Part shown: positions 1-64,000 of the stretch, piece by piece
How positions within the stretch are numbered: position 1 is the first letter of the stretch
Layout: the number at the start of each line of letters is the position of its first letter
DNA from: Streptomyces justiciae
GTDB lineage: Bacteria; Actinomycetota; Actinomycetes; Streptomycetales; Streptomycetaceae
Direction of reading: 5' to 3'
Length of the DNA stretch: 64,000 nt
NCBI RefSeq assembly: GCF_015163075.1
Contig: NZ_JADDXU010000002.1
Location: 248,001 to 312,000, forward strand
Made by a program: the position numbers and the translations under genes
The notes under the pieces: model-generated
What the model was told of the DNA's origin: nothing
The model's input: the letters and a program-made list of their open reading frames with translations, nothing else
Databases searched by the model: none

Positions 1-630
1 GGTGAAGGACTCCTGGAAGGGGCGGTCACCCAACCGGACGGCCCACAGGACGGGTTGCTCGTACGACGGCTTCCACGCGGGGGACGCCTCGTCCAGGTCA
101 CCGTTCCAGAGGTGGAAGAAGACCAACGGGTGCCCGGGGTCCTCGCTGACGTAGGCGAGGGTCTTGCCGTACCTGGGGTTGGTGCCGCCGAACAGGATCG
201 AGGGTTCGCCGAACTCGGCGACGACGTCGGGCCATTGCCTGTCCTGGCCGGCCCACTCGGGGGCTCGGTCCATGAGGGACTCGTGGGTACGGGCGTCGAG
301 GAGCCGGTCTGCGTGGAGCCAGCGGCGCTGGTGGGCGAACTCGGCGTACACCGAGGCCACGTCATGCTCGTCGCGGCCCCGGATCAGCTCGCGGAACACG
401 CCCTTGACCCCGATGGCCGTGGACGCGCCCCGTTCACGGAAAGGTTCTCTCACCGCCTCCCACCGGCACTCGGGCTGCCCCTCCATGAACAGGAGGTGGT
501 CGAGCAGCATCAGGATGGCGATCTCTCCGCCGAACATCCCGGGACGTCTCAGTGCTTGGTTCAACTGGTCGACGAGGTACGCGTGCATCTCGTCGGCGGA
601 CACGACAGGTCGGCCTTGGGCCTCGCTCAC
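1..630 (-). CDS. Unknown protein, C-terminus cut by window edge
   Basis: An open frame of 210 codons starts with GTG at 630 and runs without a stop to base 1, so the C-terminus lies outside the window. I do not recognise the family. The visible part is soluble, with no signal peptide or membrane segment; it begins VSEAQGRPVVSADEMHAY and is rich in Trp and charged residues (for example HQRRWLHADRLLDARTHES). Its GTG overlaps the TGA of the hydrolase gene (GTGA, 627-630), the usual sign of translational coupling. It is therefore probably the third gene of the permease-hydrolase operon. Function unknown; that it is coding is supported by the overlap and by Streptomyces-like third-position GC. Confidence 0.6.
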   Translation of the reverse strand, partial: MSEAQGRPVVSADEMHAYLVDQLNQALRRPGMFGGEIAILMLLDHLLFMEGQPECRWEAVREPFRERGASTAIGVKGVFRELIRGRDEHDVASVYAEFAHQRRWLHADRLLDARTHESLMDRAPEWAGQDRQWPDVVAEFGEPSILFGGTNPRYGKTLAYVSEDPGHPLVFFHLWNGDLDEASPAWKPSYEQPVLWAVRLGDRPFQESFT

Positions 631-1178
631 GCCCCCGCCCCCTTCAGCACGTCCGCGACCGTGCTCACCCGCACCAACGGTCGGTACAGGTCCAGCAGTT
701 GCAACGCCTTGGCGTGGGAGTCGTCGTCCGCTCCCGCGCACGCGTCCGCGATGACCACCACCTCCACGCCGGCGTCCGCCGCCGGGAGGGCCGTGGAGAG
801 CACGCAGCAGTCGGTGCTGACGCCGGCGAGGTACAGGGGGCCTTGCGGGCCTACCCGTTCGGCCAGTTGTGGGGTCCACTTGCCGAACGTCGGGGCGTCG
901 ATGACGTGTTGGGCCATGGGAGCGAAGTCGTCCGTGAGGTGCCACAGGGGGGCGTCCGGGGGTTGCAGGGCGAACGGCCACTGTGCGTAGTAGGCCTGCC
1001 ACGCGCCGGTCGGGTGTTCCGGGGCCACGAAGCGGGTGAACGTCACCCGGTCGCCGAAGGCCGGCAGCAGGCGTCGTACGCCCTCCTCGGCCTCGGCGAA
1101 ACGTGGGGTGGCCCAGGGGCTGTCCTGGTCGGCGAAGACGCGCTGCATGTCGATGACCGTCAGGTGGCCGGTGGTCAT
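627..1178 (-). CDS. Isochorismatase-family cysteine hydrolase
   Basis: A 183-aa cytosolic protein of the isochorismatase/nicotinamidase superfamily, at the usual length (180-200 aa). The catalytic triad is visible: Asp10 in VIDMQ, Lys100 in TFGKW, and the nucleophilic Cys (Cys124/125) in GVSTDCCV. Members hydrolyse C-N amide or vinyl-ether bonds (nicotinamide, ureidoacrylate, N-carbamoyl compounds); the substrate cannot be read from sequence. The ATG overlaps the permease stop (ATGA at 1175-1178) and the stop overlaps the next GTG, so the gene is in the middle of a tightly coupled operon. The neighbouring purine/pyrimidine-type permease suggests an imported nitrogen heterocycle or its ring-opened amide as substrate (inference). 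Confidence 0.88.
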   Translation of the reverse strand: MTTGHLTVIDMQRVFADQDSPWATPRFAEAEEGVRRLLPAFGDRVTFTRFVAPEHPTGAWQAYYAQWPFALQPPDAPLWHLTDDFAPMAQHVIDAPTFGKWTPQLAERVGPQGPLYLAGVSTDCCVLSTALPAADAGVEVVVIADACAGADDDSHAKALQLLDLYRPLVRVSTVADVLKGAGA

Positions 1179-2647
1179 ACGGCACCCACCTCCGCCTCCT
1201 GCTCACGTACCCTTCCTCGGCGCAGGGTGAGCGTGCCGAGGAAGCCGAGCGCCAGTGCCGCGAGGACGCCCAGGTTGGCGTAGGCCCAGGCGCCCGACTT
1301 GCCGCCCAGGCCCAGCGGTTCGAGGAGATAGCCCTGCCATGTGAGCCAGTCTGCCGTCGAGTTGGTGACCAGGCCCCAGCCGACGGCGGTCGCGACGAGT
1401 GTGAGGAGCAGGGGCGTCAGGGGGACGTCGCCGTAGCGGCCGTCAGGGCGGTAGAGGTCGGGCTCGGCGTAGTCGCGGCGGCGGAGCAGGATGTCCGCGA
1501 GCATGATGCCGCACCACGCGGCGATCGGGACGCCGAGGGTGGTCAGGAAGCCCATGAACGGTCCCAGGAAGTCGTCGGCGAAGAAGACGATGTAGACGGC
1601 GCCCGCGATCATCAGGACGCCGTCGACGAGGGCGGCCAGCGGGCGCGGGATGCGGATGCCCGCCGACAGCAGCGCCAGGCCGGACGAGTAGATGTCCAGG
1701 ACGGCGCCGCCGACCAGGCCCAGCACCGCCACCACGGCGAACGGGACCAGGAACCACGTCGGCAGGATCGTGGTCAGCGCGCCGATGGGGTCGGCGGCCA
1801 CGGCCGCATTCAGACCGGTCGACGAACCCGCGAGGAGCAGCCCGAACACCAGCAGGAGCAGCGGCGCCACCGACGCGCCGAACGTCGTCCAGCCGATCAC
1901 GCCCCGGCTCGACGAGGTGCGCGGCAGATAGCGGGAGTAGTCCGCGGCGGCGTTGACCCAGCCGAGGCCGAACCCGGTCATCATGAACACCAGCGCACCG
2001 ATGAACTCCTGCGCGGAGCCCGCCGGGATGTCGCTGACGGCGCTCCAGTGGATGTGGTCGGCGACGAGACACACGTACACGACCGTCAGCACGCCCGTGA
2101 CCACGGTGATCAGGGTCTGCAACCGCATGATCACGTCGAAGCCCATGACCCCGCCGACGACGGTGAGCCCGGCGACGACGATCAGGGCGACCACCTGGGT
2201 GCCGGTGCCGCCGCCCCAGCCGAGCCGGTCGAAGACGGTCGCGGTGGCCAGGGTGGCGAGGGCGCACAGGACCGTCTCCCAGCCGACCGTGAGGACCCAG
2301 GAGATCACCGACGGCAGCCGGTTGCCGCGGACGCCGTACGCGGCCCGGCTGAGCACCATCGTCGGGGCGGAGCCGCGTTTGCCCGCGACCGCGACGAAGC
2401 CGCACAGCAGGAAGGAGAAGACGATGCCGATGACGCCGGCGATCAGGGCCTGCCAGAAGGAGATGCCGAAGCCGAGCGCGAAGGCGCCGTAGCTCAGTCC
2501 CAGGATGGAGACATTGGCGCCGAACCACGGCCAGAACAGCGTCCGCGGGGTGCCCTTGCGTTCGGCGTCGCCGATCACGTCGAGGCCGTGCGTCTCCACC
2601 TGGAGCTGTCTCGGGCTGTTGTCGAGGGAATCCCGGGCGTCCGTCAT
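1175..2647 (-). CDS. NCS1-family purine/cytosine-type permease
   Basis: A 490-aa integral membrane protein of the nucleobase:cation symporter-1 family (cytosine, purine, allantoin or hydantoin uptake). About twelve hydrophobic segments are visible. The first follows FWPWFGANVSILGLSYGA, a typical NCS1 TM1 signature, and the family Asn/Gly-rich motifs appear in TM6-8 (GFGLGWVNAAADYSRYLP). It is the first gene of an operon with the cysteine hydrolase (4-bp ATGA overlap). A perfect 7-bp inverted repeat sits 13 bases before the ATG and may be its operator. The substrate is not determinable; a nucleobase-like N-heterocycle is likeliest from the family. Confidence 0.9.
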   Translation of the reverse strand: MTDARDSLDNSPRQLQVETHGLDVIGDAERKGTPRTLFWPWFGANVSILGLSYGAFALGFGISFWQALIAGVIGIVFSFLLCGFVAVAGKRGSAPTMVLSRAAYGVRGNRLPSVISWVLTVGWETVLCALATLATATVFDRLGWGGGTGTQVVALIVVAGLTVVGGVMGFDVIMRLQTLITVVTGVLTVVYVCLVADHIHWSAVSDIPAGSAQEFIGALVFMMTGFGLGWVNAAADYSRYLPRTSSSRGVIGWTTFGASVAPLLLLVFGLLLAGSSTGLNAAVAADPIGALTTILPTWFLVPFAVVAVLGLVGGAVLDIYSSGLALLSAGIRIPRPLAALVDGVLMIAGAVYIVFFADDFLGPFMGFLTTLGVPIAAWCGIMLADILLRRRDYAEPDLYRPDGRYGDVPLTPLLLTLVATAVGWGLVTNSTADWLTWQGYLLEPLGLGGKSGAWAYANLGVLAALALGFLGTLTLRRGRVREQEAEVGAV

Positions 2648-2660
2648 CAGCGACCTACCT

Positions 2661-2682
2661 GTCCACTTGAGGCTGAGTGGAC
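2661..2682 (-). promoter_or_regulatory. Inverted repeat upstream of NCS1 permease
   Basis: GTCCACT (2661-2667) and AGTGGAC (2676-2682) are perfect 7-bp inverted arms around an 8-base spacer. They lie in the 49-bp gap between the iron-sulfur subunit stop and the permease ATG. The position and symmetry fit a dimeric repressor site (GntR-like length) controlling the permease operon. A transcript hairpin masking the ribosome site is the alternative. No regulator gene is adjacent. Confidence 0.45.
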
Positions 2683-2696
2683 CTTACCCAGCTGAC

Positions 2697-3155
2697 TCAG
2701 TCCCCCGCGGTCGCCGCCTTCTTGATCGCCTCCCGGATACGGGAGTACGTCCCGCAGCGGCACACGTTCTCGATCTTGTCGATGTCGGCGTCCGTCGGCT
2801 CGGGCGTCGTCTTCAGCAGGGCGACCGCGGCCATGATCTGGCCCGGCTGACAGAACCCGCACTGGGAGACGTCGCAGTCGAGCCAGGCCTGCTGCACGGG
2901 GTGCAGGGTGTCGCCGTCGGCGAGGCCCTCGATGGTGGTGACCTCGCGCCGCGCGCAGTCGGCGACGGGGACGACACAGGGCTGTATCTCGGCGCCGTCG
3001 AGATGGCTCGTACAGGCGCGGCAAACGCCCACGCCGCAGCCGTACTTGGGGCCGGTGACGTCCAGCAGGTCGCGCAGCACCCACAGCAGCGGCATGTCGT
3101 CAGGGGCGTCGACAGTGACCGGTTTGCCGTTGAGGACGAAGGTGTGACGGGGCAT
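2697..3155 (-). CDS. 2Fe-2S subunit of molybdenum hydroxylase
   Basis: A 152-aa protein with the two-domain [2Fe-2S] fold of xanthine dehydrogenase-family small subunits (CoxS/IorA-like), at normal length. The plant-ferredoxin-type cluster ligands are Cys40, Cys45, Cys48 and Cys60. The second, helical-domain cluster has CGFC (Cys99, Cys102) and CRC (Cys132, Cys134). It passes electrons from the molybdopterin subunit encoded 17 bp upstream on the same strand. The ATG at 3155 was chosen because MPRHTFVLNG begins the ferredoxin fold directly. There is no FAD subunit gene nearby, as in isoquinoline-1-oxidoreductase-type enzymes, which use an external acceptor. Confidence 0.92.
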   Translation of the reverse strand: MPRHTFVLNGKPVTVDAPDDMPLLWVLRDLLDVTGPKYGCGVGVCRACTSHLDGAEIQPCVVPVADCARREVTTIEGLADGDTLHPVQQAWLDCDVSQCGFCQPGQIMAAVALLKTTPEPTDADIDKIENVCRCGTYSRIREAIKKAATAGD

Positions 3156-3172
3156 CAGAGGCCTTCCGGGGG

Positions 3173-5266
3173 TCAGAAGTTGAGGGGGAAGCGGCGGGGC
3201 TTGGTGCCGGTGGCGCGGGCGTAGGCGTTGGCGACGGCTCCGGCCGCTGCCGGGACGCCGAGCTCGCCGGCGCCGCCCGGCTCTCCGCCCGTGGGAAGGA
3301 TGTGCGCCTCGAAGTGGAGGGGGGCGTGGCGCTGGCGGGCCCACCGGAAGTCGGCGTAGCTGCCCTCGCGGACGGCGCCCCGGTCGATGTGGAGGCCGGC
3401 CCGCAGGATCGTGGAGATGCCGTCGACCGCCGTGCCCATGAGCTGGGCCTCCAGTCCGCGCGGGTTGACGGCCGTACCGACGTCGGCCGCCATCACGACC
3501 TTGGTCACCCGGGGGTTCTTCGGGTCGGCGGCGTCGATCTCGACCAGGCAGGCCACGCAGGACCCGTACTCCTCGTGGACGGCGACGCCCTGGGCCTGCC
3601 CCGCGGGCATCGTCCGGCCCCACTGTCCGGCGGTGGCGACCTTGTCGAGGACGGCTCTGACGGACTTGCCACGCAGGGTCGTACGGCGGAACGCCACCGG
3701 GTCCTTGCCCAGGGTCCGGGCGATCTCGTCGACGACGATCTCCTCGGCCGTCCGCACGGTCCCGGAGTCGACCGACCGCCAGGCGCCGAGCGGCATCGCC
3801 AGCTCGACGGAGCCCGAATCCCCGGACAGTTTCCCGAAGTTGTAGAGACCGCTGTCGCTGGGCAGCGGGGATGACGCGGCCGAGGCGGCGATCCCACCTT
3901 GGGCAGCGGCCCCCTCCCACGCCTCGCTCACCGAGGCCGTCGCGATGGCGAAGGCGACGACCCGACCCTGGGCGTGACTGACCCGTATGCGGTGCTGGAA
4001 GGCGGGGCGCATCCGGCCGTGCTTGATGTCGTCGGCGCGGCTCCACATCAGCTTCACCGGGAGGCGTGCCTTCTTGGAGATGAGGGCCGCCTCCATGGCC
4101 GCGTCGTGGTTCAGCCGGCGCCCGAACGAACCGCCGCCGCGCACGACATGGACGCGTACGGCGGACGACGGCAGCCCGACCGCCGAGGCGATGTCCTCCC
4201 GCGCGCCCATCGGCGACTGGGAGGAGAACCAGATCTCGGCACGCCGGGCGCGTACGTCCGCGACGGCGGTGAGGACCTCCATCGGGGCGTGGCCGACGAA
4301 GGCGAACTCGAACCGCTCCTCCAACTGGGCCGATCCGCGCGGCGGTCGGCCGAGCGCCGGGACCGCGGCCCGCAGCCGTGAGCGGATGGCCGCGTCGGAC
4401 AGCTCCGCCAGCGGTCCCGGCGACCAGGTGATCTTCAGGGCGTCCCGTGCCTCGAAGGCGTAGTGGAAGGACTCGGCGACGACGGCAACTCCCCCGGGAA
4501 TCCTGACCACTTCCAGCACGCCGGGCAGGGCTCGGGCCGCACGGTCGTCCACCGAGGCGACCTTGCCGCCGAGCGTGGGCGGGCGGGCCACCACGGTCGG
4601 CTTCGCCGCGGCCGCCGACAGGTCACCGGTGTAGCGCACGCGGCCGGTGACGATGTCGCGGGCGTCGATGCGGGTCGTCGGGTGGCCGATCACCTGATGC
4701 CTGGACGCCGGTTTGGGCTTGCTGGACACGCGGGGGCGACGGACCCGGGCGGCGGTCTCGGTGAGGGAGCCGAAGGTGGCGGTGCGGCCGTCCGGGGCGA
4801 CGACCATGGTGTCCCGGGTGCGCAGCACGCGCGCGGGCAGCCGCCAGCGCTGCGCCGCGGCGGTGACGAGACGGGCGCGGGCCGTCGCGGCGAGGTTGCG
4901 GGCCGGGCCGTACAGCGAACTGACCGAGTTGGAGCCGCCGGTGAACTGGTTGCCCCTGGTCCGGGCCTCGGCCAGCGGGATGTCGACGTCGGTGAGCCGG
5001 GCGTCGAGTTCCTCGGCGATCATCATGGCGACGGCGGTGGTGACGCCCTGGCCGACCTCGACGCGCGGCAGTCGTACGACGACCTTGTTGTCCCGGGTGA
5101 TCTCCAGGACCAGCATCTCGTCGTCGGTGCCGGTCACGACGACGTCGGACCGCCGGGCGGTCGCGCCCTCGGCCGCCGGCGCGTCGCAGCCGAGCGGGGC
5201 CGCGACGGTCAGCGTGGACGCCGCCAGCGTGTAGACCACGAACTGGCGACGGGACAGCTCTGGCAC
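3173..5266 (-). CDS. Tat-exported molybdopterin-binding aldehyde/isoquinoline-type oxidoreductase large subunit
   Basis: The 697-aa large subunit of a xanthine dehydrogenase-family molybdenum hydroxylase, most like IorB (isoquinoline 1-oxidoreductase beta). A GTG at 5266 was chosen: it has an AGGGGGAG ribosome site 6 bases upstream and places a Tat signal (SRRQF at residues 5-9, then a hydrophobic run to APLGC) at the N-terminus. Molybdopterin-contact motifs include the GGGSFGRR loop, and the catalytic Glu lies in GGAGELGVP near the C-terminus. It likely hydroxylates an N-heterocycle or aldehyde outside the membrane, with electrons leaving through the 2Fe-2S subunit downstream, which may be co-exported by hitch-hiking. 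The substrate is unknown; the neighbouring NCS1 permease is suggestive only. Confidence 0.88.
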   Translation of the reverse strand: MPELSRRQFVVYTLAASTLTVAAPLGCDAPAAEGATARRSDVVVTGTDDEMLVLEITRDNKVVVRLPRVEVGQGVTTAVAMMIAEELDARLTDVDIPLAEARTRGNQFTGGSNSVSSLYGPARNLAATARARLVTAAAQRWRLPARVLRTRDTMVVAPDGRTATFGSLTETAARVRRPRVSSKPKPASRHQVIGHPTTRIDARDIVTGRVRYTGDLSAAAAKPTVVARPPTLGGKVASVDDRAARALPGVLEVVRIPGGVAVVAESFHYAFEARDALKITWSPGPLAELSDAAIRSRLRAAVPALGRPPRGSAQLEERFEFAFVGHAPMEVLTAVADVRARRAEIWFSSQSPMGAREDIASAVGLPSSAVRVHVVRGGGSFGRRLNHDAAMEAALISKKARLPVKLMWSRADDIKHGRMRPAFQHRIRVSHAQGRVVAFAIATASVSEAWEGAAAQGGIAASAASSPLPSDSGLYNFGKLSGDSGSVELAMPLGAWRSVDSGTVRTAEEIVVDEIARTLGKDPVAFRRTTLRGKSVRAVLDKVATAGQWGRTMPAGQAQGVAVHEEYGSCVACLVEIDAADPKNPRVTKVVMAADVGTAVNPRGLEAQLMGTAVDGISTILRAGLHIDRGAVREGSYADFRWARQRHAPLHFEAHILPTGGEPGGAGELGVPAAAGAVANAYARATGTKPRRFPLNF

Positions 5267-5376
5267 GGCGCACTCCCCCTGTGAACGTCCTGTGTCTGCG
5301 GTTGGTTCAGCAGATAGGAGGGTTCTCAACGGGCGCGGGTTGCGTCACGGGCCGATCTCCCTCTCCCGACCAGCCG

Positions 5377-5390
5377 GGAAAGCGCTTACC
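5377..5390 (+). promoter_or_regulatory. LacI-type operator-like palindrome before acyltransferase
   Basis: GGAAAGCGCTTACC is a 14-bp near-palindrome (12 of 14 positions symmetrical) with the central CG typical of LacI/GalR operators. It lies 9 bases before the ATG at 5400, in the 133-bp divergent gap with the molybdenum hydroxylase gene. The cognate regulator is not in the window; the LacI gene at 24 kb appears to use a different motif. Confidence 0.5.
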
Positions 5391-5399
5391 GTGCTGATC

Positions 5400-6533
5400 A
5401 TGACTCATGAACACCACCCGTCCGACCGGCACTTCGACCACTGTCCGTGGCTGTTCGCGGCGGAGGCCTCCGCGGAACAACGAGCGGCGCAGGACGAGCG
5501 GCGGGCGGCGATCGGCGGGGACAGCGAGTTCGGCGAGCGGTGTTTCGTCGCCGGGTCGGCCGCGGTGTTCCCGGACCGGCTGCGGCTCGGCGACGACTCG
5601 TACATCGCCGCGCACGCCTATGTGACCGGGGAGTTGACGACCGGAGCGGACTGCACGCTGAACCCGTACACCACCGTGCGGGGTACGGTCGCGCTCGGTG
5701 ACGGGGTGCGGATCGGCGCGCACACCTCGCTGCTCGGCTTCAACCACGCCATGGCCCCCGACCGGCCGGTCTTCCGCCAGCCGCTCACCAGCCGGGGGAT
5801 CACGGTGGGCGACGACGTGTGGATCGGCTCGCATGTGGTCGTGGTGGACGGCGTCACCATCGGGGACCACTGTGTGATCGGTGCCGGGGCGGTGGTCACG
5901 CGGGATCTGCCGGCTTGGACGGTGGCGGCGGGGAATCCGGCGCGGGCGGTGCGGGATCGGCGGGATGTCGGGGGGTCGTCGTCGGGCCGGCGGGATGCCG
6001 GGGGGTCGTCATCGGGCCGGCGGGACGCCGGGAGGTCGTCATCGGACCGGCGGGACGCCGGGAGGTCGTCATCGGACCGGCGGGACGCCGGGAGGTCGTC
6101 ATCGGACCGGCGGGACGCCGGGAGGTCGTCATCGGACCGGCGGGCCGCCGAGGGGGGTTCGGTGTCTCTCGTACGGTTCACCGAGACCGTACGGGCGCAG
6201 GCCGCGGGGTTGCTCGCGCGGTGCTGGGACGGAGAACGGTACGTCGACCGTCCCGGCGCGGCGCCGACCGTGCGGGCACATTGCGATGCCGTGGAGATCG
6301 CCGACCTGGTGCTCGGGGCCGTGCCGGAGCAGTTGACCGCCGACGCGCACGTCGAGCGGCTCGCGTCGGCGCAGGACGCGGCGAGCGGTCTGGTGCCGGA
6401 GGTGGGTGAGCCGGTTCCGGAGGCGGAGGCGGACGGTTCATCGGGGAGGGGGCCGCGCTCTACCACGTCCTGTCGGTGGGCTACGCGCTCGACCTGCTGG
6501 GCGCCTCCTTCCCTCATCCGGTGCGCGGGGTAA
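5400..6533 (+). CDS. Hexapeptide-repeat acyltransferase, N-terminal part of a frame-broken gene
   Basis: ATG at 5400 opens a left-handed beta-helix (LbH) transferase: about residues 40-185 carry hexapeptide turns such as GDDSYIAAHAYV, GDGVRIGAHTSL and GDHCVIGAGAVVTRD, ending in the PARAVRDRR tail. These enzymes transfer acetyl or succinyl groups from acyl-CoA to sugars or amino acids. A low-complexity linker follows, made of a 10-residue unit (RRDAGRSSSD) repeated about six times, then the start of an alpha-helical domain (SLVRFTETVRAQAAGLLARC). After about residue 345 the frame loses protein-like character and stops at 6533, while the homologous-looking continuation is in the frame ending at 7204. 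One missing base near 6436 restores a 601-aa protein. The acceptor is unknown. Confidence 0.65.
   Translation: MTHEHHPSDRHFDHCPWLFAAEASAEQRAAQDERRAAIGGDSEFGERCFVAGSAAVFPDRLRLGDDSYIAAHAYVTGELTTGADCTLNPYTTVRGTVALGDGVRIGAHTSLLGFNHAMAPDRPVFRQPLTSRGITVGDDVWIGSHVVVVDGVTIGDHCVIGAGAVVTRDLPAWTVAAGNPARAVRDRRDVGGSSSGRRDAGGSSSGRRDAGRSSSDRRDAGRSSSDRRDAGRSSSDRRDAGRSSSDRRAAEGGSVSLVRFTETVRAQAAGLLARCWDGERYVDRPGAAPTVRAHCDAVEIADLVLGAVPEQLTADAHVERLASAQDAASGLVPEVGEPVPEAEADGSSGRGPRSTTSCRWATRSTCWAPPSLIRCAG
5961..6150 (+). repeat. In-frame 30-bp tandem repeat (minisatellite)
   Basis: Six consecutive 30-bp units start at 5961, 5991, 6021, 6051, 6081 and 6111, plus a partial unit to 6150. The last four are almost identical and the first two diverged. 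The period is divisible by three, and the unit encodes RRDAGRSSSD, a flexible, charged linker between the acyltransferase and the C-terminal helical region. Copy number probably varies between strains by slippage or recombination. Confidence 0.95.
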
Positions 6534-7204
6534 GGGACATGACGGCGAATCAACTCATCGCGCGGCTCAACGGGTTGCCGTGGCGGTCGGGGGCGTGGGA
6601 GGCCGGTGCGTGGATCGACGCGTGGGCGACGGCCGCGCACTGGAACGGGGTGCGGGAGCACGGTTCCGTCGAGGCGTTGTTCGGCTGGTTGCTGACCCGG
6701 GCCGACCCGTGGACGGGTATGTGGGGCGAACCGTCCCCGGAACAGGGGCGGTTGCAGGTGGTCAACGGCTACTACCGGCTGACGCGCGGCTCGTTCGCCC
6801 AGTACGGGGTGCCGGTGCCGCATCCGGAACGGGTGGTGGACGCCGTACTGGACCATGCTCGCGATGGCCGGTACTTCGGTTCGGGGCAGGAGAACGCCTG
6901 CAATGTGCTGGACGTCGCCCATCCGCTGTGGCTGTGCGGGCGGCAGTTGGGGGCGGGGACGGGCGGTGACGGATACCGGGCAGCCGAGATCCGCGCCTGG
7001 GCGGAACGCCAACTGTCGGCCGCCCTCCCCCGCTGGCGAAACGGCGAGGGCTTCACCTTCGGCCCGGGCACACCGGCCGGCCTCCAGGGCACGGAAATGT
7101 GGCTGGCGATCATCTGGTACCTCGCCGATCTGACGGGTCGGTCGGGGGAACTGGGGTATCGGCCGCGGGGGGTGCATCGGCCGGAGGCGGCGGGGGCACG
7201 GTGA
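6437..7204 (+). pseudogene. C-terminal helical domain of the frame-broken acyltransferase gene
   Basis: This is the out-of-frame remainder of the gene starting at 5400. Reading from FIGEGAALYHVLSVGYALDLLGA it continues to a stop at 7204. The segment is alpha-helical, with Trp-rich stretches (GLPWRSGAWEAGAWIDAWAT; GLQGTEMWLAIIWYLADLTG). These resemble helical-barrel proteins of carbohydrate metabolism, but I cannot name the family. As an isolated frame it could start at the GTG at 6476, but no ribosome site is evident there. The upstream stop in this frame at 6407-6409 confines the shift to 6410-6440. Either a real inactivating deletion or a sequencing error could explain it. Confidence 0.6.
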
Positions 7205-7374
7205 GGAGACCGAGGGCGCGCGTGGTTTGCCGGGCGTCCGGCACGGGGGCTTGGCGCGGGTGAGTGTCGTCCACCCGCGCCGGCGGGGTGCCGCTTCATT
7301 GGGGCGGGTGCCGCCCGAGCGGTACGACTACCCGCAGCGGGGGCGGGTGACGGGGCTCAGGGTAGGTGGCGGGT

Positions 7375-8030
7375 GAACGGGGGCTCGGCGTGGGCAGCCG
7401 GCCTAGTGCCACCACCGCCCGCAACGGACGCGGGTGAACGGGGGCTCGGCGTGGGCAGCCGGCCTAGTGCCACCACCGCCCGCAACGGACGCGGGTGAAC
7501 GAGGCTCGGGGCGGGCGGGTGAACAAGGGCTCCGCGTGGCAGCCGGCCTGGCGCCACAACCGCCCGCAGCGGACGCGGGTGAACGAGGCTCGAGGCGGGC
7601 GGGTGAACAAGGGCTAGGCATGCGCAGCCGACCTGGCGCCACCACCGCCCGCAGCGGACGCGAGTGTACGAGGCTCGGGGCGGGCGGGTGAACGAGGGCT
7701 CGGCATGCGCAGCCGGCCTGGTGCCACCACCGCCCGTAGCGGACGCGATGGACGAGGGCTCGGCGTGGGCAGTCGGCCTGGTGCCGCCCCTGCCCGCAGC
7801 GGACGCGGGTGAACAAGGGCTCGGGGCGGGCGGGTGAACGAGGGCTCGGCATGCGCAGCCGGCCTGGTGCCACCACCGCCCGCAGCGGACGCGGGTGAAC
7901 GAGGCTCGGGGCGGACAGCCGCTCCGGCCGCCACCCCGCCCGCAGCGGACGCGGCGGACGAGGGCTCGGGGCGGGCGGCCGCCCTGGCGCCGCAACCGCC
8001 CGCAGCGGCGGCGGATGCGCAGAGGACGCT
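7375..8030. repeat. Degenerate intergenic repeat array, about nine copies
   Basis: The 903-bp convergent gap between the broken acyltransferase gene and gnd contains about nine copies of a degenerate unit. Each copy centres on CCACCGCCCGCAGCGGACGC and is followed by GGGTGAACGAGGCTCGG-like sequence. Cores lie near 7415, 7476, 7560, 7645, 7730, 7795, 7873, 7935 and 7995. The first two copies are virtually identical with a 61-bp period; later ones vary from about 60 to 90 bp. Both strands stay open over long stretches because of composition, giving Pro/Ala/Arg-rich frames with no domain; I regard the region as non-coding. 7205-7374 and 8031-8107 show nothing recognisable. Confidence 0.85.
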
Positions 8031-8107
8031 GATGGGGTGGCCGGGCGGGCCGGGCGGGTGGTGTTCGGGCTGCGTTGGCCTGCGTCGAAGTGCGGCAGGG
8101 GTTGTCG

Positions 8108-9547
8108 TCAGTTCGTCGTCTCCGGGCGGCCCGGTGCGGCCCAGTGGGTGTGGAATGTGCCCGGGCGGTCCACGCGCGCGTAGGTGTGGGCGCCGAAGTA
8201 GTCGCGTTGGGCCTGGAGGAGGGCGGCGGGGAGGCGTTCGGCGCGCAGGGTGTCGTAGTGGGCCAGGGCCGCGGAGATGGCCGATACGGGGATGCCTCGG
8301 CGGGCCGCGGAGGCGACCGTCTCCCGCCAGGGGACCTGGGCGTCGGTGATCTCCATGGCGAACTCCATCTCGCCGAGCAGGCTGACCAGGTCCCGGTCGG
8401 CGGCGTAGGCCGCGCGGATGCGGTCCAGGAAGGCGGCCCGGATGATGCAGCCGCCGCGCCAGATGCGGGCGACGGTGCCGAGGTCGATCTTCCAGCCGTA
8501 CTCCGCGGCGGCGTCCTGGATCATCGTCCAGCCCTGGTCGTAGGCGATGACCTTGGAGGCGTACAGGGCGTGTTCCACCTGGGAGGTGAAGCGCTCGGCC
8601 TCGGTGCGGCTCAGCGGCGGGGTGGTGCCGCCCGGCAGACCCCGGTACGCGGCGCGCAGGTCGGCCTGTCCGGAGGCCGCGCGGGCGAAGGTGGCCTGGG
8701 CCACCGCGGTGACCGGGGAGGCGAGGTCGAGGGCCGTCTGGACCGTCCAGCGGCCGGTGCCCTTCTGGCCCGCGGCGTCCGCGACGACGTCGACGAAGGG
8801 CGCGCCGGTGGCCTGGTCGGTGTGGGCGAGGACCTCGGCGGTGATCTCGACCAGGTACGAGCCGAGGCGGCCCGCGTTCCAGCGGCGGAAGACGGCAGCG
8901 ATCTCGGCCGGCGTGTATCCGGCGACCTGGCGCAGCAGGTCGTACGCCTCGGCGATGAGCTGCATGTCGGCGTACTCGATGCCGTTGTGGACCATCTTGA
9001 CGAAGTGCCCGGCGCCGTCGGTGCCGATGTGGGCGGCGCAGGGCTCGCCGTCGACGTGCGCGCTGATGCTCTCGAAGAGGGGGCCGAGTACGGCGTACGA
9101 CTCCGTGGACCCGCCGACCATCACGGACGGACCGTTGAGCGCGCCCTCCTCGCCGCCGGAGATGCCGGTGCCGACGAAGTGCAGGCCGCGCTCCCGCAGC
9201 GCGGCCTCGCGACGGCGGGTGTCGGCGAAGTGGGCGTTGCCGCCGTCGACGACGATGTCGCCGGCGTCGAGGAGCGGGACGAACTCCTCGATGACCGCGT
9301 CGGTGGCGGGACCGGCCTGCACCATGATGATCAGCTTCCGGGGGCGTTCGAGCGCGGCGACGAACTCCTCGGCCGACTCCGCGGCCACGAACGTGCCCTC
9401 GTGCCCGAACTCCTCGACCAGCGCGCGGGTCCGTCCGGCCGAGCGGTTGTGGACGGCGACCGTGGCCCCGTGGCGGGCGAAGTTCCGCGCCAGGTTGCGG
9501 CCCATCACGCCCAGTCCGGTGACGCCGATGGTTGCGCTTGCGTTCAT
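8108..9547 (-). CDS. gnd: 6-phosphogluconate dehydrogenase, decarboxylating
   Basis: A 479-aa enzyme of the oxidative pentose phosphate pathway converting 6-phosphogluconate to ribulose 5-phosphate, CO2 and NADPH in the cytosol. The length matches the classical ~470-480 aa homodimeric form. The N-terminal Rossmann fold starts GVTGLGVMGRNLARN, with an HNRSAGRT segment consistent with NADP. The substrate motif ISGGEEGALNGPSVM follows, and catalytic Lys184 and Glu191 are in HFVKMVHNGIEYADMQL. ATG at 9547 was chosen because it begins the Rossmann strand directly. The GAPDH gene lies divergently across a 203-bp gap, linking two central-carbon functions. Confidence 0.97.
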   Translation of the reverse strand: MNASATIGVTGLGVMGRNLARNFARHGATVAVHNRSAGRTRALVEEFGHEGTFVAAESAEEFVAALERPRKLIIMVQAGPATDAVIEEFVPLLDAGDIVVDGGNAHFADTRRREAALRERGLHFVGTGISGGEEGALNGPSVMVGGSTESYAVLGPLFESISAHVDGEPCAAHIGTDGAGHFVKMVHNGIEYADMQLIAEAYDLLRQVAGYTPAEIAAVFRRWNAGRLGSYLVEITAEVLAHTDQATGAPFVDVVADAAGQKGTGRWTVQTALDLASPVTAVAQATFARAASGQADLRAAYRGLPGGTTPPLSRTEAERFTSQVEHALYASKVIAYDQGWTMIQDAAAEYGWKIDLGTVARIWRGGCIIRAAFLDRIRAAYAADRDLVSLLGEMEFAMEITDAQVPWRETVASAARRGIPVSAISAALAHYDTLRAERLPAALLQAQRDYFGAHTYARVDRPGTFHTHWAAPGRPETTN

Positions 9548-9750
9548 GTGGTCCGTCCCTTGGATCGGTGGCGTGGTCTGGCCGGGCACGCGGCCCTGTG
9601 CCCGCTGGTACGGGCGGCGGGCCGGTTCTTCTCGATGCCCTGCGAGGAAACCGCCGGCCGCTCGCGGGACCTTCGACCCCACCCCGTTCGAGGGGCCAAA
9701 CGAACATGTGGTTAACATATGAGCGCTGCCTAGCTCGAAAGATGGATCTT

Positions 9751-11196
9751 GTGACTGTCAACGAGGACTCGTTCACCAACTGGAAGACCCGCGAGGAGAT
9801 CGCGGAGTCGATGATCCCGATCATCGGGAAGCTGCACCGCGAGCGGGACGTCACCGTCCTGCTGCACAGCCGCTCCCTGGTGAACAAGTCGGTGGTCAGC
9901 ATCCTCAAGACCCACCGCTTCGCCCGCCAGATCGCCGGCGAGGAGCTGTCGGTCACCGAGACGCTGCCCTTCCTCGAGGCGCTCACCACCCTGGACCTCG
10001 GCCCGTCCCAGATCGACATCGGCATGCTCGCCGCGACCTACCGCGCCGACGACCGCGGCCTGACGGTCGAGGCCTTCACCGCCGAGGCCGTCGCCGGTGC
10101 CACCGGCGCTAACAAGATCGAGCGCGGCGAGGGCCGCGACGTCGTCCTGTACGGCTTCGGCCGCATCGGCCGCCTCGTCGCCCGCCTGCTGATCGAGAAG
10201 TCCGGCTCGGGCAACGGTCTGCGGCTGCGCGCCATCGTCGTCCGCGGCGGTGGCGACCAGGACCTCGTCAAGCGCGCCTCGCTGCTGCGCCGCGACTCGA
10301 TCCACGGCCAGTTCCAGGGCACGATCACCGTCGACGAGGCGAACGACACGATCACCGCCAACGGCAACGCGATCAAGGTGATCTACGCCAACGACCCGTC
10401 CGAGGTCGACTACACGGCGTACGGCATCAAGAACGCGATCCTCATCGACAACACCGGCAAGTGGCGCGACCGCGAGGGCCTCTCGCAGCACCTGCGTCCC
10501 GGCATCGACAAGGTCGTGCTCACCGCGCCCGGCAAGGGCGACGTCCCGAACATCGTGCACGGCGTCAACCACGACACCGTCAAGCCGGACGAGCAGATCC
10601 TGTCCTGCGCGTCCTGCACCACCAACGCGATCGTGCCGCCGCTGAAGGCGATGGACGACGAGTACGGCGTGCTGCGCGGCCATGTCGAGACGGTCCACTC
10701 GTTCACCAACGACCAGAACCTGCTGGACAACTACCACAAGGCCGACCGCCGCGGCCGTTCCGCGCCGCTCAACATGGTGATCACCGAGACGGGTGCCGCG
10801 TCGGCCGTCGCCAAGGCGCTGCCCGACCTCAAGGCCCCGATCACCGGCAGCTCCATCCGCGTGCCGGTGCCGGACGTGTCGATCGCCATCCTCAGCCTGC
10901 GCCTGGGCCGCGAGACCACCCGCGAGGAGGTCCTCGGTTACCTGCGCGACGTCTCGCTGAACTCGCCGCTGAAGCGCCAGATCGACTTCACCACCGCCCC
11001 CGACGCCGTCTCCATGGACTTCGTCGGCTCGCGCCACGCGTCGATCGTCGACGCCGGCGCGACGAAGGTCGACGGTGACAACGCGATCCTCTACCTCTGG
11101 TACGACAACGAGTTCGGCTACTCCTGCCAGGTGATCCGGGTCGTCCAGCACGTCTCCGGGGTGGAGTACCCGACGTTCCCGTCGACGGCGGTCTGA
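9751..11196 (+). CDS. gap: Long-form glyceraldehyde-3-phosphate dehydrogenase
   Basis: A 481-aa GAPDH with an N-terminal extension of about 125 residues before the NAD-binding motif VVLYGFGRIGRLVARLL (131-147). The catalytic Cys289 is in SCASCTTNAIVPP, with LWYDNEFGYS near the C-terminus. It oxidises glyceraldehyde 3-phosphate with phosphate and NAD(P). The extended form is the second, non-canonical GAPDH found in many streptomycetes; its role (glycolytic or anabolic) is not decided by sequence. GTG at 9751 gives MTVNEDSFTNWKTREEIAES; an ATG at 9742 in the same frame is the alternative. A strong hairpin terminator follows. Confidence 0.93.
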   Translation: MTVNEDSFTNWKTREEIAESMIPIIGKLHRERDVTVLLHSRSLVNKSVVSILKTHRFARQIAGEELSVTETLPFLEALTTLDLGPSQIDIGMLAATYRADDRGLTVEAFTAEAVAGATGANKIERGEGRDVVLYGFGRIGRLVARLLIEKSGSGNGLRLRAIVVRGGGDQDLVKRASLLRRDSIHGQFQGTITVDEANDTITANGNAIKVIYANDPSEVDYTAYGIKNAILIDNTGKWRDREGLSQHLRPGIDKVVLTAPGKGDVPNIVHGVNHDTVKPDEQILSCASCTTNAIVPPLKAMDDEYGVLRGHVETVHSFTNDQNLLDNYHKADRRGRSAPLNMVITETGAASAVAKALPDLKAPITGSSIRVPVPDVSIAILSLRLGRETTREEVLGYLRDVSLNSPLKRQIDFTTAPDAVSMDFVGSRHASIVDAGATKVDGDNAILYLWYDNEFGYSCQVIRVVQHVSGVEYPTFPSTAV

Positions 11197-11209
11197 TCCA
11201 CGTTCCTCG

Positions 11210-11244
11210 CGAAGCGGCCTCAGGTTTTCCTGGGGCCGCTTTCG
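11210..11244 (+). terminator. Rho-independent-like terminator after GAPDH
   Basis: AGCGGCCTCAGG and CCTGGGGCCGCT form a 12-bp stem (one G-T pair) around a TTTT loop at 11213-11240, extended by flanking bases and followed by TTTCG. It lies 13 bases after the gap stop codon. Confidence 0.8.
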
Positions 11245-11316
11245 TGTGCCTCAACTCGCTGTCAGCGCGCATCCGTTGACCGGGGCGAGAGGTGACAGCA
11301 GAATGAGCGCGCCATC

Positions 11317-11330
11317 TGAGAGCGCTCTCA
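11317..11330 (+). promoter_or_regulatory. Perfect LacI-type operator palindrome
   Basis: TGAGAGCGCTCTCA is a perfect 14-bp palindrome with central CG. It closely resembles the TGGGAGCGCTCCCA operators of streptomycete cellobiose/beta-glucoside repressors (CebR type; from knowledge). It sits 15 bases before the ATG of the secreted protein at 11346, so it would block transcription or early elongation. The regulator gene is not adjacent. Confidence 0.7.
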
Positions 11331-11345
11331 ATCGCGAGGAGACCC

Positions 11346-12716
11346 ATGACCGGCACGCTCAGTCGTCGCGCACTCATCGGGACCGGACTCGGCGCGGGCG
11401 CCGCGGTCCTCACCGCGGCCGGCGGGGGTACGGCGGGAGCGGCGCCGCAGCGCCCGGCCGCCGCCCGGCATCGCGCGCAGGCCTTCCTCGCCGCCGCCAT
11501 GGACGCCTATCCGGAGCACGGCACGATCCGGCTGGCGCAGAGCTACACCGATCAAGCCGGCCTGTTCAGCACGGCGTTCACCTACGACAACGCGCTGACG
11601 ATCCTGGCGCTGCTCGCGAGCCGGTCAGCGGACGGCACGTCCCGGGCCACGGTGCTCGGCGACGCGCTCCTGTACGCGCAGGCCAATGACCCCGACCACG
11701 ACGACGGTCGGCTGCGGCAGGCGTACAACGTGGGCCCGTACACCTTCTACGACGGCTCCCCGCAGCCGGACGGGTTCGTCCGGGCGGACGGCAAGGCCAA
11801 CGTCGGTTGGCAGTTCGGCTTCACGGGTACGGCCGTGGGCGACATGGCCTGGGCCGGGATCGCGCTGGCCGCGCTGGCCCGGTGCACCGGGGAGCGCCGG
11901 TTCCTGGCGGGCGCGGTCCGGATCGGCGAGTGGATCGACCGGGTGGGCCGCACCGACGAGCCGCTCGGCGGCTTCAAGTTCGGCGTCGACGGGGCGAACG
12001 CGAGGCTGCCGTTCACCTCGACCGAGCACAACACCGACCTGGTCGGTCTGTTCGGGCAGCTCGCGCGGCTGACCGGGGACCGGGTGTGGCGGGAACGGCG
12101 GGCGGTGGCGCGGGAGTTCGTGGCGAGGATGTGGGAGCCGGACGGCGGTTTCTTCTACACCGGCACCAACGACGGGGTGACGATCAACAAGTCCCCGATT
12201 CCCGAGGACACCCAGACCTGGACGCACCTGGCCCTCAACACACCGGGGTATTCGGGGTCGTTGGACTGGGCCGCGCGTGAACTCGCCGTCCTGGACTCGG
12301 CCGACCGCCCCAACAGCACGGTGCCCGCGGGTCAGTCGTACGCGGGAGTGACCTTCAGCTCCGCCAGTCTGCTGGCGAACGAGGACGCCCCGATCGCCTC
12401 CGGCCAGCCCAAGCCGGACCGCAACGGCGTGTGGTTCGAGGGGACGGCCCACCTGGCTCTCGCCCTGCGCGACCGCCGCGCCGCCGGGGACGAGAAGCGC
12501 GCCCGGAGTCTGCTCGCCTCCATCGAGCGGGCGCAGGAACTGCTGGGCGGCGGGCAGACGTTGGGCTCACGTCCCGTGGCCGCCGGGTCCGGTGTCGTCT
12601 CGGCGAGCAGCCCGCTCGACACCGGTTTCGGGTTCGGCTACTACCCGTACCGGCACACGGGCGCGACCGCCTGGTACCTGCTGGCGGCGACCGGGACGAA
12701 CCCGCTGCGCGCCTAG
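11346..12716 (+). CDS. Tat-secreted six-hairpin glycosidase-like protein
   Basis: A 456-aa exported protein. The N-terminus has a Tat signal, LSRRALIGTGLGAGAAVL, with cleavage after about TAGAA. The mature part is helical with repeated Trp/Gly motifs (GWQFGFTGTAVGDMAWAGIA; GGFFYTGTNDGVTINKSPIP; GVWFEGTAHLALALRDR; GFGYYPYRHTGATAWYLLA) consistent with an (alpha/alpha)6 toroid of glycoside hydrolases or lyases. I cannot assign a CAZy family. The LacI-type palindrome just upstream indicates sugar control. It ends convergently with the TetR gene: both stop codons are read from the same CTAG (12713-12716). Confidence 0.75.
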   Translation: MTGTLSRRALIGTGLGAGAAVLTAAGGGTAGAAPQRPAAARHRAQAFLAAAMDAYPEHGTIRLAQSYTDQAGLFSTAFTYDNALTILALLASRSADGTSRATVLGDALLYAQANDPDHDDGRLRQAYNVGPYTFYDGSPQPDGFVRADGKANVGWQFGFTGTAVGDMAWAGIALAALARCTGERRFLAGAVRIGEWIDRVGRTDEPLGGFKFGVDGANARLPFTSTEHNTDLVGLFGQLARLTGDRVWRERRAVAREFVARMWEPDGGFFYTGTNDGVTINKSPIPEDTQTWTHLALNTPGYSGSLDWAARELAVLDSADRPNSTVPAGQSYAGVTFSSASLLANEDAPIASGQPKPDRNGVWFEGTAHLALALRDRRAAGDEKRARSLLASIERAQELLGGGQTLGSRPVAAGSGVVSASSPLDTGFGFGYYPYRHTGATAWYLLAATGTNPLRA

Positions 12717-13306
12717 GCGGAGACCAGCCCGGCGATATGAGCGGTGACGGTGTCGAGGATGTCGGTCCAGGCGTCCTCGTCACCGAGGACCAGGTAGTTG
12801 AGGGTCAGGCCGTCGGTCATGGCGGCGAGATAGCGGGCCAACGCCGGGACGGGTATGGCGAGTTGGAAGCCCATGGTCTTGGACAGCTGCTCGATGATGT
12901 CGGTGTAGAGCTCGCCGTAGAGCTCGTACTGACGTCGTGCCAGATGCTCGAACCCCGGTTGCCGCAGGGCGTACTGGGTGAGTTCGTAGGTGAGCATGTG
13001 CTCGTCGGGGTGGGCGCGCACATGGTCCCAGTACGCCTGGAAGCCGGCCCGGACGGTCTCCTCCAGGGAGGCCCTGGGTTTCAGGGCCTCCTTCACTATG
13101 CCGACGTAGTGGTCGGTGATGGTCGTGATGACCGACTCGACCAGCTCCTGCTTGGAGTCGAAGCAGTAGTGGAAGACGCTCAGGGAGACGCCCGCCTCGG
13201 CGGCGATGGACCGGGTCGTGGTCCGGGCCACGCCGTCCCGGGCCATCGCCCTGATCGCCGCCTCGGTGAGCTGCCGACGCCGTTCTGCCGACGGCATGCG
13301 TGCCAT
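12713..13306 (-). CDS. TetR-family transcriptional regulator
   Basis: A 197-aa regulator. The N-terminal helix-turn-helix spans about residues 6-55 (RRRQLTEAAIRAMARDG, then IAAEAGVSLSVFHYCFDSK), the BetI/AcrR pattern; the rest is an all-helical ligand-binding domain. ATG at 13306 was chosen for MARMPSAERRRQL, with AGGGGA seven bases upstream. It lies 29 bp downstream of the secreted amidohydrolase gene on the same strand, so the two may be co-transcribed and it may regulate that gene. No ligand can be inferred. Confidence 0.9.
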   Translation of the reverse strand: MARMPSAERRRQLTEAAIRAMARDGVARTTTRSIAAEAGVSLSVFHYCFDSKQELVESVITTITDHYVGIVKEALKPRASLEETVRAGFQAYWDHVRAHPDEHMLTYELTQYALRQPGFEHLARRQYELYGELYTDIIEQLSKTMGFQLAIPVPALARYLAAMTDGLTLNYLVLGDEDAWTDILDTVTAHIAGLVSA

Positions 13307-13335
13307 GTGCGCGTCCCCTGTCCCCCGTGGTCGTG

Positions 13336-15396
13336 TCAGGCGCTGTGGACGCCGACTTCGTAGAGCGAGTATCCCCAGTCGGTGCCGCGGTCGAGTCCGT
13401 GGACGCGGACGTAACGGGCGGGCGTCCCGGTGAACTTCGCGGTGTCCAGGCCGCCGTCGCCGGAGGTGGTGGACCAGGCGGTCGTCCAGTTCGTGCCGTC
13501 GGTGGACAGTTCGATGCGGTACGACTTGCCGTACGCCCGCTCCCAGTCGAGCGTGACGCGGGAGACCAGGTGGGTGGCGCCCAGGTCCACCTGCCACGAC
13601 TGGTCGTCGCTCCAGTCGCTGGCCCAGCGGGTGTCGTCGTCGCCGTCGACAGCGCGGCCCGGCTGGTAGCTGGTGAACGGGTTGGACTCCGAGGAACTGG
13701 CCGTGGCGGTACGCCCCTTGGCGAGGTTGACGCCGGCCTGATGCTGTTCGGTGGCGCCCCAGGTGTCGAGGTAGGACTCGGCACCGCGGAAGAGGTCGTT
13801 GACGACGTCCTGGCCGCCGACCTGCCGGATGTCCTCGATCCAGTCCGGGATCATGCCGACGTGGGCGCCGCCGTCGGTGTTGTAGTCGAAGGTGCGTTGG
13901 CCGGTGGTCTGTTTGTCGATGACGGAGCCGCCGTCGACGCTCTTGAACGGGTACTTCACGGGGTTGGAGGTGTTCGCGCCGCGCGGCGCGGGGTGGTCTC
14001 CGACGCCGTTGAAGTCGGTGCCGAAGCCGTAGCCGACGCCGTACTTCTCGCGCAGTGCGTCGGTGCGGGCGGCCTCGGCGACGAAGCCCTCGGAGCCGTG
14101 CATGTACTGGGCGACGAACCCGCCGAGGGAGTAGACGCGTTCGGTCCAGTCGATGTCCATCCAGCTGTGCGAGGAGAGCACGCCGGGGTAGTCGGCGGCC
14201 TCGAAGAGGTCGAGGGCCTGGCCGGTGGCCTTGACGCTCATGTGGTCGATCTCGAGCATCATCTTGCGCTGCATCATGCCCTTCACGGCGTACTCACCGA
14301 GGTCGGTGAGGCCGCGGACGTTGCACTGCGCGTCGTCGTCGTACGTCGGCACCTCGGTGCCTGCGGGCAGGTCCGCCTCCGCGGCGGAGGAGGCGGTGCC
14401 GATGGGGTTGTCGTGTTGGGGGCCGGTGCACTTCTCGGTCTTCCAGAAGGTGCCGGTGGAGAGGAACTGCCCGACGTTGATGGCGGTTCCGAGCCCGCCC
14501 TCGTCGAAGCGGACGCCGCACAGCGCGTTGTCGAACTTGTGGCACAGGAACATGCTGCGCACGCCGAGGTCGTAGAGCTCGTCTAGTCCCTTGTCGATGT
14601 CCGCCTTGCTGCACTGCGGGATGTCGAGGATCTGCTTGCAGCCGAAGGGCTCGGAGGTCTCGACGCCGAGGATGACGGCGAGCTTGCCCTCCTTGATCAC
14701 CTGCCGGGCCTGGGCGGTGCCGGTGACGATCCGGAACCAGCCCTTGCCGGTGCCGCCGTACATCGCGTCGATGTAGTCCTGGAGCTGGTACGTCAACTTG
14801 GCCTGGAGCCGGATCGAGGTCATCTCGTCACAACTGCGGTCCTTGAAGGGGTAGACCGAGCAGATCACGCCGTTGGTGACGAGGTCGTTGACGAGCACCC
14901 GCTGCCCGCCGCGCCAGGCGCGCTCGATCCAGGCGTAGTAGTTGGCCTGGTGCGTCATCGAGTCGTACGCCGGCCAGTCCTTGAACGTCGGCCAGCCGAC
15001 CGGGTCGTGCCGGCCGTCCCCGCCGTGGGTGATGTAGTCGAAGATCGCGAGGGTGCCGTCGGGGTAGTGCTCGGGACAGTCCTTGAGCGCGTCGGCGACG
15101 CCCTGTGTGGAGAAGACCTTGCCGCAGATGAGCCGGCCGCCGAAGGCCTCGTTGGAGAAGAGGTGGTTGTGCGCGTCGACGAACCCCCGTACCTCTCCTG
15201 CCGAGTTGGTGCCGGTGAACGGCTCGCCGGTGACGTTGATCTGCGAGTCCGGCGCGGGGCGTGCGGTCGGGTTCCACCAGTCGCTCGCCGCCGCGGAGCT
15301 CGGGGTGGGGCCGAGGATCACGGCGAGTGCGAGGAGGAGGAGCGACACGACGGTGACGTGTTTCCGTCTGCCGTACGGGCGTCGAGGCTTGGTCAT
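13336..15396 (-). CDS. Secreted amidohydrolase/dipeptidase-like protein with C-terminal discoidin domain
   Basis: A 686-aa exported protein. Signal peptide at residues 1-36 (VVSLLLLALAVILGPTPSSA). The catalytic TIM-barrel-like domain begins with a metal-binding HxH (His76, His78 in FVDAHNHLF). It later has EIDHMSVKATGQ and VLSSHSWMD, recalling renal-dipeptidase (M19) metal ligands, and YGFGTDFNGVGDHPAP. Residues about 545-686 form an F5/8 type C (discoidin, CBM32-like) module (TASSSESNP to DWGYSLYEVGVHSA), suggesting attachment to glycan. The substrate is unknown. ATG at 15396 has GAGGGA eight bases upstream. A 23-bp palindrome lies in the divergent gap with the galactanase gene. Confidence 0.82.
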   Translation of the reverse strand: MTKPRRPYGRRKHVTVVSLLLLALAVILGPTPSSAAASDWWNPTARPAPDSQINVTGEPFTGTNSAGEVRGFVDAHNHLFSNEAFGGRLICGKVFSTQGVADALKDCPEHYPDGTLAIFDYITHGGDGRHDPVGWPTFKDWPAYDSMTHQANYYAWIERAWRGGQRVLVNDLVTNGVICSVYPFKDRSCDEMTSIRLQAKLTYQLQDYIDAMYGGTGKGWFRIVTGTAQARQVIKEGKLAVILGVETSEPFGCKQILDIPQCSKADIDKGLDELYDLGVRSMFLCHKFDNALCGVRFDEGGLGTAINVGQFLSTGTFWKTEKCTGPQHDNPIGTASSAAEADLPAGTEVPTYDDDAQCNVRGLTDLGEYAVKGMMQRKMMLEIDHMSVKATGQALDLFEAADYPGVLSSHSWMDIDWTERVYSLGGFVAQYMHGSEGFVAEAARTDALREKYGVGYGFGTDFNGVGDHPAPRGANTSNPVKYPFKSVDGGSVIDKQTTGQRTFDYNTDGGAHVGMIPDWIEDIRQVGGQDVVNDLFRGAESYLDTWGATEQHQAGVNLAKGRTATASSSESNPFTSYQPGRAVDGDDDTRWASDWSDDQSWQVDLGATHLVSRVTLDWERAYGKSYRIELSTDGTNWTTAWSTTSGDGGLDTAKFTGTPARYVRVHGLDRGTDWGYSLYEVGVHSA

Positions 15397-15483
15397 GACC
15401 CACGTCCCTCGGTCGGCGGCCATGCATCTTTGTCATGACCGGCGCAAATCGGTGGGACGAGGATGGCTACTGGCGAGTTATGA

Positions 15484-15506
15484 GTCAAGGGTCCGGGACA
15501 GTTGAC
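15484..15506. promoter_or_regulatory. 23-bp imperfect palindrome in divergent promoter region
   Basis: GTCAA-n2-GTCC-n-GGAC-n2-TTGAC, with all four arm segments perfectly complementary (18 of 23 positions). It is centred at 15495 in the gap between the secreted amidohydrolase (start 15396) and the galactanase (start 15649). It is a good candidate for a dimeric regulator site controlling one or both genes; the neighbouring TetR is one candidate ligand-responsive regulator. Confidence 0.5.
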
Positions 15507-15544
15507 CTGATGAGCGGGCAGGAGCATCGACTGTTCACGCTGTC

Positions 15545-15573
15545 TTGACGTGTTCACTTCCGTCGCTAAGCAT
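15545..15573 (+). promoter_or_regulatory. Possible promoter of the galactanase gene
   Basis: TTGACG at 15545-15550 matches a -35 box. 16-17 bases downstream lies TAAGCAT (15567-15573), a weak -10. The ATG is 75 bases further on. Only the -35 is convincing. Confidence 0.3.
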
Positions 15574-15648
15574 GCTGGAGAACTGATCGCTTCTGGTCGA
15601 TTCTGTGTCTCCCCGTGCCTCGTGTCCCTTGCCCCGGAAGGGAGTTCC

Positions 15649-18600
15649 ATGCCCCCGCGTCGACGCCGCACCGTCCGAGCGCTGGCCCCCACGATCCCTC
15701 TCGCACTCGCCACAGCCCTCCTCGCCACCCCCACCCCCGCCACAGCCGAGACCGCGCCCCTCCCCTCGGTGACCGTCCACATCGACCCCTCCTACCAGCA
15801 ACAGAAGTTCGAGGGCTGGGGCACCAGCCTCGTCTGGTTCGCCAACGCCACCGGCGGCTACCCGGAGCCCATCCGAAGACGGCTCGTCGACATGCTGTTC
15901 GGTGAGGACGGGCTGAACCTCAACATCGCGCGCTACAACATCGGCGGCGGCAACGCCCCGGACGTCCGCAAGGACTACATGAAGGCCGGCGCGACGATGG
16001 AGGGCTTCTGGAAGGCGCCCGAGGGGATCACCCAGAAGGACATGGACTGGTGGAACCCGGATGATCCCGAGCACTGGGACTGGGACGCCGACGCGAATCA
16101 GCGCTGGTGGGTGGACCAGATCAAGGACAAGGTCACCACGTGGGAGGCGTTCAGCAACTCGCCGCCCTGGTTCCAGACGGTGAGCGGCTACGTCTCCGGC
16201 GGATTCAACTCCAGTGCCGACCAGATCCGCACCGACACCGTCGACGACTTCGCCACCTACCTCGTGCGCGTCGCCGAGCGGATCGAGCAGGAGCACGGGA
16301 TCGACTTCGACACCATCGACCCGCTCAACGAACCCAACACCTCCTACTGGGGCACCCAGTTGGGTGCCGACGGACAGCCCACCGGGGGTCGGCAGGAAGG
16401 GGCCCACGCCGGGCCCGGACTCCAGCAGAAGGTCGTCCTCGCGCTCGACAAGACCCTGCAAGGGGCGACCACCGACGCCCGCGTGTCCGCCATGGACGAG
16501 ACCAACCCCGGTATCTTCACCACCAATTGGAACGCCTACGGTGCCGACGCCCGCGCCGCCGTCGACCAGCTCAACGTGCACACGTACGGCACCGGCCAGC
16601 GCACCAGCGCCCGTGACATCGCCAAAGGCTCGGACAAACCCCTCTGGATGAGTGAGGTCGAGGGCACCTGGGGCACCGGTACCGACTTCACCGGCATGGA
16701 GCCGGGGCTCGGCATCGCCACCCGCATGGTCGACGACATGCGTGAACTGGAGCCCTCCGCCTGGGTGTTCTGGCAGCCGATCGAGGACTCCGTCCCGCAG
16801 GCCGCCGCCGGGAAGAACTGGGGCAGCATCCACGTCCCGTTCAACTGCACCGCCGACGACACCCTGGAGACCTGCCCGATCAAGGCCAACTCCAAGTTCC
16901 ACACGATCCGAAACTTCACGCACTACATCCGGCCCGGCGACCACTTCGTCAAGGTCGACGACACGTCGAGTGTCGCCGCCGTCGCGGCCTCCGGCCGCTC
17001 CGCGACCGTCGTGCACGTCAACAGCGGTACGACCGCCCGCTCCGTGACCCTCGATCTCTCCCGATTCGGCAAGGTGAAGCCCGGAGCCACCGTCACGCCC
17101 GTCGTGACCAGCGCCGACGGCGCCCTCGTCGAAGGCGACCCCGTCCGTGTCACCGAGCGCTCCGCCACCCTCACCGTTCCCGCCAAGTCCGTCACCTCCT
17201 TCCTGATCGGAGGCGTCAGCGGTGTCGCCAAGGACGCGGCACTCGTGCAGCCGGACCACGTCTACCGGCTCCAGGGCGCCCAGAGCGGCAAGTCGCTCAC
17301 CCCGGCGGACGACGGCAGCGGGGTCGTGCTCCGTACCACCGACGCAGGCAGTGCCCAACAGCTCTGGTCCGCCGAGAAGTTGACGCCCGGCACCGGCAAC
17401 CGCACGCGCTACGCCCTCACCAGCCCCACCAACGGAAAGCAACTCGCCGTACGCGACAACCAGGCCGTCCTGGAGGAGCCGTCCGAAGACGACGCCGCCG
17501 CGCAGTGGATCATGTCGACCACCGGCGACGGCACCTGGACCTTCGTCAACGCCGCCACCGGCCGACTCCTCGACGTCACCGGGCAGTCGACGGCGGACGG
17601 CGCCAAGGTGTCGACGTACACGCCGACTTCGGCGGCGAACCAACGGTGGAACGTGACAGACGAAACCGTGCTGCGCACTGACAAGGCGAAGGTCTTCACC
17701 GTGCCGGGGCTTGCGCCGGTGCTTCCGGAGACTGTGACGCCCGTGTACCGGGACGGCAGCCGTGGATCGCTCCCGGTGGTGTGGGACGTACCCTCCGAGC
17801 GGGCCTGGCGGCATCCCGGCACCGTACGGGTGAGCGGTACCGCCACCGACCCGCTCGGCCGCGAGATCCCCGCCAAGGCGGTCGTCACCGTCGACACCAT
17901 CGCCGCCACCCTTCCCGGACGCGCCAAGACCTACGTCGGCGGCAGCCCCACACTGCCGGACACCGTCGTCGGTGTCGGAACCCACGGCGGGCGGACCGAT
18001 CTCCCGGTGGACTGGGACCCGGCGTCCGAAGGGGCGTACGACGCGACCGGCGTCGTCACTCTCCACGGCACCGCACACATCGTGGACGGCAGTACCGCGG
18101 CCGCCACCGTGCGCGTACAGGTCACCGAGCCGACGCGGGTCGACATCGCACCCGACGCCGATGTCTCGGCCACCTACACCGAGAGCGGCTACTCACCCGA
18201 ACGGCTGCGCAACGGCGACACCACCGACAAGGCCTGGTCCAACTGGAGGTCGGGCACCAAGAACCCGTCCGACACGATCACTTTCACGCTGCCCGCGGCA
18301 CGCGACCTGGACCGGGTCGTGGCGCACTTCTACAAGGACGGAGCCAACATCTCGTTCCCGGCGAGCCTCAAGGCTCAGGTGCGTGGCGCGGCAGACGGGA
18401 CGTGGAGCGACGCGAGCGAAGAGATCGCCGTGGGGAGCGAGGGCACTCCGGTGGTCGAGGTGCCACTCCGGGCCGGTCCGGCCACCGGGGTGCGGCTGGT
18501 GATGACCGCCCGCTCCGGCGGCTACATCACGATGAGCGAGGTCGAGGTGTACGCCAAGGCTCCCGGCGTCTCCTCGGACGCCGCCGCCACGTCCGTGAAG

Positions 18601-18828
18601 GTCGGCGGGGTGCCGGTCGCCTCCTTCGATCCCGGCACGACCGACTACCGAGTGGTGACGGACGATCCCGCCCGGGCCGCTGTGACCGTGACCGCCCGCG
18701 ATCCCTATGCGCGCGTGACGGTCGAGCGGGTCCGGGAGGGGCACCGGTACGTCGCGCTCGCCACCGTGACCAGTGAGGACGGGACGCGGACGACGACGTA
18801 CCGGATCGAACTCGTGCGGCGCGGCTAG
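15649..18828 (+). CDS. Secreted GH30 endo-beta-1,6-galactanase, multimodular
   Basis: A 1059-aa exported enzyme. Signal peptide 1-33 (MPPRRRRTVR to ATAE). The GH30 catalytic domain (about 45-560) opens with QKFEGWGTSLVWFANATGG and LNIARYNIGGGN, characteristic of endo-beta-1,6-galactanases (GH30_5). The acid/base is Glu228 in DPLNEPN and the nucleophile Glu336 in LWMSEVEG. It is followed by a ricin-type CBM13-like region (about 570-690), two bacterial Ig-like repeats (VVWDVPSERAWRHPGTV; VDWDPASEGAYDATGVV), an F5/8 type C module (DVSATYTESGYSPERLRNGD), and a C-terminal cadherin-like sandwich. It would cut beta-1,6-galactan side chains of arabinogalactan proteins. The start has GAAGGGAG five bases upstream. 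It ends convergently on the GH127 gene, sharing CTAG (18825-18828) as both stops. Confidence 0.9.
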   Translation: MPPRRRRTVRALAPTIPLALATALLATPTPATAETAPLPSVTVHIDPSYQQQKFEGWGTSLVWFANATGGYPEPIRRRLVDMLFGEDGLNLNIARYNIGGGNAPDVRKDYMKAGATMEGFWKAPEGITQKDMDWWNPDDPEHWDWDADANQRWWVDQIKDKVTTWEAFSNSPPWFQTVSGYVSGGFNSSADQIRTDTVDDFATYLVRVAERIEQEHGIDFDTIDPLNEPNTSYWGTQLGADGQPTGGRQEGAHAGPGLQQKVVLALDKTLQGATTDARVSAMDETNPGIFTTNWNAYGADARAAVDQLNVHTYGTGQRTSARDIAKGSDKPLWMSEVEGTWGTGTDFTGMEPGLGIATRMVDDMRELEPSAWVFWQPIEDSVPQAAAGKNWGSIHVPFNCTADDTLETCPIKANSKFHTIRNFTHYIRPGDHFVKVDDTSSVAAVAASGRSATVVHVNSGTTARSVTLDLSRFGKVKPGATVTPVVTSADGALVEGDPVRVTERSATLTVPAKSVTSFLIGGVSGVAKDAALVQPDHVYRLQGAQSGKSLTPADDGSGVVLRTTDAGSAQQLWSAEKLTPGTGNRTRYALTSPTNGKQLAVRDNQAVLEEPSEDDAAAQWIMSTTGDGTWTFVNAATGRLLDVTGQSTADGAKVSTYTPTSAANQRWNVTDETVLRTDKAKVFTVPGLAPVLPETVTPVYRDGSRGSLPVVWDVPSERAWRHPGTVRVSGTATDPLGREIPAKAVVTVDTIAATLPGRAKTYVGGSPTLPDTVVGVGTHGGRTDLPVDWDPASEGAYDATGVVTLHGTAHIVDGSTAAATVRVQVTEPTRVDIAPDADVSATYTESGYSPERLRNGDTTDKAWSNWRSGTKNPSDTITFTLPAARDLDRVVAHFYKDGANISFPASLKAQVRGAADGTWSDASEEIAVGSEGTPVVEVPLRAGPATGVRLVMTARSGGYITMSEVEVYAKAPGVSSDAAATSVKVGGVPVASFDPGTTDYRVVTDDPARAAVTVTARDPYARVTVERVREGHRYVALATVTSEDGTRTTTYRIELVRRG

Positions 18829-20714
18829 TCGAGCGTCGGCAGCCACACCCGCATCGTCGAAGGTCCGCGGTTCGCCCAGGAGTGGTACGGGACCAGCACG
18901 ATGCGGGTGGGGTCACCGCCGGTCGCCCGGGCGCCGTCGAGTGGGTGGTACGGCCAGGGCGCGTCGGGCTGCGCGGTGATCTCGCCGGCGACCGCCACGG
19001 ACCCGTCCTCGCCGTCCTCCGGGGCGGCCGACGGGTCCACCCGTATCGCGTCGACCTCTTGCTCGCCCGGGAGGTCCGTGGACTCGGCGCAGTACACCAG
19101 CGGGCCGCGTTGGACGGCGACCGTGCCCCGGATCGCGTCGATGCGCGGATCGGGGGTCAACCAGCGGGCCAAGACGGGGAGTTCGAGCCGGACCTCGTCG
19201 CCGGGGCGGAAGACACGAGTCACTTCGGCCGTGCCCGGCGCGACGGCCCGTCGGCTCCCGTCCGGGGCGGTCAGCCAGGTCTCCGTGCCCTGTGCCCACG
19301 CGGGGACTCGCAGCGAGAGGGTCCAGGGGTGGGCGGGCGCGCGGTCGATCCGGATCGTCACCCGTCCGTCGTACGGGTAGTCGGTGATGACGCGGAGCGC
19401 GATGCCGCCTGTGGTGATCTCCGCGTCGGCGTACTGGTGCAGTTGGATGCCGGAGCCGTCCGTCGTCGCCAGGTACGCGGGCAGCACCGCGAGCGTGCGC
19501 GCCACGTTGGTCGGGCAGCAGGACACCGCGAACCAGGGTGCGCGCAGGCTCGATTCGGCGCGCGGGCTGTCCGTGTCCGGCGGCGGGACGGTGCCGCGGC
19601 GCCGTCGGTGGAGGGTGTTGGCGTAGAAGAAGGAACGGCCGTCCTCGGACGGGGAGGCGGCGACGACGTTGAAGAGGGTGCGCTCGGCGAGGTCGGCGAA
19701 GCGGGGCTCGCCGGTGGCGAGGAGCAGGCGCCAGCTGAGCATCACGGAGGCGACACCGGCGCAGGTCTCCGAGTAGGCGCGGTCGGGCGGGAGGACGAAG
19801 TCGTCGCCGAAGGACTCGTCGCGGTGGTGCGAGCCCATGCCTCCCGTGAGATACGTGCGGCGGGCGACGGTGCTCTCCCACTGGCGTACGACCGCCGCGA
19901 GCAGTTCCTCGTCCCCGTTCTCCACGGCTACGTCGACGGCTCCCGAGGCGAGGTAGAGGGCGCGTACGGCGTGGCCGCGCAGGACCGTCGCGTCGCGTAC
20001 GGGGATGTCGTCCTGGTAGTAGGCGCGGCCGAACTCGCCATCCGCCAGGGTGCCTTGGCCGCGACGGGCGATGAACAGGGCCGCCTGGTCCAGGTAGCGC
20101 TGCTCCCCCGTCAGCCGGGCGAGTTCGACCAGGGCCGTCTCGATCACCGGGTGTCCGCAGACGCTCTCGATGCCGCCCTTGCCGAACATCGCGCAGACGT
20201 GGTCGGCGGCCCGGCGGGCGGTCTTCGCCAGTTCGGCCTCGCCGCGGGCGCGGGCCTGGGCCACGCCCGCCTGGATCAAGTGGCCGTAGCAGTACAGCTC
20301 GTGGCCCCATTCGAGGTCGCTGTAGCGGGGCTGCTGACCGGGGCGGCCGTAGGCGGTGTTCAGGTAGCCGTCGGGTTCCTGGGCCGCGGCGATGGTGTCC
20401 TCGAGGGCCGGGTCAGCGGGGTGCCCGCGCTCCCAGGCCATCGCCTCCAGCAGCTTGTAGACGTCGGAGTCGGCGAACTCCCGTCCCCGCCGGTCGTGTT
20501 GGATGCGACCCTCGACGGCGGCCTTGAAGTTGCCGGTCCAGCCGACGCGTTCCTCCCAGTCTCGGCAGTGGTCGAGGGTGGCGGTGGCGTTCACGTGCCG
20601 GCGCCGGGCCCAGAAGCCGCCGCTGATCCTGACCTCGCCGAGGCCGAGCGGCCGCAGGCGTCCCCGGGTCGGTGCCACCGGCAGTACCGATGACGCCGTG
20701 GTGTTCTCCTTCAC
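18825..20714 (-). CDS. GH127 beta-L-arabinofuranosidase
   Basis: A 629-aa protein without signal peptide, of the former DUF1680 family (HypBA1-like). It removes terminal beta-L-arabinofuranose by a cysteine-nucleophile, zinc-assisted mechanism. The metal/catalytic set is visible: Glu316 and Cys318 in YSETCAGVAS, and the Cys399-Cys400 pair in SCCPTNVAR. The (alpha/alpha)6 barrel (about 1-420) is followed by beta-sandwich domains. GTG at 20714 starts 4 bases after the stop of the inner-membrane permease gene, with AAGGGAT upstream, making it the last gene of the ABC importer operon. It therefore acts on imported oligosaccharides in the cytosol. Wider GH127 members include other activities, so substrate is inferred from family. 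Confidence 0.9.
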   Translation of the reverse strand: MKENTTASSVLPVAPTRGRLRPLGLGEVRISGGFWARRRHVNATATLDHCRDWEERVGWTGNFKAAVEGRIQHDRRGREFADSDVYKLLEAMAWERGHPADPALEDTIAAAQEPDGYLNTAYGRPGQQPRYSDLEWGHELYCYGHLIQAGVAQARARGEAELAKTARRAADHVCAMFGKGGIESVCGHPVIETALVELARLTGEQRYLDQAALFIARRGQGTLADGEFGRAYYQDDIPVRDATVLRGHAVRALYLASGAVDVAVENGDEELLAAVVRQWESTVARRTYLTGGMGSHHRDESFGDDFVLPPDRAYSETCAGVASVMLSWRLLLATGEPRFADLAERTLFNVVAASPSEDGRSFFYANTLHRRRRGTVPPPDTDSPRAESSLRAPWFAVSCCPTNVARTLAVLPAYLATTDGSGIQLHQYADAEITTGGIALRVITDYPYDGRVTIRIDRAPAHPWTLSLRVPAWAQGTETWLTAPDGSRRAVAPGTAEVTRVFRPGDEVRLELPVLARWLTPDPRIDAIRGTVAVQRGPLVYCAESTDLPGEQEVDAIRVDPSAAPEDGEDGSVAVAGEITAQPDAPWPYHPLDGARATGGDPTRIVLVPYHSWANRGPSTMRVWLPTLD

Positions 20715-20718
20715 CCCA

Positions 20719-21537
20719 TCATCCCTTCAGCGCACCCGACATGAACCCTCGTACGTAGTGCCGTTGCAGGAGCAGGAACACGAGGAGACAGGGCACGGCG
20801 AGGACCACCACGCCCGCCTCGGTGGCCCCGTAGTCGACGGCGCCCATGCTCTGTTGCCGCAGGTTGGCGACGGCGAGGGGCAGGGGCGCCTTCTCGCTGT
20901 CGGAGATGAGGATCAGGGGCGCGATGAAGTCGTTCCACGCGGCGAGGAAGGCGAACAGCCCGACCGTGATCAGCCCCGGCCGTACCGCCGGGAGCAGGAC
21001 CCGGCGGAGCGCGCCCGCCGTGCCGCAGCCGTCGACGAGCGCCGACTCCTCCAGTTCGCGCGGGACCGCCTCGAAGGAGATCCGCATCATGAAGGTGGCG
21101 AAGGGGAGTTGGAACATGGCGAGGACGAGGCTCAGCCCGATCAGCGAGTTCTGCAGGTGCAGCCGCCCCAGCAGCACGTAGAGCGGGATGAGGAGGGTGG
21201 CGTACGGGACCATGAGGATGGCCAGCGTCAGCAGGAACAGGGCGTTCCTGCCGGGGAACCGGAAGCGGGCGAAGGCGTAGCCGCCGAGGAGGGAGACGCC
21301 GAGGGTCAGGGCTACGGTGAGGCCCGAGACGACGGTGCTGTTGAGGAGGTACCGCCACAGGCCGGCGTCGTAGTCCAGCAGGGTGCGGTAGTTGCCGAGA
21401 CCGTAGCCGGAGTCCTGGGCAGTGCCGGGCTGTTCGCTGACCGAGGCCCAGGTGTTCCACAGCAAGGGGAACAGGAAGATGACGGCCAGGCCACCCGCGA
21501 CGACGTGATAGGGGGTGCGGCCGAGCGTGGTGCGCAT
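20719..21537 (-). CDS. Sugar ABC transporter permease (MalG type)
   Basis: A 272-aa CUT1-family inner-membrane permease with six predicted helices. The cytoplasmic EAA loop is visible (PRELEESALVDGCGTAGALRRVLLP, about 175-200), contacting the ATPase. The preferred start is ATG 21537, nine bases after AGGAGG. An upstream ATG at 21555 overlaps the preceding stop (ATGA) and is the alternative. It pairs with the MalF-type permease encoded upstream and the lipoprotein at 22589-23911. As usual for streptomycete CUT1 importers, no ATPase gene is present, so it probably shares a general MsiK-type ATPase encoded elsewhere. Confidence 0.93.
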   Translation of the reverse strand: MRTTLGRTPYHVVAGGLAVIFLFPLLWNTWASVSEQPGTAQDSGYGLGNYRTLLDYDAGLWRYLLNSTVVSGLTVALTLGVSLLGGYAFARFRFPGRNALFLLTLAILMVPYATLLIPLYVLLGRLHLQNSLIGLSLVLAMFQLPFATFMMRISFEAVPRELEESALVDGCGTAGALRRVLLPAVRPGLITVGLFAFLAAWNDFIAPLILISDSEKAPLPLAVANLRQQSMGAVDYGATEAGVVVLAVPCLLVFLLLQRHYVRGFMSGALKG

Positions 21538-21551
21538 GCTGGAGTCCCTCC

Positions 21552-22517
21552 TCATGACTCGTCGGCGCGGTGAAGTCCGCGGAACTGGAGGACGTTGAGC
21601 AGGAGCAGCGCGGCCAGGACGAGGATGGACAGGGCCGCCGCGGTGCCGAGGTTCAGCCGCTGGAACGCCTCGCGGTAGATCAACTGCACGACGGTGACGG
21701 TGCTGTTGTCCGGTCCGCCCTTGGTGAGGACGAAGAACTGGTCGAAGGCGAGCAGCGATCCGGTCACGCACAGCAGCAACGACAGCGCCAGGGAGGGGCG
21801 GAGGAGCGGCAGCGTGATGCCGCGGAAGATCTGGCCCCGGCTCGCTCCGTCCATGCGGGCGGCCTCGTACAGCTCGTGCGGGACGCGTTGCAGGCCGACC
21901 AGCAGGATCAGCATGTAGAAGCCGGCGAACTTCCAGACGACCAGGAACACCGTGGAGAGCAGGGCGGAGGTCGGCGTGCCGAGGAAGGACACCGGGTCGT
22001 CGACCAGGCCGAGCTTTTCGAGGGTGCGGCTGAGCGGGCCGGTGGTGGGGCTGTAGAGGCCCCAGAAGAGCAGGGACGCGGAGGCCAGTCCGAGGGCGCC
22101 GGGCAGGAAGTAGACCGTGCGGAAGAACCCGGCGCCCGGGCGCGACTCCTGCACCAACAGGGCCAGCAGGAGCGCGAGTCCGAGGAGTACGACCGTGACG
22201 ATCGCGGTGTAGAGGAGCGTGAAGCGGACGGCAGGCCAGAACAGCGTGCTGTCGGTGACATCGGTGAAGTTCTCGGGGGCGTTGCGGCCCTGGTCGCCCG
22301 CTATCAACGGCCAGTCGCTCAGGGACATCTGACCGACCAGCAGCAACGGCAGGACGAAGAAGACGGCTACGTACACGGCGGTCGGGGCCGCGTATCCGAT
22401 CCCCTGGAGCGTGCGGGAGCGCCACAGGGGTCCGGTCGTACGAGGTCGGCGGGCCGGGCGGTCCTCCGGCCCGGCCCGGTGTGCGGCGGCCGTGCGGTCG
22501 GGCGCCTTCACCTGCAT
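21552..22517 (-). CDS. Sugar ABC transporter permease (MalF type)
   Basis: A 321-aa CUT1 permease: a basic cytoplasmic N-tail (about 1-40), then six hydrophobic helices starting at IGYAAPTAVYVAVFFVLPLL. The EAA motif lies near residues 215-235 (PHELYEAARMDGASRGQIFRGITLP). The start has AAAGGAG six bases upstream of ATG 22517. It lies between the binding-protein gene and the second permease in the arabinooligosaccharide-type importer operon. A perfect hairpin in the 71-bp gap upstream probably sets lower expression than the binding protein. Confidence 0.93.
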   Translation of the reverse strand: MQVKAPDRTAAAHRAGPEDRPARRPRTTGPLWRSRTLQGIGYAAPTAVYVAVFFVLPLLLVGQMSLSDWPLIAGDQGRNAPENFTDVTDSTLFWPAVRFTLLYTAIVTVVLLGLALLLALLVQESRPGAGFFRTVYFLPGALGLASASLLFWGLYSPTTGPLSRTLEKLGLVDDPVSFLGTPTSALLSTVFLVVWKFAGFYMLILLVGLQRVPHELYEAARMDGASRGQIFRGITLPLLRPSLALSLLLCVTGSLLAFDQFFVLTKGGPDNSTVTVVQLIYREAFQRLNLGTAAALSILVLAALLLLNVLQFRGLHRADES

Positions 22518-22546
22518 GGCTCTCCTTTCGGTAAGCCCGTCTGGTG

Positions 22547-22560
22547 TGCCCAGCTGGGCA
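22547..22560 (-). promoter_or_regulatory. Intra-operon palindromic hairpin
   Basis: TGCCCAGCTGGGCA is a perfect 14-bp palindrome in the 71-bp gap between the binding-protein stop and the first permease ATG. It is flanked by a direct repeat (AAGCCCGTC at 22533 and 22575). There is no T-tract. It may stabilise the binding-protein mRNA 3' end or partially attenuate the permease genes, a common arrangement in ABC operons. Confidence 0.4.
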
Positions 22561-22588
22561 GTTCGGTCGGCAAGCCCGTCAGCGGCGC

Positions 22589-23911
22589 TCAGTCGGCGAG
22601 TGACGCGCTGACCGCCTCGTTGTCCTTCTTCACGTTCGCCCCGTCGCCGAAGACGGCGTCGCGCATCAGCGTCAGCCAGGGCCCGTTGGGGTCGTTGAAG
22701 GTCTGGCCGAACTTCAGGGCGTACGGTGTGTGTCCGTCGGACACGAGCTGGTTGATGGTGACCAGGCGCGGGTCGGCGTCGGAGTACTTGTTGGACGCGA
22801 GGTCGGTGCGCGCCACCACGTCCTTGTGCGCGGCGACCACGTCGACCTGGGCCTTGTCGCCCACGGACCAGGCGAGGAAGTTCCAGGCCTGGTCGGTCTT
22901 CTTGCTGGTGGCGGCGATGCCGATGGAGTCCCCGCCGACGAAGGTTGCCTTGCCGCCGTCCGGTCCGGGGATCGGCGCCACCCCGAGGTCGAGGTCCTTG
23001 GGCATCAGGCCGAGGGTGGTGGACGGCATGGGCATCACGCCGACCTTGCCCTTGGGGAAGACGCCGGTCCAGGTCGCGCCGGTCTCGTCGCGGGCGCCGG
23101 GGGCGACGATGTCGTCGTCGACCCAGCGTCGGTAGGTGTCGTAGACCTTCCGCGCGGTGGGCGAGTCGAGGGTCGCCGCGGTGCCGTCCTTGTTCAGTAC
23201 GTCCTCGCCCGCGGCCCAGATGGACGGCCACCAGGTGAAGACCCCGCAGCCGCCGCAATTGCCGCCGAAGAAGGTGCCGTTGACGTCCCCGCCGAGCGCG
23301 TCCACGGCCCGCGCCTGCCGGTCCCACTCGGCGAGGGTGGTGGGCGGCTTCTCGGGGTCGAGTTCCGCCTTGCGGTACAGGTCCTTGTTGTAGAACAGCA
23401 CCGACAGATCGAGGGTGTGCGGGACGACGTACTTCTTGCCCTCGTACGTACCGGCCTTGATGTGCGACTGGGCCAGCTTGTCGGCGAAGGGGAGGCCGTC
23501 GATACGGTCGGTGAGGTCGGCGAAGAGCCCGCTGGAGGTGTAGTTCGGCACGAACACGACGTCCGAGGCGAACAGGTCCGGCAGGTCGCGGGAGCCGGCC
23601 GCGGCGCCGACCTTGGCCTGGTAGTCGTCGGTGGGGATGACGGTGAGTTCGACCTTGTTCTTGTGGCTGTCGTTGTATGCCTTGACCAGCGCCTCGCTCT
23701 GCGGACGGGTCGCCGCCCGGGTCCACATGGTGAGCGTGGACCCGTCGTCGACGCCGTTCGCGTTCGCGGCGGAGCCGCCGCCCCCTCCCCCGTCGTCCTT
23801 GCCGTCCTCCCCCGACCCGCAGGCGGTCAGCAGGCCGGCCGTGGCCAGCAACGCGACGGCCGTGGTGACGAGGCGGCGAACGGGCCCGTGCGATCCAGTC
23901 GGGCTCCCCAT
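22589..23911 (-). CDS. Extracellular sugar-binding lipoprotein of ABC importer
   Basis: A 440-aa solute-binding protein (SBP family 1, MalE-like). The lipobox LLTAC gives a lipidated Cys at about residue 31, followed by a Gly/Asp linker. The mature fold has typical elements (TMWTRAATRPQSEALVKAYN; DLFASDVVFVPNYTSSGLFADL; GVMPMPSTTLGLMP; NQLVSDGHTPYAL). ATG at 23911 was chosen because GGAGGGAG lies just upstream; an ATG at 23932 is in frame but has no such site. It heads the importer-GH127 operon, behind a consensus promoter with an overlapping LacI operator. The likely ligand is a beta-L-arabinofuranosyl oligosaccharide, inferred from GH127 at the operon end. Confidence 0.92.
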   Translation of the reverse strand: MGSPTGSHGPVRRLVTTAVALLATAGLLTACGSGEDGKDDGGGGGGSAANANGVDDGSTLTMWTRAATRPQSEALVKAYNDSHKNKVELTVIPTDDYQAKVGAAAGSRDLPDLFASDVVFVPNYTSSGLFADLTDRIDGLPFADKLAQSHIKAGTYEGKKYVVPHTLDLSVLFYNKDLYRKAELDPEKPPTTLAEWDRQARAVDALGGDVNGTFFGGNCGGCGVFTWWPSIWAAGEDVLNKDGTAATLDSPTARKVYDTYRRWVDDDIVAPGARDETGATWTGVFPKGKVGVMPMPSTTLGLMPKDLDLGVAPIPGPDGGKATFVGGDSIGIAATSKKTDQAWNFLAWSVGDKAQVDVVAAHKDVVARTDLASNKYSDADPRLVTINQLVSDGHTPYALKFGQTFNDPNGPWLTLMRDAVFGDGANVKKDNEAVSASLAD

Positions 23912-23950
23912 GACGATCTCCCTCCGTGACACGCACCGGGAAGAAACAGG

Positions 23951-23996
23951 CCGAAAAGGCTTTCGTCAAGCTAGAGCCGAGCTGAAAGCCCGTCAA
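23951..23996 (-). promoter_or_regulatory. Promoter plus LacI operator of the importer-GH127 operon
   Basis: Reading the minus strand: -35 TTGACG (23996-23991), a 17-base spacer, -10 TAGCTT (23973-23968). The operator CGAAAGCCTTTTCGG (23965-23951) then begins two bases after the -10, across the expected start point. Its core CGAAA-n4-TTTCG is a perfect 14-bp palindrome. 13 of 15 bases match the site at 25179-25193 on the other side of the LacI gene. Confidence 0.8.
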
Positions 23997-24081
23997 TCCC
24001 CCGCGCAGGAACAGAGTTTCAGGTGTGCACCGAAAGTTGTCGCGTACGGTTTAGGGACGCGACGTGAGACAGGAGACCCTC

Positions 24082-25110
24082 ATGACACCTGCCCCCGGCC
24101 CGGCCCGCTCGCACACCGCCACGCTCTCCGACGTCGCCCGGCTGGCAGGCGTGTCCGTCGCCACCGCCTCCAAGGCCCTCAACGGGCGCAGCCAGGTGCG
24201 CGCCGAGACCCGGCAGCGGGTGATCGAGGCGGCCGAGCGGCTGTCGTTCCGCCCCAACCAGCTGGCCCGGGGCCTGCTCGCGGGGCGGACCGGCACGGTC
24301 GGGCTGCTCACCAGCGACCTGGAGGGCCGGTTCAGCATCCCGATCCTCATGGGCGCCGAGGACGCGTTCGGCGCGGGCGAGGTGGCGGTGTTCCTGTGTG
24401 ACGCCCGCGGTGACGCGATCCGTGAACAGCACCATGTGCGGGCCCTGTTGGGGCGCCGGGTAGACGGTCTGATCGTGGTGGGCAGCCGGACCGATCCGCG
24501 GCCGTCGCTGGGCCGGGGCCTGGGGGTGCCGGTCGTGTACGCCTACGCGCCGTCGGACGATCCGGAGGATCTGTCGATCGTGCCGGACAACGTGGACGCC
24601 GGGCGGATCGCGGTGGAGCATCTGCTGGCCTGCGGCCGGACGCGGATCGCGCACATCACCGGCGACCCCGGGTACGCGGCGGCGCACGACCGGGTCACGG
24701 GGGCGCGGGCCGCGCTCGCCGACGACGGGCTCTCCCTGGTCGGCGAACCCCGGTTCGGGGACTGGTCGGAGGGGTGGGGGCGGGCCGCGGTCACGCTGCT
24801 GCTCGACCAGCACCCCGAGGTCGACGCCGTGCTGTGCGGCAACGACCAGATCGCCCGGGGCGCGGTGGACGTGCTGCGCGAACGCGGACTGCGGGTGCCG
24901 GAGGACGTGGCGGTCATGGGCTTCGACAACTGGCAGGTGATGACGTCCGGTTGCCGGCCACTGCTCACCAGCGTGGACATGAATCTGGAGCAGGTGGGGC
25001 GGGCCGCGGCGAAGGCCCTGTTCGGCGCGATCGCCGGCGCCCCGCGCCCGGCGGTGGAGGCGCTGCCCTGCCGGGTGGTGATCCGGGGGTCCACGGCCCA
25101 CCTGTCGTGA
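24082..25110 (+). CDS. LacI-family transcriptional regulator
   Basis: A 342-aa regulator at typical length. The N-terminal helix-turn-helix and hinge are at about residues 14-68 (TLSDVARLAGVSVATASKAL, then LSFRPNQLARGLLAGRTGTVGLL). The periplasmic-binding-protein-like sensor domain follows (GRRVDGLIVVGSR; DNVDAGRIAVEHLLACGRTRIAHITG; DAVLCGNDQIARG; VMGFDNWQ). ATG 24082 has AGGAG six bases upstream. It is flanked by two matching operator-promoter units, one for the importer-GH127 operon (divergent) and one for the secreted hydrolase pair downstream. It is therefore probably the local repressor, released by an arabinose-containing oligosaccharide. Confidence 0.95.
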   Translation: MTPAPGPARSHTATLSDVARLAGVSVATASKALNGRSQVRAETRQRVIEAAERLSFRPNQLARGLLAGRTGTVGLLTSDLEGRFSIPILMGAEDAFGAGEVAVFLCDARGDAIREQHHVRALLGRRVDGLIVVGSRTDPRPSLGRGLGVPVVYAYAPSDDPEDLSIVPDNVDAGRIAVEHLLACGRTRIAHITGDPGYAAAHDRVTGARAALADDGLSLVGEPRFGDWSEGWGRAAVTLLLDQHPEVDAVLCGNDQIARGAVDVLRERGLRVPEDVAVMGFDNWQVMTSGCRPLLTSVDMNLEQVGRAAAKALFGAIAGAPRPAVEALPCRVVIRGSTAHLS

Positions 25111-25148
25111 ATCGCCCGCTGCGCGAACTCACCTCCCATCCACCGCCC

Positions 25149-25193
25149 TTGACACCCCATCAGCTCGCTCCTACGTTGCGAAAACCTTTTAGG
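25149..25193 (+). promoter_or_regulatory. Promoter plus LacI operator of the secreted hydrolase operon
   Basis: TTGACA (25149-25154), a 17-base spacer, TACGTT (25172-25177), then CGAAAACCTTTTAGG (25179-25193) one base after the -10. The layout copies the unit at 23951-23996, with only two base differences in the 15-base operator. This supports one regulator controlling both operons. Confidence 0.8.
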
Positions 25194-25231
25194 TTCGTTT
25201 CAGAGCCGTCGTTTCAGCAAAGGGGAGCCCG

Positions 25232-28200
25232 ATGCGAAGACGAACAGAGTCCGGCTTACAGCGCCTCCTGGTGGTCCTGGCCCTCCTGATCGGTTCCGTC
25301 CTCACCGCGACGCCGGCGGCGCAGGCCGCGCAGACCATCGGTTTCCCCACCTTCAGCGGCCCCGCGATCCCCGCGCCGCCGGTCGCGCAGACGCCGGGCG
25401 ACATGATGCGCGCGATCTACGACGCCGAGAGCTCGGGCACCGACTTCTGGATGGACCGTCTGCTCGCCCGCACCGGCAACGACCCGGCCGGCAGCTGGTT
25501 GATGAGCCGTGGGCGGGCGTTGTTCATGAAGACCCATGACCCGGCGGTGCTCGGCTTCGGCGGCCATGTCGCCTACTCGGAGAGCGTCAACGACAACAAC
25601 GCCTACACGGTGGCGATCTCCCCGGGCACCTTCACCGAACAGGTCGCCCAGCGGCGGCAGACGCCCAGCCACTGGAAGAGCGTCCACACCAGCGGCATCA
25701 TCTCGGTCGAGCAGACCAAGTTCATCACCGACAACAACGTGGCGGTCACCAACCTGGCGATCAAGAACAACGGCAGCAGCTCGACCACCCTGCAACTCCG
25801 GGCCACTTCGCCGTACGCCACGACCGGCAGCGGCAGCGAGCTGACCGGCCAGGTGAACGCGTACAACAACCTCACCACCCTCCGCCCCCGGCTCACCGGC
25901 GACGGCTTCTCGGTCACCAACGGCGGCCTGAACCGGTCCGTGACCATCGCGGCCGGAGCGACCGTGACGACCAAGGTGGTGATGGGCTTCGTCACCAACG
26001 AGATCCCCGCGTCGCTCACCGAGTACAACGCCTACGCCGGCTACTCCCCCGCGACCGCGTTCGCCACCCACGTGCGGGCGTACAACCTGTGGTGGGCGCA
26101 GAACGTGCCCTACATCGACGTGCCCGAGCCGGCGATCAAGAAGAACATCTACTACCGCTGGTGGCTGATGCGCTTCAACAACCTCGACGCGGACATCCCG
26201 GGGCAGACCTTCCAGTTCCCGACCTCCGTCGAGGGCGCCCTCGGCTACAACAACGCGATCGCGCTGACCCAGCCGATGCACATCGACGACCTCAAGTACC
26301 TGCGCAACCCGGCCTACGCGTACGGCGACTGGCTGAGCGTCGGCCAGACGTCCAAGGGTGCCCGGTTCCTCGACAACCCCGGCGATCCGGAGAACTGGTC
26401 CAACAGCTACACCCAGTACATCGCCGAGGCGGCCTGGAGGAGCTACCAGATCCACGGCGGCCAACCCGCCATCGCCGGCCAGCTGGCGCACTACGCCGAG
26501 GGCGATGTGAAGGGCCAACTCGCCTACTACGACCACGACAACAACAAGCTCATCGAGTACGACTGGGGCGCGCTGACCGGCAACGACGCCGACGCCGTCT
26601 CCTTCCACTGGAAACCCGGCACCATGGACCGCGCCGAGTCCGCCTACCAGTACAGCGGCGCGCTCGCCGCCGCGCAGGCCTACGAGGCGACCGGCAACAC
26701 CGCCAAGGCCACGGAGATGCGCACGCTGGCGACACAGATCAAGGACGCCATCGTCAACGTCCTGTGGAACCCGAACCGGCAGTTGTTCGAGCACCGGCTC
26801 AAGTCGACCAACGAATGGGTGCCTTGGAAGGAGATCAACAACTACTACCCGTTCTCGGTCGGCGCGATCCCCGACACCGACACCTACAAGCAGGCGTTGC
26901 GGCTGTACGACGACCCGGCGCAGTACCCGGTGTTCCCGTTCTACACCGCCAACCAGGTCGACAAGCAGGCGGCGGCCGACGCCGGGAACCCCGGCTCCAA
27001 CAACTTCTCGACCATCAACTCCACGGTCCAGTTCCGGCTGTACTCCTCGGTGCTGCGCAACTACCCCAACTCCTGGATGAGCGCGACCGACTACAAGAAG
27101 CTCCTGTACTGGAACACCTGGGCGCAGTACATCGGCGGCAACACGCAGTGGCCGGACGCCAACGAGTTCTGGGCGGACTGGAACGGCAGCTCGATCGATT
27201 ACCGCTCCTGGATCCACCACAACATCCTGGGCAGCAGCAACTGGACGGTCATCGAGGACGTGGCGGGGCTCAGGCCGCGCAACGACGCCAAGGTGGAGCT
27301 CTCCCCGATCAACATCGGCTGGGACCACTTCACCGTCAACAACCTGCGCTACCGGGGCGCCGACCTGTCGATCGTCTGGGACGACCCGGCCGACGGCGTG
27401 GTCCGCTACCCGGGCATCCCCGAGGGCTACTCGATCTACGTCAACGGCAACCGCGTCGCCACCGTCAACTCGCTGGTCCCCCTGACCTGGGACCCGGCCA
27501 CGGGTGACGTCACCACCAGCGGCACGGTCACGCACCACATCGCGGTGCCCGGCCTCAAGGCCCCCAACCAGGTCGTGCAGGACAGTCCCCGCATGGTCGA
27601 CATGCTCGCGAAGGCCGGCGTCGACCTGACCGCCGACCTGACCGACCTGGCCGCCGGCGCGACCGTGTCCGCGTCCTACACCGGCTCCGGCAGCAGCGCG
27701 GCCGGAGCGGTCGACGGCTATCCCACCAACGAACCGTTCTGGGGTGCGGGCGGCTCCGCCAACAGCCAGGACTGGTACGAGCTGAACCTCGGCAGTGCCC
27801 GGACACTCAACGAGGTGCGCCTGTACTTCAAGGACAGCCGCCCCGCGAGCACCACCTACCGGGCCCCTTCCTCATACACCATCCAGTACTACAACGGCAG
27901 TTCATGGGTGAGCGTGCCGAGCCAGACCAAGAGTCCGGCCGTGCCGCGCGCCAACTACAACCTGGTGCAGTTCCCGGCGATCAGCGCGCAGCGGGTCCGG
28001 GTCCTCGCCACCAACGCCTCCGGCGCCAAGACGGGCCTGACCGAGGTGAAGATCTACAACCGGGGCGGGGTGCAGCCACCGGCCAACCAGGCGACGTCCG
28101 CGACGCCGTCCGCCTCGTACACCTCCCCCTGGGAGGCCGTCACCGCGATCAACGACGGCATCGATCCGCCCTCGTCCAACGACACCGTCAACCCGCGCTG

Positions 28201-28510
28201 GGGCACCTGGCCGGAAACGGGCCAGCAGTGGGCGGAGTTGACCTGGCCGACCGCCAGGACGCTGAACAAGGCCGACGTCTACTTCTTCGACGACGACCAG
28301 GGCATCGACATGCCGTCCGCCTGGAAACTCCAGTACTGGAACGGCAGTTCCTACGTCGACGTCCCGGGCGCGAGCGCGTACTCGCTCACCAAGAACCAGT
28401 ACAACAGCGTCACGTTCACCGCGACGAGCACCACCCGGCTACGGGTGCTGCTCACCAGCAACGGCTCGAACTCCGTCGGCCTCCTGGAAGCAAAGGTGTA
28501 CGGCCCGTGA
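25232..28510 (+). CDS. Secreted (alpha/alpha)6-barrel glycoside hydrolase with two discoidin-like modules
   Basis: A 1092-aa exported protein. Signal peptide 1-34 (LLVVLALLIGSVLTATPAAQAA). An N-terminal beta-sandwich (about 60-270) is followed by a Trp-rich helical barrel (about 280-700: IYYRWWLMRFNNLDADIPGQ; PDANEFWADWNGSSIDYRSW; SNWTVIEDVAGLRPR). This layout is that of GH63/MGH1-like and GH121-like enzymes. Two F5/8 type C-like modules follow (from about 807 and 955). The family is not certain. Its partners (GH127, importer, GH43) are those of the bifidobacterial HypBA2 system, so a GH121-type beta-L-arabinobiosidase role is an attractive inference. The start has AAAGGGGAG five bases upstream, and a consensus promoter with LacI operator drives it. 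Confidence 0.8.
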   Translation: MRRRTESGLQRLLVVLALLIGSVLTATPAAQAAQTIGFPTFSGPAIPAPPVAQTPGDMMRAIYDAESSGTDFWMDRLLARTGNDPAGSWLMSRGRALFMKTHDPAVLGFGGHVAYSESVNDNNAYTVAISPGTFTEQVAQRRQTPSHWKSVHTSGIISVEQTKFITDNNVAVTNLAIKNNGSSSTTLQLRATSPYATTGSGSELTGQVNAYNNLTTLRPRLTGDGFSVTNGGLNRSVTIAAGATVTTKVVMGFVTNEIPASLTEYNAYAGYSPATAFATHVRAYNLWWAQNVPYIDVPEPAIKKNIYYRWWLMRFNNLDADIPGQTFQFPTSVEGALGYNNAIALTQPMHIDDLKYLRNPAYAYGDWLSVGQTSKGARFLDNPGDPENWSNSYTQYIAEAAWRSYQIHGGQPAIAGQLAHYAEGDVKGQLAYYDHDNNKLIEYDWGALTGNDADAVSFHWKPGTMDRAESAYQYSGALAAAQAYEATGNTAKATEMRTLATQIKDAIVNVLWNPNRQLFEHRLKSTNEWVPWKEINNYYPFSVGAIPDTDTYKQALRLYDDPAQYPVFPFYTANQVDKQAAADAGNPGSNNFSTINSTVQFRLYSSVLRNYPNSWMSATDYKKLLYWNTWAQYIGGNTQWPDANEFWADWNGSSIDYRSWIHHNILGSSNWTVIEDVAGLRPRNDAKVELSPINIGWDHFTVNNLRYRGADLSIVWDDPADGVVRYPGIPEGYSIYVNGNRVATVNSLVPLTWDPATGDVTTSGTVTHHIAVPGLKAPNQVVQDSPRMVDMLAKAGVDLTADLTDLAAGATVSASYTGSGSSAAGAVDGYPTNEPFWGAGGSANSQDWYELNLGSARTLNEVRLYFKDSRPASTTYRAPSSYTIQYYNGSSWVSVPSQTKSPAVPRANYNLVQFPAISAQRVRVLATNASGAKTGLTEVKIYNRGGVQPPANQATSATPSASYTSPWEAVTAINDGIDPPSSNDTVNPRWGTWPETGQQWAELTWPTARTLNKADVYFFDDDQGIDMPSAWKLQYWNGSSYVDVPGASAYSLTKNQYNSVTFTATSTTRLRVLLTSNGSNSVGLLEAKVYGP

Positions 28511-29997
28511 CCCGTTCCCGCTGTCTCTCCGCGCTCATCGCCCTGCTCACGCTCGCGGTCGCCTTCCTGGTGGCGCCGCCGACCGCTGCCGCCGCCGTCG
28601 CGTTCACGTCGACCGGGGTGAACCAGAACGGCGGCAACTGCCTGGACCTGCCCGGCGGTTCGACCACGGCCGGGGCACAGCTCCGCGCCTTCACCTGCGG
28701 TTCCGGCGCCAACCAGAGCTTCGGCTTCACGCCGGTCTCCGGGACGACCGACGTCTACACGATCACCACCCAGTCCGGCCAGTGCGTCGACGTGTACGGC
28801 GCCTCGACCGCCGACAACGCCGCGATCATCCAGTGGCCCTGCCACGGCGGCACCAACCAGCAGTGGCGGCTGGCGCCGGTCTCGGTGAGCGGCACCGACA
28901 GGACCTTCAACCTGGTCGCCGTCAGCTCGGGCAAGTGCGCGACGCCGAGCGGGGGTTCGTCGGCGTCGAACACCAACCTGGTGCAGCTGCCGTGCAGTTC
29001 GACGAACGGCAGGGTGTGGCGGCTGCCCGCGTTCACCGGCGACGCGGCGAAGACGTACACCAACCCACTCTCCCAGCACGGCCCCGACCCCTGGCTGACG
29101 TACTACGACGGCTACTACTACCTCGCCACGACCACCTGGAACTCCACGATCACCATGCGCAAGTCGAGCACCCTCGCCGGGCTCGCGACCGCCACCGACC
29201 AGGTGATCTTCAACCTGACCCGGCCCAACGGGGCGGGCACCATGTGGGCGCCGGAATTCCATCTGCTGGACGGGCCGAACGGCAAGCGGTGGTACTTCTA
29301 CTACACGGCCGGGCGGGAGCCGTACGACCTCGGCACCCAGCGCATCCACGTGCTGGAGAGCGCGGGCCTGGACCCGATGGGCCCCTACAGCTTCAAGGCC
29401 GACCTGCTCGACCCGACGCAGGACAACACCTGGGAGCTGGACCCGAGCATCCTCCAGATCAACGGGCAGCTGTATCTGCTGGGCACCTTCTACAACGGCT
29501 CGCAGCCGATGTTCATCCGTCCGCTGTCCAACCCGTGGACCGCGAGCGGCACCCGGCGCGTCCTGTCCACGCCGACGTACAGCTGGGAGACGGTGGGCGG
29601 CGCGGTCAACGAGGGGGCGGAGGTGCTCCAGCGCAACGGGAAGACGTTCATCGTCTACTCGGCCAGCCACTGCTCCACGCCCGACTACAAGCTGGGCATG
29701 CTCACCTACAACGGCGGTGACCCGCTCAGCTCCTCGTCCTGGGTGAAGTCGCCGAACCCGGTGTTCCAGCGGTCCAACGCCAACGGCGTGTACGGGCCCG
29801 GCCACAACGGCTTCTTCAAGTCGCCGGACGGAACGGAGGACTGGATCGTCTACCACGCCAACAACTCCACCAGCGGCGGCTGCGACATGAACCGGACGAC
29901 CAGGGCGCAGAAGTTCACCTGGAACGCGGACGGCACGCCGAACTTCGGCACACCGGTGGCCCTGGGCGTCCCGTTGGCCGCGCCGTCCGGGGAGTAG
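28507..29997 (+). CDS. Secreted CBM13-GH43 arabinofuranosidase-like enzyme
   Basis: A 496-aa exported protein. GTG at 28507 overlaps the preceding stop (GTGA), coupling it to the barrel hydrolase. Signal peptide 1-29 (LSALIALLTLAVAFLVAPPTA). A ricin-type CBM13 lectin domain (about 32-175) has QSGQCVDVYG and CHGGTNQQW repeats. The GH43 five-bladed propeller (about 180-496) has the three acidic residues in HGPDPW, ELDPSI and NEGAEVL. GH43 enzymes of this type remove alpha-L-arabinofuranose or cut arabinan. With the preceding enzyme it would trim arabinose-rich side chains outside the cell and supply the importer. Confidence 0.92.
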   Translation: MTRSRCLSALIALLTLAVAFLVAPPTAAAAVAFTSTGVNQNGGNCLDLPGGSTTAGAQLRAFTCGSGANQSFGFTPVSGTTDVYTITTQSGQCVDVYGASTADNAAIIQWPCHGGTNQQWRLAPVSVSGTDRTFNLVAVSSGKCATPSGGSSASNTNLVQLPCSSTNGRVWRLPAFTGDAAKTYTNPLSQHGPDPWLTYYDGYYYLATTTWNSTITMRKSSTLAGLATATDQVIFNLTRPNGAGTMWAPEFHLLDGPNGKRWYFYYTAGREPYDLGTQRIHVLESAGLDPMGPYSFKADLLDPTQDNTWELDPSILQINGQLYLLGTFYNGSQPMFIRPLSNPWTASGTRRVLSTPTYSWETVGGAVNEGAEVLQRNGKTFIVYSASHCSTPDYKLGMLTYNGGDPLSSSSWVKSPNPVFQRSNANGVYGPGHNGFFKSPDGTEDWIVYHANNSTSGGCDMNRTTRAQKFTWNADGTPNFGTPVALGVPLAAPSGE

Positions 29998-30036
29998 GTT
30001 CGGGCGGACTCCTGAACGCGCTCACCGAGGGACGTG

Positions 30037-30903
30037 ATGTCAGCCATGACCACCACGCCGGAACAGCCAGTTGTCGTCACCGGCGCCACAGGTCGCCTCG
30101 GTGGGCGCGTCGCCCGCCTCCTGGCCGAGCGGGGCACGGCCCAGCGGCTCCTGGTGCGCAGCCCGGACCGGGCACCCGCGCTCCCCGGTGCCACCGCGGT
30201 CCGGGCCGAGTACGCCGATCACGACGCGGTCGTCCGCGGGCTCGACGGTGCCGGCACCGTGTTCATGGTGTCGGCGTCGGAGAGCGCGGACCGGCTCGCA
30301 CAGCACAAGGCGTTCGTGGACGCCGCCGTCGCGGCCGGAGTACGGCACCTGGTCTACGTCTCCTTCTTCGGCGCGGCCCCCGACGCCACGTTCACGCTGG
30401 CCCGCGACCACTTCCACACCGAGGAGCACATCCGCACGACCGGGCTGGCGTACACGTTCCTGCGGGACAACATGTACGCCGACTTCGTGCCGGCCCTGGT
30501 CGGCGAGGACGGCGTCATCCGGGGCCCGGCCGGTGACGGGCGGGCGGCGTTCGTCTCCCAGGACGACATCGCGGAGGCCGCCGCGGCGATCCTGGCCCGG
30601 CCGGACGACCACGCCGGTGCCGTGTACGACCTCACGGGTCCGGAGTCCCTGTCGCTGGCGGAGGCCGCGGCGATCCTCACCGAGGTCCGGGGCCGCGCGG
30701 TCACCTATCACCCCGAGACGGTCGAGGAGGCGTACGCCTCCCGCGCCTCCTACGGCGCCCCGCCCTGGCAGCTCGACGCCTGGGTGTCGACGTACACGGC
30801 GATCGCGGCCGGTGAACTCGACGGGGTCGGCGACGCCGTGCCCCGCCTCACCGGCCGGCCCGCCACGACTCTCGCGGACGTCGTCCGGTCGGCGGAGGGC
30901 TGA
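30037..30903 (+). CDS. NmrA-like NAD(P)-binding SDR oxidoreductase
   Basis: A 288-aa atypical short-chain dehydrogenase of the NmrA/QOR2 group. The N-terminal motif VTGATGRLGGRVARLLAERG binds NAD(P), with RSPDR after the second strand. HLVYVSFFGAAPDATF and YTFLRDNMYADFVP match quinone-reductase-like members. The active-site Tyr of classical SDRs is absent, as usual here. The ATG at 30037 follows GAGGGA; an ATG at 30046 is possible. It stands alone between the glycan-degradation and exopolysaccharide regions and appears unrelated to either; role uncertain (redox sensing or quinone reduction). Confidence 0.88.
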   Translation: MSAMTTTPEQPVVVTGATGRLGGRVARLLAERGTAQRLLVRSPDRAPALPGATAVRAEYADHDAVVRGLDGAGTVFMVSASESADRLAQHKAFVDAAVAAGVRHLVYVSFFGAAPDATFTLARDHFHTEEHIRTTGLAYTFLRDNMYADFVPALVGEDGVIRGPAGDGRAAFVSQDDIAEAAAAILARPDDHAGAVYDLTGPESLSLAEAAAILTEVRGRAVTYHPETVEEAYASRASYGAPPWQLDAWVSTYTAIAAGELDGVGDAVPRLTGRPATTLADVVRSAEG

Positions 30904-30906
30904 ACT

Positions 30907-30952
30907 CCGCCGCTGGCGGGAAATGGCCGGATCTGCCGTCGTGACGCGACGG
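30907..30952 (+). terminator. Tandem stem-loops after the NmrA-like gene
   Basis: CCGCC-GCT-GGCGG (30907-30919) and CCGTCG-n5-CGACGG (30936-30952) are perfect short stems just after the stop codon. There is no T-tract, so termination is only probable. Confidence 0.4.
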
Positions 30953-31031
30953 AACCCTTCAACCCGTAGCCAGAGCGCGATCGGTGATCGATGATGAGCG
31001 CTCCGTGCGACTTGAAGAAGGGTTCCGCCCG

Positions 31032-31625
31032 ATGAACGTCAGAATCCAGCCCACCGCCCAGGTCGACGAGACGGCCACGATCGGCGACGGGACGACGGTC
31101 TGGGACCTGGCCCAGATCCGGGAGGACGCCCGGCTGGGCGGCGGATGCATCGTGGGCCGGGGCGCGTACGTCGGCCCGGGCGTACGGATCGGCGACAACG
31201 TCAAGCTGCAGAACTACGCGTTGGTGTACGAACCGGCGGTGCTCGCGGACGGGGTGTTCGTCGGCCCGGCGGCCGTGTTCACCAACGACTACTTCCCCCG
31301 TTCCGTGGACACCGAGGGGAAGCTGAAGCGCGGCGGTGACTGGGAGGCCGTGGCAGTCACCGTGGCCGAAGGGGCGTCCATCGGGGCGCGTTCGGTCTGT
31401 GTCGCACCGGTCCACATCGGTCGTTGGGCGTTGGTCGCGGCGGGGGCCGTGGTGACCAAGGACGTCCCCGACTTCGCACTCGTGGCGGGTGTGCCGGCGC
31501 GCCGGATCGGCTGGGTCGGGCGGGCCGGCGTACGCCTGGCGGAGCGCGAACCGGGCACGTGGGAGTGCCCGGAGACGGGCTCGCTGTACGACGAGAAGGA
31601 CGGCGAACTCGTCGAGCGCGCATGA
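31032..31625 (+). CDS. Hexapeptide N-acetyltransferase (WlbB/WbpD-like)
   Basis: A 197-aa left-handed beta-helix acetyltransferase. Repeats run from VDETATIGDGTTVWDLAQIR through GAYVGPGVRIGDNVKLQNYA to GASIGARSVCVAPVHIG, ending GAVVTKDVPDFALVAGVPAR and then a Cys-containing tail (WECPETG). The pattern VWDLAQIRED and NYALVYEPAVLADGVFVGP closely follows the enzymes that acetylate the 3-amino group of UDP-2-acetamido-3-amino-glucuronate. ATG 31032 was preferred; an in-frame ATG at 30984 would add 16 residues. It opens the exopolysaccharide cluster and fits with the Gfo/Idh oxidoreductase and aminotransferases of the opposite arm. Confidence 0.85.
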   Translation: MNVRIQPTAQVDETATIGDGTTVWDLAQIREDARLGGGCIVGRGAYVGPGVRIGDNVKLQNYALVYEPAVLADGVFVGPAAVFTNDYFPRSVDTEGKLKRGGDWEAVAVTVAEGASIGARSVCVAPVHIGRWALVAAGAVVTKDVPDFALVAGVPARRIGWVGRAGVRLAEREPGTWECPETGSLYDEKDGELVERA

Positions 31626-31906
31626 CTCCTGTTTCCAGCCGTTCCCAACTGTTTCCCTCAAAGGCCAAATCCTCGAACATCTACAGGCATAACATGTGTG
31701 CGAAGTGTGCAGACCATGCACAATGACCGCACAAGCCAGTAGTGCCCAGGGGGGGTTACGGGGTGGTGGGGACACCTGTGTCCGCGTCCAGGAGTGACAG
31801 CCGCTCCGGCGCCTGACGTCTGCCTTCCGTCGTAGGCCGATTTTGGCCCGACGTTTCACCAGTCTGTCCACAACAGGGCCCACAGGGGGGTTGGTGTGTC
31901 CCAAAG
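31626..31906. other. 281-bp non-coding leader before the plus-strand polysaccharide operon
   Basis: No gene is seen here. It contains an AT-richer start (31670-31725), a 6-bp perfect inverted repeat GGACAC-CT-GTGTCC (31770-31783), and a terminator-like hairpin at 31828-31857. It probably holds the promoter and a structured 5' leader for the gene at 31907, but no clear -10/-35 pair was found. Confidence 0.5.
31828..31857 (+). terminator. Hairpin with T-run in the leader (attenuator or terminator)
   Basis: CGTCG-TA-GGCC-GATTTT-GGCC-CGACG followed by TTTC: two perfect stem segments (5 and 4 bp) separated by a TA bulge, with a six-base loop. It sits 50 bases before the ATG at 31907. It may end upstream transcription or attenuate the operon. 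Confidence 0.45.
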
Positions 31907-33073
31907 ATGACCATGTCACGTCTGGCCGCGCTCGGTCGTGAGGAACCGTCGCTGCTCGCACTCGCCCAACGGCTGCTCACCGTGGCGGAGTTGGGCCTGC
32001 CGGCGATGCTGCTGCCCGGCAAGGAGGCCTTCGCCTTCACCATGGCCGGGCGACGGGCACCGGACGGTTCCTGGGCCCTGGACCGGCGCGGGACCAGCAC
32101 CCGGTACGCGGCCATCACCGCGCTCGGCGTGCGATTCCTGCCCGAGGACCGGCAGCGGGCGGCGCTCGGCGGGCGCACCGCCCAGGAGTTCACGGGCCTG
32201 CTCGTGGAGTCCCTGCCCGGGGTGACCAACCTCGGGGACGCGGCGCTCATCGCCTGGGCCGCCGCCGAGACCGGGCACCCGAAGCTGTCCGACGCGCTCG
32301 CGCGGGTCGAGGCGCTGGACGCGTACGACAAGCCGCAGTACACCGTCGAGGCGGCCTGGGTGCTCTCCGCCTACGCGGCGGCCCGTGACACGGTCGATGT
32401 GGAGAGACGTTTCACCTCCGCGCGTGACCGGCTGCTGAAGGCCCGCATCGGCACCGGTCCGCTGTTCCCGCACGCGACCGCGCCAGGGCTGCTGCCCTGG
32501 TACCGGGCGCATGTCAGCTGCTTCGCCGACCAGACGTATCCGCTCCAGGCCCTGGCCCTCGCGCACGCGAGCGGCGACGGGGACGCCGAGGCGCTCGCCG
32601 CGTCCGAGGCCTGTGCGCAGCGGATCTGCGCACTGCAGGGTGACGGCGGGCAGTGGTGGTGGCACTACGACGCGCGCACCGGCGGTGTCATCGAGGGCTA
32701 CCCGGTCTACAGCGTCCACCAGCACGCGATGGCGCCGACCGCGCTGTTCGATCTCACCGACGCGGGCGGCAGCGACTTCGGCGCGGCGATCCGCAAGGGT
32801 CTGCGCTGGATGACGGAGGTGTCCGAGTTCTCCGAACACCCGGACGTCCGCGAGCCGTTGATCCTCGACGAGCTCGGTGTGACCTGGCGCAAGGTCTACC
32901 GGGGTGATCCGAAGAAGGCCGTCCGTGCCGTCCGGGGACTGACCACCCGGGCCCTTCCCGGGCTGCGGCTCGCGTCCCTGGACCGGGTGTACCGGCCGCT
33001 GTCGGTGGACCGCGAGTGCCGGCCGTACGAGTTCGGCTGGATGCTCCACGCCTGGCAGGGGGGCCGGATATGA
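31907..33073 (+). CDS. Unknown cytosolic alpha-helical protein of the polysaccharide cluster
   Basis: A 388-aa protein with no signal peptide or membrane segment. Repeated helical hairpins and aromatic loops (GRRAPDGSWALDRRGTSTRY; WYRAHVSCFADQTYPLQAL; GDGGQWWWHYDARTGG; EGYPVYSVHQHAMAPTALFD; PYEFGWMLHAW) suggest an (alpha/alpha)6 toroid like terpene-cyclase/prenyltransferase or glucuronyl-epimerase C-terminal folds. I cannot name a function. It is the first gene of a run in which the next start overlaps by ATGA (33070-33073). Its tight coupling to the GT26 enzyme and nucleotide-sugar enzymes suggests a role in making or modifying the repeat unit. The start is uncertain: ATG 31907 or 31913, neither with a strong ribosome site. 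Confidence 0.75.
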   Translation: MTMSRLAALGREEPSLLALAQRLLTVAELGLPAMLLPGKEAFAFTMAGRRAPDGSWALDRRGTSTRYAAITALGVRFLPEDRQRAALGGRTAQEFTGLLVESLPGVTNLGDAALIAWAAAETGHPKLSDALARVEALDAYDKPQYTVEAAWVLSAYAAARDTVDVERRFTSARDRLLKARIGTGPLFPHATAPGLLPWYRAHVSCFADQTYPLQALALAHASGDGDAEALAASEACAQRICALQGDGGQWWWHYDARTGGVIEGYPVYSVHQHAMAPTALFDLTDAGGSDFGAAIRKGLRWMTEVSEFSEHPDVREPLILDELGVTWRKVYRGDPKKAVRAVRGLTTRALPGLRLASLDRVYRPLSVDRECRPYEFGWMLHAWQGGRI

Positions 33074-33840
33074 GCGGGCGTCAGACGCTGTTCGGGGTCG
33101 AGCTGGACCCGTTGACCATGGACCAGACCGTCGAGCGCTGCCTCGAAGCGGTGCGGGACGGCAGGCAGTTGGAGATCGGCGTGGTCAACGCCGCGAAGCT
33201 GGTCAACATGCGGCGGGACGAGCGGCTCGCCACGGCGGTGTCCGGCTGCGATCTGGTCCTCGCCGACGGACAGGCCGTGGTCTGGGCCGGGCGGGTGCTG
33301 AAGGCCCCGCTGCCGGAGCGGGTGGCGGGGATCGACCTGTTCCTGCGGCTGCTGGCCGAGGCGGAGACGGCGGGCATGTCGGTGTACTTCCTCGGCGCCA
33401 AGGAGGAGGTGCTGGAGGAGATGGTGCGCCGGGTGGCCGCACGTTTCCCCGGCCTGAAGGTGGCCGGCCGGCGCAACGGCTACTTCGACGACTCCGAGCA
33501 GGCGGCGATCGCCGATGCGATCGCCGAGAGCGGCGCCCAGATGCTCTTCCTTGGCATGACCTCGCCGAAGAAGGAGATCTTCACCGCCGCGTACGGCGAA
33601 CGCACCGGCGCCCGTGTGGTGCACGGCGTCGGCGGCTCCTTCGACATCCTGGCCGGGATCACCAAGCGGGCCCCGGCCGCCTGGCAGCGCTGGGGCCTGG
33701 AATGGCTCTACCGCGTGCTGCAAGAGCCGCGTCGTCTGGGCCGGCGCTACCTCACCACCAATGCTGCCTTCCTTCTCATGACGGCGCGCGAGCGTTTCCG
33801 GCTCACCCCGTCGACCGCTCCCGCGAACAGGAGTCACTGA
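33070..33840 (+). CDS. WecG/TagA/CpsF-family glycosyltransferase (GT26)
   Basis: A 256-aa transferase at normal family length that moves ManNAc or ManNAc-uronate from UDP to an undecaprenyl-PP-linked acceptor. The catalytic-region Asp66 is in LVLADGQAVVWAGR. It also has the GAKEEVLEEMVRR helix, the LFLGMTSPKKE loop, and the C-terminal GVGGSFDILAG ... APAAWQRWGLEWLYRVLQEP appendage, which in this family mediates membrane contact. It is translationally coupled on both sides (ATGA with the preceding gene, TGATG with the next). Location beside UDP-ManNAc-forming genes supports a ManNAc(A) donor. Confidence 0.93.
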   Translation: MSGRQTLFGVELDPLTMDQTVERCLEAVRDGRQLEIGVVNAAKLVNMRRDERLATAVSGCDLVLADGQAVVWAGRVLKAPLPERVAGIDLFLRLLAEAETAGMSVYFLGAKEEVLEEMVRRVAARFPGLKVAGRRNGYFDDSEQAAIADAIAESGAQMLFLGMTSPKKEIFTAAYGERTGARVVHGVGGSFDILAGITKRAPAAWQRWGLEWLYRVLQEPRRLGRRYLTTNAAFLLMTARERFRLTPSTAPANRSH

Positions 33841-35099
33841 TGCGTGTCGTCGTGGTGGGACAGGGATACGTCGGACTGCCGCTGGCCATCCGGGCCGCCG
33901 AGGTCGGACACGAGGTGATCGGGTACGACGTCGACGCGCGCCGGATCAAGAGCCTTGCCGCCGGTGAGTCCTTCGTGGAGGACGTCTCCTCCGAGCGCAT
34001 CCGCGCGGCGCTGGACAACGGCACCTACCGCGCGAGCGAGTCGGCCCGCGACTGCGGCGGTTTCGACGTCGCCGTCGTGACGGTGCCGACCCCGCTGCAC
34101 GAGGGCACCCCCGACCTGCGGTACATCAAGGAGTCGGCGGTCACCCTCGGCCGCTATCTGCGCCCCGGCGCCACGGTGATCCTGGAGTCGACCACCTATC
34201 CCGGCACCACCCAGGAGCTGTTCGCGCCGCTCCTGGAGGAGGGTTCGGGCCTCGCCGCGGGCACCGACTTCCATCTGGGGTACAGCCCGGAGCGGATCGA
34301 CCCGGGCAACACGGTGTGGGGCTTCAAGGAGACGCCGAAGGTCGTCTCCGGCGTGAACGAGGCCTCCCTGAAGGCGGTCGAGGGCTTCTACGCCCAACTC
34401 GTCGACACCACCGTGCCGGTGAGCTCGCCGAAGGAGGCCGAGCTCGCCAAGCTCCTTGAGAACACCTTCCGGCATGTGAACATCGCGCTGGTCAACGAGA
34501 TCGCGATGTTCGCGCACCATCTGGACATCGACGTGTGGCAGGCCATCGAGGCCGCGTCCAGCAAGCCGTTCGGCTTCATGAAGTTCACGCCGGGACCGGG
34601 AGTCGGCGGGCACTGCCTGCCCATCGACCCGTCCTATCTGTCCTGGCGGGTGCAGCGCGAACTCGGCCAGAGCTTCCGGTTCGTGGAGCTGGCCAACGAC
34701 ATCAACAGCCACATGCCGGAGTACGTGACCCGGCGCATCACCGACCTGTTCAACGCCAGACGAAGATCCGTCAACGGCTCGCGCATCCTGCTGCTCGGTC
34801 TGGCCTACAAGAAGAACACCGGTGACGCCCGCGAGTCGCCCGCCCTGCGCATCTCCCAACTCCTCCTCGACATGGGGGCCCAGGTCCGAGCCGCCGACCC
34901 GCATGTCGTCGAGAGCCTCCCGGTGGACGCCCGGCTGGTCCGGGTCGAACCGGACGCGGAGGAGCTGGCCGCCGCCGACGTGGTGGTCCTGCTCACCGAC
35001 CACGACGGCTTCGACTACGAACTCGTCGCCGAACAGGCCCCGTTCGTCCTCGACTGCCGTCGCCGCCTGACCCCCGGACCCACGATCGAGGTGCTCTGA
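33840..35099 (+). CDS. wecC: UDP-N-acetyl-D-mannosamine dehydrogenase-type enzyme
   Basis: A 419-aa member of the UDP-glucose/GDP-mannose 6-dehydrogenase family that oxidises C6 of a UDP-HexNAc to the uronate with 2 NAD+. The N-terminal Rossmann motif is VVVVGQGYVGLPLAIRAAE. Catalytic Cys259 is in GPGVGGHCLPIDPSY, with conserved Lys in LAKLLENTFRHVNIALVNE and a C-terminal NAD/UDP domain with LGLAYKKNTGDARESPA. WecC, WbpA and WbpO types cannot be separated by eye. The ATG shares a base with the preceding stop (TGATG); the epimerase starts 3 bases after its stop. Confidence 0.93.
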   Translation: MRVVVVGQGYVGLPLAIRAAEVGHEVIGYDVDARRIKSLAAGESFVEDVSSERIRAALDNGTYRASESARDCGGFDVAVVTVPTPLHEGTPDLRYIKESAVTLGRYLRPGATVILESTTYPGTTQELFAPLLEEGSGLAAGTDFHLGYSPERIDPGNTVWGFKETPKVVSGVNEASLKAVEGFYAQLVDTTVPVSSPKEAELAKLLENTFRHVNIALVNEIAMFAHHLDIDVWQAIEAASSKPFGFMKFTPGPGVGGHCLPIDPSYLSWRVQRELGQSFRFVELANDINSHMPEYVTRRITDLFNARRRSVNGSRILLLGLAYKKNTGDARESPALRISQLLLDMGAQVRAADPHVVESLPVDARLVRVEPDAEELAAADVVVLLTDHDGFDYELVAEQAPFVLDCRRRLTPGPTIEVL

Positions 35100-35102
35100 A
35101 CC

Positions 35103-36236
35103 ATGCCGCGGATCGTCTGCGTCGCCGGGGCCCGCCCCAACTACATGAAGATCAAACCGGTGATGGACGCCCTGGAGCGCCGCGGCGCCGAGGTGCTCCT
35201 CGTCCACACCGGCCAGCACTACGACCCGGCCATGAACGACGTGTTCTTCGCCGACCTCGGCATCCGGCCGCCCGACCGCTTCCTCGGCGTCGGCTCCGGC
35301 AGCCACGCCGAGCAGACCGGACGCGTGATGACCGCGTTCGAGCCGCTGCTGGAGGAGGTCTCCCCGGACATCGTCGTCGTGGTCGGCGACATCAACTCCA
35401 CGCTCGCCTGCGCCCTGGTCACCGCCAAGGCGGGACCGCTGCTCGCGCATGTCGAGTCCGGGCTGCGCAGCCGGGACTGGAGCATGCCGGAGGAGGTCAA
35501 CCGGGTCGCCACCGACCGGGTCAGCGACTATCTGCTGGCCCCCTCCCCCGACGCCGTAGACAACCTGCGGGCGGAGGGGTACCGGGAGGACCAGATCCAT
35601 CTCGTCGGCAACGTCATGATCGACACGCTGCTGGCCAACCTGGAGCGGGCCCGCGCCTCCGACGTCCTGGACCGATTCGGCCTGACCCGGGGCGAGTTCG
35701 GCCTGGTGACCCTGCACCGCCCGGCCAACGTGGACGACCCCGAAGTGCTCGCGGGGCTCCTCAAGGCTCTCGGCGAGATCGCCGGCCGCTGCCCGCTGGT
35801 GCTGCCCGTGCATCCCCGCGCGGCCGGCAAGCTGGCCGAGCTCGGTGTTCCCGGTGGCATCCAACTCGTACCGCCTGCCGGGTACTTGGACTTCATCGCG
35901 TTGCAGGACGCGGCCCGTGTCGTACTCACGGACTCGGGCGGTGTGCAGGAGGAGACCACCGCACTCGGGGTGCCGTGTGTGACGCTGCGGGACAACACCG
36001 AGCGGCCCATCACCGTCGAGCAGGGCACCAATGTGCTGGCCGGGCGCGATCCCGCGCGGATCGTGGCCACCGTGAACGGCGTCCTGGACGCCCCGCCCGC
36101 ACCGCGCCGGCCCGAACTCTGGGACGGCAGGGCCAGCGAACGCATCGCCGAGGTGCTGGTGAAGGGAGGCTCCTCGAGCACCCGGCCGAGACCCACCGAT
36201 CAACCGAGACCCACGGACCGAACGCTCCCCATATGA
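35103..36236 (+). CDS. wecB: UDP-N-acetylglucosamine 2-epimerase (non-hydrolysing)
   Basis: A 377-aa WecB-type epimerase (GT-B fold) interconverting UDP-GlcNAc and UDP-ManNAc. Signatures: VAGARPNYMKIKPVMDAL, HTGQHYDPAMNDVFF, VESGLRSRDWSMPEEVNR, VTLHRPANVD, and LTDSGGVQEETTALGVPCVTLR with the UDP-contact residues. A paralogous subgroup (WbpI/WlbD) acts on the 2,3-diacetamido uronate; the neighbouring WlbB-like and oxidoreductase genes make that substrate possible. It directly follows the dehydrogenase gene. The C-terminal Pro/Thr tail (about 20 residues) is not conserved. Confidence 0.93.
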   Translation: MPRIVCVAGARPNYMKIKPVMDALERRGAEVLLVHTGQHYDPAMNDVFFADLGIRPPDRFLGVGSGSHAEQTGRVMTAFEPLLEEVSPDIVVVVGDINSTLACALVTAKAGPLLAHVESGLRSRDWSMPEEVNRVATDRVSDYLLAPSPDAVDNLRAEGYREDQIHLVGNVMIDTLLANLERARASDVLDRFGLTRGEFGLVTLHRPANVDDPEVLAGLLKALGEIAGRCPLVLPVHPRAAGKLAELGVPGGIQLVPPAGYLDFIALQDAARVVLTDSGGVQEETTALGVPCVTLRDNTERPITVEQGTNVLAGRDPARIVATVNGVLDAPPAPRRPELWDGRASERIAEVLVKGGSSSTRPRPTDQPRPTDRTLPI

Positions 36237-36284
36237 TCCGCTTGCAACATATGCTCGTCGAACATCTGGTCACTAGGGGGGACC

Positions 36285-37118
36285 ATGGATCTCGCGGAGA
36301 TCTTCCGTGTCATGCGCAGGCGTTGGTACGTCCTGCTGCCGGGGCTGTTGCTGACCGCAGGCCTGGTCTTCGGTGTGACCCGGGTGGTTCACGTGACCTA
36401 CCAGTCGCAGAGCACGGTGGTGCTGCTGAACTCGCAGAAGGCGACGCTGGCTTACGACGGCAACCCCTTCCTCAGCACCCAGACCTCGCTCACCGGCATG
36501 GCCGACAGTCTGGCGCGCAACCTCAACTCCGACGACTCGCTCCGGGAGCTCAAGTCCCGTGGCGCGAAGGGGACGTTCGAGGCGAAGCTCGCCGACAACG
36601 CGCAGGGGCCGCTGCTCTGGCTGACCGTCACCGGCACCGACAAGGCGTCCGTCCTGTCCTCGGACAAGATCCTCACGGCCTACGCCAAGGAGCGGCTGGA
36701 GGAGTTCCAGCAGGACCAGTCGGTCGCCTCGAAGGCCATGATCCGCATGACGACGATCGTGGCCCCGCAGACCCCGGTGGCGCAGACCAAGACCCGGCTC
36801 GAGTACATGATCATGGCGGGCGGCGCGGGGCTGGTGCTCAGCCTGGTCGCCGTCTTCTACGTGGAGGCGCGCAGGCGGCCGCGGCAGCCCGACGCACCGG
36901 CGGAAGAAGAGCCGGAGTCCGCGATCGACGTGCCGGTCGTGGAGGAGACGCTCGCCATCCGCAGGCCGCCGAGCTGGTCGCAGTCCACCGGGAACGAGCG
37001 GACCGCCGCCCAGCCCGAAGAACCACGGCCCGTGATGGCCGGTGCATCCGCCGCAGAGCCGCGCGACGAGGAGTCGACCCATGGACATCGCCCGCGCACC
37101 GGACAGCGCGACCGGTGA
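36285..37118 (+). CDS. Wzz-like polysaccharide co-polymerase
   Basis: A 277-aa membrane protein of the chain-length determinant type. A short cytoplasmic start (MDLAEIFRVMRRRWYVLLPG) leads into TM1 (about 14-33). An extracytoplasmic domain (about 35-165) has the helical KILTAYAKERLEEFQQDQS region, then a proline-rich QTPVAQTKTR motif before TM2 (about 171-192), and an acidic cytoplasmic tail of about 80 residues. No Walker motifs occur, so it is not a BY-kinase fusion. ATG has AGGGGGG just upstream. It overlaps the flippase gene by 38 bp. It is one of three Wzz-like proteins in the cluster, and the N-terminus is closely similar to that of the Wzz-Wzy fusion. Confidence 0.85.
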   Translation: MDLAEIFRVMRRRWYVLLPGLLLTAGLVFGVTRVVHVTYQSQSTVVLLNSQKATLAYDGNPFLSTQTSLTGMADSLARNLNSDDSLRELKSRGAKGTFEAKLADNAQGPLLWLTVTGTDKASVLSSDKILTAYAKERLEEFQQDQSVASKAMIRMTTIVAPQTPVAQTKTRLEYMIMAGGAGLVLSLVAVFYVEARRRPRQPDAPAEEEPESAIDVPVVEETLAIRRPPSWSQSTGNERTAAQPEEPRPVMAGASAAEPRDEESTHGHRPRTGQRDR

Positions 37119-38631
37119 GACGAGCGACGCGCCGGCTCCCCCAGCTCCCTCCCTCGGCCGCAAGGTCCGTTCGGCGGCCCGCTGGAGCCTGATCAACACC
37201 GTCGTCCTGCGGCTGGGCAACTTCGCGACCGGTATCGTCCTGGCCCGCTTCGCCCTCGGCCCCGCCGAGTGGGGCGTGTACGGCATCGCCCAGACTGTGC
37301 TGCTGGTCCTGCTGTCCGCGAACGAACTGGGCGTGGGCCTGGCCATCGTGCGCTGGGAGGGCGACGCGCGCCGGTTCGCGCCGACCGTGCTGACCCTGAG
37401 CACCCTCTCCAGCGGTCTGCTGTACGTGGCCCTGTTCGCGTCCGCACCCACGGTGGCCGGTCTGCTGGACTCGCCGGACGCGACGGGCGTGCTGCGGGTG
37501 ATGTGCCTGTGCGTGCTCATCGACGGCGTGGCCCAGGTGCCGGGCGGCTTCCTCACCCGTGAGTTCGCCCAGGGCAAGCGGATGATCATCGACGGCCTCA
37601 ACTTCGTCGTCGCCACCGGCGTGACCCTGGCCCTGGCCTTCGCGGACTGGGGCGCGATGAGCTTCGCCGTGGGGGCCGTCGCCGGGAACGTGGTGACGCT
37701 CATCGGCTGCGCGCTGGCCGCGCCGGGCACCCTGAAGTACGGCTGGAACCCCGAACAGGCCCGGGCGCTCCTGCGGTTCGGGCTGCCGCTCGCCGGGGCG
37801 AGCATGCTGGCGCTCGCGGTCGTCAACGTCGACACCATGGTGGTCGGCGCGACACTGGGCAACATCTCGCTGGGTTTCTACGTGCTCGCCTTCAACATCT
37901 CCGGCTGGCCCGTGCGGATCATCTCCGAGGCCGCCCGCCGGGTCTCCTTCGCCGGCTTCTCCCGCCTCGCCGACTCACCACAGGCCCTCGCCCAGGGCTT
38001 CAGCCGCGCCCTCGGCGTCCTGATGACCGGCACCGTCCCGCTGTGCGTCCTGCTGGCCGGCCTCGCGGAACCCGTCATCCGGCTGATCTACGGCGACCAG
38101 TGGGCGCCCGCCGCCGCGGCCCTGCCGTGGCTGATGGCCCTCGGCCTGATCCGCATCGGCAGCGAACTCGCCTACGACTGTCTCGTCGCGGTCGGCCAGC
38201 GCCGCTCGCTCTTCCTGGTGCAGGGCCTGTGGCTGGTCGCCCTCATCCCCGTACTGCTCGTCGCCGCCCGTCTGAACGGCACCGCCGGGGTCGCCCAGGG
38301 CCATGTCCTGGTCGCCGGCGGCCTGGTGGCGCCCGTGTTCCTGATCGCCCTCGGCCGGGGCGGCATCGGCGTCGCCCTGATCGCCCGGGCCTGCGCGTGG
38401 CCCTTCCTCGGCGGGGCCGTCATGGCGGCGGTCATCCTCGGCCTGGAGCCCCGGCTCGGGGACGGCCGGCTCGCCCTTCTCGCCATCGGCACGATCGCCC
38501 TGGCCGGCTACACGGTGTGCGTCCTGCCCAGCCGCGGCTTCCTGCGCGGCGTCGACCCCGGCGACCGGCCCCACCGCGGCCGGCACCGGGCGACCGCACC
38601 GGTCCGGTCTCCCCAACAGGACTTGAGGTGA
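37081..38631 (+). CDS. Wzx-type polysaccharide flippase (MOP superfamily)
   Basis: A 516-aa integral membrane protein with about 12-14 helices and a polysaccharide-synthase/MATE-like pattern: RSAARWSLINTVVLRLGNFATG at the first helix and LPLAGASMLALAVVNVDTMVVG in the middle. Charged interhelical residues are typical of RfbX/TuaB proteins. It would flip the undecaprenyl-PP-linked repeat unit to the outer face. ATG 37081 has GAGGAG seven bases upstream and lies inside the Wzz-like gene (38-bp overlap). The lipoprotein gene starts within its stop (GTGA, 38628-38631). Confidence 0.9.
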   Translation: MDIARAPDSATGETSDAPAPPAPSLGRKVRSAARWSLINTVVLRLGNFATGIVLARFALGPAEWGVYGIAQTVLLVLLSANELGVGLAIVRWEGDARRFAPTVLTLSTLSSGLLYVALFASAPTVAGLLDSPDATGVLRVMCLCVLIDGVAQVPGGFLTREFAQGKRMIIDGLNFVVATGVTLALAFADWGAMSFAVGAVAGNVVTLIGCALAAPGTLKYGWNPEQARALLRFGLPLAGASMLALAVVNVDTMVVGATLGNISLGFYVLAFNISGWPVRIISEAARRVSFAGFSRLADSPQALAQGFSRALGVLMTGTVPLCVLLAGLAEPVIRLIYGDQWAPAAAALPWLMALGLIRIGSELAYDCLVAVGQRRSLFLVQGLWLVALIPVLLVAARLNGTAGVAQGHVLVAGGLVAPVFLIALGRGGIGVALIARACAWPFLGGAVMAAVILGLEPRLGDGRLALLAIGTIALAGYTVCVLPSRGFLRGVDPGDRPHRGRHRATAPVRSPQQDLR

Positions 38632-39755
38632 CCCGGATGTCACGGCCCACCAGCCGACGCTCACTCCAGGGGCTGCTGCTCGCGGCCTTACTGACGGTCG
38701 CGAGCGCGGCCTGCTCGGGATCGGACGAGCCCACGTCGGCGGGCTGCCCGAAAGACAGTCCGTCCTGCCGTACGAGCGCCTCCCCCACGGCGTCGAGCGC
38801 CACGCCCTCGGCCGAGATCGGCGAGGCGACGGGAACCCCGGCCGCCTCGTCGCCGCCGTCCTCCGCTTCCGCCTCCACCTCCGCGACACCCTCGGAGACA
38901 GGCTCCGGGACCGGCACGCCCGCGGCGCGGACCGGCTGCGCCTCCCCCGGCGCCTGCGGCTTCCCCGACGCCCGCACCACCGGCCCCCGCACCCGCCTGA
39001 CCCCCAAGAAGACCGGCTACAAGACCATCCGCACCGACGGCACGGTCATCCGGGGCCAGGACATCACCGGCTCCCTCGACATCTACGCGAACAACGTCAC
39101 CATCATCGACACCAAGATCACCTCGGACAGCTGGTGGGGCATCAACCTGCGCCCGGGCTTCAGCGGGCTGCGGGTCCTGCACTCCACCATCACCGCCGTA
39201 CCCGGCACCGGCCCGGACAACGGGGGTGTGGACTACGCGGTGTCGAACATGGGCGGCAGCTCCATCGAGGTCGGCTGGTGCAACATATCGGTGTTCGGGG
39301 ACGCCCTGTCCATGGGGCAGGGCAACATCCATGACAACTACGTCCACGACATCGAGCCGTTCGTGAACCTCGGCGGCGAGTGGCAGCACACCAACGCGGT
39401 GATCAGCGGCGGCGGCAACACCGGGCACCTCACCATCCGCCACAACACGCTGCTGAACGAGACCAGCCTCAAGCAGGGCGCCTCGGGCAGCATCGGCCTG
39501 TTCGCGGACGTCGGCGTGGTCCGCAACGTCACCGTCGACGACAACTGGATCGCCGGCGGCGCGTACGCCCTCTACGGCGGTTCCACGGGCGCCACGGGGA
39601 TCAAGGTCACCGACAACATCTTCTCGACGGAGTTCCATCCCGCCTCGGGCGGCTACGGCGTCGTCGCGCACTGGAACGAGAAGGGTGCGGGGAACGTGTG
39701 GCGCAACAACCGGCTGTCCGACGGCCGTCTGGTCACCCCGGAGCCCGCCTCGTGA
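38628..39755 (+). CDS. Right-handed beta-helix lipoprotein with a TTA codon
   Basis: A 375-aa surface lipoprotein. GTG 38628 overlaps the flippase stop and has AGGA six bases upstream. The signal has SRRSLQGLLLAALLTVASAAC, with the lipobox Cys at about residue 27. A 75-residue Ser/Thr/Ala/Pro linker follows, then a right-handed parallel beta-helix (about 120-370) with pectate-lyase-like rungs (DIYANNVTIIDTKITS; LRVLHSTITAVPG; LTIRHNTLLNETS; VTVDDNWIAGGAYALYGG). Such folds are lyases, hydrolases or epimerases of polysaccharides; no catalytic set can be assigned. Codon 21 (38688-38690) is TTA, the rare bldA-dependent leucine codon, so synthesis may be tied to development. Confidence 0.85.
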   Translation: MTRMSRPTSRRSLQGLLLAALLTVASAACSGSDEPTSAGCPKDSPSCRTSASPTASSATPSAEIGEATGTPAASSPPSSASASTSATPSETGSGTGTPAARTGCASPGACGFPDARTTGPRTRLTPKKTGYKTIRTDGTVIRGQDITGSLDIYANNVTIIDTKITSDSWWGINLRPGFSGLRVLHSTITAVPGTGPDNGGVDYAVSNMGGSSIEVGWCNISVFGDALSMGQGNIHDNYVHDIEPFVNLGGEWQHTNAVISGGGNTGHLTIRHNTLLNETSLKQGASGSIGLFADVGVVRNVTVDDNWIAGGAYALYGGSTGATGIKVTDNIFSTEFHPASGGYGVVAHWNEKGAGNVWRNNRLSDGRLVTPEPAS

Positions 39756-40537
39756 GGCGCGTCGCGCGGATGCCGTGGACGCTGCTCAAGGCGGTGTTCG
39801 GCTGGCTGGTGCTCTTCGAGGCCAGGAACAAGGTCCTGCTGGCGCCTTCCGCGGTGCGGCTGCGCCGGATCGAGGACGCCGAGGTGCGGCGGCTGTCGGC
39901 CGACCTGCCGTCACCGCCCTCCGCGCTGGTCGCCACCGTGATCGCCACCCACCGGCGCCCCGACGCCCTGCGCGCCGCCGTCCGCTCCGCCCTGGACCAG
40001 ACCGTGCGCGACCACGTCGTGATCGTGGTCGACGACGGCGCCGGACTCCCCGAACTCCCGGACGACCCACGGCTGTTCGCCGTCTCCCTGTCCCGCAACA
40101 CGGGCGTGGCCGGCGTCGTGCGCAACGTCGGCATCCGGCTCACGCGTTCGCGGTACGTCGCCTTCCTCGACGACGACAACCTGTGGGAACCCGACCATCT
40201 GGAACGCGCGTTGGCGGCCCTGGAGTCCGCCGACGCGCCCGCCGGCGTCTACACGGCACTGCGCCGCGTCCTGCCGGACGGCAGCGAGAAGGACATCCTG
40301 TCGGTCCCGTACGACCGACACCGCGCCGCCCGCGAATCCTTCCTCGACACCAACGCCTTCGTCGCCCGCCGCACCCGCTCCCTGCACTTCAGCCGCCTGC
40401 GCCGCACCCCGGAGGTGCTGCCCCGGGAGGACTGGGAGCTCATCCACCGGTACGCCCGACGACACCGGGTGCGCCATGTGCCGCACCCGACCGTGCGGTA
40501 CCTCGTGAACCCCGCCAGCTTCTACACGGACTGGTGA
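39752..40537 (+). CDS. GT2-family glycosyltransferase
   Basis: A 261-aa GT-A transferase. A short basic, hydrophobic N-terminus (TLLKAVFGWLVLFEARNKVL) probably anchors it to the membrane. The catalytic domain starts ALVATVIATHRRPDALRAAV, with nucleotide-binding Asp in VIVVDDGAG, the DxD-like FLDDDNLW and the acceptor region PREDWELIHRY. GTG 39752 overlaps the beta-helix lipoprotein stop (GTGA). It would add a sugar to the lipid-linked repeat unit; donor and acceptor are unknown. Confidence 0.9.
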   Translation: MRRVARMPWTLLKAVFGWLVLFEARNKVLLAPSAVRLRRIEDAEVRRLSADLPSPPSALVATVIATHRRPDALRAAVRSALDQTVRDHVVIVVDDGAGLPELPDDPRLFAVSLSRNTGVAGVVRNVGIRLTRSRYVAFLDDDNLWEPDHLERALAALESADAPAGVYTALRRVLPDGSEKDILSVPYDRHRAARESFLDTNAFVARRTRSLHFSRLRRTPEVLPREDWELIHRYARRHRVRHVPHPTVRYLVNPASFYTDW

Positions 40538-40594
40538 CGGCCCGTGCCCTCCACTCCTCCTACCGTTCCGCTCCGACCTCAGGTGGTTGCCCCG

Positions 40595-41272
40595 ATGCCC
40601 CGATCCCGCGCCCTCAGAAACAAGTTCGTCGACGCACCCGGCTCGCTGGGCGAACGGATGCGTGTCGCCCGCTGGGAGCGGTTCCGGCGCTGCTTCCCCG
40701 GCATCGAGGGCATGCGGGTCGTGGATCTCGGCGGCACGGCCGAGATGTGGCTGCGGGCGCCGGTGCGGGCCAAGCACGTCCACCTGATCAACCTGGAGGC
40801 ACATCCCGCCGACCTGCCCGGCTGGATCACCGCGGAGAACGCCGACGTCACCGACCCGGAGGTCGCCGCCGAGCTGAGCGCCCAGGGCGGCTACGACCTG
40901 GTGTTCTCCAACTCGACCATCGAGCACGTCGGCGGCCACAGCCAGCGGCAGAAGTTCGTCGCCGCGGTCGAGCAACTCGCCCCGCTGCACTGGATCCAGA
41001 CGCCGTACCGCTACTTCCCCGTCGAGCCGCACTTCGTGGCACCCGGCTTCCAGTTCCTGCCGCTGGCCGCCCGGGCCCGCCTCGTCCGGCGCTGGCCGCT
41101 GGTCCACAGCCGCCCCGACAGCCCCGAGTCGGCCATGAACGCCGTGATCAACATCGAGCTGCTGACCCGCACCGAGATGCGCTACCTGTTCCCCCGGTCG
41201 GTGCTGCTCAGCGAGCGGGTGCTCGGCGCCCCCAAGTCGCTCATCGCCGTGAGAACGGAGACCGCATGCTGA
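40595..41272 (+). CDS. Methyltransferase-like protein (class I SAM fold)
   Basis: A 225-aa cytosolic protein. VVDLGGTAEMWLR resembles a degenerate motif I, and DLVFSNSTIEHVGGHSQRQK is a typical motif IV/post-IV segment of class I methyltransferases acting on sugars; HWIQTPYRYFPVEPHFV follows. The DLGG sequence lacks the classic GxGxG, so SAM use is probable, not proven. ATG 40595 was chosen for AGGTGG eight bases upstream; GTG 40544 is an alternative. The next gene starts 7 bases inside its end, so the two are coupled and may methylate the same glycan. Confidence 0.82.
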   Translation: MPRSRALRNKFVDAPGSLGERMRVARWERFRRCFPGIEGMRVVDLGGTAEMWLRAPVRAKHVHLINLEAHPADLPGWITAENADVTDPEVAAELSAQGGYDLVFSNSTIEHVGGHSQRQKFVAAVEQLAPLHWIQTPYRYFPVEPHFVAPGFQFLPLAARARLVRRWPLVHSRPDSPESAMNAVINIELLTRTEMRYLFPRSVLLSERVLGAPKSLIAVRTETAC

Positions 41273-42243
41273 ACAACCTGGTCAACAGACATGACGCGGA
41301 CCGGCTCCTGCGCAAGGTGCGCAAACTCGAACTCAACCCCGTACTGGCCAAATTGCGGGTACGGGGCGGAGCCCGGGTCGTCCAGCACTGGTCCCAGGTC
41401 GACCCGTCACTGACCGAGTGGTGGGCGATCCCCTCGGTGATCAAGCGGTGGAACCTGCTGATGACCGGGGACGCGGAGGTGCCCTTCCCGCAGTACGTCG
41501 CCGCCAAGCACTTCGCGCCGCGCACCGATCTGCGGGGGCTGTCGCTGGGCTGCGGGACCGGCGGCAACGAGCTGCTGTGGGCGAAGACCGGCGCGTTCTC
41601 CCTGCTGGAGGGGGTGGACGTGGCGCCGGAACGGATCGGGTTCGCGACCCGGACCGCCGCGGAGGAGGGGCTGGCCGACGTCCTGCGCTTCCGGGTCACC
41701 GACGTCAATCAGATGACCGCGGACGGCGAACGCTTCGACGTGCTGCTCGGGTTGCAGTCCCTGCACCACTTCGACAACCTCGACGAGACGCTGCCCCGTC
41801 TTGCTCAGCTCATCGAGCCGGACGGGCTGTTCGTGATCGACGAGTTCGTGGGACCGACGCGCTTCCAGTGGACCGACGCGCAGCTCGACGCGGCGAACGC
41901 GCTTCTCGCGCGCCTTCCCGAGGAGCGGCGGCGGTTGGCGGACGGGCGGATCAAGCGGCGGGTCGTGCGGCCCAGTCGGATGTCGATGGTGCTGGACGAT
42001 CCGTCGGAGGCGGTGGACGCGGCGGCGTTGCTGCCGGGGTTGCGGCGGGAGTTCGAGGTCGTGGAGGAACGGCCGTACGGGGGGACGGTGTTGCACATCG
42101 CGTTCTCCGGGATCGCCCACAACTTCCGGGATGGGGCGCCGGAGACGTTGGAGTTGCTGGAGCGGTGTTTTGCTGCGGAGGACGCTGCGCTTCCTGAGGT
42201 GGGGCATGACTTCGTTGCGATGGTGTGCCGACGTCGGCCGTAG
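41266..42243 (+). CDS. Class I SAM-dependent methyltransferase
   Basis: A 325-aa enzyme with canonical motif I (LSLGCGTGGNELLWAK, about 88-103), motif II acid in LEGVDVAPERI and motif IV in FDVLLGLQSLHHFDNLDETL. It is followed by GLFVIDEFVGPTRFQWTDAQ. A long helical C-terminal half resembles O-methyltransferases found in polysaccharide clusters. The ATG overlaps the preceding stop by 7 bp with GGAG upstream. It is the last gene of the plus-strand arm. A streptomycete-type intergenic repeat then separates it from the convergent minus-strand arm. Confidence 0.9.
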   Translation: MLNNLVNRHDADRLLRKVRKLELNPVLAKLRVRGGARVVQHWSQVDPSLTEWWAIPSVIKRWNLLMTGDAEVPFPQYVAAKHFAPRTDLRGLSLGCGTGGNELLWAKTGAFSLLEGVDVAPERIGFATRTAAEEGLADVLRFRVTDVNQMTADGERFDVLLGLQSLHHFDNLDETLPRLAQLIEPDGLFVIDEFVGPTRFQWTDAQLDAANALLARLPEERRRLADGRIKRRVVRPSRMSMVLDDPSEAVDAAALLPGLRREFEVVEERPYGGTVLHIAFSGIAHNFRDGAPETLELLERCFAAEDAALPEVGHDFVAMVCRRRP

Positions 42244-42244
42244 T

Positions 42245-42291
42245 CGTCTGCGGGTGGGTGGGGGCTGGTCGCGCAGTTCCCCGCGCCCCTT
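42245..42291. repeat. Dispersed streptomycete intergenic repeat between convergent arms
   Basis: The stretch with GGGGCTGGTCGCGCAGTT followed by CCCCGCGCCCCTTA is a sequence I recognise as occurring, with variation, in many streptomycete intergenic regions. GGGGC/GCCCC-type and CGCG/CGCG complementarity lets it fold on either strand, and it fills most of the 55-bp gap between two convergent stop codons. It may act as a bidirectional terminator. Confidence 0.6.
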
Positions 42292-42298
42292 ACCGGCG

Positions 42299-43198
42299 TC
42301 ACGGTCCTGGTGTCTTGTGCAGTGCACCCCGCCGGACCAAGGCTGCGGCCGCCGCTCTGCTCGCGGGACGGCCCAGTACCGCGCGGGAAGTTTCCCTGAG
42401 GAGGACCGCCGTACGGAAGGCTGTCGTCGACACGCGGCCGTGTCTACGACCGTACAGGCGGACCCGGTTCAGGGTGAGCAGTGTCCAGAGGCGAGGTGAT
42501 ACCTGGGAGTCGCCTCCCAGGTGTACCGCCTCTGCGCTGGGTTCCAGCTGGGTCACGTACCCCAAGCCCCTTGCCCGGAGGCAGAATTCCGTCTCCTCCG
42601 AGTAGAGGAAGAAGGACTCGTCCCACTTGCCGCACGCGGCCATGCACTCCCCGGAGATGGCCATCAGCGCGCCCGTCGCCCAATCCGCGCGCGTGGGACG
42701 CTCGTACGCGGCCGGGTCCGTGACCAGCTCGCTCAGGGCCGGGAAGCGGCCCGCGCGGGTGTTGCCGATGACCGCCTCGCCGAGTGCCCGGAGCACGGTC
42801 GACTCGCGGCGCAGGGAGCGATGAGGCGTGTCCCTGCCTTCCTCGTACAGCAGAGGTACGGCGATCCCGACACCGCCCCCGAGACTGTCCACCAGGCGTT
42901 TGGCGCAGCCCTGCCGCATCCGGACGTCGGGGTTGCAGATGAGGGCGACCCCGTACTCCCCCGCCGCGTCCAGCGCCGCGTTGATCCCGGCCGCGTACCC
43001 GGCGTTGCGGCCCGTCTGGACCACCGTCGCCTCGGGGGCGAGGGTCCGGAGCACCTCCACCGTGTCGTCGGCCGAGTCGTTGTCGGCGACCACCAGCCGC
43101 CAGTCGAGCCCCGCCATGCCGTCGGGCAGTGCGGCGAGGAACCCGGGGAGCACCGCGGCGCTGTTCCAGGTGACGACGATGACGGCGACGGTGCTCAT
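42299..43198 (-). CDS. GT2-family glycosyltransferase (rhamnosyltransferase-like)
   Basis: A 299-aa GT-A enzyme of the WbbL/RfbF-like group. The N-terminus VAVIVVTWNSAAVLPGFLAAL, nucleotide-binding VVADNDSADDTVEVL, metal-site region ALICNPDVRM and the typical WDESFFLYSEETEFCLRARG segment with GYVTQLEPSAEAVHLGG are all present. Members often transfer rhamnose, but the donor here is not known. The ATG overlaps the stop of the Wzz-Wzy fusion gene (ATGA, 43195-43198). It is the last gene of the minus-strand arm. Confidence 0.92.
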   Translation of the reverse strand: MSTVAVIVVTWNSAAVLPGFLAALPDGMAGLDWRLVVADNDSADDTVEVLRTLAPEATVVQTGRNAGYAAGINAALDAAGEYGVALICNPDVRMRQGCAKRLVDSLGGGVGIAVPLLYEEGRDTPHRSLRRESTVLRALGEAVIGNTRAGRFPALSELVTDPAAYERPTRADWATGALMAISGECMAACGKWDESFFLYSEETEFCLRARGLGYVTQLEPSAEAVHLGGDSQVSPRLWTLLTLNRVRLYGRRHGRVSTTAFRTAVLLRETSRAVLGRPASRAAAAALVRRGALHKTPGP

Positions 43199-45222
43199 CG
43201 GGACTCCACGAGTTGGGGGAGCTTGGTTTCGGTCGGCGTACGCGGGACGGGCACTTCGAGGACCGCCTTCGCCTCGCGGCGCACGAAGCCCAGATAGCTG
43301 CCGCCCGCCCCCAGGACCAGGAAGAACATCCCCGCGTACATCGGGAAGCTCAGCGCGTCGAAGGTGGCGCTGATGACCAGGGCGACCAGGGCCGAGGCGA
43401 GGAAGGCCTGGCCGAGTTCGCGGTCGGACTCGGTGCGGGCGAGGCGGCGGATGGCGCCGCCGGTGTGCATCCCGGTGATGAAGAGGGCGAACAGAGCGAT
43501 CAGGCCCAGGATGCCCATCTCGGCGAGGGTGAGCATGTACTGGTTGTCCGTGAAGAAGTAGAGGTCCGGGGTGAAGGTGCCGAAGCCCCTGCCGAACCAA
43601 GGGTGTTCGTCGAAGTACGGCACGATCGCGCTGTACTTCACCGTGCGGGCCTGCGTGCTGCTGTCGGAGTTGGACAGGAAGCTGGCGAACAGGTTGGTGA
43701 TCGTTCCGATGAGGCCCGGGATGATCACCTTGAAGCCGGCCACCGAGCCCAGGATCAGCCCGATCGCGGCCCAGCGACGCTGCGGCTTCCAGCGGGGCAC
43801 CATCACCAGGATGACGATGAAGGCACCGATGATGGACGTCCGCGACACCGTCAGCGGAAGGGCGCCCGCCATGATGGCCACCGGCGCCCAGCGGCGCCAC
43901 GCGCGCACGTGTCGTCGTACCGGATCGAAGGCCTGGTGCACGGCGAAGGGGACCAGGATGGCCAGCATGCCGCCGAACTCCAGGGGGTGGGCGGTGGTGG
44001 AGCGGGGCCGGGTGAAGGAGCCGCGGTCCATCGCACTGATCCCGGCGGTGCTGGACTGGAGGCCGGGGATGTGGATGGAGTCGGCGATGTTGGTGGCGGC
44101 GAAGAAGTCGTAGTAGCCGATCAGCGCGACGACCGTGCCCATGACGACGAGGCGGCGCATCAGGGTCTCCAGGCGGCTGCGTTCCTGGATGCCTGCCGAG
44201 GCCAGCACCACCAGCGCCACCCAGACCCCGAGTCCGATGAGTCCGCGGTCGGCGCCGAGGACCTCCTCGTGGGTGCTCTCCCGGGTCGCGTTCGCGAGGT
44301 AGGAGAGGAGTACGGCCGCGGCGAGCAGGCACATCACCACACGCACCAGCCTCGTGCCCCGGGCGGGCAGGATGCGGCCGCCGAGCCAGGTCGCGAGGTA
44401 CCAGAGGAGGCCGAGGAGGGCGAAGACGTTGGCCGGCGTACCGACGCCGCCCAGCGCGGGCAGGGTGAGGTTCGAGGGGACGAAGAAGGCCAGGGCCAGA
44501 TAGCCGGTGAGGATCGTCGTGGCGTCCAGGCGCCGGGCCAGCAGGCCCTTGGGGCGCTCGGGGGGACTGGCCCGGTGGCGCCGGGGGACGTATCCAGGCT
44601 GGGCGCGGCCTCGGCGGCGTACCACCGCGACGCCCTCGGCCAGGATGGACAGCAGGAACGCCGCGACCATGCCGACGATGACGACCGCCGCGATGTTCTG
44701 GTAGCGGCTCTTGGGCTGCGAGACCGGCGTCTGGGGCAGCACGACCGGCGCGGTCTGCACCGCGTACACCGACGGCACCTTGGAGGCGGCCTGCAGGGCC
44801 TTCAGCTGCTCGCCGGTGAACTTGGTGAGGGTGGTGGTCTCACGGAGCACCTTGGCCCGGTCGGTGCCGGTGACGCTCAGGGTGAGCAGCGGGCTGTCGG
44901 CGTTGGGGGCGAAGCCGACGGTGTAGCGGTCCGTGACGCCGCGGGAGTGCAGTTCCTTGGCCGAGTCGCTCGACTGCAACGTCCTGATCAGCACGTCGGC
45001 GGTGACGACCAGTGAACCTCCGGCGTTCGACAGGGGGTTGCCGAAGGTGGGTGCCAGTTCGGCGATCGCCGAGGAGTCGAGCAGGGTGACGGAGCTCTGC
45101 GACTCGTAGGACACCGGGACGGTTCGGAAGAGGTAGCCGCCGGCGAGGATGCTGAGCAGGGTCAGTGGCACCATGCAGTACCAGCGCCTGCGCATGATCG
45201 CCAGGATGTCACCGAGGCTCAT
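43195..45222 (-). CDS. Wzz-like co-polymerase fused to Wzy/O-antigen-ligase-type polymerase
   Basis: A 675-aa membrane protein with two units in one frame. Residues 1-200 form a Wzz-like co-polymerase: MSLGDILAIMRRRWYCMVPL, TM1 (about 17-33), an extracytoplasmic domain with KFTGEQLKALQAASK, the proline motif LPQTPVSQPKSRYQN, and TM2 (about 177-201). After a basic linker (RRRGRAQPGYVPRRHRASPP), residues about 235-650 hold some ten helices of the Wzy/O-antigen ligase family. Its large loop carries STTAHPLEFGGMLAIL, and EHPWFGRGFGTFTPD with DNQYMLTLAEMG is the conserved polymerase signature. This would couple chain growth to length control. Start: GGAGGGAGG before ATG 45222. Confidence 0.9.
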   Translation of the reverse strand: MSLGDILAIMRRRWYCMVPLTLLSILAGGYLFRTVPVSYESQSSVTLLDSSAIAELAPTFGNPLSNAGGSLVVTADVLIRTLQSSDSAKELHSRGVTDRYTVGFAPNADSPLLTLSVTGTDRAKVLRETTTLTKFTGEQLKALQAASKVPSVYAVQTAPVVLPQTPVSQPKSRYQNIAAVVIVGMVAAFLLSILAEGVAVVRRRGRAQPGYVPRRHRASPPERPKGLLARRLDATTILTGYLALAFFVPSNLTLPALGGVGTPANVFALLGLLWYLATWLGGRILPARGTRLVRVVMCLLAAAVLLSYLANATRESTHEEVLGADRGLIGLGVWVALVVLASAGIQERSRLETLMRRLVVMGTVVALIGYYDFFAATNIADSIHIPGLQSSTAGISAMDRGSFTRPRSTTAHPLEFGGMLAILVPFAVHQAFDPVRRHVRAWRRWAPVAIMAGALPLTVSRTSIIGAFIVILVMVPRWKPQRRWAAIGLILGSVAGFKVIIPGLIGTITNLFASFLSNSDSSTQARTVKYSAIVPYFDEHPWFGRGFGTFTPDLYFFTDNQYMLTLAEMGILGLIALFALFITGMHTGGAIRRLARTESDRELGQAFLASALVALVISATFDALSFPMYAGMFFLVLGAGGSYLGFVRREAKAVLEVPVPRTPTETKLPQLVESR

Positions 45223-45311
45223 GATCCCTCCCTCCGCGGCAACCCATGTGATTCGGTGGCGACTTGCCCCGGTTGATGCGAGTATCGCTGGCGACGGAAG
45301 GAATCCCCGCT

Positions 45312-45983
45312 GTGTCGCCTCGTGAGGTCGCCGAAGCGCTGCTGCGCCGCTGGTACGTGCTGGTGTTCGCGCTCGTGCTGACGGCCGCCGGAGCGTACCA
45401 AGTGCTGCATCCCGCCCCGCAGTTCCTCAGTTCGGCGGTGGTCGTCCTCAAGCCGCCGGTCACGGGGAACCAGCCGAACCAGCTGACGAACCTCCAACCG
45501 CCGCTCGCCACCCTGTCGTACGGCGTCGTCCAGCAGCTGGAGTCGCCCGCCGGGCGCAGGGAGCTTCAGGCCGCCGGTGTCCACGGGTCGTACCAGCTGA
45601 TCCCGCGCAACAGCGGCACCAGCGCCACGCCCCGCTATCTCATCCCCTCGCTCCAGGTGCAGGTGAAGGGCGCGAGCGCCGAGGCGGCGAACACCGCGGT
45701 CAGCCGGGTCATCGACGTCTACTCCCGGCATGTCACCGAGTTGCAGGACGCCGAGGGCATCGCGGCCGGGTCGCGGATCAACGCGTCCGTCCTGGTGGCG
45801 CCCAGCGCGGCCCCGGTGCAGGGCACACGGACCCGCGCCCTGGCGGGTACGGCGCTGCTCGGGGGCATCGGCGGCATGCTGGCCACGCTGTGGTTCGACC
45901 AGTACGCGCTGCGCCGCAGGAGCCGGAAGGACGGCTCCCCGGAGCCGCAGCGGCCCGTCGAGGAGCTTGCGGTGGCGGGCTGA
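45312..45983 (+). CDS. Wzz-like protein, short cytoplasmic tail
   Basis: A 223-aa protein transcribed against its neighbours. GTG 45312 was chosen (AAGGAA eight bases upstream), giving MSPREVAEALLRRWYVLVFA with TM1 at about 14-31. The extracytoplasmic domain (about 32-185) includes FLSSAVVVLKPPVTG and SRHVTELQDAEG. TM2 is at about 192-207 and the tail is short and basic. It lacks the clear proline motif of Wzz, so it may be a degenerate co-polymerase or a partner of the Wzz-Wzy fusion, whose gene is divergent across an 89-bp gap. An ATG at 45276 is in frame. The only plus-strand gene inside the minus arm. Confidence 0.75.
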   Translation: MSPREVAEALLRRWYVLVFALVLTAAGAYQVLHPAPQFLSSAVVVLKPPVTGNQPNQLTNLQPPLATLSYGVVQQLESPAGRRELQAAGVHGSYQLIPRNSGTSATPRYLIPSLQVQVKGASAEAANTAVSRVIDVYSRHVTELQDAEGIAAGSRINASVLVAPSAAPVQGTRTRALAGTALLGGIGGMLATLWFDQYALRRRSRKDGSPEPQRPVEELAVAG

Positions 45984-45997
45984 GTGGTTCACGGGCA

Positions 45998-47044
45998 TCA
46001 GATTCCGCGGCGCTTCCAGGACTCCCACCACAGCCACTCCCGCCCGCGTTCGGCCACGGCCGACCACACCAGCGGCTGGAGGTACGGCATCGCCTTCGGC
46101 CCGATCCTTCTGCGCAGCCGCAGGGCGCGGTACTCGGGCAGCGCCTGGTAGCCCGGCAGGCACTCCGCGGCGAACGACACGCACTCGTCGACCGGTACGA
46201 CACCGGTGCGGCCCCGGTCGTAGGCGCGGTAGGCGCGGCGCAGCGCGTAGCGGGCGAGGCGGGTGTGGACCTGGTCGGCGAGTCGGTCGGCGTGCGGGAG
46301 CCGGTCGCCGCACTTGGCGAGCACCGAGTCGTAGGCGATCAGGCGCTGGCGCAGGTCGTCGAGCTGGCCGCCGAAGTCGGTCGTCGACATGTTGTTGCCG
46401 TGGACGCGGTAGAAGGCCTGGTCGGCGCCGCGGATGTAGCCGACGTCGGCGTGGGCGGCGAGCCGCATCCACATCTCGATGTCGCCGGCGTGCGGAAGGG
46501 CCGGGTCGTAGCCGCCGACCTTGCGCTGGAGGTCGGTGCGGACGACAACCTCGGGCGAGGTGATGCAGCCGGTGCCCTCCCTGAAGCGCCGCTCCAGCCA
46601 CCACTGGCCGGGATAGACGACCGAACCCGTGCTCTGGGTACGGGCCTTGGGCAGCGGGCCGCCGTGCTGGAAGCGCAGCGGGCGCCCGTAGGCGAAGCCG
46701 GCCTCGGGGTGGGCGTCCAGGAGCGCGGCGGCCCGGGCCAGGGCGCCCGGGACGAGCCGGTCGTCGGCGGAGAGCAGGGCCACGTAGTCGCTGTCGGCCC
46801 ACTCCAGCAGGCCCTCGTTGTACGTGGCGATGTGGCCCTTGTTCGTCTCGTGGACGTGCACCTCGATCCGCGGGTCGGAGGCGGCCAGCCTGCGGGCGGC
46901 CTCCGCCGAGTCGTCCGGCGAGGCGTCGTCGATGATGAGCACCCGGAGGTCGACGCCGGGGTTCTCGTCCAGGACGCTGCTCACGCAGTCGGCGAGGAAA
47001 TGGCCGTACTTGAAGCACGGGATGACAACACTCACGCTGCTCAT
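45998..47044 (-). CDS. GT2-family glycosyltransferase
   Basis: A 348-aa GT-A transferase. VSVVIPCFKYGHFLADCVSS opens the fold. VLIIDDASPDDSAEAARRL binds the nucleotide, ALLSADDRLVPGALARA carries the DxD-like metal site, and PHAGDIEMWMRLAAHADVGY the acceptor-side acidic motif. A helical C-terminal extension (about 250-348) ends EWLWWESWKRRGI, amphipathic and probably membrane-associated. Its stop is 14 bp from the convergent Wzz-like stop. No strong ribosome site precedes ATG 47044. Donor unknown. Confidence 0.9.
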   Translation of the reverse strand: MSSVSVVIPCFKYGHFLADCVSSVLDENPGVDLRVLIIDDASPDDSAEAARRLAASDPRIEVHVHETNKGHIATYNEGLLEWADSDYVALLSADDRLVPGALARAAALLDAHPEAGFAYGRPLRFQHGGPLPKARTQSTGSVVYPGQWWLERRFREGTGCITSPEVVVRTDLQRKVGGYDPALPHAGDIEMWMRLAAHADVGYIRGADQAFYRVHGNNMSTTDFGGQLDDLRQRLIAYDSVLAKCGDRLPHADRLADQVHTRLARYALRRAYRAYDRGRTGVVPVDECVSFAAECLPGYQALPEYRALRLRRRIGPKAMPYLQPLVWSAVAERGREWLWWESWKRRGI

Positions 47045-47119
47045 CGGTGGGGGTAGCCAATCCCCGGTGGCGGCCTCCCCGTCGGGCGCGGGAGACCACC
47101 ACCGGTGGGTTCTCGTCGG

Positions 47120-50100
47120 TCAGTTCTTCTTCTTGCGGACGGTCTTGCTGGTCAGGGTCCAACTGTGGGACTTCACCTTCGTGTGGTGCTTGTCCTCAGC
47201 AATGACCCTGACCTTGAACCTCGTTCCGTCCGGCAAAGGACCGGTCAGATGGACGGACACCTTGTGCGTGGCACGGTTGTAGGAGACGACCGCCGTGACA
47301 TGCAGCTTCTTGGCGGCCTTGGTGCCCTTGACGATGGTGAGGTCCGCGTCGACGTCCGTCACCTTGAGCTTGTCGGAGACGGTCATGACGAGGGGGTGCT
47401 TCGCGTCGGCGGTGTAGGTCACCGTGGACGCGCCCGCCTCCGAGGCCGTCTCCGCCGCCAGGGACCCGCTGGGGTCGGTGGCGGTGAAGACCGGGCCGAC
47501 CCAGTAGTTCGCCGAGCCGTAGGAGCCGGTCGGGAAGGCCGAGTCCGCGCCGTACTTGTAGAGCCCGTTGTGGTGGGCCGTGGTGTCGGCGGTGCCGGTC
47601 AGCGGATAGGACTGATGGGCCGAGGCGAAGTAGCCGCCGTCGACCGCGTAGTGGCCGTTGGGTGCGTGGTAGGAGACGACGTACGCCGTGTCAGCGGTGA
47701 CCGCCACCGGGGTGGCGAAGGTCAGCGTCTGCCAGCCGGTCGCCGTCTCGTTGGTGAAGGTGCCGCTGGCCAGCAGCGTCCCGGAGTCGGTCCACAGGCT
47801 GCCGGTGTGGGTGCCGGTGTTGCCGGTGCCCTTGTAGAAGGTGACGCCGGTGATCCAGCCGGCCGCCGAGGACGTGAACCGGGTGCCCAGCTCCACGGAG
47901 TTGGGGTCGGCGGTCATGTCGGTGGTGGCCGGCACCGCGGAGGAACTCCACAGCGTGCAGGGGCAGGTGACCGCGGGCGGGGTGGCGCTGGTGGTGAAGG
48001 ACCAGGTCACCGGGTCCGCCATGGCGTTGCCCCACACGTCGGAGGCCTGGACCGTGGCCGTGTACTTGGTGTGCAGCGACAGCTCGGTCGACGGGGTGAA
48101 CGTCGCCTTGTTCGCCGCGGGCAGTGTCACCGCTCCCGGCACGGTGTTGCCGTCCGGGTCCTTCAGCGTGAACGTCAGGTTGTCGGAGTCGACGGACGCG
48201 CTGAACACGGCCGACACCGACGCGGTGATCGCGGTGTCGGTCGCCCCGGAGGTCGGGGAGGTGGAGGTGACGGTGGGCGGGGTGGTGCTGGCCGTCGAGG
48301 TGTCCAGGACCACGTCGACCCAGTAGTTGCTGCCGGAGGCCGCCGAGGTCGGGAAGGCGCTCGTCGAGGTGTAGCGGTAGACGCCGTTGCCGCCGTCGGT
48401 GCCGGACTTCAGTGCCGTCAGCGGCGCGAGACCGGCGTCGCTGCCCGCGAAGGTCGTGTCGTAGGAGTAGCCGCCGTTGGGCGCGAAGTACGAGGCGACA
48501 TAGGTGGTGTTGGCCTTCACGGTGACCGGGGTGGCGAAGTTCAGCTGCTGCCAGCCGGACGCCGACTCGCCCGTGAAGGTGCCCGTGGCGAGCAGTTTGC
48601 CGTCCTTCGTCCACAGGTTGCCCGTGTGGGTGCCGGTGTTGTAGGGCGACTTGTAGAAGCGGACGCCGGTGATCGAACCGGCCACCGTGGTACGGAACTT
48701 GACGCCGAGCTCGACCGAGCCGCCGTCGCCCGCGTTGACGGTGCCGGGCACGGCCGTGGCCGGCCAGACGGTGCACGGGCAGGCCTGCGGCCCGACCGTG
48801 ATCGGGATCGTGGTGACGGCACCGATGTTGACGCTGTCGTCGACCGCGCGGACCTTGATGGAGGCCGAGCCCGGGGTCGTCGGGGTCCAGCTGTAACTCC
48901 AGGAGCCGAGCCCGGTCGCGGCTTGCCAGGTCGTGCCGCCGTCCGTGGACACCTCCACGCGGGCGACCACACCACCGGAGTCGGTGGCGGTGCCCTTGAC
49001 GGTGACCGGCTTCAGCGCGGGCACGGTGACCCCTGAGGCGGGGCTGGACACGGTGATCGTGGGGCCGGTGGTGTCGGTGGACTTGGTCGCGGCGACGAGA
49101 TTGCTCTGCCGCGTCAGCGGCTGGACGCCCATGTCCGCGAAGAGGTTCACCGTCGCCTGCTGCATGCGGACGTCCTCGGTGACGACCTGGTCCTCCGGGT
49201 TGTACGTCGGCAGGTTCGTCAGACCCCACGACCACTGCACGGTCCCCGCGCCGAAGACCAGGGCGCCGGAGTCCTGGTCACGGAAGGCCACGAGGCTGTG
49301 CTTCGCGGTGCCGTTGCCGTAGGTGTTGCCCCAGTCCATGCGCAGCTTGCCGTCGTTGATGTCCACGGTCGTGGACGACAGGTCGATCGCGCCCGCGGGT
49401 CTGGTGGCGTTGTCGATGTCGCTGTCCCACTCGTAGCCGAGGGTGCCCTCCGGGAAGGTCGCCGTCTGGCTGGAGGTGAGGTTGGCGATGGAGGTGTTGC
49501 GCCACAGCCGGTTCTTGCCGTACGAGCCGGGGACGGTGATCGCGTCGGCGCGGTAGCCGTTCACCGTGAACATGGAGCCGGTGAGGATGTTCGGCGGCTG
49601 GTAGGACTGCCCGTACTGGGTGCTGGTCGGGTCCATCCAGGTGCCGGTCCACTGGCCGCTGGGGTCGGCGACGCCGTTGTTCTGCGCCATCTTGGTCATC
49701 TTGTAGCAGACCAGGGTGCGGTTGGCGGTGTTCGCGCCGTCGATGCTCGGCGTCAGGCGGGTCTTCCAGAAGACCTCGTTGCCGCTGAAGTAGCCCTGCT
49801 GCACACCGGCCTTCCGGGCGGCGAGGACCTTGGAGTACTGGTCCTGCGTCCAGTACTCGTCATGCCCGGAGGACAGGTACACCTTGTGGTTCGTCAGCAG
49901 GGTCTCGCCGCGGGTCGACACGTCCACGCCGGACAGGTAGCTGACGTCGTAGCCGTTGCGCTCCAGCCAGGCCAGCATCATGTACTCGGAGCCGTAGATG
50001 CCGTTGTCGCCGCCGATGTCCAGCGGCCGGTTGTAACTGACCTCGTAGGCACGGCCGTCGGGCGCGGGCCCGGCACCGCCGTACAGGTCCTGGCCGCCGT

Positions 50101-50713
50101 AGTCGTTGTACGCCTGCCAGGTCTGGTCGCTGGTCTGGACGACGATGTCGGAGGTGCTGGAGTCCTTGCGGACGACGAACGGGTAGGGCATCAGACCGTC
50201 GCCGTCGGTCTGGGTGAGGTTGGCGATGTACAGCCCGGACACGGCGTCGCTGGGCACGGTCCAGCTCGCGGTCACGGGCCAGTTGCCGCAGTCGACCAGG
50301 CCGGTGCTGGCCTTGGTGGTGCAACCCGCCGGGTTGGACGTGTAGTTGGCGGGATAGGTCGTCGCTGCCTGCGCCGCCGTCGACATCAGACGGGCGCCGT
50401 CACCGCCGTACCAGCCGAGCCGGTAGATCTCGATGCGGTACGAGGTCTTCGACTGGATCTTGAACTGGACGGTGTCCCCGGCCTGGACGCTCTCCTTGGT
50501 GGTGAACCCCTTGATGTCACCGTAGGAGTTGGGCGAGTACCAGTCCGTCGACGGGCTGCCCGCCTTGGAGTTCTCGCAGACGATCGGATTCGAGCCCGAC
50601 CCGCACGGATCGGCTGCCGCCTGGGCGGTTCCGGCCTGTGGGAGCACCGCCCATATCAATGCTGCTGCGACGGCCAGGCGCACGCCCTGGAGCCGTCTGC
50701 TCCATCTGTTCAT
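47120..50713 (-). CDS. Large secreted N,N-dimethylformamidase-beta-like protein with Ig-like and DUF4082 domains
   Basis: A 1197-aa exported protein. Signal peptide 1-33 (LAVAAALIWAVLPQAGTAQA). Residues about 40-520 resemble the large-subunit fold of N,N-dimethylformamidase: RLGWYGGDGARLM, YNRPLDIGGDNGIYGSEYMM, and the conserved VYLSSGHDEYWTQDQY with FFSGNEVFWK-like context (YFSGNEVFWKTRL). Then come a bacterial Ig domain (about 545-640), two DUF4082 modules (CPCTVWPATAVPG and CPCTLWSSSAVPA, each with GVRFYK/GVTFYK and GTHTG), an SbsA-type Ig domain between them, and a Lys-rich end (TSKTVRKKKN). Substrate unknown; placement in the polysaccharide cluster suggests binding or processing of the polymer. 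Confidence 0.85.
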   Translation of the reverse strand: MNRWSRRLQGVRLAVAAALIWAVLPQAGTAQAAADPCGSGSNPIVCENSKAGSPSTDWYSPNSYGDIKGFTTKESVQAGDTVQFKIQSKTSYRIEIYRLGWYGGDGARLMSTAAQAATTYPANYTSNPAGCTTKASTGLVDCGNWPVTASWTVPSDAVSGLYIANLTQTDGDGLMPYPFVVRKDSSTSDIVVQTSDQTWQAYNDYGGQDLYGGAGPAPDGRAYEVSYNRPLDIGGDNGIYGSEYMMLAWLERNGYDVSYLSGVDVSTRGETLLTNHKVYLSSGHDEYWTQDQYSKVLAARKAGVQQGYFSGNEVFWKTRLTPSIDGANTANRTLVCYKMTKMAQNNGVADPSGQWTGTWMDPTSTQYGQSYQPPNILTGSMFTVNGYRADAITVPGSYGKNRLWRNTSIANLTSSQTATFPEGTLGYEWDSDIDNATRPAGAIDLSSTTVDINDGKLRMDWGNTYGNGTAKHSLVAFRDQDSGALVFGAGTVQWSWGLTNLPTYNPEDQVVTEDVRMQQATVNLFADMGVQPLTRQSNLVAATKSTDTTGPTITVSSPASGVTVPALKPVTVKGTATDSGGVVARVEVSTDGGTTWQAATGLGSWSYSWTPTTPGSASIKVRAVDDSVNIGAVTTIPITVGPQACPCTVWPATAVPGTVNAGDGGSVELGVKFRTTVAGSITGVRFYKSPYNTGTHTGNLWTKDGKLLATGTFTGESASGWQQLNFATPVTVKANTTYVASYFAPNGGYSYDTTFAGSDAGLAPLTALKSGTDGGNGVYRYTSTSAFPTSAASGSNYWVDVVLDTSTASTTPPTVTSTSPTSGATDTAITASVSAVFSASVDSDNLTFTLKDPDGNTVPGAVTLPAANKATFTPSTELSLHTKYTATVQASDVWGNAMADPVTWSFTTSATPPAVTCPCTLWSSSAVPATTDMTADPNSVELGTRFTSSAAGWITGVTFYKGTGNTGTHTGSLWTDSGTLLASGTFTNETATGWQTLTFATPVAVTADTAYVVSYHAPNGHYAVDGGYFASAHQSYPLTGTADTTAHHNGLYKYGADSAFPTGSYGSANYWVGPVFTATDPSGSLAAETASEAGASTVTYTADAKHPLVMTVSDKLKVTDVDADLTIVKGTKAAKKLHVTAVVSYNRATHKVSVHLTGPLPDGTRFKVRVIAEDKHHTKVKSHSWTLTSKTVRKKKN

Positions 50714-50775
50714 GTGTACCTCTCAGCGGTGCTGTGCAGGACCGACCCGTGCGGTCGGGGCGAAGCGGGGACCAG

Positions 50776-51897
50776 TCAGCCGGCGAGCGCGTCGGTGAGC
50801 GTGTCGACGACGCGTTGCTGCTGGTCGGGGGTGATCTGCGGGTACAGCGGCAGCGACAGGATGCGATCCGCCGCCTTCTCTGCGTTGGGGAAGTCGCCGC
50901 GCTCGTGGCCGAGTTGGGCGTATGCCGGGGTGAGGTGGACGGGGGCCGGGTAGTGCACCCCGGCGCCGATGCCCTCGGCGTTGAGCTTGCCGACGAGGGC
51001 ATCGCGGTCGGCGTCGGTGACCTGGACGACGTACAGGTGCCAGACGTGGACGTTGCCGGGTGCCGTCACCGGCCGCACGATCCGACCGGCGGTCGCCAGG
51101 TCGGCGAGCAGTTCGTCGTAGCGGGCCGCGGCCGCCCGGCGGGCCGCGTTGCCGTCCGCGAGCCGCTTGAGCTTGGCGCGCAGGACGACGGCCTGGAGTC
51201 CGTCGAGGCGGCTGTTGAACCCGGGTACGTCGTGGCGGTACTTGGCGACGCCGCCGTGGTTGGCGATGGCCCGCACCAGGTCTGCGGCCGCCTCGTCGTC
51301 GGTGAGCACGGCGCCCGCGTCGCCGTAGGCGCCCAGGTTCTTGCCGGGGTAGAAGCTGGTGGCCGCGATGCCGCCGCTGCCGGGTGTACGGCCGTCGCGG
51401 CTGGCGCCCTGGCACTGGGCGGCGTCCTCCACGACCTTCACGTGGTCGGGCAGTTGCGCCCTGAGGGCCGCCACCTCGGCCATCTGGCCGTACAGATGGA
51501 CCGGCACGACGGCCCGGGTCGCGGGACCGACGGCGGACAACGCGGCCTGGGGGTCGAGGAGATGACTGTCGGGCAGGCAGTCCGCGAGGACGGGACGGGC
51601 GCCGATCCTGGCGACCGCGCCGGCGGTGGCGATGAAGGTGTTGGCGGGCACGACGACCTCGTCGCCGGGCCGTACCCCGCCGGCGCGCAGGGCGAGTTCG
51701 ACGGCGTCGGTGCCGTTGGCGACGCCCACGACATGGCCGACCCGGCCGAAGTCGGCGTACTCCCGCTCGAACCGGCGCACCTCGTCGCCGCCGACGAACG
51801 CGGTCTGGGCGAGGACCCGTTCGAAGCCGGCCCGCACCTCCTCGGCGACCTCTTCGTGGGCCGCCTTCAGGTCCACGAGCGGAATCTGGTTGTTCAC
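50776..51897 (-). CDS. DegT/DnrJ/EryC1/StrS-family sugar aminotransferase (first)
   Basis: A 373-aa PLP enzyme transaminating a keto-sugar nucleotide, usually from glutamate. It begins IPLVDLKAAHEEVAEEVRAG and has GVANGTDAVELALRAGG for PLP phosphate, VVEDAAQCQGA for the PLP-ring Asp, and the Schiff-base Lys in SFYPGKNLGAYGDAGA. NSRLDGLQAVVLRAKL is the dimer-contact region. This subgroup includes 3-aminotransferases (WlbE/WbpE, FdtB/DesV types), fitting the WlbB-like acetyltransferase of the other arm. The GTG overlaps the preceding stop (GTGA, 51894-51897). Confidence 0.93.
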   Translation of the reverse strand: MNNQIPLVDLKAAHEEVAEEVRAGFERVLAQTAFVGGDEVRRFEREYADFGRVGHVVGVANGTDAVELALRAGGVRPGDEVVVPANTFIATAGAVARIGARPVLADCLPDSHLLDPQAALSAVGPATRAVVPVHLYGQMAEVAALRAQLPDHVKVVEDAAQCQGASRDGRTPGSGGIAATSFYPGKNLGAYGDAGAVLTDDEAAADLVRAIANHGGVAKYRHDVPGFNSRLDGLQAVVLRAKLKRLADGNAARRAAAARYDELLADLATAGRIVRPVTAPGNVHVWHLYVVQVTDADRDALVGKLNAEGIGAGVHYPAPVHLTPAYAQLGHERGDFPNAEKAADRILSLPLYPQITPDQQQRVVDTLTDALAG

Positions 51898-52583
51898 GTG
51901 GCCGGTCCCCCCATAGTTCGCGTCACAAGTTCTGCCAGCGCCGGAGCGCCCGCCTCGCGCAGCCGCCGGGCCGGGCTCCCCACCCAGACCTCGCCCGGCG
52001 GTACGTCGCCGAGCACGCCGCTGCCCATCCCGATCTGCGACCAGGCGCCGATCGTGGTGCCTTCCCTGACCAGGGCGCCGGAGCCGACATAGGCGCCGCG
52101 CTCCAGCCGTACTCCCCCACCGAGCCGGACGCCCGCGGTGAGCGTCGCGAAGTCCTCGATCACGTCGTCGTGGGTGAGGACGACGTGCGGCATCACCGAG
52201 ACATGCGCGCCGACCCGCACCGCGGCGGTCAGGACGCAGTGCGCGAGGAGCACCGAACCGGGGCCGATCACCGAGCTGCCGGACACCACGGCCGTCGGGT
52301 GGACGACGGTGGCGTACCGCTCCTCGGGCAGGTCGAACCGGCGGACCAGTCGGGCGCGGGCCGCGTAGTCCCGCGGGTTGCCGATGCACACCACGACCCG
52401 GGCCTCGGACAGGTCGTGGACCAGGTCGCTCCCGCCCAGCACGGGGACACCGTCCACCTCGGTGCCGTGCAGGGCCGGGTTGTCGTCGAGGTGTCCGAGC
52501 AGCTCGAACTCGCCCGCGTCCCGCACGGCCTGTGCGGTCTCCCGGGCGAAGCCACCGGCGCCGACGATCACAAGTCCGGTCAT
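51894..52583 (-). CDS. NeuD/PglD-family sugar O/N-acetyltransferase
   Basis: A 229-aa acetyltransferase with an N-terminal Rossmann-like nucleotide-sugar domain (GLVIVGAGGFARETAQAVRD) and a C-terminal left-handed beta-helix (about 95-210). The catalytic-type His is in SVMPHVVLTHDDVIEDFATL, and the end is GEVWVGSPARRLREAG. Related PglD acetylates the 4-amino group of a UDP-4-amino-sugar made by the PglE aminotransferase. The neighbouring aminotransferase at 52580-53719 is of that general type, so a 4-acetamido sugar is plausible. ATGA overlaps link it to the gene before it. Confidence 0.9.
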   Translation of the reverse strand: MTGLVIVGAGGFARETAQAVRDAGEFELLGHLDDNPALHGTEVDGVPVLGGSDLVHDLSEARVVVCIGNPRDYAARARLVRRFDLPEERYATVVHPTAVVSGSSVIGPGSVLLAHCVLTAAVRVGAHVSVMPHVVLTHDDVIEDFATLTAGVRLGGGVRLERGAYVGSGALVREGTTIGAWSQIGMGSGVLGDVPPGEVWVGSPARRLREAGAPALAELVTRTMGGPAT

Positions 52584-53719
52584 CTACGGCCCTGTTCGCG
52601 CAGAGTGGCGACCACCCGGTCCTGCTGGGCCTCGGTCATCGTGTGGAACAGCGGCAGGATCAGCGAGTCGCGGGTGATCCGCTCGGTGACCGGCAGCGGG
52701 GCGTGCGGGTGGTCCGCGTAAGCGGGTTCGAGGTGCGCGGCCATGATCCCGCGCCGGGCGGAGACCCCGGCGTCGGCGAGCGCGCCGAGCAGCTCGTCCC
52801 GGCCGACAGGGAAGTCCTCGTCCAGCAGCACCCAGTAGGACTGGAAGTTGGACTGGCCGTGCCCGGGATCGCGTACGACGGTCAGGCCGGGGACGTCACC
52901 CAGCAACGCGTCGTAGCGGGCCGCCAGTTCACGGCGGCGGGCGATCATCGCGTCGAGCTTGCCGAGCTGGACCATGCCGATCGCGGCCTGGACGTCGGTC
53001 ATCCGGTAGTTGAAGCCGACTTCCAGGTACTGCTCCAACACCGGCTTGTTGCTGGCGTGACGCTCGGCCGCCGAGGCGTTCATGCCGTGCTCGCGCAGCC
53101 GGCGCAGCCGGGCGGCCCACTCGGCGTCGTCGGTGGTGAGCATCCCGCCCTCGCCGGTGGTGACGAGCTTGCGGGGGTGGAAGGACCAGGCGGCGAGCAG
53201 CGCCCCGTGCCCGACCGGCTTGCCGCCGACCGTGGAACCGATCGCGCAGGCCGCGTCCTCGACCAGGGGCAGGTCCCAGTCGGCGCAGGCGGCGCGCAGG
53301 GCGGTCACGTCGGCAGGGACGCCGCCCTGGTGAACGGCCAGTACCGCCTTGGTATTTGGCGTCCGAACTGCGTCCACCGTGGCCGGGGTCAGGTTGCCCG
53401 TGGCCAGGTCGACGTCGGCGAACACCGGCTCCGCGCCGACGTACCGTACGGCGTTCGCGGTGGCGATGAAGGACAGCGAGGGCACCACGACCTCGTCACC
53501 GGGTCCCAGCCCCAGGGCGACGAGGGACAGGTGCAGGGCGGTGGTGCAGGAGCTGACGGCGATGCCGTGCTCGGCGCCGACGCGTTCGGCGAAGGCCTTC
53601 TCGAAGGCGGCGACGCGCGGGCCCTGGGCCACCCAGCCCGACAGCACGGCGTCGGAGGCGGCCTTGGCCTCCTCCTCGCCGAGCCACGGGATCATCACCG
53701 GGATACGGTCGGTGCTCAC
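52580..53719 (-). CDS. DegT/DnrJ/EryC1/StrS-family sugar aminotransferase (second)
   Basis: A 379-aa PLP aminotransferase distinct from the one at 50776-51897. It begins IPVMIPWLGEEEAKAASDAV, has AVSSCTTALHLSLVALGLG, the PLP-ring Asp in LVEDAACAIGS, and the internal aldimine Lys in SFHPRKLVTTGEGGM. This SFHPRK pattern is that of perosamine/PglE-type 4-aminotransferases. GTG 53719 has GGAGG seven bases upstream and overlaps the SDR stop (GTGA). With the NeuD/PglD-like acetyltransferase it likely forms an N-acetylated 4-amino sugar. Confidence 0.93.
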   Translation of the reverse strand: MSTDRIPVMIPWLGEEEAKAASDAVLSGWVAQGPRVAAFEKAFAERVGAEHGIAVSSCTTALHLSLVALGLGPGDEVVVPSLSFIATANAVRYVGAEPVFADVDLATGNLTPATVDAVRTPNTKAVLAVHQGGVPADVTALRAACADWDLPLVEDAACAIGSTVGGKPVGHGALLAAWSFHPRKLVTTGEGGMLTTDDAEWAARLRRLREHGMNASAAERHASNKPVLEQYLEVGFNYRMTDVQAAIGMVQLGKLDAMIARRRELAARYDALLGDVPGLTVVRDPGHGQSNFQSYWVLLDEDFPVGRDELLGALADAGVSARRGIMAAHLEPAYADHPHAPLPVTERITRDSLILPLFHTMTEAQQDRVVATLREQGRR

Positions 53720-54726
53720 TTGGCGGCCTCCCGCTCCGCGCGCCACCACTCGACGAGGTCCTTGAGGCCGGTCCGCAGGTCGATCTGTGCCGTGAACCCG
53801 AGCCGTTCGGCCGCGTGCGAGGTGTCGGCGAGCCGCCGGCTCACGCCGTTCACCGCGCGGGCGGGCCCGTGCACCGGCTCAAGTCCCGTCGCCCCCATGG
53901 CCTCCAGCAGACCCTCGGCGAGCTCCTTCAGCGAAGTCTCCGTGCCGCTCGCCACGTTGAACACCTCGTCGGTGACCTCCGACTCGGCGGCCAGCACATT
54001 GGCCCTCGCGATGTCACGGACGTCGACGAAGTCCATGGTCTGCGTGCCGTCGCCGAGGATCAGCGGCGGCTCACCCGCCTCGATGCGCTCCATCCAACGG
54101 ATGAGCACCTCGGTGTACAGGCCGTGGATGTCCATGCGGGGGCCGTAGACGTTGAAGTAGCGCAGGGCCACGTAGTCCAGGTCGTACATGGCGTGAAAGC
54201 TGCGCAGCATGCCCTCGTTGAAGGCCTTCGCGGCACCGTAGAAGGTGTCGTTGTTGTACGGGTGGTGCCGCTCGGTCGTCGGGAAGTCCTCGGCCATGCC
54301 GTAGACGGACGCCGAGGACGAGGCGATCACCTTGGACACGCCCGCCGCGGCCGCCGCCTCCAGGACGTTGAACGTCCCGTCGACCAGCACCTCGTTGGCG
54401 AGCCGCGGCTCCTCCGCGCACTGGGTGATCCGGATCGCGGCGAGGTGGAACACCAGGTCGGCGCCGTCGGTCACCTTCTTCACGGTGTCGATGTCACGGA
54501 CGTCGCCCTCGACGACCTCCACCACCCCGCTCGGCATCGCCTGCGCGAGGTTGGCGCGCCGCCCGCGCACGAAGTTGTCGAGTACGACGATCTCGCGGGC
54601 GCCGCCTTCGGCGAGGAGGTCGACGAGGTTGGAGCCGATGGTGCCGGCTCCCCCGGTGACCAGGATCTTCTTGCCACGAACGCTGCTCAACTGCTGTGCC
54701 CTCTCACGAATGGTGACTTGGTTCAT
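53716..54726 (-). CDS. NAD-dependent epimerase/dehydratase (extended SDR)
   Basis: A 336-aa nucleotide-sugar SDR. The NAD motif is ILVTGGAGTIGSNLVDLL, and LVFHLAAIRITQC is the NNAG-equivalent region. The catalytic Ser/Tyr/Lys set is in ASSSASVYG and the YxxxK of TFYGAAKAFNEG, with ALRYFNVYGPRMD and DFVDVRDIARANVLA C-terminally. It is the GalE/WbpP-like type; whether it is an epimerase or a 4,6-dehydratase cannot be told from sequence. If a dehydratase, it would supply the 4-keto sugar for the aminotransferase encoded next. ATGA overlap with the oxidoreductase gene. Confidence 0.9.
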   Translation of the reverse strand: MNQVTIRERAQQLSSVRGKKILVTGGAGTIGSNLVDLLAEGGAREIVVLDNFVRGRRANLAQAMPSGVVEVVEGDVRDIDTVKKVTDGADLVFHLAAIRITQCAEEPRLANEVLVDGTFNVLEAAAAAGVSKVIASSSASVYGMAEDFPTTERHHPYNNDTFYGAAKAFNEGMLRSFHAMYDLDYVALRYFNVYGPRMDIHGLYTEVLIRWMERIEAGEPPLILGDGTQTMDFVDVRDIARANVLAAESEVTDEVFNVASGTETSLKELAEGLLEAMGATGLEPVHGPARAVNGVSRRLADTSHAAERLGFTAQIDLRTGLKDLVEWWRAEREAAK

Positions 54727-55772
54727 CGCCCGGCGCGCAGGCCGACGACCGCGCCCTTGAACTCGAGGCTGCGGGACGCCGCTTCGAGGATGTCCAGCAC
54801 CCGCAGACCCGCCCGGCCGTCGGTCAGCGGCGCTCGGCGCTCGCGGATGGCGTCGCCGAACTCGTCGACCATGCTGCGCAGCGCCTCCTTCTCACCGATG
54901 GCGGGCGCGACCATGTCGCCGGAGCGGTACGAGACGAGCATGTCCCGGCGTTCGTCCGCGCCGATCTCCTGCGGCGAGGCCAGATCCACGCCCCGGTCGT
55001 AAACGGCCACCCGCTGAAGGGGGTTGAGGTCGTCCCAGACGAGGGTGCGCTTGGCGCCGCCGACCATCGTGGTGCGCACCTTGGTCGGGGAGAGCCAGTT
55101 GACGTGCACGTGGGCGATGGCCCCGGTGTTGAGCGTCAGCGTCAGATAGGCCACGCAGGCCTGTCCGGCACCGATCGGGTCGGCCCCGTGGGCGGCGACG
55201 GCGACCGGTTCGACGCCCGCGGGGAGGATGAAGTCCAGGATCGACAGGTCGTGCGGGGCGAGGTCCCACATGACGTCGATGTCCTTCTGGACCAGCCCGA
55301 GGTTGATCCGCACGGAGTCGACGAAGTGGATCTCGCCGAGTTCCCCGGAGTGGACCATGTCCCTGATCCGGCCCACGGCGGGCGTGTAGCAGTAGGTGTG
55401 GTCGCACATCAGGGTGAGGCCGCGTTCCTCCGCCTCGGTCACCAGGCGCATCCCGTCGGCGTAGGTCGCCGCGAGCGGCTTCTCGACGAGGACGTGCTTT
55501 CCGGCGCGCAGGGCGGCCAGGGCGATGTCGAGGTGGGTGCCGGCGGGCGTGGCCACGGCGACGGCGGCCACGTCGGGGTCGGCGAGGACGGCCGCGTAGT
55601 CGGCGGTGGCCTGGACGGTGGAGTAGCCGCCGAGGACCCGCTGGGCGCGGTCCACGTCGAGGTCGCACAGCCAGCGCAGCCGGAACCGTTCGCTGGCCTG
55701 GAAGTTGCGGACGAGGTTGGGCCCCCAGTAGCCGGCCCCGACGACCGCGACCCCCATCGGCTCCTGCGTCAC
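54723..55772 (-). CDS. Gfo/Idh/MocA-family sugar oxidoreductase (WlbA-like)
   Basis: A 349-aa NAD(P)-dependent dehydrogenase. The Rossmann motif is GVAVVGAGYWGPNLVRNFQ, with the signature EKPLA (about 95-99) holding the conserved Lys and MWDLAPHDLSILDF the active-site His. HTYCYTPAVGRIRDMV and the C-terminal beta-sheet domain complete the fold. WlbA-type members oxidise C3 of UDP-GlcNAc-uronate, which fits the dehydrogenase, aminotransferase and WlbB-like acetyltransferase in this cluster. GTG 55772 (AGAGGAG upstream) was chosen because homology starts near VTQEPMG. An ATG at 55814 sharing a base with the upstream stop (TGATG) would add 14 residues and is a serious alternative. Confidence 0.9.
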   Translation of the reverse strand: MTQEPMGVAVVGAGYWGPNLVRNFQASERFRLRWLCDLDVDRAQRVLGGYSTVQATADYAAVLADPDVAAVAVATPAGTHLDIALAALRAGKHVLVEKPLAATYADGMRLVTEAEERGLTLMCDHTYCYTPAVGRIRDMVHSGELGEIHFVDSVRINLGLVQKDIDVMWDLAPHDLSILDFILPAGVEPVAVAAHGADPIGAGQACVAYLTLTLNTGAIAHVHVNWLSPTKVRTTMVGGAKRTLVWDDLNPLQRVAVYDRGVDLASPQEIGADERRDMLVSYRSGDMVAPAIGEKEALRSMVDEFGDAIRERRAPLTDGRAGLRVLDILEAASRSLEFKGAVVGLRAGR

Positions 55773-55813
55773 AGCGCTCCTCTTTCCTCGGTTCTTCGAC
55801 AGGTCCCGGCTCA

Positions 55814-57253
55814 TCAGTAGGCCCCCGTTCCGCGCACCACCGCGGACCCGGTGCGCAGGAGGATGGTCAGGTCGAGGCCCATCGACCAGTTGTCCACGTA
55901 TCCGAGATCGAGCCGGACGGCCTCGTCCCAGGGCAGGTCGGAGCGGCCGCTGACCTGCCAGAGCCCGGTGAGTCCCGGCTTGACGAGCAGGCGCCGTTTG
56001 ATGTCCGCGGTGTACTCCTCGACCTCCGCCGGCAGCGGTGGGCGGGGGCCGACGAGCGACATGTGGCCGCGCACCACGTTGAGCAGCTGGGGCAGTTCGT
56101 CGAGCGAGCTGCGGCGCAGGAACGAGCCGACCCGGGTGATGCGCGGGTCCTTCTTCACCTTGAACAGCAGGCCGTCGCTGTTCTCGTTGAGGTGCTCCAG
56201 CTCCGCCTTGAGGGCCTCCGAATCGGGCCGCATGGTCCGGAACTTGAGCATGGTGAAGTGGTCGCCGTACCGGCCCACCCGCTGCTGGCGGAAGAGTGCG
56301 GGGCCGGAGCTGTCCAGCCGTACGACCAGAGCGACGACCAGCATGGGCAGCGCCAGGAGAAGCAGCAGCACAGCGGCGAGGGAACGATCCAGCAGTTCCT
56401 TGGGCAGCCGGGAGAACCGGGAGAGGTTCGGCGACTGGATCCGCACCAGCGGCACGCCGTTGGTGGGGCGGACCGCGAGCCGGGCGGCGGACACGTCGGC
56501 CAGCGTCGGGGCCAGCAGGAAGTCGACGCCCTGCGCGGCCGCCGTCCAGGACATCCGGCGCAGGACGAAGGCGTCGAGCTCGGGCGCCGGGAGCACCACC
56601 ATGGCGTTGACGCCCATGGCCCGCACGACGTCGTTCATGTCGTCGACGCCGCCGAGGACCGGAATCCCCAACTGGCGGATGTCCGTGGCGTTCTCGGGAT
56701 CGGTCAGGCACACTCCGGCCAGTTGCAGCTCCTGTGCGCCGCCGCGGCGCAGCACGCCGACCAGCTCCAGGATGCCGCGCGAGGGCCCGACCAGAAGCGT
56801 CGAGCTGCGGTCCCGGCCGCGGGCCCAGCGCCTGAGCAGTCTGCGACGCAGCAGGTGCCGGACCGGCAGGGCGAACAGGACGGCGGGCACCGAGGCCATG
56901 GTCATGTCATGGAGAAGGGCCGAATCGTGCGTGAACAGCCAGTACGCGGCCGCGGCCAGCGCCGGCAGAGCGACGGCGCCACGCAGCACCCTGCGGTACT
57001 CCTCGGTACCCTGCCCCAGGGCACCGCGGTCGTAGGTGCGATGCGCGAGCATCGCCAGGATCCACGTCGGAGGCAGCGCGAGGGCCACCGCCCAGCGGCC
57101 GTAGGCTCCGTGGATCAGCAACGCCGCGGCAACGGCCGCGAGGCCGTCCGCGACCAGCAGAACGGTCCGGTACTTACGGTCCCAGGGTCTTCGTCGAGCA
57201 GCCGGACGTCTAAGTTCCACATCCAATTGCTCATGCGTGACCTCAATGGTCAT
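55814..57253 (-). CDS. Initiating polyprenyl-phosphate sugar phosphotransferase (WbaP/CpsE-like)
   Basis: A 479-aa membrane enzyme that starts the repeat unit by moving a sugar-1-phosphate from a UDP-sugar to undecaprenyl phosphate. Four N-terminal helices (about 28-150) are followed by a CoA-binding-like cytoplasmic domain (STLLVGPSRGILELVGVLRR). After the re-entrant helix (DRSLAAVLLLLLALPMLVVAL), the C-terminal catalytic domain has GPALFRQQRVGRYGDHFTM, KFRTMRPDSE, RSSLDELPQLLNVVRG, SLVGPRPPLP and KPGLTGLWQVSGRSDLPWDE. It is the first gene of the minus-strand arm, so its promoter lies in the 57.25-57.62 kb gap. Confidence 0.95.
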   Translation of the reverse strand: MTIEVTHEQLDVELRRPAARRRPWDRKYRTVLLVADGLAAVAAALLIHGAYGRWAVALALPPTWILAMLAHRTYDRGALGQGTEEYRRVLRGAVALPALAAAAYWLFTHDSALLHDMTMASVPAVLFALPVRHLLRRRLLRRWARGRDRSSTLLVGPSRGILELVGVLRRGGAQELQLAGVCLTDPENATDIRQLGIPVLGGVDDMNDVVRAMGVNAMVVLPAPELDAFVLRRMSWTAAAQGVDFLLAPTLADVSAARLAVRPTNGVPLVRIQSPNLSRFSRLPKELLDRSLAAVLLLLLALPMLVVALVVRLDSSGPALFRQQRVGRYGDHFTMLKFRTMRPDSEALKAELEHLNENSDGLLFKVKKDPRITRVGSFLRRSSLDELPQLLNVVRGHMSLVGPRPPLPAEVEEYTADIKRRLLVKPGLTGLWQVSGRSDLPWDEAVRLDLGYVDNWSMGLDLTILLRTGSAVVRGTGAY

Positions 57254-57620
57254 GGCCCCCCACCACAGGCGCAGCTACCCCTGGCCGCAAGAGATCAGGA
57301 CATACCGTCGCACGTCCGCGGCAGGGCTGGATCAGTGCCGTCGTGTCTCCTCCACACCACGACACCGGAATCAAGAAAGCAGAGCCAGAAAAGCAATCAA
57401 GAAGGCCTGCGACGGTTCCCCAACCGCCTCATGCCCTTTGCAAGTTGGTCAATGAGAGTTTCCCATCCGGTTACCAAGGCCGTGCCTTGACATGCCTTCA
57501 GAGGCAAGTTCCCCTCCCTCACCGGCCCGGCGGACCTCAATCTAGAGCATTGACCGCAGTCACGGGAACAGTTGGACGAAACACACATCGCAATCGCGAC
57601 ACCGACGTCATACTGCCCAG
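57254..57620. other. 367-bp divergent regulatory gap with direct repeats
   Basis: No gene is seen here. AATCAAGAA occurs at 57369-57377 and again at 57395-57403, exactly 26 bp apart, in the least GC-rich stretch of the region. A small hairpin TGCCT-n4-AGGCA is at 57493-57506. CATACT (57609-57614) ends six bases before the GTG at 57621, suggesting a leaderless transcript on the plus strand. No convincing promoter was found for the minus-strand polysaccharide arm. Confidence 0.45.
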
Positions 57621-58469
57621 GTGACGAGCATTGTGATACCGGCGCACAACGAGGAGCGCGTCATCGGCCGGCTCCTCGATTCGCTGCTGGACGACCCCGC
57701 GGACGACCGGACGGACATCGTCGTCGTGTGCAACGGCTGCACCGACGACACCGCCCGGATCGCATCCGAACGCGGCCCGCGGGTAACGGTGGTGGAGATC
57801 CCGGTCCCCTCCAAGCACGCGGCACTGCGCGCGGGCGACGATCACGCGCTCGGCTTCCCCAGGATCTACGTGGACGCCGACGTCGTCCTCACGGGCGCGG
57901 ACGTACGGGCCCTCGCCGAGCCCCTGGCCGACGGCGCCTCGGGCATCCTCGCCACCGCCCCCGAACGCCACCTCCCGCTGGCCGGCTGCGCCTGGCGGGT
58001 GCGCGCCTACTACCAAGTGTGGCAACGCCTCCCGGCGGTGCGCGAGGGCCTGTTCGGCCGGGGTGTCATCGCGGTCTCCAAGGAGGGGCACGCCCGGATC
58101 GCCGCGCTGCCTCCGCTGATGGCGGACGACCTGGCGGCGTCCCTGGCGTTCACCGCCGAGGAGCGGCGCGTGGTCGGCGGGGCGCGGGTCGTGGTCCATC
58201 CGCCGCGCACCTGGCGGGACTTGATCAAACGGCGGATCCGGGCCATGGTCTCCACGGCACAGGTCGAGGAGCATCGCGGTCCGGAGGAGGCGTCGGCCCG
58301 CACCAGCACGGCGGACCTCAAGGCCATGCTCCGCGGCGAGCCGAAGCTGATCACGAGTGTCGTCGTCTTCGCCGCGGCGGCGGTCGTCTCCCGGCGGCGG
58401 GCCCAGAAGGCCATCCGGGCAAGGGACTTCGACACCTGGCTGCGGGACGACAGCAGTCGGCAGAACTGA
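57621..58469 (+). CDS. GT2-family glycosyltransferase
   Basis: A 282-aa GT-A enzyme. The GTG codes directly for VTSIVIPAHNEERVIGRLLD, the fold's first strand. VVVCNGCTDDTARIA binds the nucleotide, RIYVDADVVLTG is the metal-site motif, and LMADDLAASLAF holds the later acidic pair. A hydrophobic segment near the C-terminus (LITSVVVFAAAAVVS, about 245-260) suggests membrane contact. There is no ribosome site; a -10-like CATACT 6 bases before the GTG suggests leaderless translation. It is divergent from the polysaccharide minus arm and may contribute to it, but it groups by direction with the MFS gene. Confidence 0.88.
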   Translation: MTSIVIPAHNEERVIGRLLDSLLDDPADDRTDIVVVCNGCTDDTARIASERGPRVTVVEIPVPSKHAALRAGDDHALGFPRIYVDADVVLTGADVRALAEPLADGASGILATAPERHLPLAGCAWRVRAYYQVWQRLPAVREGLFGRGVIAVSKEGHARIAALPPLMADDLAASLAFTAEERRVVGGARVVVHPPRTWRDLIKRRIRAMVSTAQVEEHRGPEEASARTSTADLKAMLRGEPKLITSVVVFAAAAVVSRRRAQKAIRARDFDTWLRDDSSRQN

Positions 58470-58494
58470 TCGCAGCGCACCTGGAGTCCTGTTC

Positions 58495-59757
58495 ATGTAC
58501 CTCACCGACCGCTCCGCCACGCCGGAGGCGGACACCGCCCCGGGCCGAAGACGCGGCCCGGGGCCCAAGGTCGCCCCGGTCGTGCTCGTGCTGGGCACGG
58601 TCAGCCTGATCACCGACGTCTCCGCGGAGATGGTCACCGCCGTCCTCCCGCTCTACCTCGTCACCACGCTCGGCTTCAGCCCCCTGGGCTTCGGCGCCCT
58701 CGACGGCGTCTACAACGGCGTCAGCGCACTGGTCCAGCTCACCGGCGGCCACCTCGCCGACCGGGTCCGCAACCACAAGCTGCTGGCCGGGCTCGGCTAC
58801 GGCCTGTCCGCGCTGTGCAAGCCGCTGCTCCTGCTCGCCGGCAGTATCGGCGCCCTCGGCACCGTCCTGGCCCTGGACCGCACCGGCAAGGGGCTGCGCA
58901 CCGCCCCGCGCGACGCGATGATCTCCCTGTCCACGCCGGTCGAGCGGCAGGGCCGGGCCTTCGGTGTGCACCGGGCGATGGACACCACCGGCGCGATGCT
59001 CGGCCCGCTGGCCGCCTTCTTCATCCTGCGCGCCGCGGCCGACGGCTACGACGCCGTGTTCGGCGTGAGCGCGTGCGTCGCCGTGCTGGGCGTGGTCGTA
59101 CTCCTGCTGTTCGTGCCCGGCAAGAAGCGCGATGTACCGGAGGAAGGAGCGGAGGCCAGGCCGCCCGTGCGGGTCGGGGAGGCCCTCGCCCTGCTGCGGT
59201 TGCCCCGGCTGCGGGCGCTCGCGGGCTGTGCCGCGCTGCTCGGTCTGACCACCGTCAGCGACGCGTTCGTCTATCTGCTGCTCCAGCGCCGGGCGGGGGT
59301 CGGCGAGGAGTGGTTCACACTGCTGCCGCTGGGCACCGCGGTGGTGTTCCTGCTGCTGGCCGTGCCGCTCGGCGCGCTGGCCGACCGGATCGGGCGGCGC
59401 ACGGTGTTCCTCGCCGGGCATGTCGGCCTGCTCACCGCGTACGCCCTGCTGCTGTGGGCGCCGGACACCCCGCTGCTGGTGCCCGCCGTGCTCGCCCTGC
59501 ACGGCTCGTTCTACGCGGCCACCGACGGGGTCCTGCCGGCCGCGCTGGCCGGGGTCGTGCCCGAGCATCTGCGCGCCAGCGGCCTCGCCATCGTCGGCAC
59601 CAGCCAGGCGCTGGCCCGGTTCTGCTGCTCGCTCGCCTTCGGCGCCGCCTGGACCATGTGGGGCGACGGCACGGCCCTCGCCGGCTCGGCGATCGGCCTG
59701 CTGTGCTGCGCGGCGGTCGCGGGCGTGGTGCTACGGCCGTCCGGCGGGCCGCGATGA
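58495..59757 (+). CDS. MFS transporter
   Basis: A 420-aa major facilitator protein with twelve hydrophobic segments. The first is VVLVLGTVSLITDVSAEMVT, the loop 2-3 signature region is GGHLADRVRNHK, and the basic LALDRTGKGLRTAPRDAMIS between helices is typical of a drug/sugar-efflux subgroup. A second conserved loop is GALADRIGRRTVFLAG. Start ATG 58495 has GGAG eight bases upstream, 26 bp after the GT2 stop, so the two are probably one operon. Substrate unknown. Confidence 0.9.
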   Translation: MYLTDRSATPEADTAPGRRRGPGPKVAPVVLVLGTVSLITDVSAEMVTAVLPLYLVTTLGFSPLGFGALDGVYNGVSALVQLTGGHLADRVRNHKLLAGLGYGLSALCKPLLLLAGSIGALGTVLALDRTGKGLRTAPRDAMISLSTPVERQGRAFGVHRAMDTTGAMLGPLAAFFILRAAADGYDAVFGVSACVAVLGVVVLLLFVPGKKRDVPEEGAEARPPVRVGEALALLRLPRLRALAGCAALLGLTTVSDAFVYLLLQRRAGVGEEWFTLLPLGTAVVFLLLAVPLGALADRIGRRTVFLAGHVGLLTAYALLLWAPDTPLLVPAVLALHGSFYAATDGVLPAALAGVVPEHLRASGLAIVGTSQALARFCCSLAFGAAWTMWGDGTALAGSAIGLLCCAAVAGVVLRPSGGPR

Positions 59758-59813
59758 CCGGCGCACCACCCTCCGGCATCACCACGGAACCGACAACCGC
59801 CTCGAGGAACCCC

Positions 59814-60836
59814 ATGACTTCGCTCCGCCGCCGCCTGCTCGTACTCGTCGCGGCGGTCGTCCTGCTCGCCGGTCTGGCGACCGGCATGGTCCTGCGCGCA
59901 GCCGACCGCGCCGACGAGGCGAACCGACCGCAGGCCGGCGGACCCGCCGTCAGCTCAGGGAAGTTGACGCTGGACCGCAAGAACCTCCTGACCTTCGTCA
60001 ACGCGGCCGCCGGCCCGCACCGCACCGCCGTCGCCTCGGTGCCGTCCGCCGACCCGGGCGCCGGCCGGACCGCGTCCGACCTGAAGTGCGCGCGCTTCTA
60101 CGCGGCGGCGGGCACCGGCGTCTGCCTCCAGTCCGACACCGGCGTCCTCAAGCAGAGCAACCGCGCCCTGCTCCTGGACGCCGAGCTGCGCACCGTACGG
60201 ACCTTCCCGCTCGCGGGCATCCCGAGCCGGGCCCGGGTCTCGCCGAGCGGCCGCTTCGTCGCCTGGACGGTGTTCGTGTCCGGCGAGTCGTACGCGTCGG
60301 CCTTCTTCTCCACCCGCACCTCGATCCTCGACACCCGCACGATGAAGCTGATCCCGAGCCTGGAGACCTTCGCGATCACCCTGGACGGGAAGCCGTACAA
60401 GGCGGCGGACGTCAACTTCTGGGGCGTCACCTTCGCCTCCGACGACGACACCTTCTACGCCACCCTGAACACCGCCAACAAGACGTATCTGGTGCGGGGT
60501 TCGATCTCGGGGAAGTCGGTGACCACGCTCGTCGAGAACGTCGAGTGCCCTTCCCTCTCCCCCGACGGGACCCGGGTCGCCTTCAAGAAGCGGGTGCTCT
60601 CGCGCACCGACCTTTGGCGTGAATACGTCCTCGATCTGCGCACCCTGCGCGAGACCCCGCTAGCCGAACGCCACAGCGTCGACGACCAGGCCACCTGGCT
60701 CGACGACGACACCGTCGCCTACGCCCTGCCCACCGAGGGCAAGGTCGGCAGCACCGACCTGTGGAGCGTGCCCGCGAACGGCAAGGGAAAGCCACGCCTG
60801 TTGATCGCGGGTGCGTCGTCCCCGGCCCCGCTGTAG
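59814..60836 (+). CDS. Membrane-anchored TolB-like beta-propeller protein
   Basis: A 340-aa protein with an N-terminal membrane anchor or uncleaved signal (RRRLLVLVAAVVLLAGLATGM, about 4-26) and a periplasm-side/external beta-propeller. Repeats carry the WD40/TolB-like pattern (SRARVSPSGRFVAWTVF; CPSLSPDGTRVAFKKRV; DDQATWLDDDTVAYALP; TDLWSVPANGKGKPRLL). ATG 59814 (GAGG six bases upstream) is preferred; an ATG at 59754 overlapping the MFS stop is possible. It ends 5 bp before the convergent LLM oxidoreductase stop. No enzymatic motif is seen; it is probably a binding or scaffold protein. Confidence 0.82.
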   Translation: MTSLRRRLLVLVAAVVLLAGLATGMVLRAADRADEANRPQAGGPAVSSGKLTLDRKNLLTFVNAAAGPHRTAVASVPSADPGAGRTASDLKCARFYAAAGTGVCLQSDTGVLKQSNRALLLDAELRTVRTFPLAGIPSRARVSPSGRFVAWTVFVSGESYASAFFSTRTSILDTRTMKLIPSLETFAITLDGKPYKAADVNFWGVTFASDDDTFYATLNTANKTYLVRGSISGKSVTTLVENVECPSLSPDGTRVAFKKRVLSRTDLWREYVLDLRTLRETPLAERHSVDDQATWLDDDTVAYALPTEGKVGSTDLWSVPANGKGKPRLLIAGASSPAPL

Positions 60837-60841
60837 ACGCG

Positions 60842-61786
60842 TCACAGCTGTGGGAGCACCTCAGCGGCGATGAGTTGCAGATGGTCGAGGTCGTCGAGGT
60901 CGATGAGTCGCAGATGGACGCGGCTCGTGCCGATCGCGGCGAACTCGCCGAGCCGCTCCACCAGTTGGTCCGGTGAGCCGATCACCGGGTCCTCCGGCGG
61001 CAGTGCGGTCTTGGCGTGCAGCGGGGCGGCCCGCCTTCGCGCCTCCGCGTCGGTGCGGCCGATGGCGACGACAACTCCGGCCGAGAGCACCAGCGGTAAC
61101 CGTCCGGCGTCGGCCCGCCCGGTCCGCTCGCACGCCTCGGCGACCCGCCGGTACGCCCGGGCGGTCTCCGCCACCGACTTGAACGGCATGTTGAACTCGT
61201 CGGCGTACCGGGCCGCCAGCTCCGGGGTGCGCTTGGGGCCCCGGCCCCCGACGACGATCGGCGGCCCGGGCACCTGCACGGGCTTCGGCAGACCGGGCGC
61301 GTCGACCAGCTGATAGTGCTCGCCGCGGAAACTGAACCTCTCGCCGACCGGTGTCCGCCACAGACCGGTGATCACCGCCAACTGCTCCTCCAGCCGGTCG
61401 AAGCGCTCCGGGGCGGGCGGGAACGGGATGCCGTACGAGGTGTGCTCGCGCGCGTACCAGCCCGCGCCGAGCCCCAGTTCGACCCGTCCCCTGCTCATCC
61501 GGTCGACCTGCGCCACCGTCACGGCGAGCGGACCCGGGAGCCGGAAGGTGGCCGGGGTGACCAGGGTGCCGAGCCTGATCCGGGAGGTCTCCCGGGCGAG
61601 CGCGCCGAGCGTCACCCAGGCGTCGGTGGGGCCGGGCAGTCCGGGATCGGTGCCCATCGTCTGATAGTGATCGGCCCGGAAGAACCCCTCGAAACCGCAG
61701 GCCTCGACGCCTTGCGCGAAGCGCAGCTGGTCCTCGTGGTCGGCGCCGCGGTGCGGCTCGGTGAAGACGCAGACCCGCAGGCTCAT
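60842..61786 (-). CDS. LLM-class flavin/F420-dependent oxidoreductase with a TTA codon
   Basis: A 314-aa TIM-barrel luciferase-like enzyme using FMN or coenzyme F420. Typical segments: GVEACGFEGFFRADHYQTMG, RLGTLVTPATFRLPGPLAVT, GRVELGLGAGWYAREHTSYG and PPIVVGGRGPKRTPELAARYADEFN. Family members oxidise or desulfonate small organics or reduce unsaturated ones. The ATG overlaps the ATPase stop (ATGA), so it is made with the ABC system and probably processes its imported substrate. GGAGGG precedes the start. Codon 230 (61099-61097) is TTA, a bldA-dependent codon in streptomycetes. Confidence 0.9.
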   Translation of the reverse strand: MSLRVCVFTEPHRGADHEDQLRFAQGVEACGFEGFFRADHYQTMGTDPGLPGPTDAWVTLGALARETSRIRLGTLVTPATFRLPGPLAVTVAQVDRMSRGRVELGLGAGWYAREHTSYGIPFPPAPERFDRLEEQLAVITGLWRTPVGERFSFRGEHYQLVDAPGLPKPVQVPGPPIVVGGRGPKRTPELAARYADEFNMPFKSVAETARAYRRVAEACERTGRADAGRLPLVLSAGVVVAIGRTDAEARRRAAPLHAKTALPPEDPVIGSPDQLVERLGEFAAIGTSRVHLRLIDLDDLDHLQLIAAEVLPQL

Positions 61787-62568
61787 CGGCCCTCCGCTTC
61801 GACCGGCGTGGACATGTCCCGTTCCATGAGCAGCTCGTGCAGATCCGCGCTGCACCGGGCCACTTCGCCCAGGTGCTCGGTGCGGCCCAGCGTGCGCGGC
61901 CGGGGGACGGCGATGTCAATGATCTTGCGGATGCGGCCCGGGCGCGGGGTGAGGACCACCACCCGGTCGGCGAGCAGCACGGCCTCGTCTATGGAGTGGG
62001 TGACGAAGACGACGGTGGAGGAGTTCGCGAGATGGATGCGCTGCAACTCCTGCGCGAGGTCCGCGCGGGTCAGCGCGTCCAGCGCGGAGAACGGCTCGTC
62101 CATGAGCAGCACCCGCGGCTCCCCCATCAGCGACCGGCACAGCGCGACCCGCTGCTGCATGCCGCCGGACAGCTCGTGCGGCCGGTGCCTCTCGAAGCCG
62201 CCCAGTCCGGCCGTTTCCAGCAGCCGGTACGCCCGTTCGCGGTGCTCGGCCCTGTTCCAGCCGAAGATCTCCACGGGCAGCAGGACGTTGTCCAGAACGG
62301 ATCGCCAGGGCAGCAGGGCCGGCCGCTGGAACAGCAGGGCGACATCCCGCCGGGCCCCGGTGACCCGCTCGCCGCCGACCGTGATCTCCCCCTCGGTGAC
62401 CGGCAGCAGTCCGGCGATCAGCCGGAGCAGGGTGGACTTTCCGCACCCGGACCGGCCCACCACCGCCACGAACTCGCCCTCGGCGATGTGCAGTCCGATG
62501 TCCCGCAGCGCCGGCGTCGCCCCGGACCGGCCGACGAAGCTCCGTGACACACCCGTGAGTCTGATCAT
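61783..62568 (-). CDS. NitT/TauT-type ABC transporter ATP-binding protein
   Basis: A 261-aa ATPase (SsuB/TauB-like). Walker A GRSGCGKST (about 38-46), Q-loop LLFQRPALLPW, signature LSGGMQQRVALCRS, Walker B RVLLMDEPFSALD and H-loop VTHSIDEAVLLADR are intact. ATG 62568 has AGGAGGGGAG just upstream. It is divergent from the binding-protein and permease genes across a 117-bp gap, an unusual split of one importer into two transcripts. The LLM oxidoreductase follows with an ATGA overlap. Aliphatic sulfonates, taurine or pyrimidine-like compounds are the usual cargo of the family. Confidence 0.93.
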   Translation of the reverse strand: MIRLTGVSRSFVGRSGATPALRDIGLHIAEGEFVAVVGRSGCGKSTLLRLIAGLLPVTEGEITVGGERVTGARRDVALLFQRPALLPWRSVLDNVLLPVEIFGWNRAEHRERAYRLLETAGLGGFERHRPHELSGGMQQRVALCRSLMGEPRVLLMDEPFSALDALTRADLAQELQRIHLANSSTVVFVTHSIDEAVLLADRVVVLTPRPGRIRKIIDIAVPRPRTLGRTEHLGEVARCSADLHELLMERDMSTPVEAEGR

Positions 62569-62685
62569 CCAGCGGTCTCCCCTCCTTACACCTGGCTCAC
62601 AACTACCCGTCCCTCGTACCCTGTTGACCGCTACAAGTGTCATGCCCTCGACGGTTCCGTCCCACCGTTCGGAAAGGACAACACT

Positions 62686-63720
62686 GTGCGCATGACCAGG
62701 TTCGCCCGTACGGTCGCCGCGGTAGCCCTGACGACAGCGCTGGCGCTGACGGCCGGGTGCGGCGACTCGGATTCCGACGCCGACGCCGGGAGCGACGGCA
62801 AGGCGCTGAAGAAGGTGACCTATCTGACCTCCTTCGGCAACTTCGGCCGGGACGCCTACGCCTGGGTCGCCAAGGACAAGGGATTCTTCAAGGACGCCGG
62901 CTTCGACGTCACGATCAGGCCGGGTCAGGGCACCGGCGGCGTGATCCCGGCCATCGTGGGCGGGCAGGCCCAGTTCGGCCCCATCGACCTGACAGGCGGG
63001 CTGCTGAACATGGGCAACGGCCAGGCGAAGGACTTCGTCGCGGTGGCCGCTGTCCAGCAGCACACCATGGCCGCGATCGCCACCACCGAGGGCAACGGCA
63101 TCAGCAAGCCGAAGGACCTGGAGGGCAAGCGCCTCGCCGACACGCCCGGCTCCGTCGTCCGCAACCTCTTCCCGACGTACGCCCGGCTGGCCGGCGTCGA
63201 CGCCACCAAGGTGAAGTGGGTCAACGGTGAGGCACAGACCCTGATGGGCACGCTCGCCGGCGGTTCGGTGGACGGCATCGGCCAGTTCGTGGTGGGCAAG
63301 CCGACCGTCGAGGCGGTGACGAAGAAGAAGGCCGTGCTGCTGCCGTACAGCGACGTGATCCCCGATCTGTACGGGAACGTGCTGATCACGTCGAAGAAGA
63401 CCGCCGAACAGGAGCCGGAGTCGGTACGGCGGTTCACCGCCGCGCTCCTCAAGGGCCTGGAGTACAGCCTCGCCCACACGAACGAGGCCGCCGAGATCCT
63501 GAAGCGGAACGTGGACACCACGAACCCGGCCGCCGCGGCAGCCGAGTTGGAGCTGATGGCCGGGTACGTCACCCCGAAGGACGGTTCCGGCGCGGTGATC
63601 GGGTCGCTGGACTCCGGACGGGTCGCGAAGAGCATCAGCATTCTGGAGGACGCGGGCACGCTGCCGAAGGGAATGACCCCTGACCAGATCATCGACTTCG
63701 ACCTGGTACCGAAGGGCTGA
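62686..63720 (+). CDS. NitT/TauT/SsuA-type substrate-binding lipoprotein
   Basis: A 344-aa binding lipoprotein. GTG 62686 has AAAGGA seven bases upstream; ATG 62692 is in frame. The signal ends in lipobox LTAGC, followed by an Asp/Ser-rich linker. The mature part matches the NMT1/THI5-like fold: VTYLTSFGNFGRDAYAWVAK, DKGFFKDAGFDVTIRPGQG, AQFGPIDLTGGLLNMGNGQ and KDLEGKRLADTPGSVVRNLF. It delivers a small anionic or heterocyclic compound to the permease encoded next; ligand undetermined. Confidence 0.92.
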   Translation: MRMTRFARTVAAVALTTALALTAGCGDSDSDADAGSDGKALKKVTYLTSFGNFGRDAYAWVAKDKGFFKDAGFDVTIRPGQGTGGVIPAIVGGQAQFGPIDLTGGLLNMGNGQAKDFVAVAAVQQHTMAAIATTEGNGISKPKDLEGKRLADTPGSVVRNLFPTYARLAGVDATKVKWVNGEAQTLMGTLAGGSVDGIGQFVVGKPTVEAVTKKKAVLLPYSDVIPDLYGNVLITSKKTAEQEPESVRRFTAALLKGLEYSLAHTNEAAEILKRNVDTTNPAAAAAELELMAGYVTPKDGSGAVIGSLDSGRVAKSISILEDAGTLPKGMTPDQIIDFDLVPKG

Positions 63721-63751
63721 CCGCGTCGGGCGCGGCACGGGGATCGGTGTC

Positions 63752-64000
63752 GTGCTGCTGCCCCTGGCCGGGCTGCTGGTCGCGTTCGGCGTGTGGTGGC
63801 TTCTCACCTCGGGGCTCGAGTTGATCCACCCGGCGGTGCTGCCTCCGCCGGGTGCCGTGCTCTCGGCGTTCACCGCGGCCCCGGACCGGTTCCTGGAACA
63901 CACCGGCCGCACCACGGTGGAGACGGTCGCCGGGTTCGTCCTCTCCAGCGCCTGCGGCGTGCTGATCGGCCTGTCACTGGCCGCCTCGCGCGTCCTGGAG
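63752..64000 (+). CDS. NitT/TauT-type ABC permease, C-terminus cut by window edge
   Basis: The first 83 codons of an SsuC/TauC-like permease, open to the last base. GTG 63752 was chosen (GGGGA about eight bases upstream); no ATG occurs in this frame before it. TM1 is LLPLAGLLVAFGVWWLLTS. Then come the family-typical HPAVLPPPGAVLSAF and HTGRTTVETVAGFVLSSACG, and the start of TM2. It follows the binding-protein gene by 31 bp and completes the importer with the divergent ATPase. Confidence 0.85.
   Translation, partial: MLLPLAGLLVAFGVWWLLTSGLELIHPAVLPPPGAVLSAFTAAPDRFLEHTGRTTVETVAGFVLSSACGVLIGLSLAASRVLE

Follow-up and report, generated by a model that had tools for sequence, protein, structure and literature searches.

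A co-polymerase-like unit and a predicted Wzy polymerase in one reading frame in Streptomyces justiciae and related genomes

Background

Among the closest described systems is WzzE-WzyE, the Gram-negative pair of enterobacterial common antigen, for which a ratio of about 8 WzzE to 1 WzyE was measured and in which TM2 of WzzE faces inward, toward Wzy (PMC10030265). In the same text, FRET, co-purification and low-resolution EM show contact between the two proteins, making the remark in an earlier note on this DNA that contact between regulator and polymerase is debated a dated one, and the work stops short of confirming function in the native organism (PMC10030265). In the literature consulted, the view of the ratio, contact and control of Wzy by a polysaccharide co-polymerase (PCP) comes from this one low-resolution Gram-negative complex. 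In the wps clusters of Actinoplanes, which are of the Wzx/Wzy type, an O-antigen-ligase-like Wzy and a Wzz are encoded by separate genes, as the accessible portion of their description has it (PMC13390465). No published natural PCP-Wzy (Wzz-Wzy) fusion was found in the open-licence literature among the matches listed, some of them available in part. Here we describe such a fusion in a window of 64,000 nucleotides (the whole stretch analysed) from Streptomyces justiciae.

Results

The fused gene

The fused PCP-Wzy gene lies on the minus strand at 43195..45222 and is a 675-aa ORF with its ATG at 45222 and its stop codon at 43195-43197. The ATG is preceded by the Shine-Dalgarno-like stretch GGAGGGAGGG (45223..45240, minus strand), and the plus strand of 43195-45222 holds a shadow frame only. 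Predicted model and fold matches place a PCP-like unit at residues 1-200 (44623..45222, minus strand), which is followed by a variable basic linker with 11 K/R and 1 D/E at residues 201-232 (44527..44622, minus strand) and, from PF04932 and fold matches, by a polytopic Wzy_C / WaaL-fold domain at residues 233-650 (43273..44526, minus strand). The linker ranges from 26 to 46 aa in 28 aligned fusions and is, with the C-terminal tail, the fastest-changing stretch of the protein. Crude median dN/dS values are 0.42 for the PCP part, 0.28 for the Wzy part and 0.83 for the linker, and on these sequence estimates the PCP and Wzy domains are both constrained.

The Wzz profile PF02706 matched residues 2-86 of the N-terminal domain at 17.5 bits, under its cut-off of 25.5, so the sequence by itself is no more than suggestive of Wzz. 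The model of residues 1-200 aligned best with KpsE (Z 10.4), Wzc (Z 9.6; rmsd 3.4 over 173), WzzB (Z 8.7) and FepE, at weak Foldseek E values of 3.6e-3 to 4.5e-2 and on a scale where unrelated proteins reach Z 8. It has the PCP fold, two membrane helices around a core alpha/beta unit, laid out as a helix at 14-34, an extracytoplasmic alpha/beta part of ~135 residues and a helix at 170-206, and residues 1-200 thus look, in the model, like a two-helix PCP unit. The earlier note called it a complete two-TM co-polymerase; the two helices are there in the model, but "complete" is too strong, since the ~135 residues between them leave a minimal PCP core that lacks the long helical periplasmic extension and tall barrel of PCP-1 proteins. 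The solved Wzz/FepE periplasmic chains among the matches listed have 208-255 residues. Nor is the tyrosine kinase of PCP-2 proteins present: the fusion ORF has no kinase domain, and a genome-wide search with TIGR01007 gave no match over the cut-off and none on the window's contig. The models, all monomers, are of moderate quality (mean pLDDT 60.8 for the whole protein, 66.7 for the Wzy part). With the full-length model, Foldseek returned no match at E <= 0.001, and sequence search found no credible solved relative.

The C-terminal domain matched Wzy_C (PF04932) over residues 448-578 with an E value of 7.7e-18 and 65.1 bits (cut-off 31.7). Its model (pLDDT 66.7) has the WaaL/SEDS-type membrane fold, matching WaaL (7tpg) at Foldseek E 5.8e-8 and Z 22.9 over 321 residues, and FtsW and RodA at Z 12.5-16.3. 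The top solved match is hence a ligase rather than a polymerase, and neither of two structure comparisons had a chain named Wzy among its 50 listed matches; Wzy and WaaL have this fold in common. Profile searches found no further Wzy_C protein in the cluster, and the contig's one other Wzy_C match is below the cut-off and lies ~14 kb past the end of the cluster. From cluster context and fold, the C-terminal domain is predicted to be a Wzy polymerase.

The surrounding cluster and its free PCPs

At lower coordinates, on the plus strand, are genes for a WecG/TagA-type glycosyltransferase, a UDP-sugar dehydrogenase and a UDP-GlcNAc 2-epimerase (33016..36236), a free PCP that is a paralog of the fused domain (PCP 'A', 277 aa, 43% identity; 36285..37118) and a Wzx-type flippase (Polysacc_synt_3, 2e-53; 37042..38631). 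Family 2 glycosyltransferases are encoded at 39755..40537 (plus strand), 42299..43183 (minus strand) and 45998..47044 (minus strand). A second free PCP that is divergent from the fusion (PCP 'B', 239 aa, start codon uncertain; PF02706 15.3 bits, below cut-off) lies at 45264..45983 on the plus strand. The minus strand further carries two DegT aminotransferases, a PglD/hexapeptide acyltransferase and an NAD-dependent epimerase (50776..54726), and an initiating sugar-phosphate transferase (Bac_transf, 4.7e-64; 55814..57253).

PCP 'A' scored 23.1 bits as a protein and 26.5 in the genome search against PF02706 (cut-off 25.5). It accompanies the fusion in 31/31 genomes of the family set, 3.3 Mb apart in one of them, and lies within the flank in 67 of the 76 loci of a pattern scan (best 80 of 89 stretches). 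The remaining nine scan genomes gave eight full matches, two of the matches crossing a TGA, and one contig-edge fragment, which brings PCP 'A' to 88 of 89 fusion genomes plus that fragment when the sets are merged (scan from the best 80 of 89 stretches). A PCP 'B' homolog is present in 76/76 scan loci; under stricter filters the scan counts become 66/76 for 'A' and 74/76 for 'B' (again the best 80 of 89 stretches). In 33 genomes of the window's genus, with all candidates scored, neither the fusion nor PCP 'A' was matched. Mean pairwise identity across 63 genomes was 73.8% for PCP 'A' and 70.3% for the fused PCP, an about equal conservation, and a distance-correlation test with the fused PCP gave partial correlations of 0.65 ('A') and 0.64 ('B'), so that 'A' is not singled out. 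No C-terminal tail motif common to PCP 'A' and the sister-family PCPs was obvious by eye. The retention of PCP 'A' could be owed to an unrelated role.

Distribution and origin of the fusion

Both domains are in one frame in 31/31 loci of the window's family, its own included, and in 76/76 scan loci. The two sets share 18 proteins, leaving 89 distinct loci, and the 31-locus family is taken as Streptomycetaceae because 18 of its 31 fusions are identical to named ones from the scan. As the scan's two patterns were derived from fusions and the best 80 of 89 stretches were retained, it favours close relatives. The sole frame break, in L130, is within the Wzy part and away from the junction. A sequence error joining two genes, which the earlier note had named as a possible refutation, and likewise an assembly error, are ruled out by the conservation of the single frame across these loci, and the note's central observation of a PCP-like unit and a Wzy_C domain in one frame holds throughout them (scan from the best 80 of 89 stretches).

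A class-level survey for the two domains, a check that the note called for, saw this order in Streptomycetaceae and in none of the 65 other actinobacterial genomes examined. It gave 80 matching genomes, 3 of the window's family and 77 others, of which 65 were examined; of the 12 left out, nine had a match that was weak or partial and three (G392, G482, G629) matched Wzy strongly, and L145 and L154 were dropped as near-duplicate loci. As few candidates were scored per genome, weak matches may be missed. Outside the window's family, PCP and Wzy are separate genes, nearly always adjacent, in 61/65 actinobacterial genomes; four have the reverse order, Wzy-PCP, in one frame, and none of the 65 has PCP-Wzy. 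These counts rule out the fusion as an actinobacterial norm, and the suggestion of an actinobacterial polymerase class must shrink to Streptomycetaceae. In 62/65 loci the gene just before the Wzy homolog encodes a PCP, and 9 of these 62 upstream neighbours share the frame of Wzy. In G546, G466, G448, G619, G444 and Nonomuraea the match looked like a single frame, but a stop codon separates what are two neighbouring genes in frame. Loci from other classes have separate genes in 7/7 cases.

In the sister family (f3), PCP and Wzy are separate genes in all 12 loci, and the GTG start of Wzy lies 4-14 nt past the PCP stop in 10 of them; L006 has an overlap of 1 nt and L013 was not resolved. All 14 fused rows sampled for the Wzy tree group together in a single clade (SH-aLRT 100). 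In the PCP tree the f3 neighbour PCPs, the fused PCPs and PCP 'A' form one clade (99), within which fused (100) and 'A' (99) sequences are separate subclades. Both trees come from quick searches, have long branches and hold 14 of 46 fused rows, duplicate loci being excluded. Judged from these sequence trees, the PCP-Wzy fusion of the window's family is of single origin, from a tight pair of separate PCP and Wzy genes. The Wzy-PCP fusions fall in two other genera, where a neighbouring free PCP is retained. One of them, L138, labelled 'sep' in the Wzy tree because its C-terminal PCP was recognised afterwards, sits apart from the other three rows; with weak forks in between, this order may have arisen once or twice.

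Discussion

We consider it probable that the fusion is the Wzx/Wzy-pathway polymerase of a surface heteropolysaccharide, with the tethered PCP as one subunit of a cage that free PCPs complete. Both ends of the PCP unit would lie in the cytoplasm, as would the beginning of the Wzy part, so that the basic linker after helix 2 would run straight into the polymerase. Helix 2 of the fused PCP may be the one facing the membrane cavity that houses Wzy, as in WzzE-WzyE (PMC10030265), and together with the path of the linker this would supply every Wzy with a first PCP subunit of its own. Free 'A', and perhaps 'B' too, would finish the cage, and local assembly would increase processivity and cage recruitment to Wzy. 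With so short an extracytoplasmic part a volume-type ruler is unlikely, and a tyrosine-kinase timer was not found on the window's contig. Tentatively, one tethered PCP may seed a mixed ring that free paralogs must join, chain length being set by the supply of free to fused PCP. It is just as conjectural that such a seeded cage was reached from both ends, by PCP-Wzy in Streptomycetaceae, where the neighbour-type PCP became fused and a duplicate stayed free, and by Wzy-PCP in the two other genera, where the free PCP next to the fusion was retained.

The earlier note took the fusion to fix a 1:1 ratio, and fused subunits might indeed form a working assembly alone; the single frame in 31/31 and 76/76 loci, 89 distinct (scan from the best 80 of 89 stretches), would suit this. 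We find it improbable, because free 'A' is kept in the fusion genomes and a second free PCP adjoins the fusion, 'B' being present in 76/76 scan loci (best 80 of 89 stretches), so that PCP:Wzy can exceed 1:1. Moreover, WzzE:WzyE is ~8:1, and an all-fused octamer would bring eight polymerases to a cavity that is known to take a single one (PMC10030265). The fusion may instead be near-neutral, a stop codon having been lost between tightly spaced genes with function as in the two-gene state. The 4-14 nt spacing in 10/12 f3 loci, the 9/62 upstream neighbours already in frame elsewhere in actinobacteria and a linker that is nearly unconstrained (dN/dS 0.83) give this some weight, but we still think it unlikely, as none of the 76 scan loci shows a re-split (best 80 of 89 stretches, patterns from fused sequences), a free duplicate of the PCP became fixed together with the fusion, and an opposite-order fusion arose elsewhere.

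That the C-terminal domain is a ligase or transferase moving finished polymer to an acceptor, and no polymerase, would agree with WaaL as its top solved match (Z 22.9); the fold common to Wzy and WaaL, the lack of a second Wzy_C protein in the cluster searches and the PCP gene immediately preceding the homologs in 62/65 other actinobacterial loci make this quite unlikely. Least credible is an internal start or proteolysis that gives separate PCP and Wzy proteins. The window gene does have a GTG near residue 201 with an upstream GAGG, and 19/31 fused genes have an ATG or a Shine-Dalgarno-matched start in the region, but the other 12/31 have neither an ATG nor a start with a Shine-Dalgarno match of at least 4 bases.

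The conserved fusion is Rosetta-stone evidence and supports the functional coupling of PCP and Wzy that the earlier note proposed. It is a natural tether that holds one PCP covalently beside one Wzy, and the two fusion orders jointly limit which PCP and Wzy termini can be close. With its free PCPs kept, the Streptomyces-type fusion is a natural test of PCP-Wzy cooperation and offers a direct route to ring composition and chain-length control in a Gram-positive.

Comparison with known systems

The fold predicted for the C-terminal domain is that of WaaL and of the SEDS polymerases FtsW and RodA. Unlike the predicted role of the fusion, WaaL is a ligase and FtsW and RodA are peptidoglycan polymerases, and we know of no attached PCP domain in any of the three. 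The N-terminal domain has the core fold of PCP-2a Wzc and PCP-3 KpsE, two membrane helices around an alpha/beta unit. Wzc bears a kinase domain and KpsE works with an ABC exporter; to our knowledge, neither is joined to a polymerase. The Wzz proteins of the Actinoplanes wps clusters are longer than the fused PCP, with domains annotated to residues 420-496 in the accessible portion of that source (PMC13390465). WzzE-WzyE resembles the fusion in belonging to the Wzx/Wzy pathway and in having PCP and Wzy in contact, and it differs in being two proteins and in the tall periplasmic domain of WzzE, which is absent from the fused PCP (PMC10030265).

The fused gene and its cluster

The fused open reading frame lies on the minus strand (window 45222 to 43195) and encodes a 675-aa protein in which a predicted Wzz-type polysaccharide co-polymerase (PCP) domain (residues 1-200) is followed by a basic linker and a Wzy domain (residues 233-650). 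Its ATG is preceded by the ribosome-binding-like GGAGGGAGGG, and the aligned start codons coincide in all 31 fusion loci surveyed in the window's family, taken as Streptomycetaceae. Pfam matches Wzy_C at residues 448-578 (7.7e-18), while the Wzz match at residues 2-86 is below the cut-off (17.5 bits versus 25.5). Searching the 10.45-Mb genome gave one fused copy and one further match, a free paralog, PCP A (36285-37118, plus strand), with 43% identity to the N-domain.

The fusion, PCP A and a second free PCP, PCP B (45264-45983, plus strand), lie in a polysaccharide cluster at approximately 33.0-57.3 kb of the window. Besides these three genes and Wzx, this cluster contains glycosyltransferases (one WecG-type and three GT2 enzymes), a UDP-sugar dehydrogenase, a UDP-GlcNAc 2-epimerase, methyltransferases, a DMFA2_C/DUF4082 protein, two DegT aminotransferases, a PglD-like acyltransferase, a further epimerase and an initiating enzyme of the Bac_transf type. 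Nothing else in the window matches Wzy_C; the next candidate on the contig (L055:14181-15404, 27.6 bits) is below the cut-off and sits outside the window, 7 kb after its end and about 14 kb beyond the cluster's last gene. No tyrosine kinase over the cut-off was found in the genome.

Several other features were observed. The DMFA2_C/DUF4082 protein (47120-50713, minus strand) has 1197 aa and also Ig-like domains. A protein that is apparently secreted and has a Ser/Thr-rich stretch (38622-39755, plus strand) and a 388-aa protein at the cluster edge (31907-33073, plus strand), the latter with no predicted membrane segment, gave no Pfam match at 0.001. Genome G000 contains a second polysaccharide locus (contig C2, ~52978-55698; L051, L053, L201), in which Wzy_C is matched separately and a single 535-aa frame apparently combines a match to Wzz with one to a kinase, the latter below the cut-off.

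Conservation of the fusion and of the free PCPs

The earlier note had proposed that Wzz and Wzy are naturally joined in one polypeptide, and this was borne out: the two domains share one frame in 76/76 loci from a genome scan covering the best 80 of 89 stretches. The hosts were Streptomyces, Streptacidiphilus, Actinacidiphila and two records labelled just Actinobacteria or Actinomycetes. The BLAST matches of one ORF cover the whole protein in 74 of these loci; the L126 fusion was intact on inspection, and L130 has a frame break within the Wzy part. Since 18 of the 31 survey fusions are identical to scan fusions, there are 89 distinct loci overall. Both domains are conserved in an alignment of 28 fusions, with a linker of 26-46 residues, and crude median dN/dS values, rough because many pairs have diverged, were 0.42 for PCP, 0.83 for the linker, 0.28 for Wzy and 0.83 for the tail.

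PCP A accompanies the fusion in all 31 survey genomes of the family (28 plus 3 further), and no family genome in those two surveys matched without the fusion. In G012 (contig C1) it has been kept despite lying 3.3 Mb away (3.95 and 7.27 Mb). It falls inside the fetched flank in 67/76 scan loci; the other nine genomes have a full match in eight cases, two running through a TGA, and a contig-edge piece in one fragmented assembly. With overlap between the sets removed, PCP A is found in 88/89, plus one fragment. PCP B was present in 76/76 scan loci by best BLAST label and in 74 under a stricter filter.

Origin of the fusion

The two-domain architecture was surveyed as the earlier note had suggested, and the PCP-Wzy order proved to be present in 28/28 matching family genomes and in 0/65 examined genomes from outside the family. 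The order survey gave matches in 41 of 293 genomes, and all 13 of those from the sister family had PCP and Wzy as separate matches. The PCP stop is 4-14 nt from the Wzy start in 10 of the 12 sister-family loci read in detail; of the remaining two, one has a 1-nt overlap and one is without resolved spacing. The class survey matched 80 of 345 genomes; beyond the 65 examined, 12 were left out, 3 of them with strong Wzy matches. A separate Wzy had PCP directly upstream in 59 of the 65 and downstream in two, and four carry Wzy-PCP fusions. In the phylum survey (26/396 genomes matching), PCP and Wzy were separate in 7/7 loci fetched from other classes. A long stem in the tree leads to a pair formed by the Wzy domains of L190 (G427) and L192 (G377), where the PCP gene is downstream. 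The Nonomuraea record NZ_LT559118.1 (L248), 11.85 Mb and chromosome-sized yet labelled plasmid, was rejected as a fusion because a stop codon separates PCP and Wzy, which share a frame.

Three of the reverse-order fusions (L144, L156 and L164, from G481, G559 and G608) belong to one genus, whose fourth member, G338, is unfused; their PCP parts score 127-132 bits with the wide profile. The other (L138, G376), from another family, has a PCP part scoring 71 bits. A free PCP lies directly upstream in all but G559, whose contig ends there.

In the Wzy tree, the 14 sampled PCP-Wzy rows group as a single clade (SH-aLRT 100), which is surrounded by separate genes. The PCP tree unites the fused PCPs (100), PCP A (99) and the sister-family neighbour PCPs in one clade (99), with PCP B placed elsewhere. 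The simplest history suggested by these sequences is that the neighbour PCP was duplicated, one copy becoming fused to Wzy and the other being kept.

Predicted structure and comparison with known systems

The full-length model (pLDDT 60.8) shows the N-domain as two long helices flanking an alpha/beta unit. VIA-align matched the N-domain to KpsE (Z 10.4), Wzc (Z 9.6), WzzB (Z 8.7) and FepE (Z 8.7), values just modestly above background, since unrelated proteins such as HMG-CoA reductase score up to Z 8. The KpsE, Wzc and WzzB alignments take in helices and core jointly. Modelled on its own, the Wzy part (pLDDT 66.7, pTM 0.73) best matches WaaL 7tpg (Foldseek E 5.8e-8, Z 22.9), followed by FtsW and RodA (Z 12.5-16.3).

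Weckener et al. (PMC10030265) describe about eight WzzE per WzyE, with WzyE within the ring and TM2 towards it, and structural conservation between WzzE and Wzc limited to the helices and 'motif 1'. Judged by its fold, the fused N-domain corresponds approximately to this minimal unit. The linker departs from the end of the second PCP helix; the tethered PCP could occupy one position of the ring, and free PCP A, perhaps together with PCP B, may fill the remaining positions.

No report of a natural PCP-Wzy fusion was found in the open-licence literature searched, in which related work included passages of two reviews (PMC12004945, PMC12212991), a Wzy modelling paper (PMC12502699) and two further papers (PMC12419801, PMC4594306). 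The fused domain has about 135 residues between the PCP helices, compared with 208-255 in the listed solved Wzz/FepE periplasmic chains. In the Actinoplanes clusters, Wzz and Wzy are described as separate (PMC13390465), whereas in the window gene PCP and Wzy are joined.
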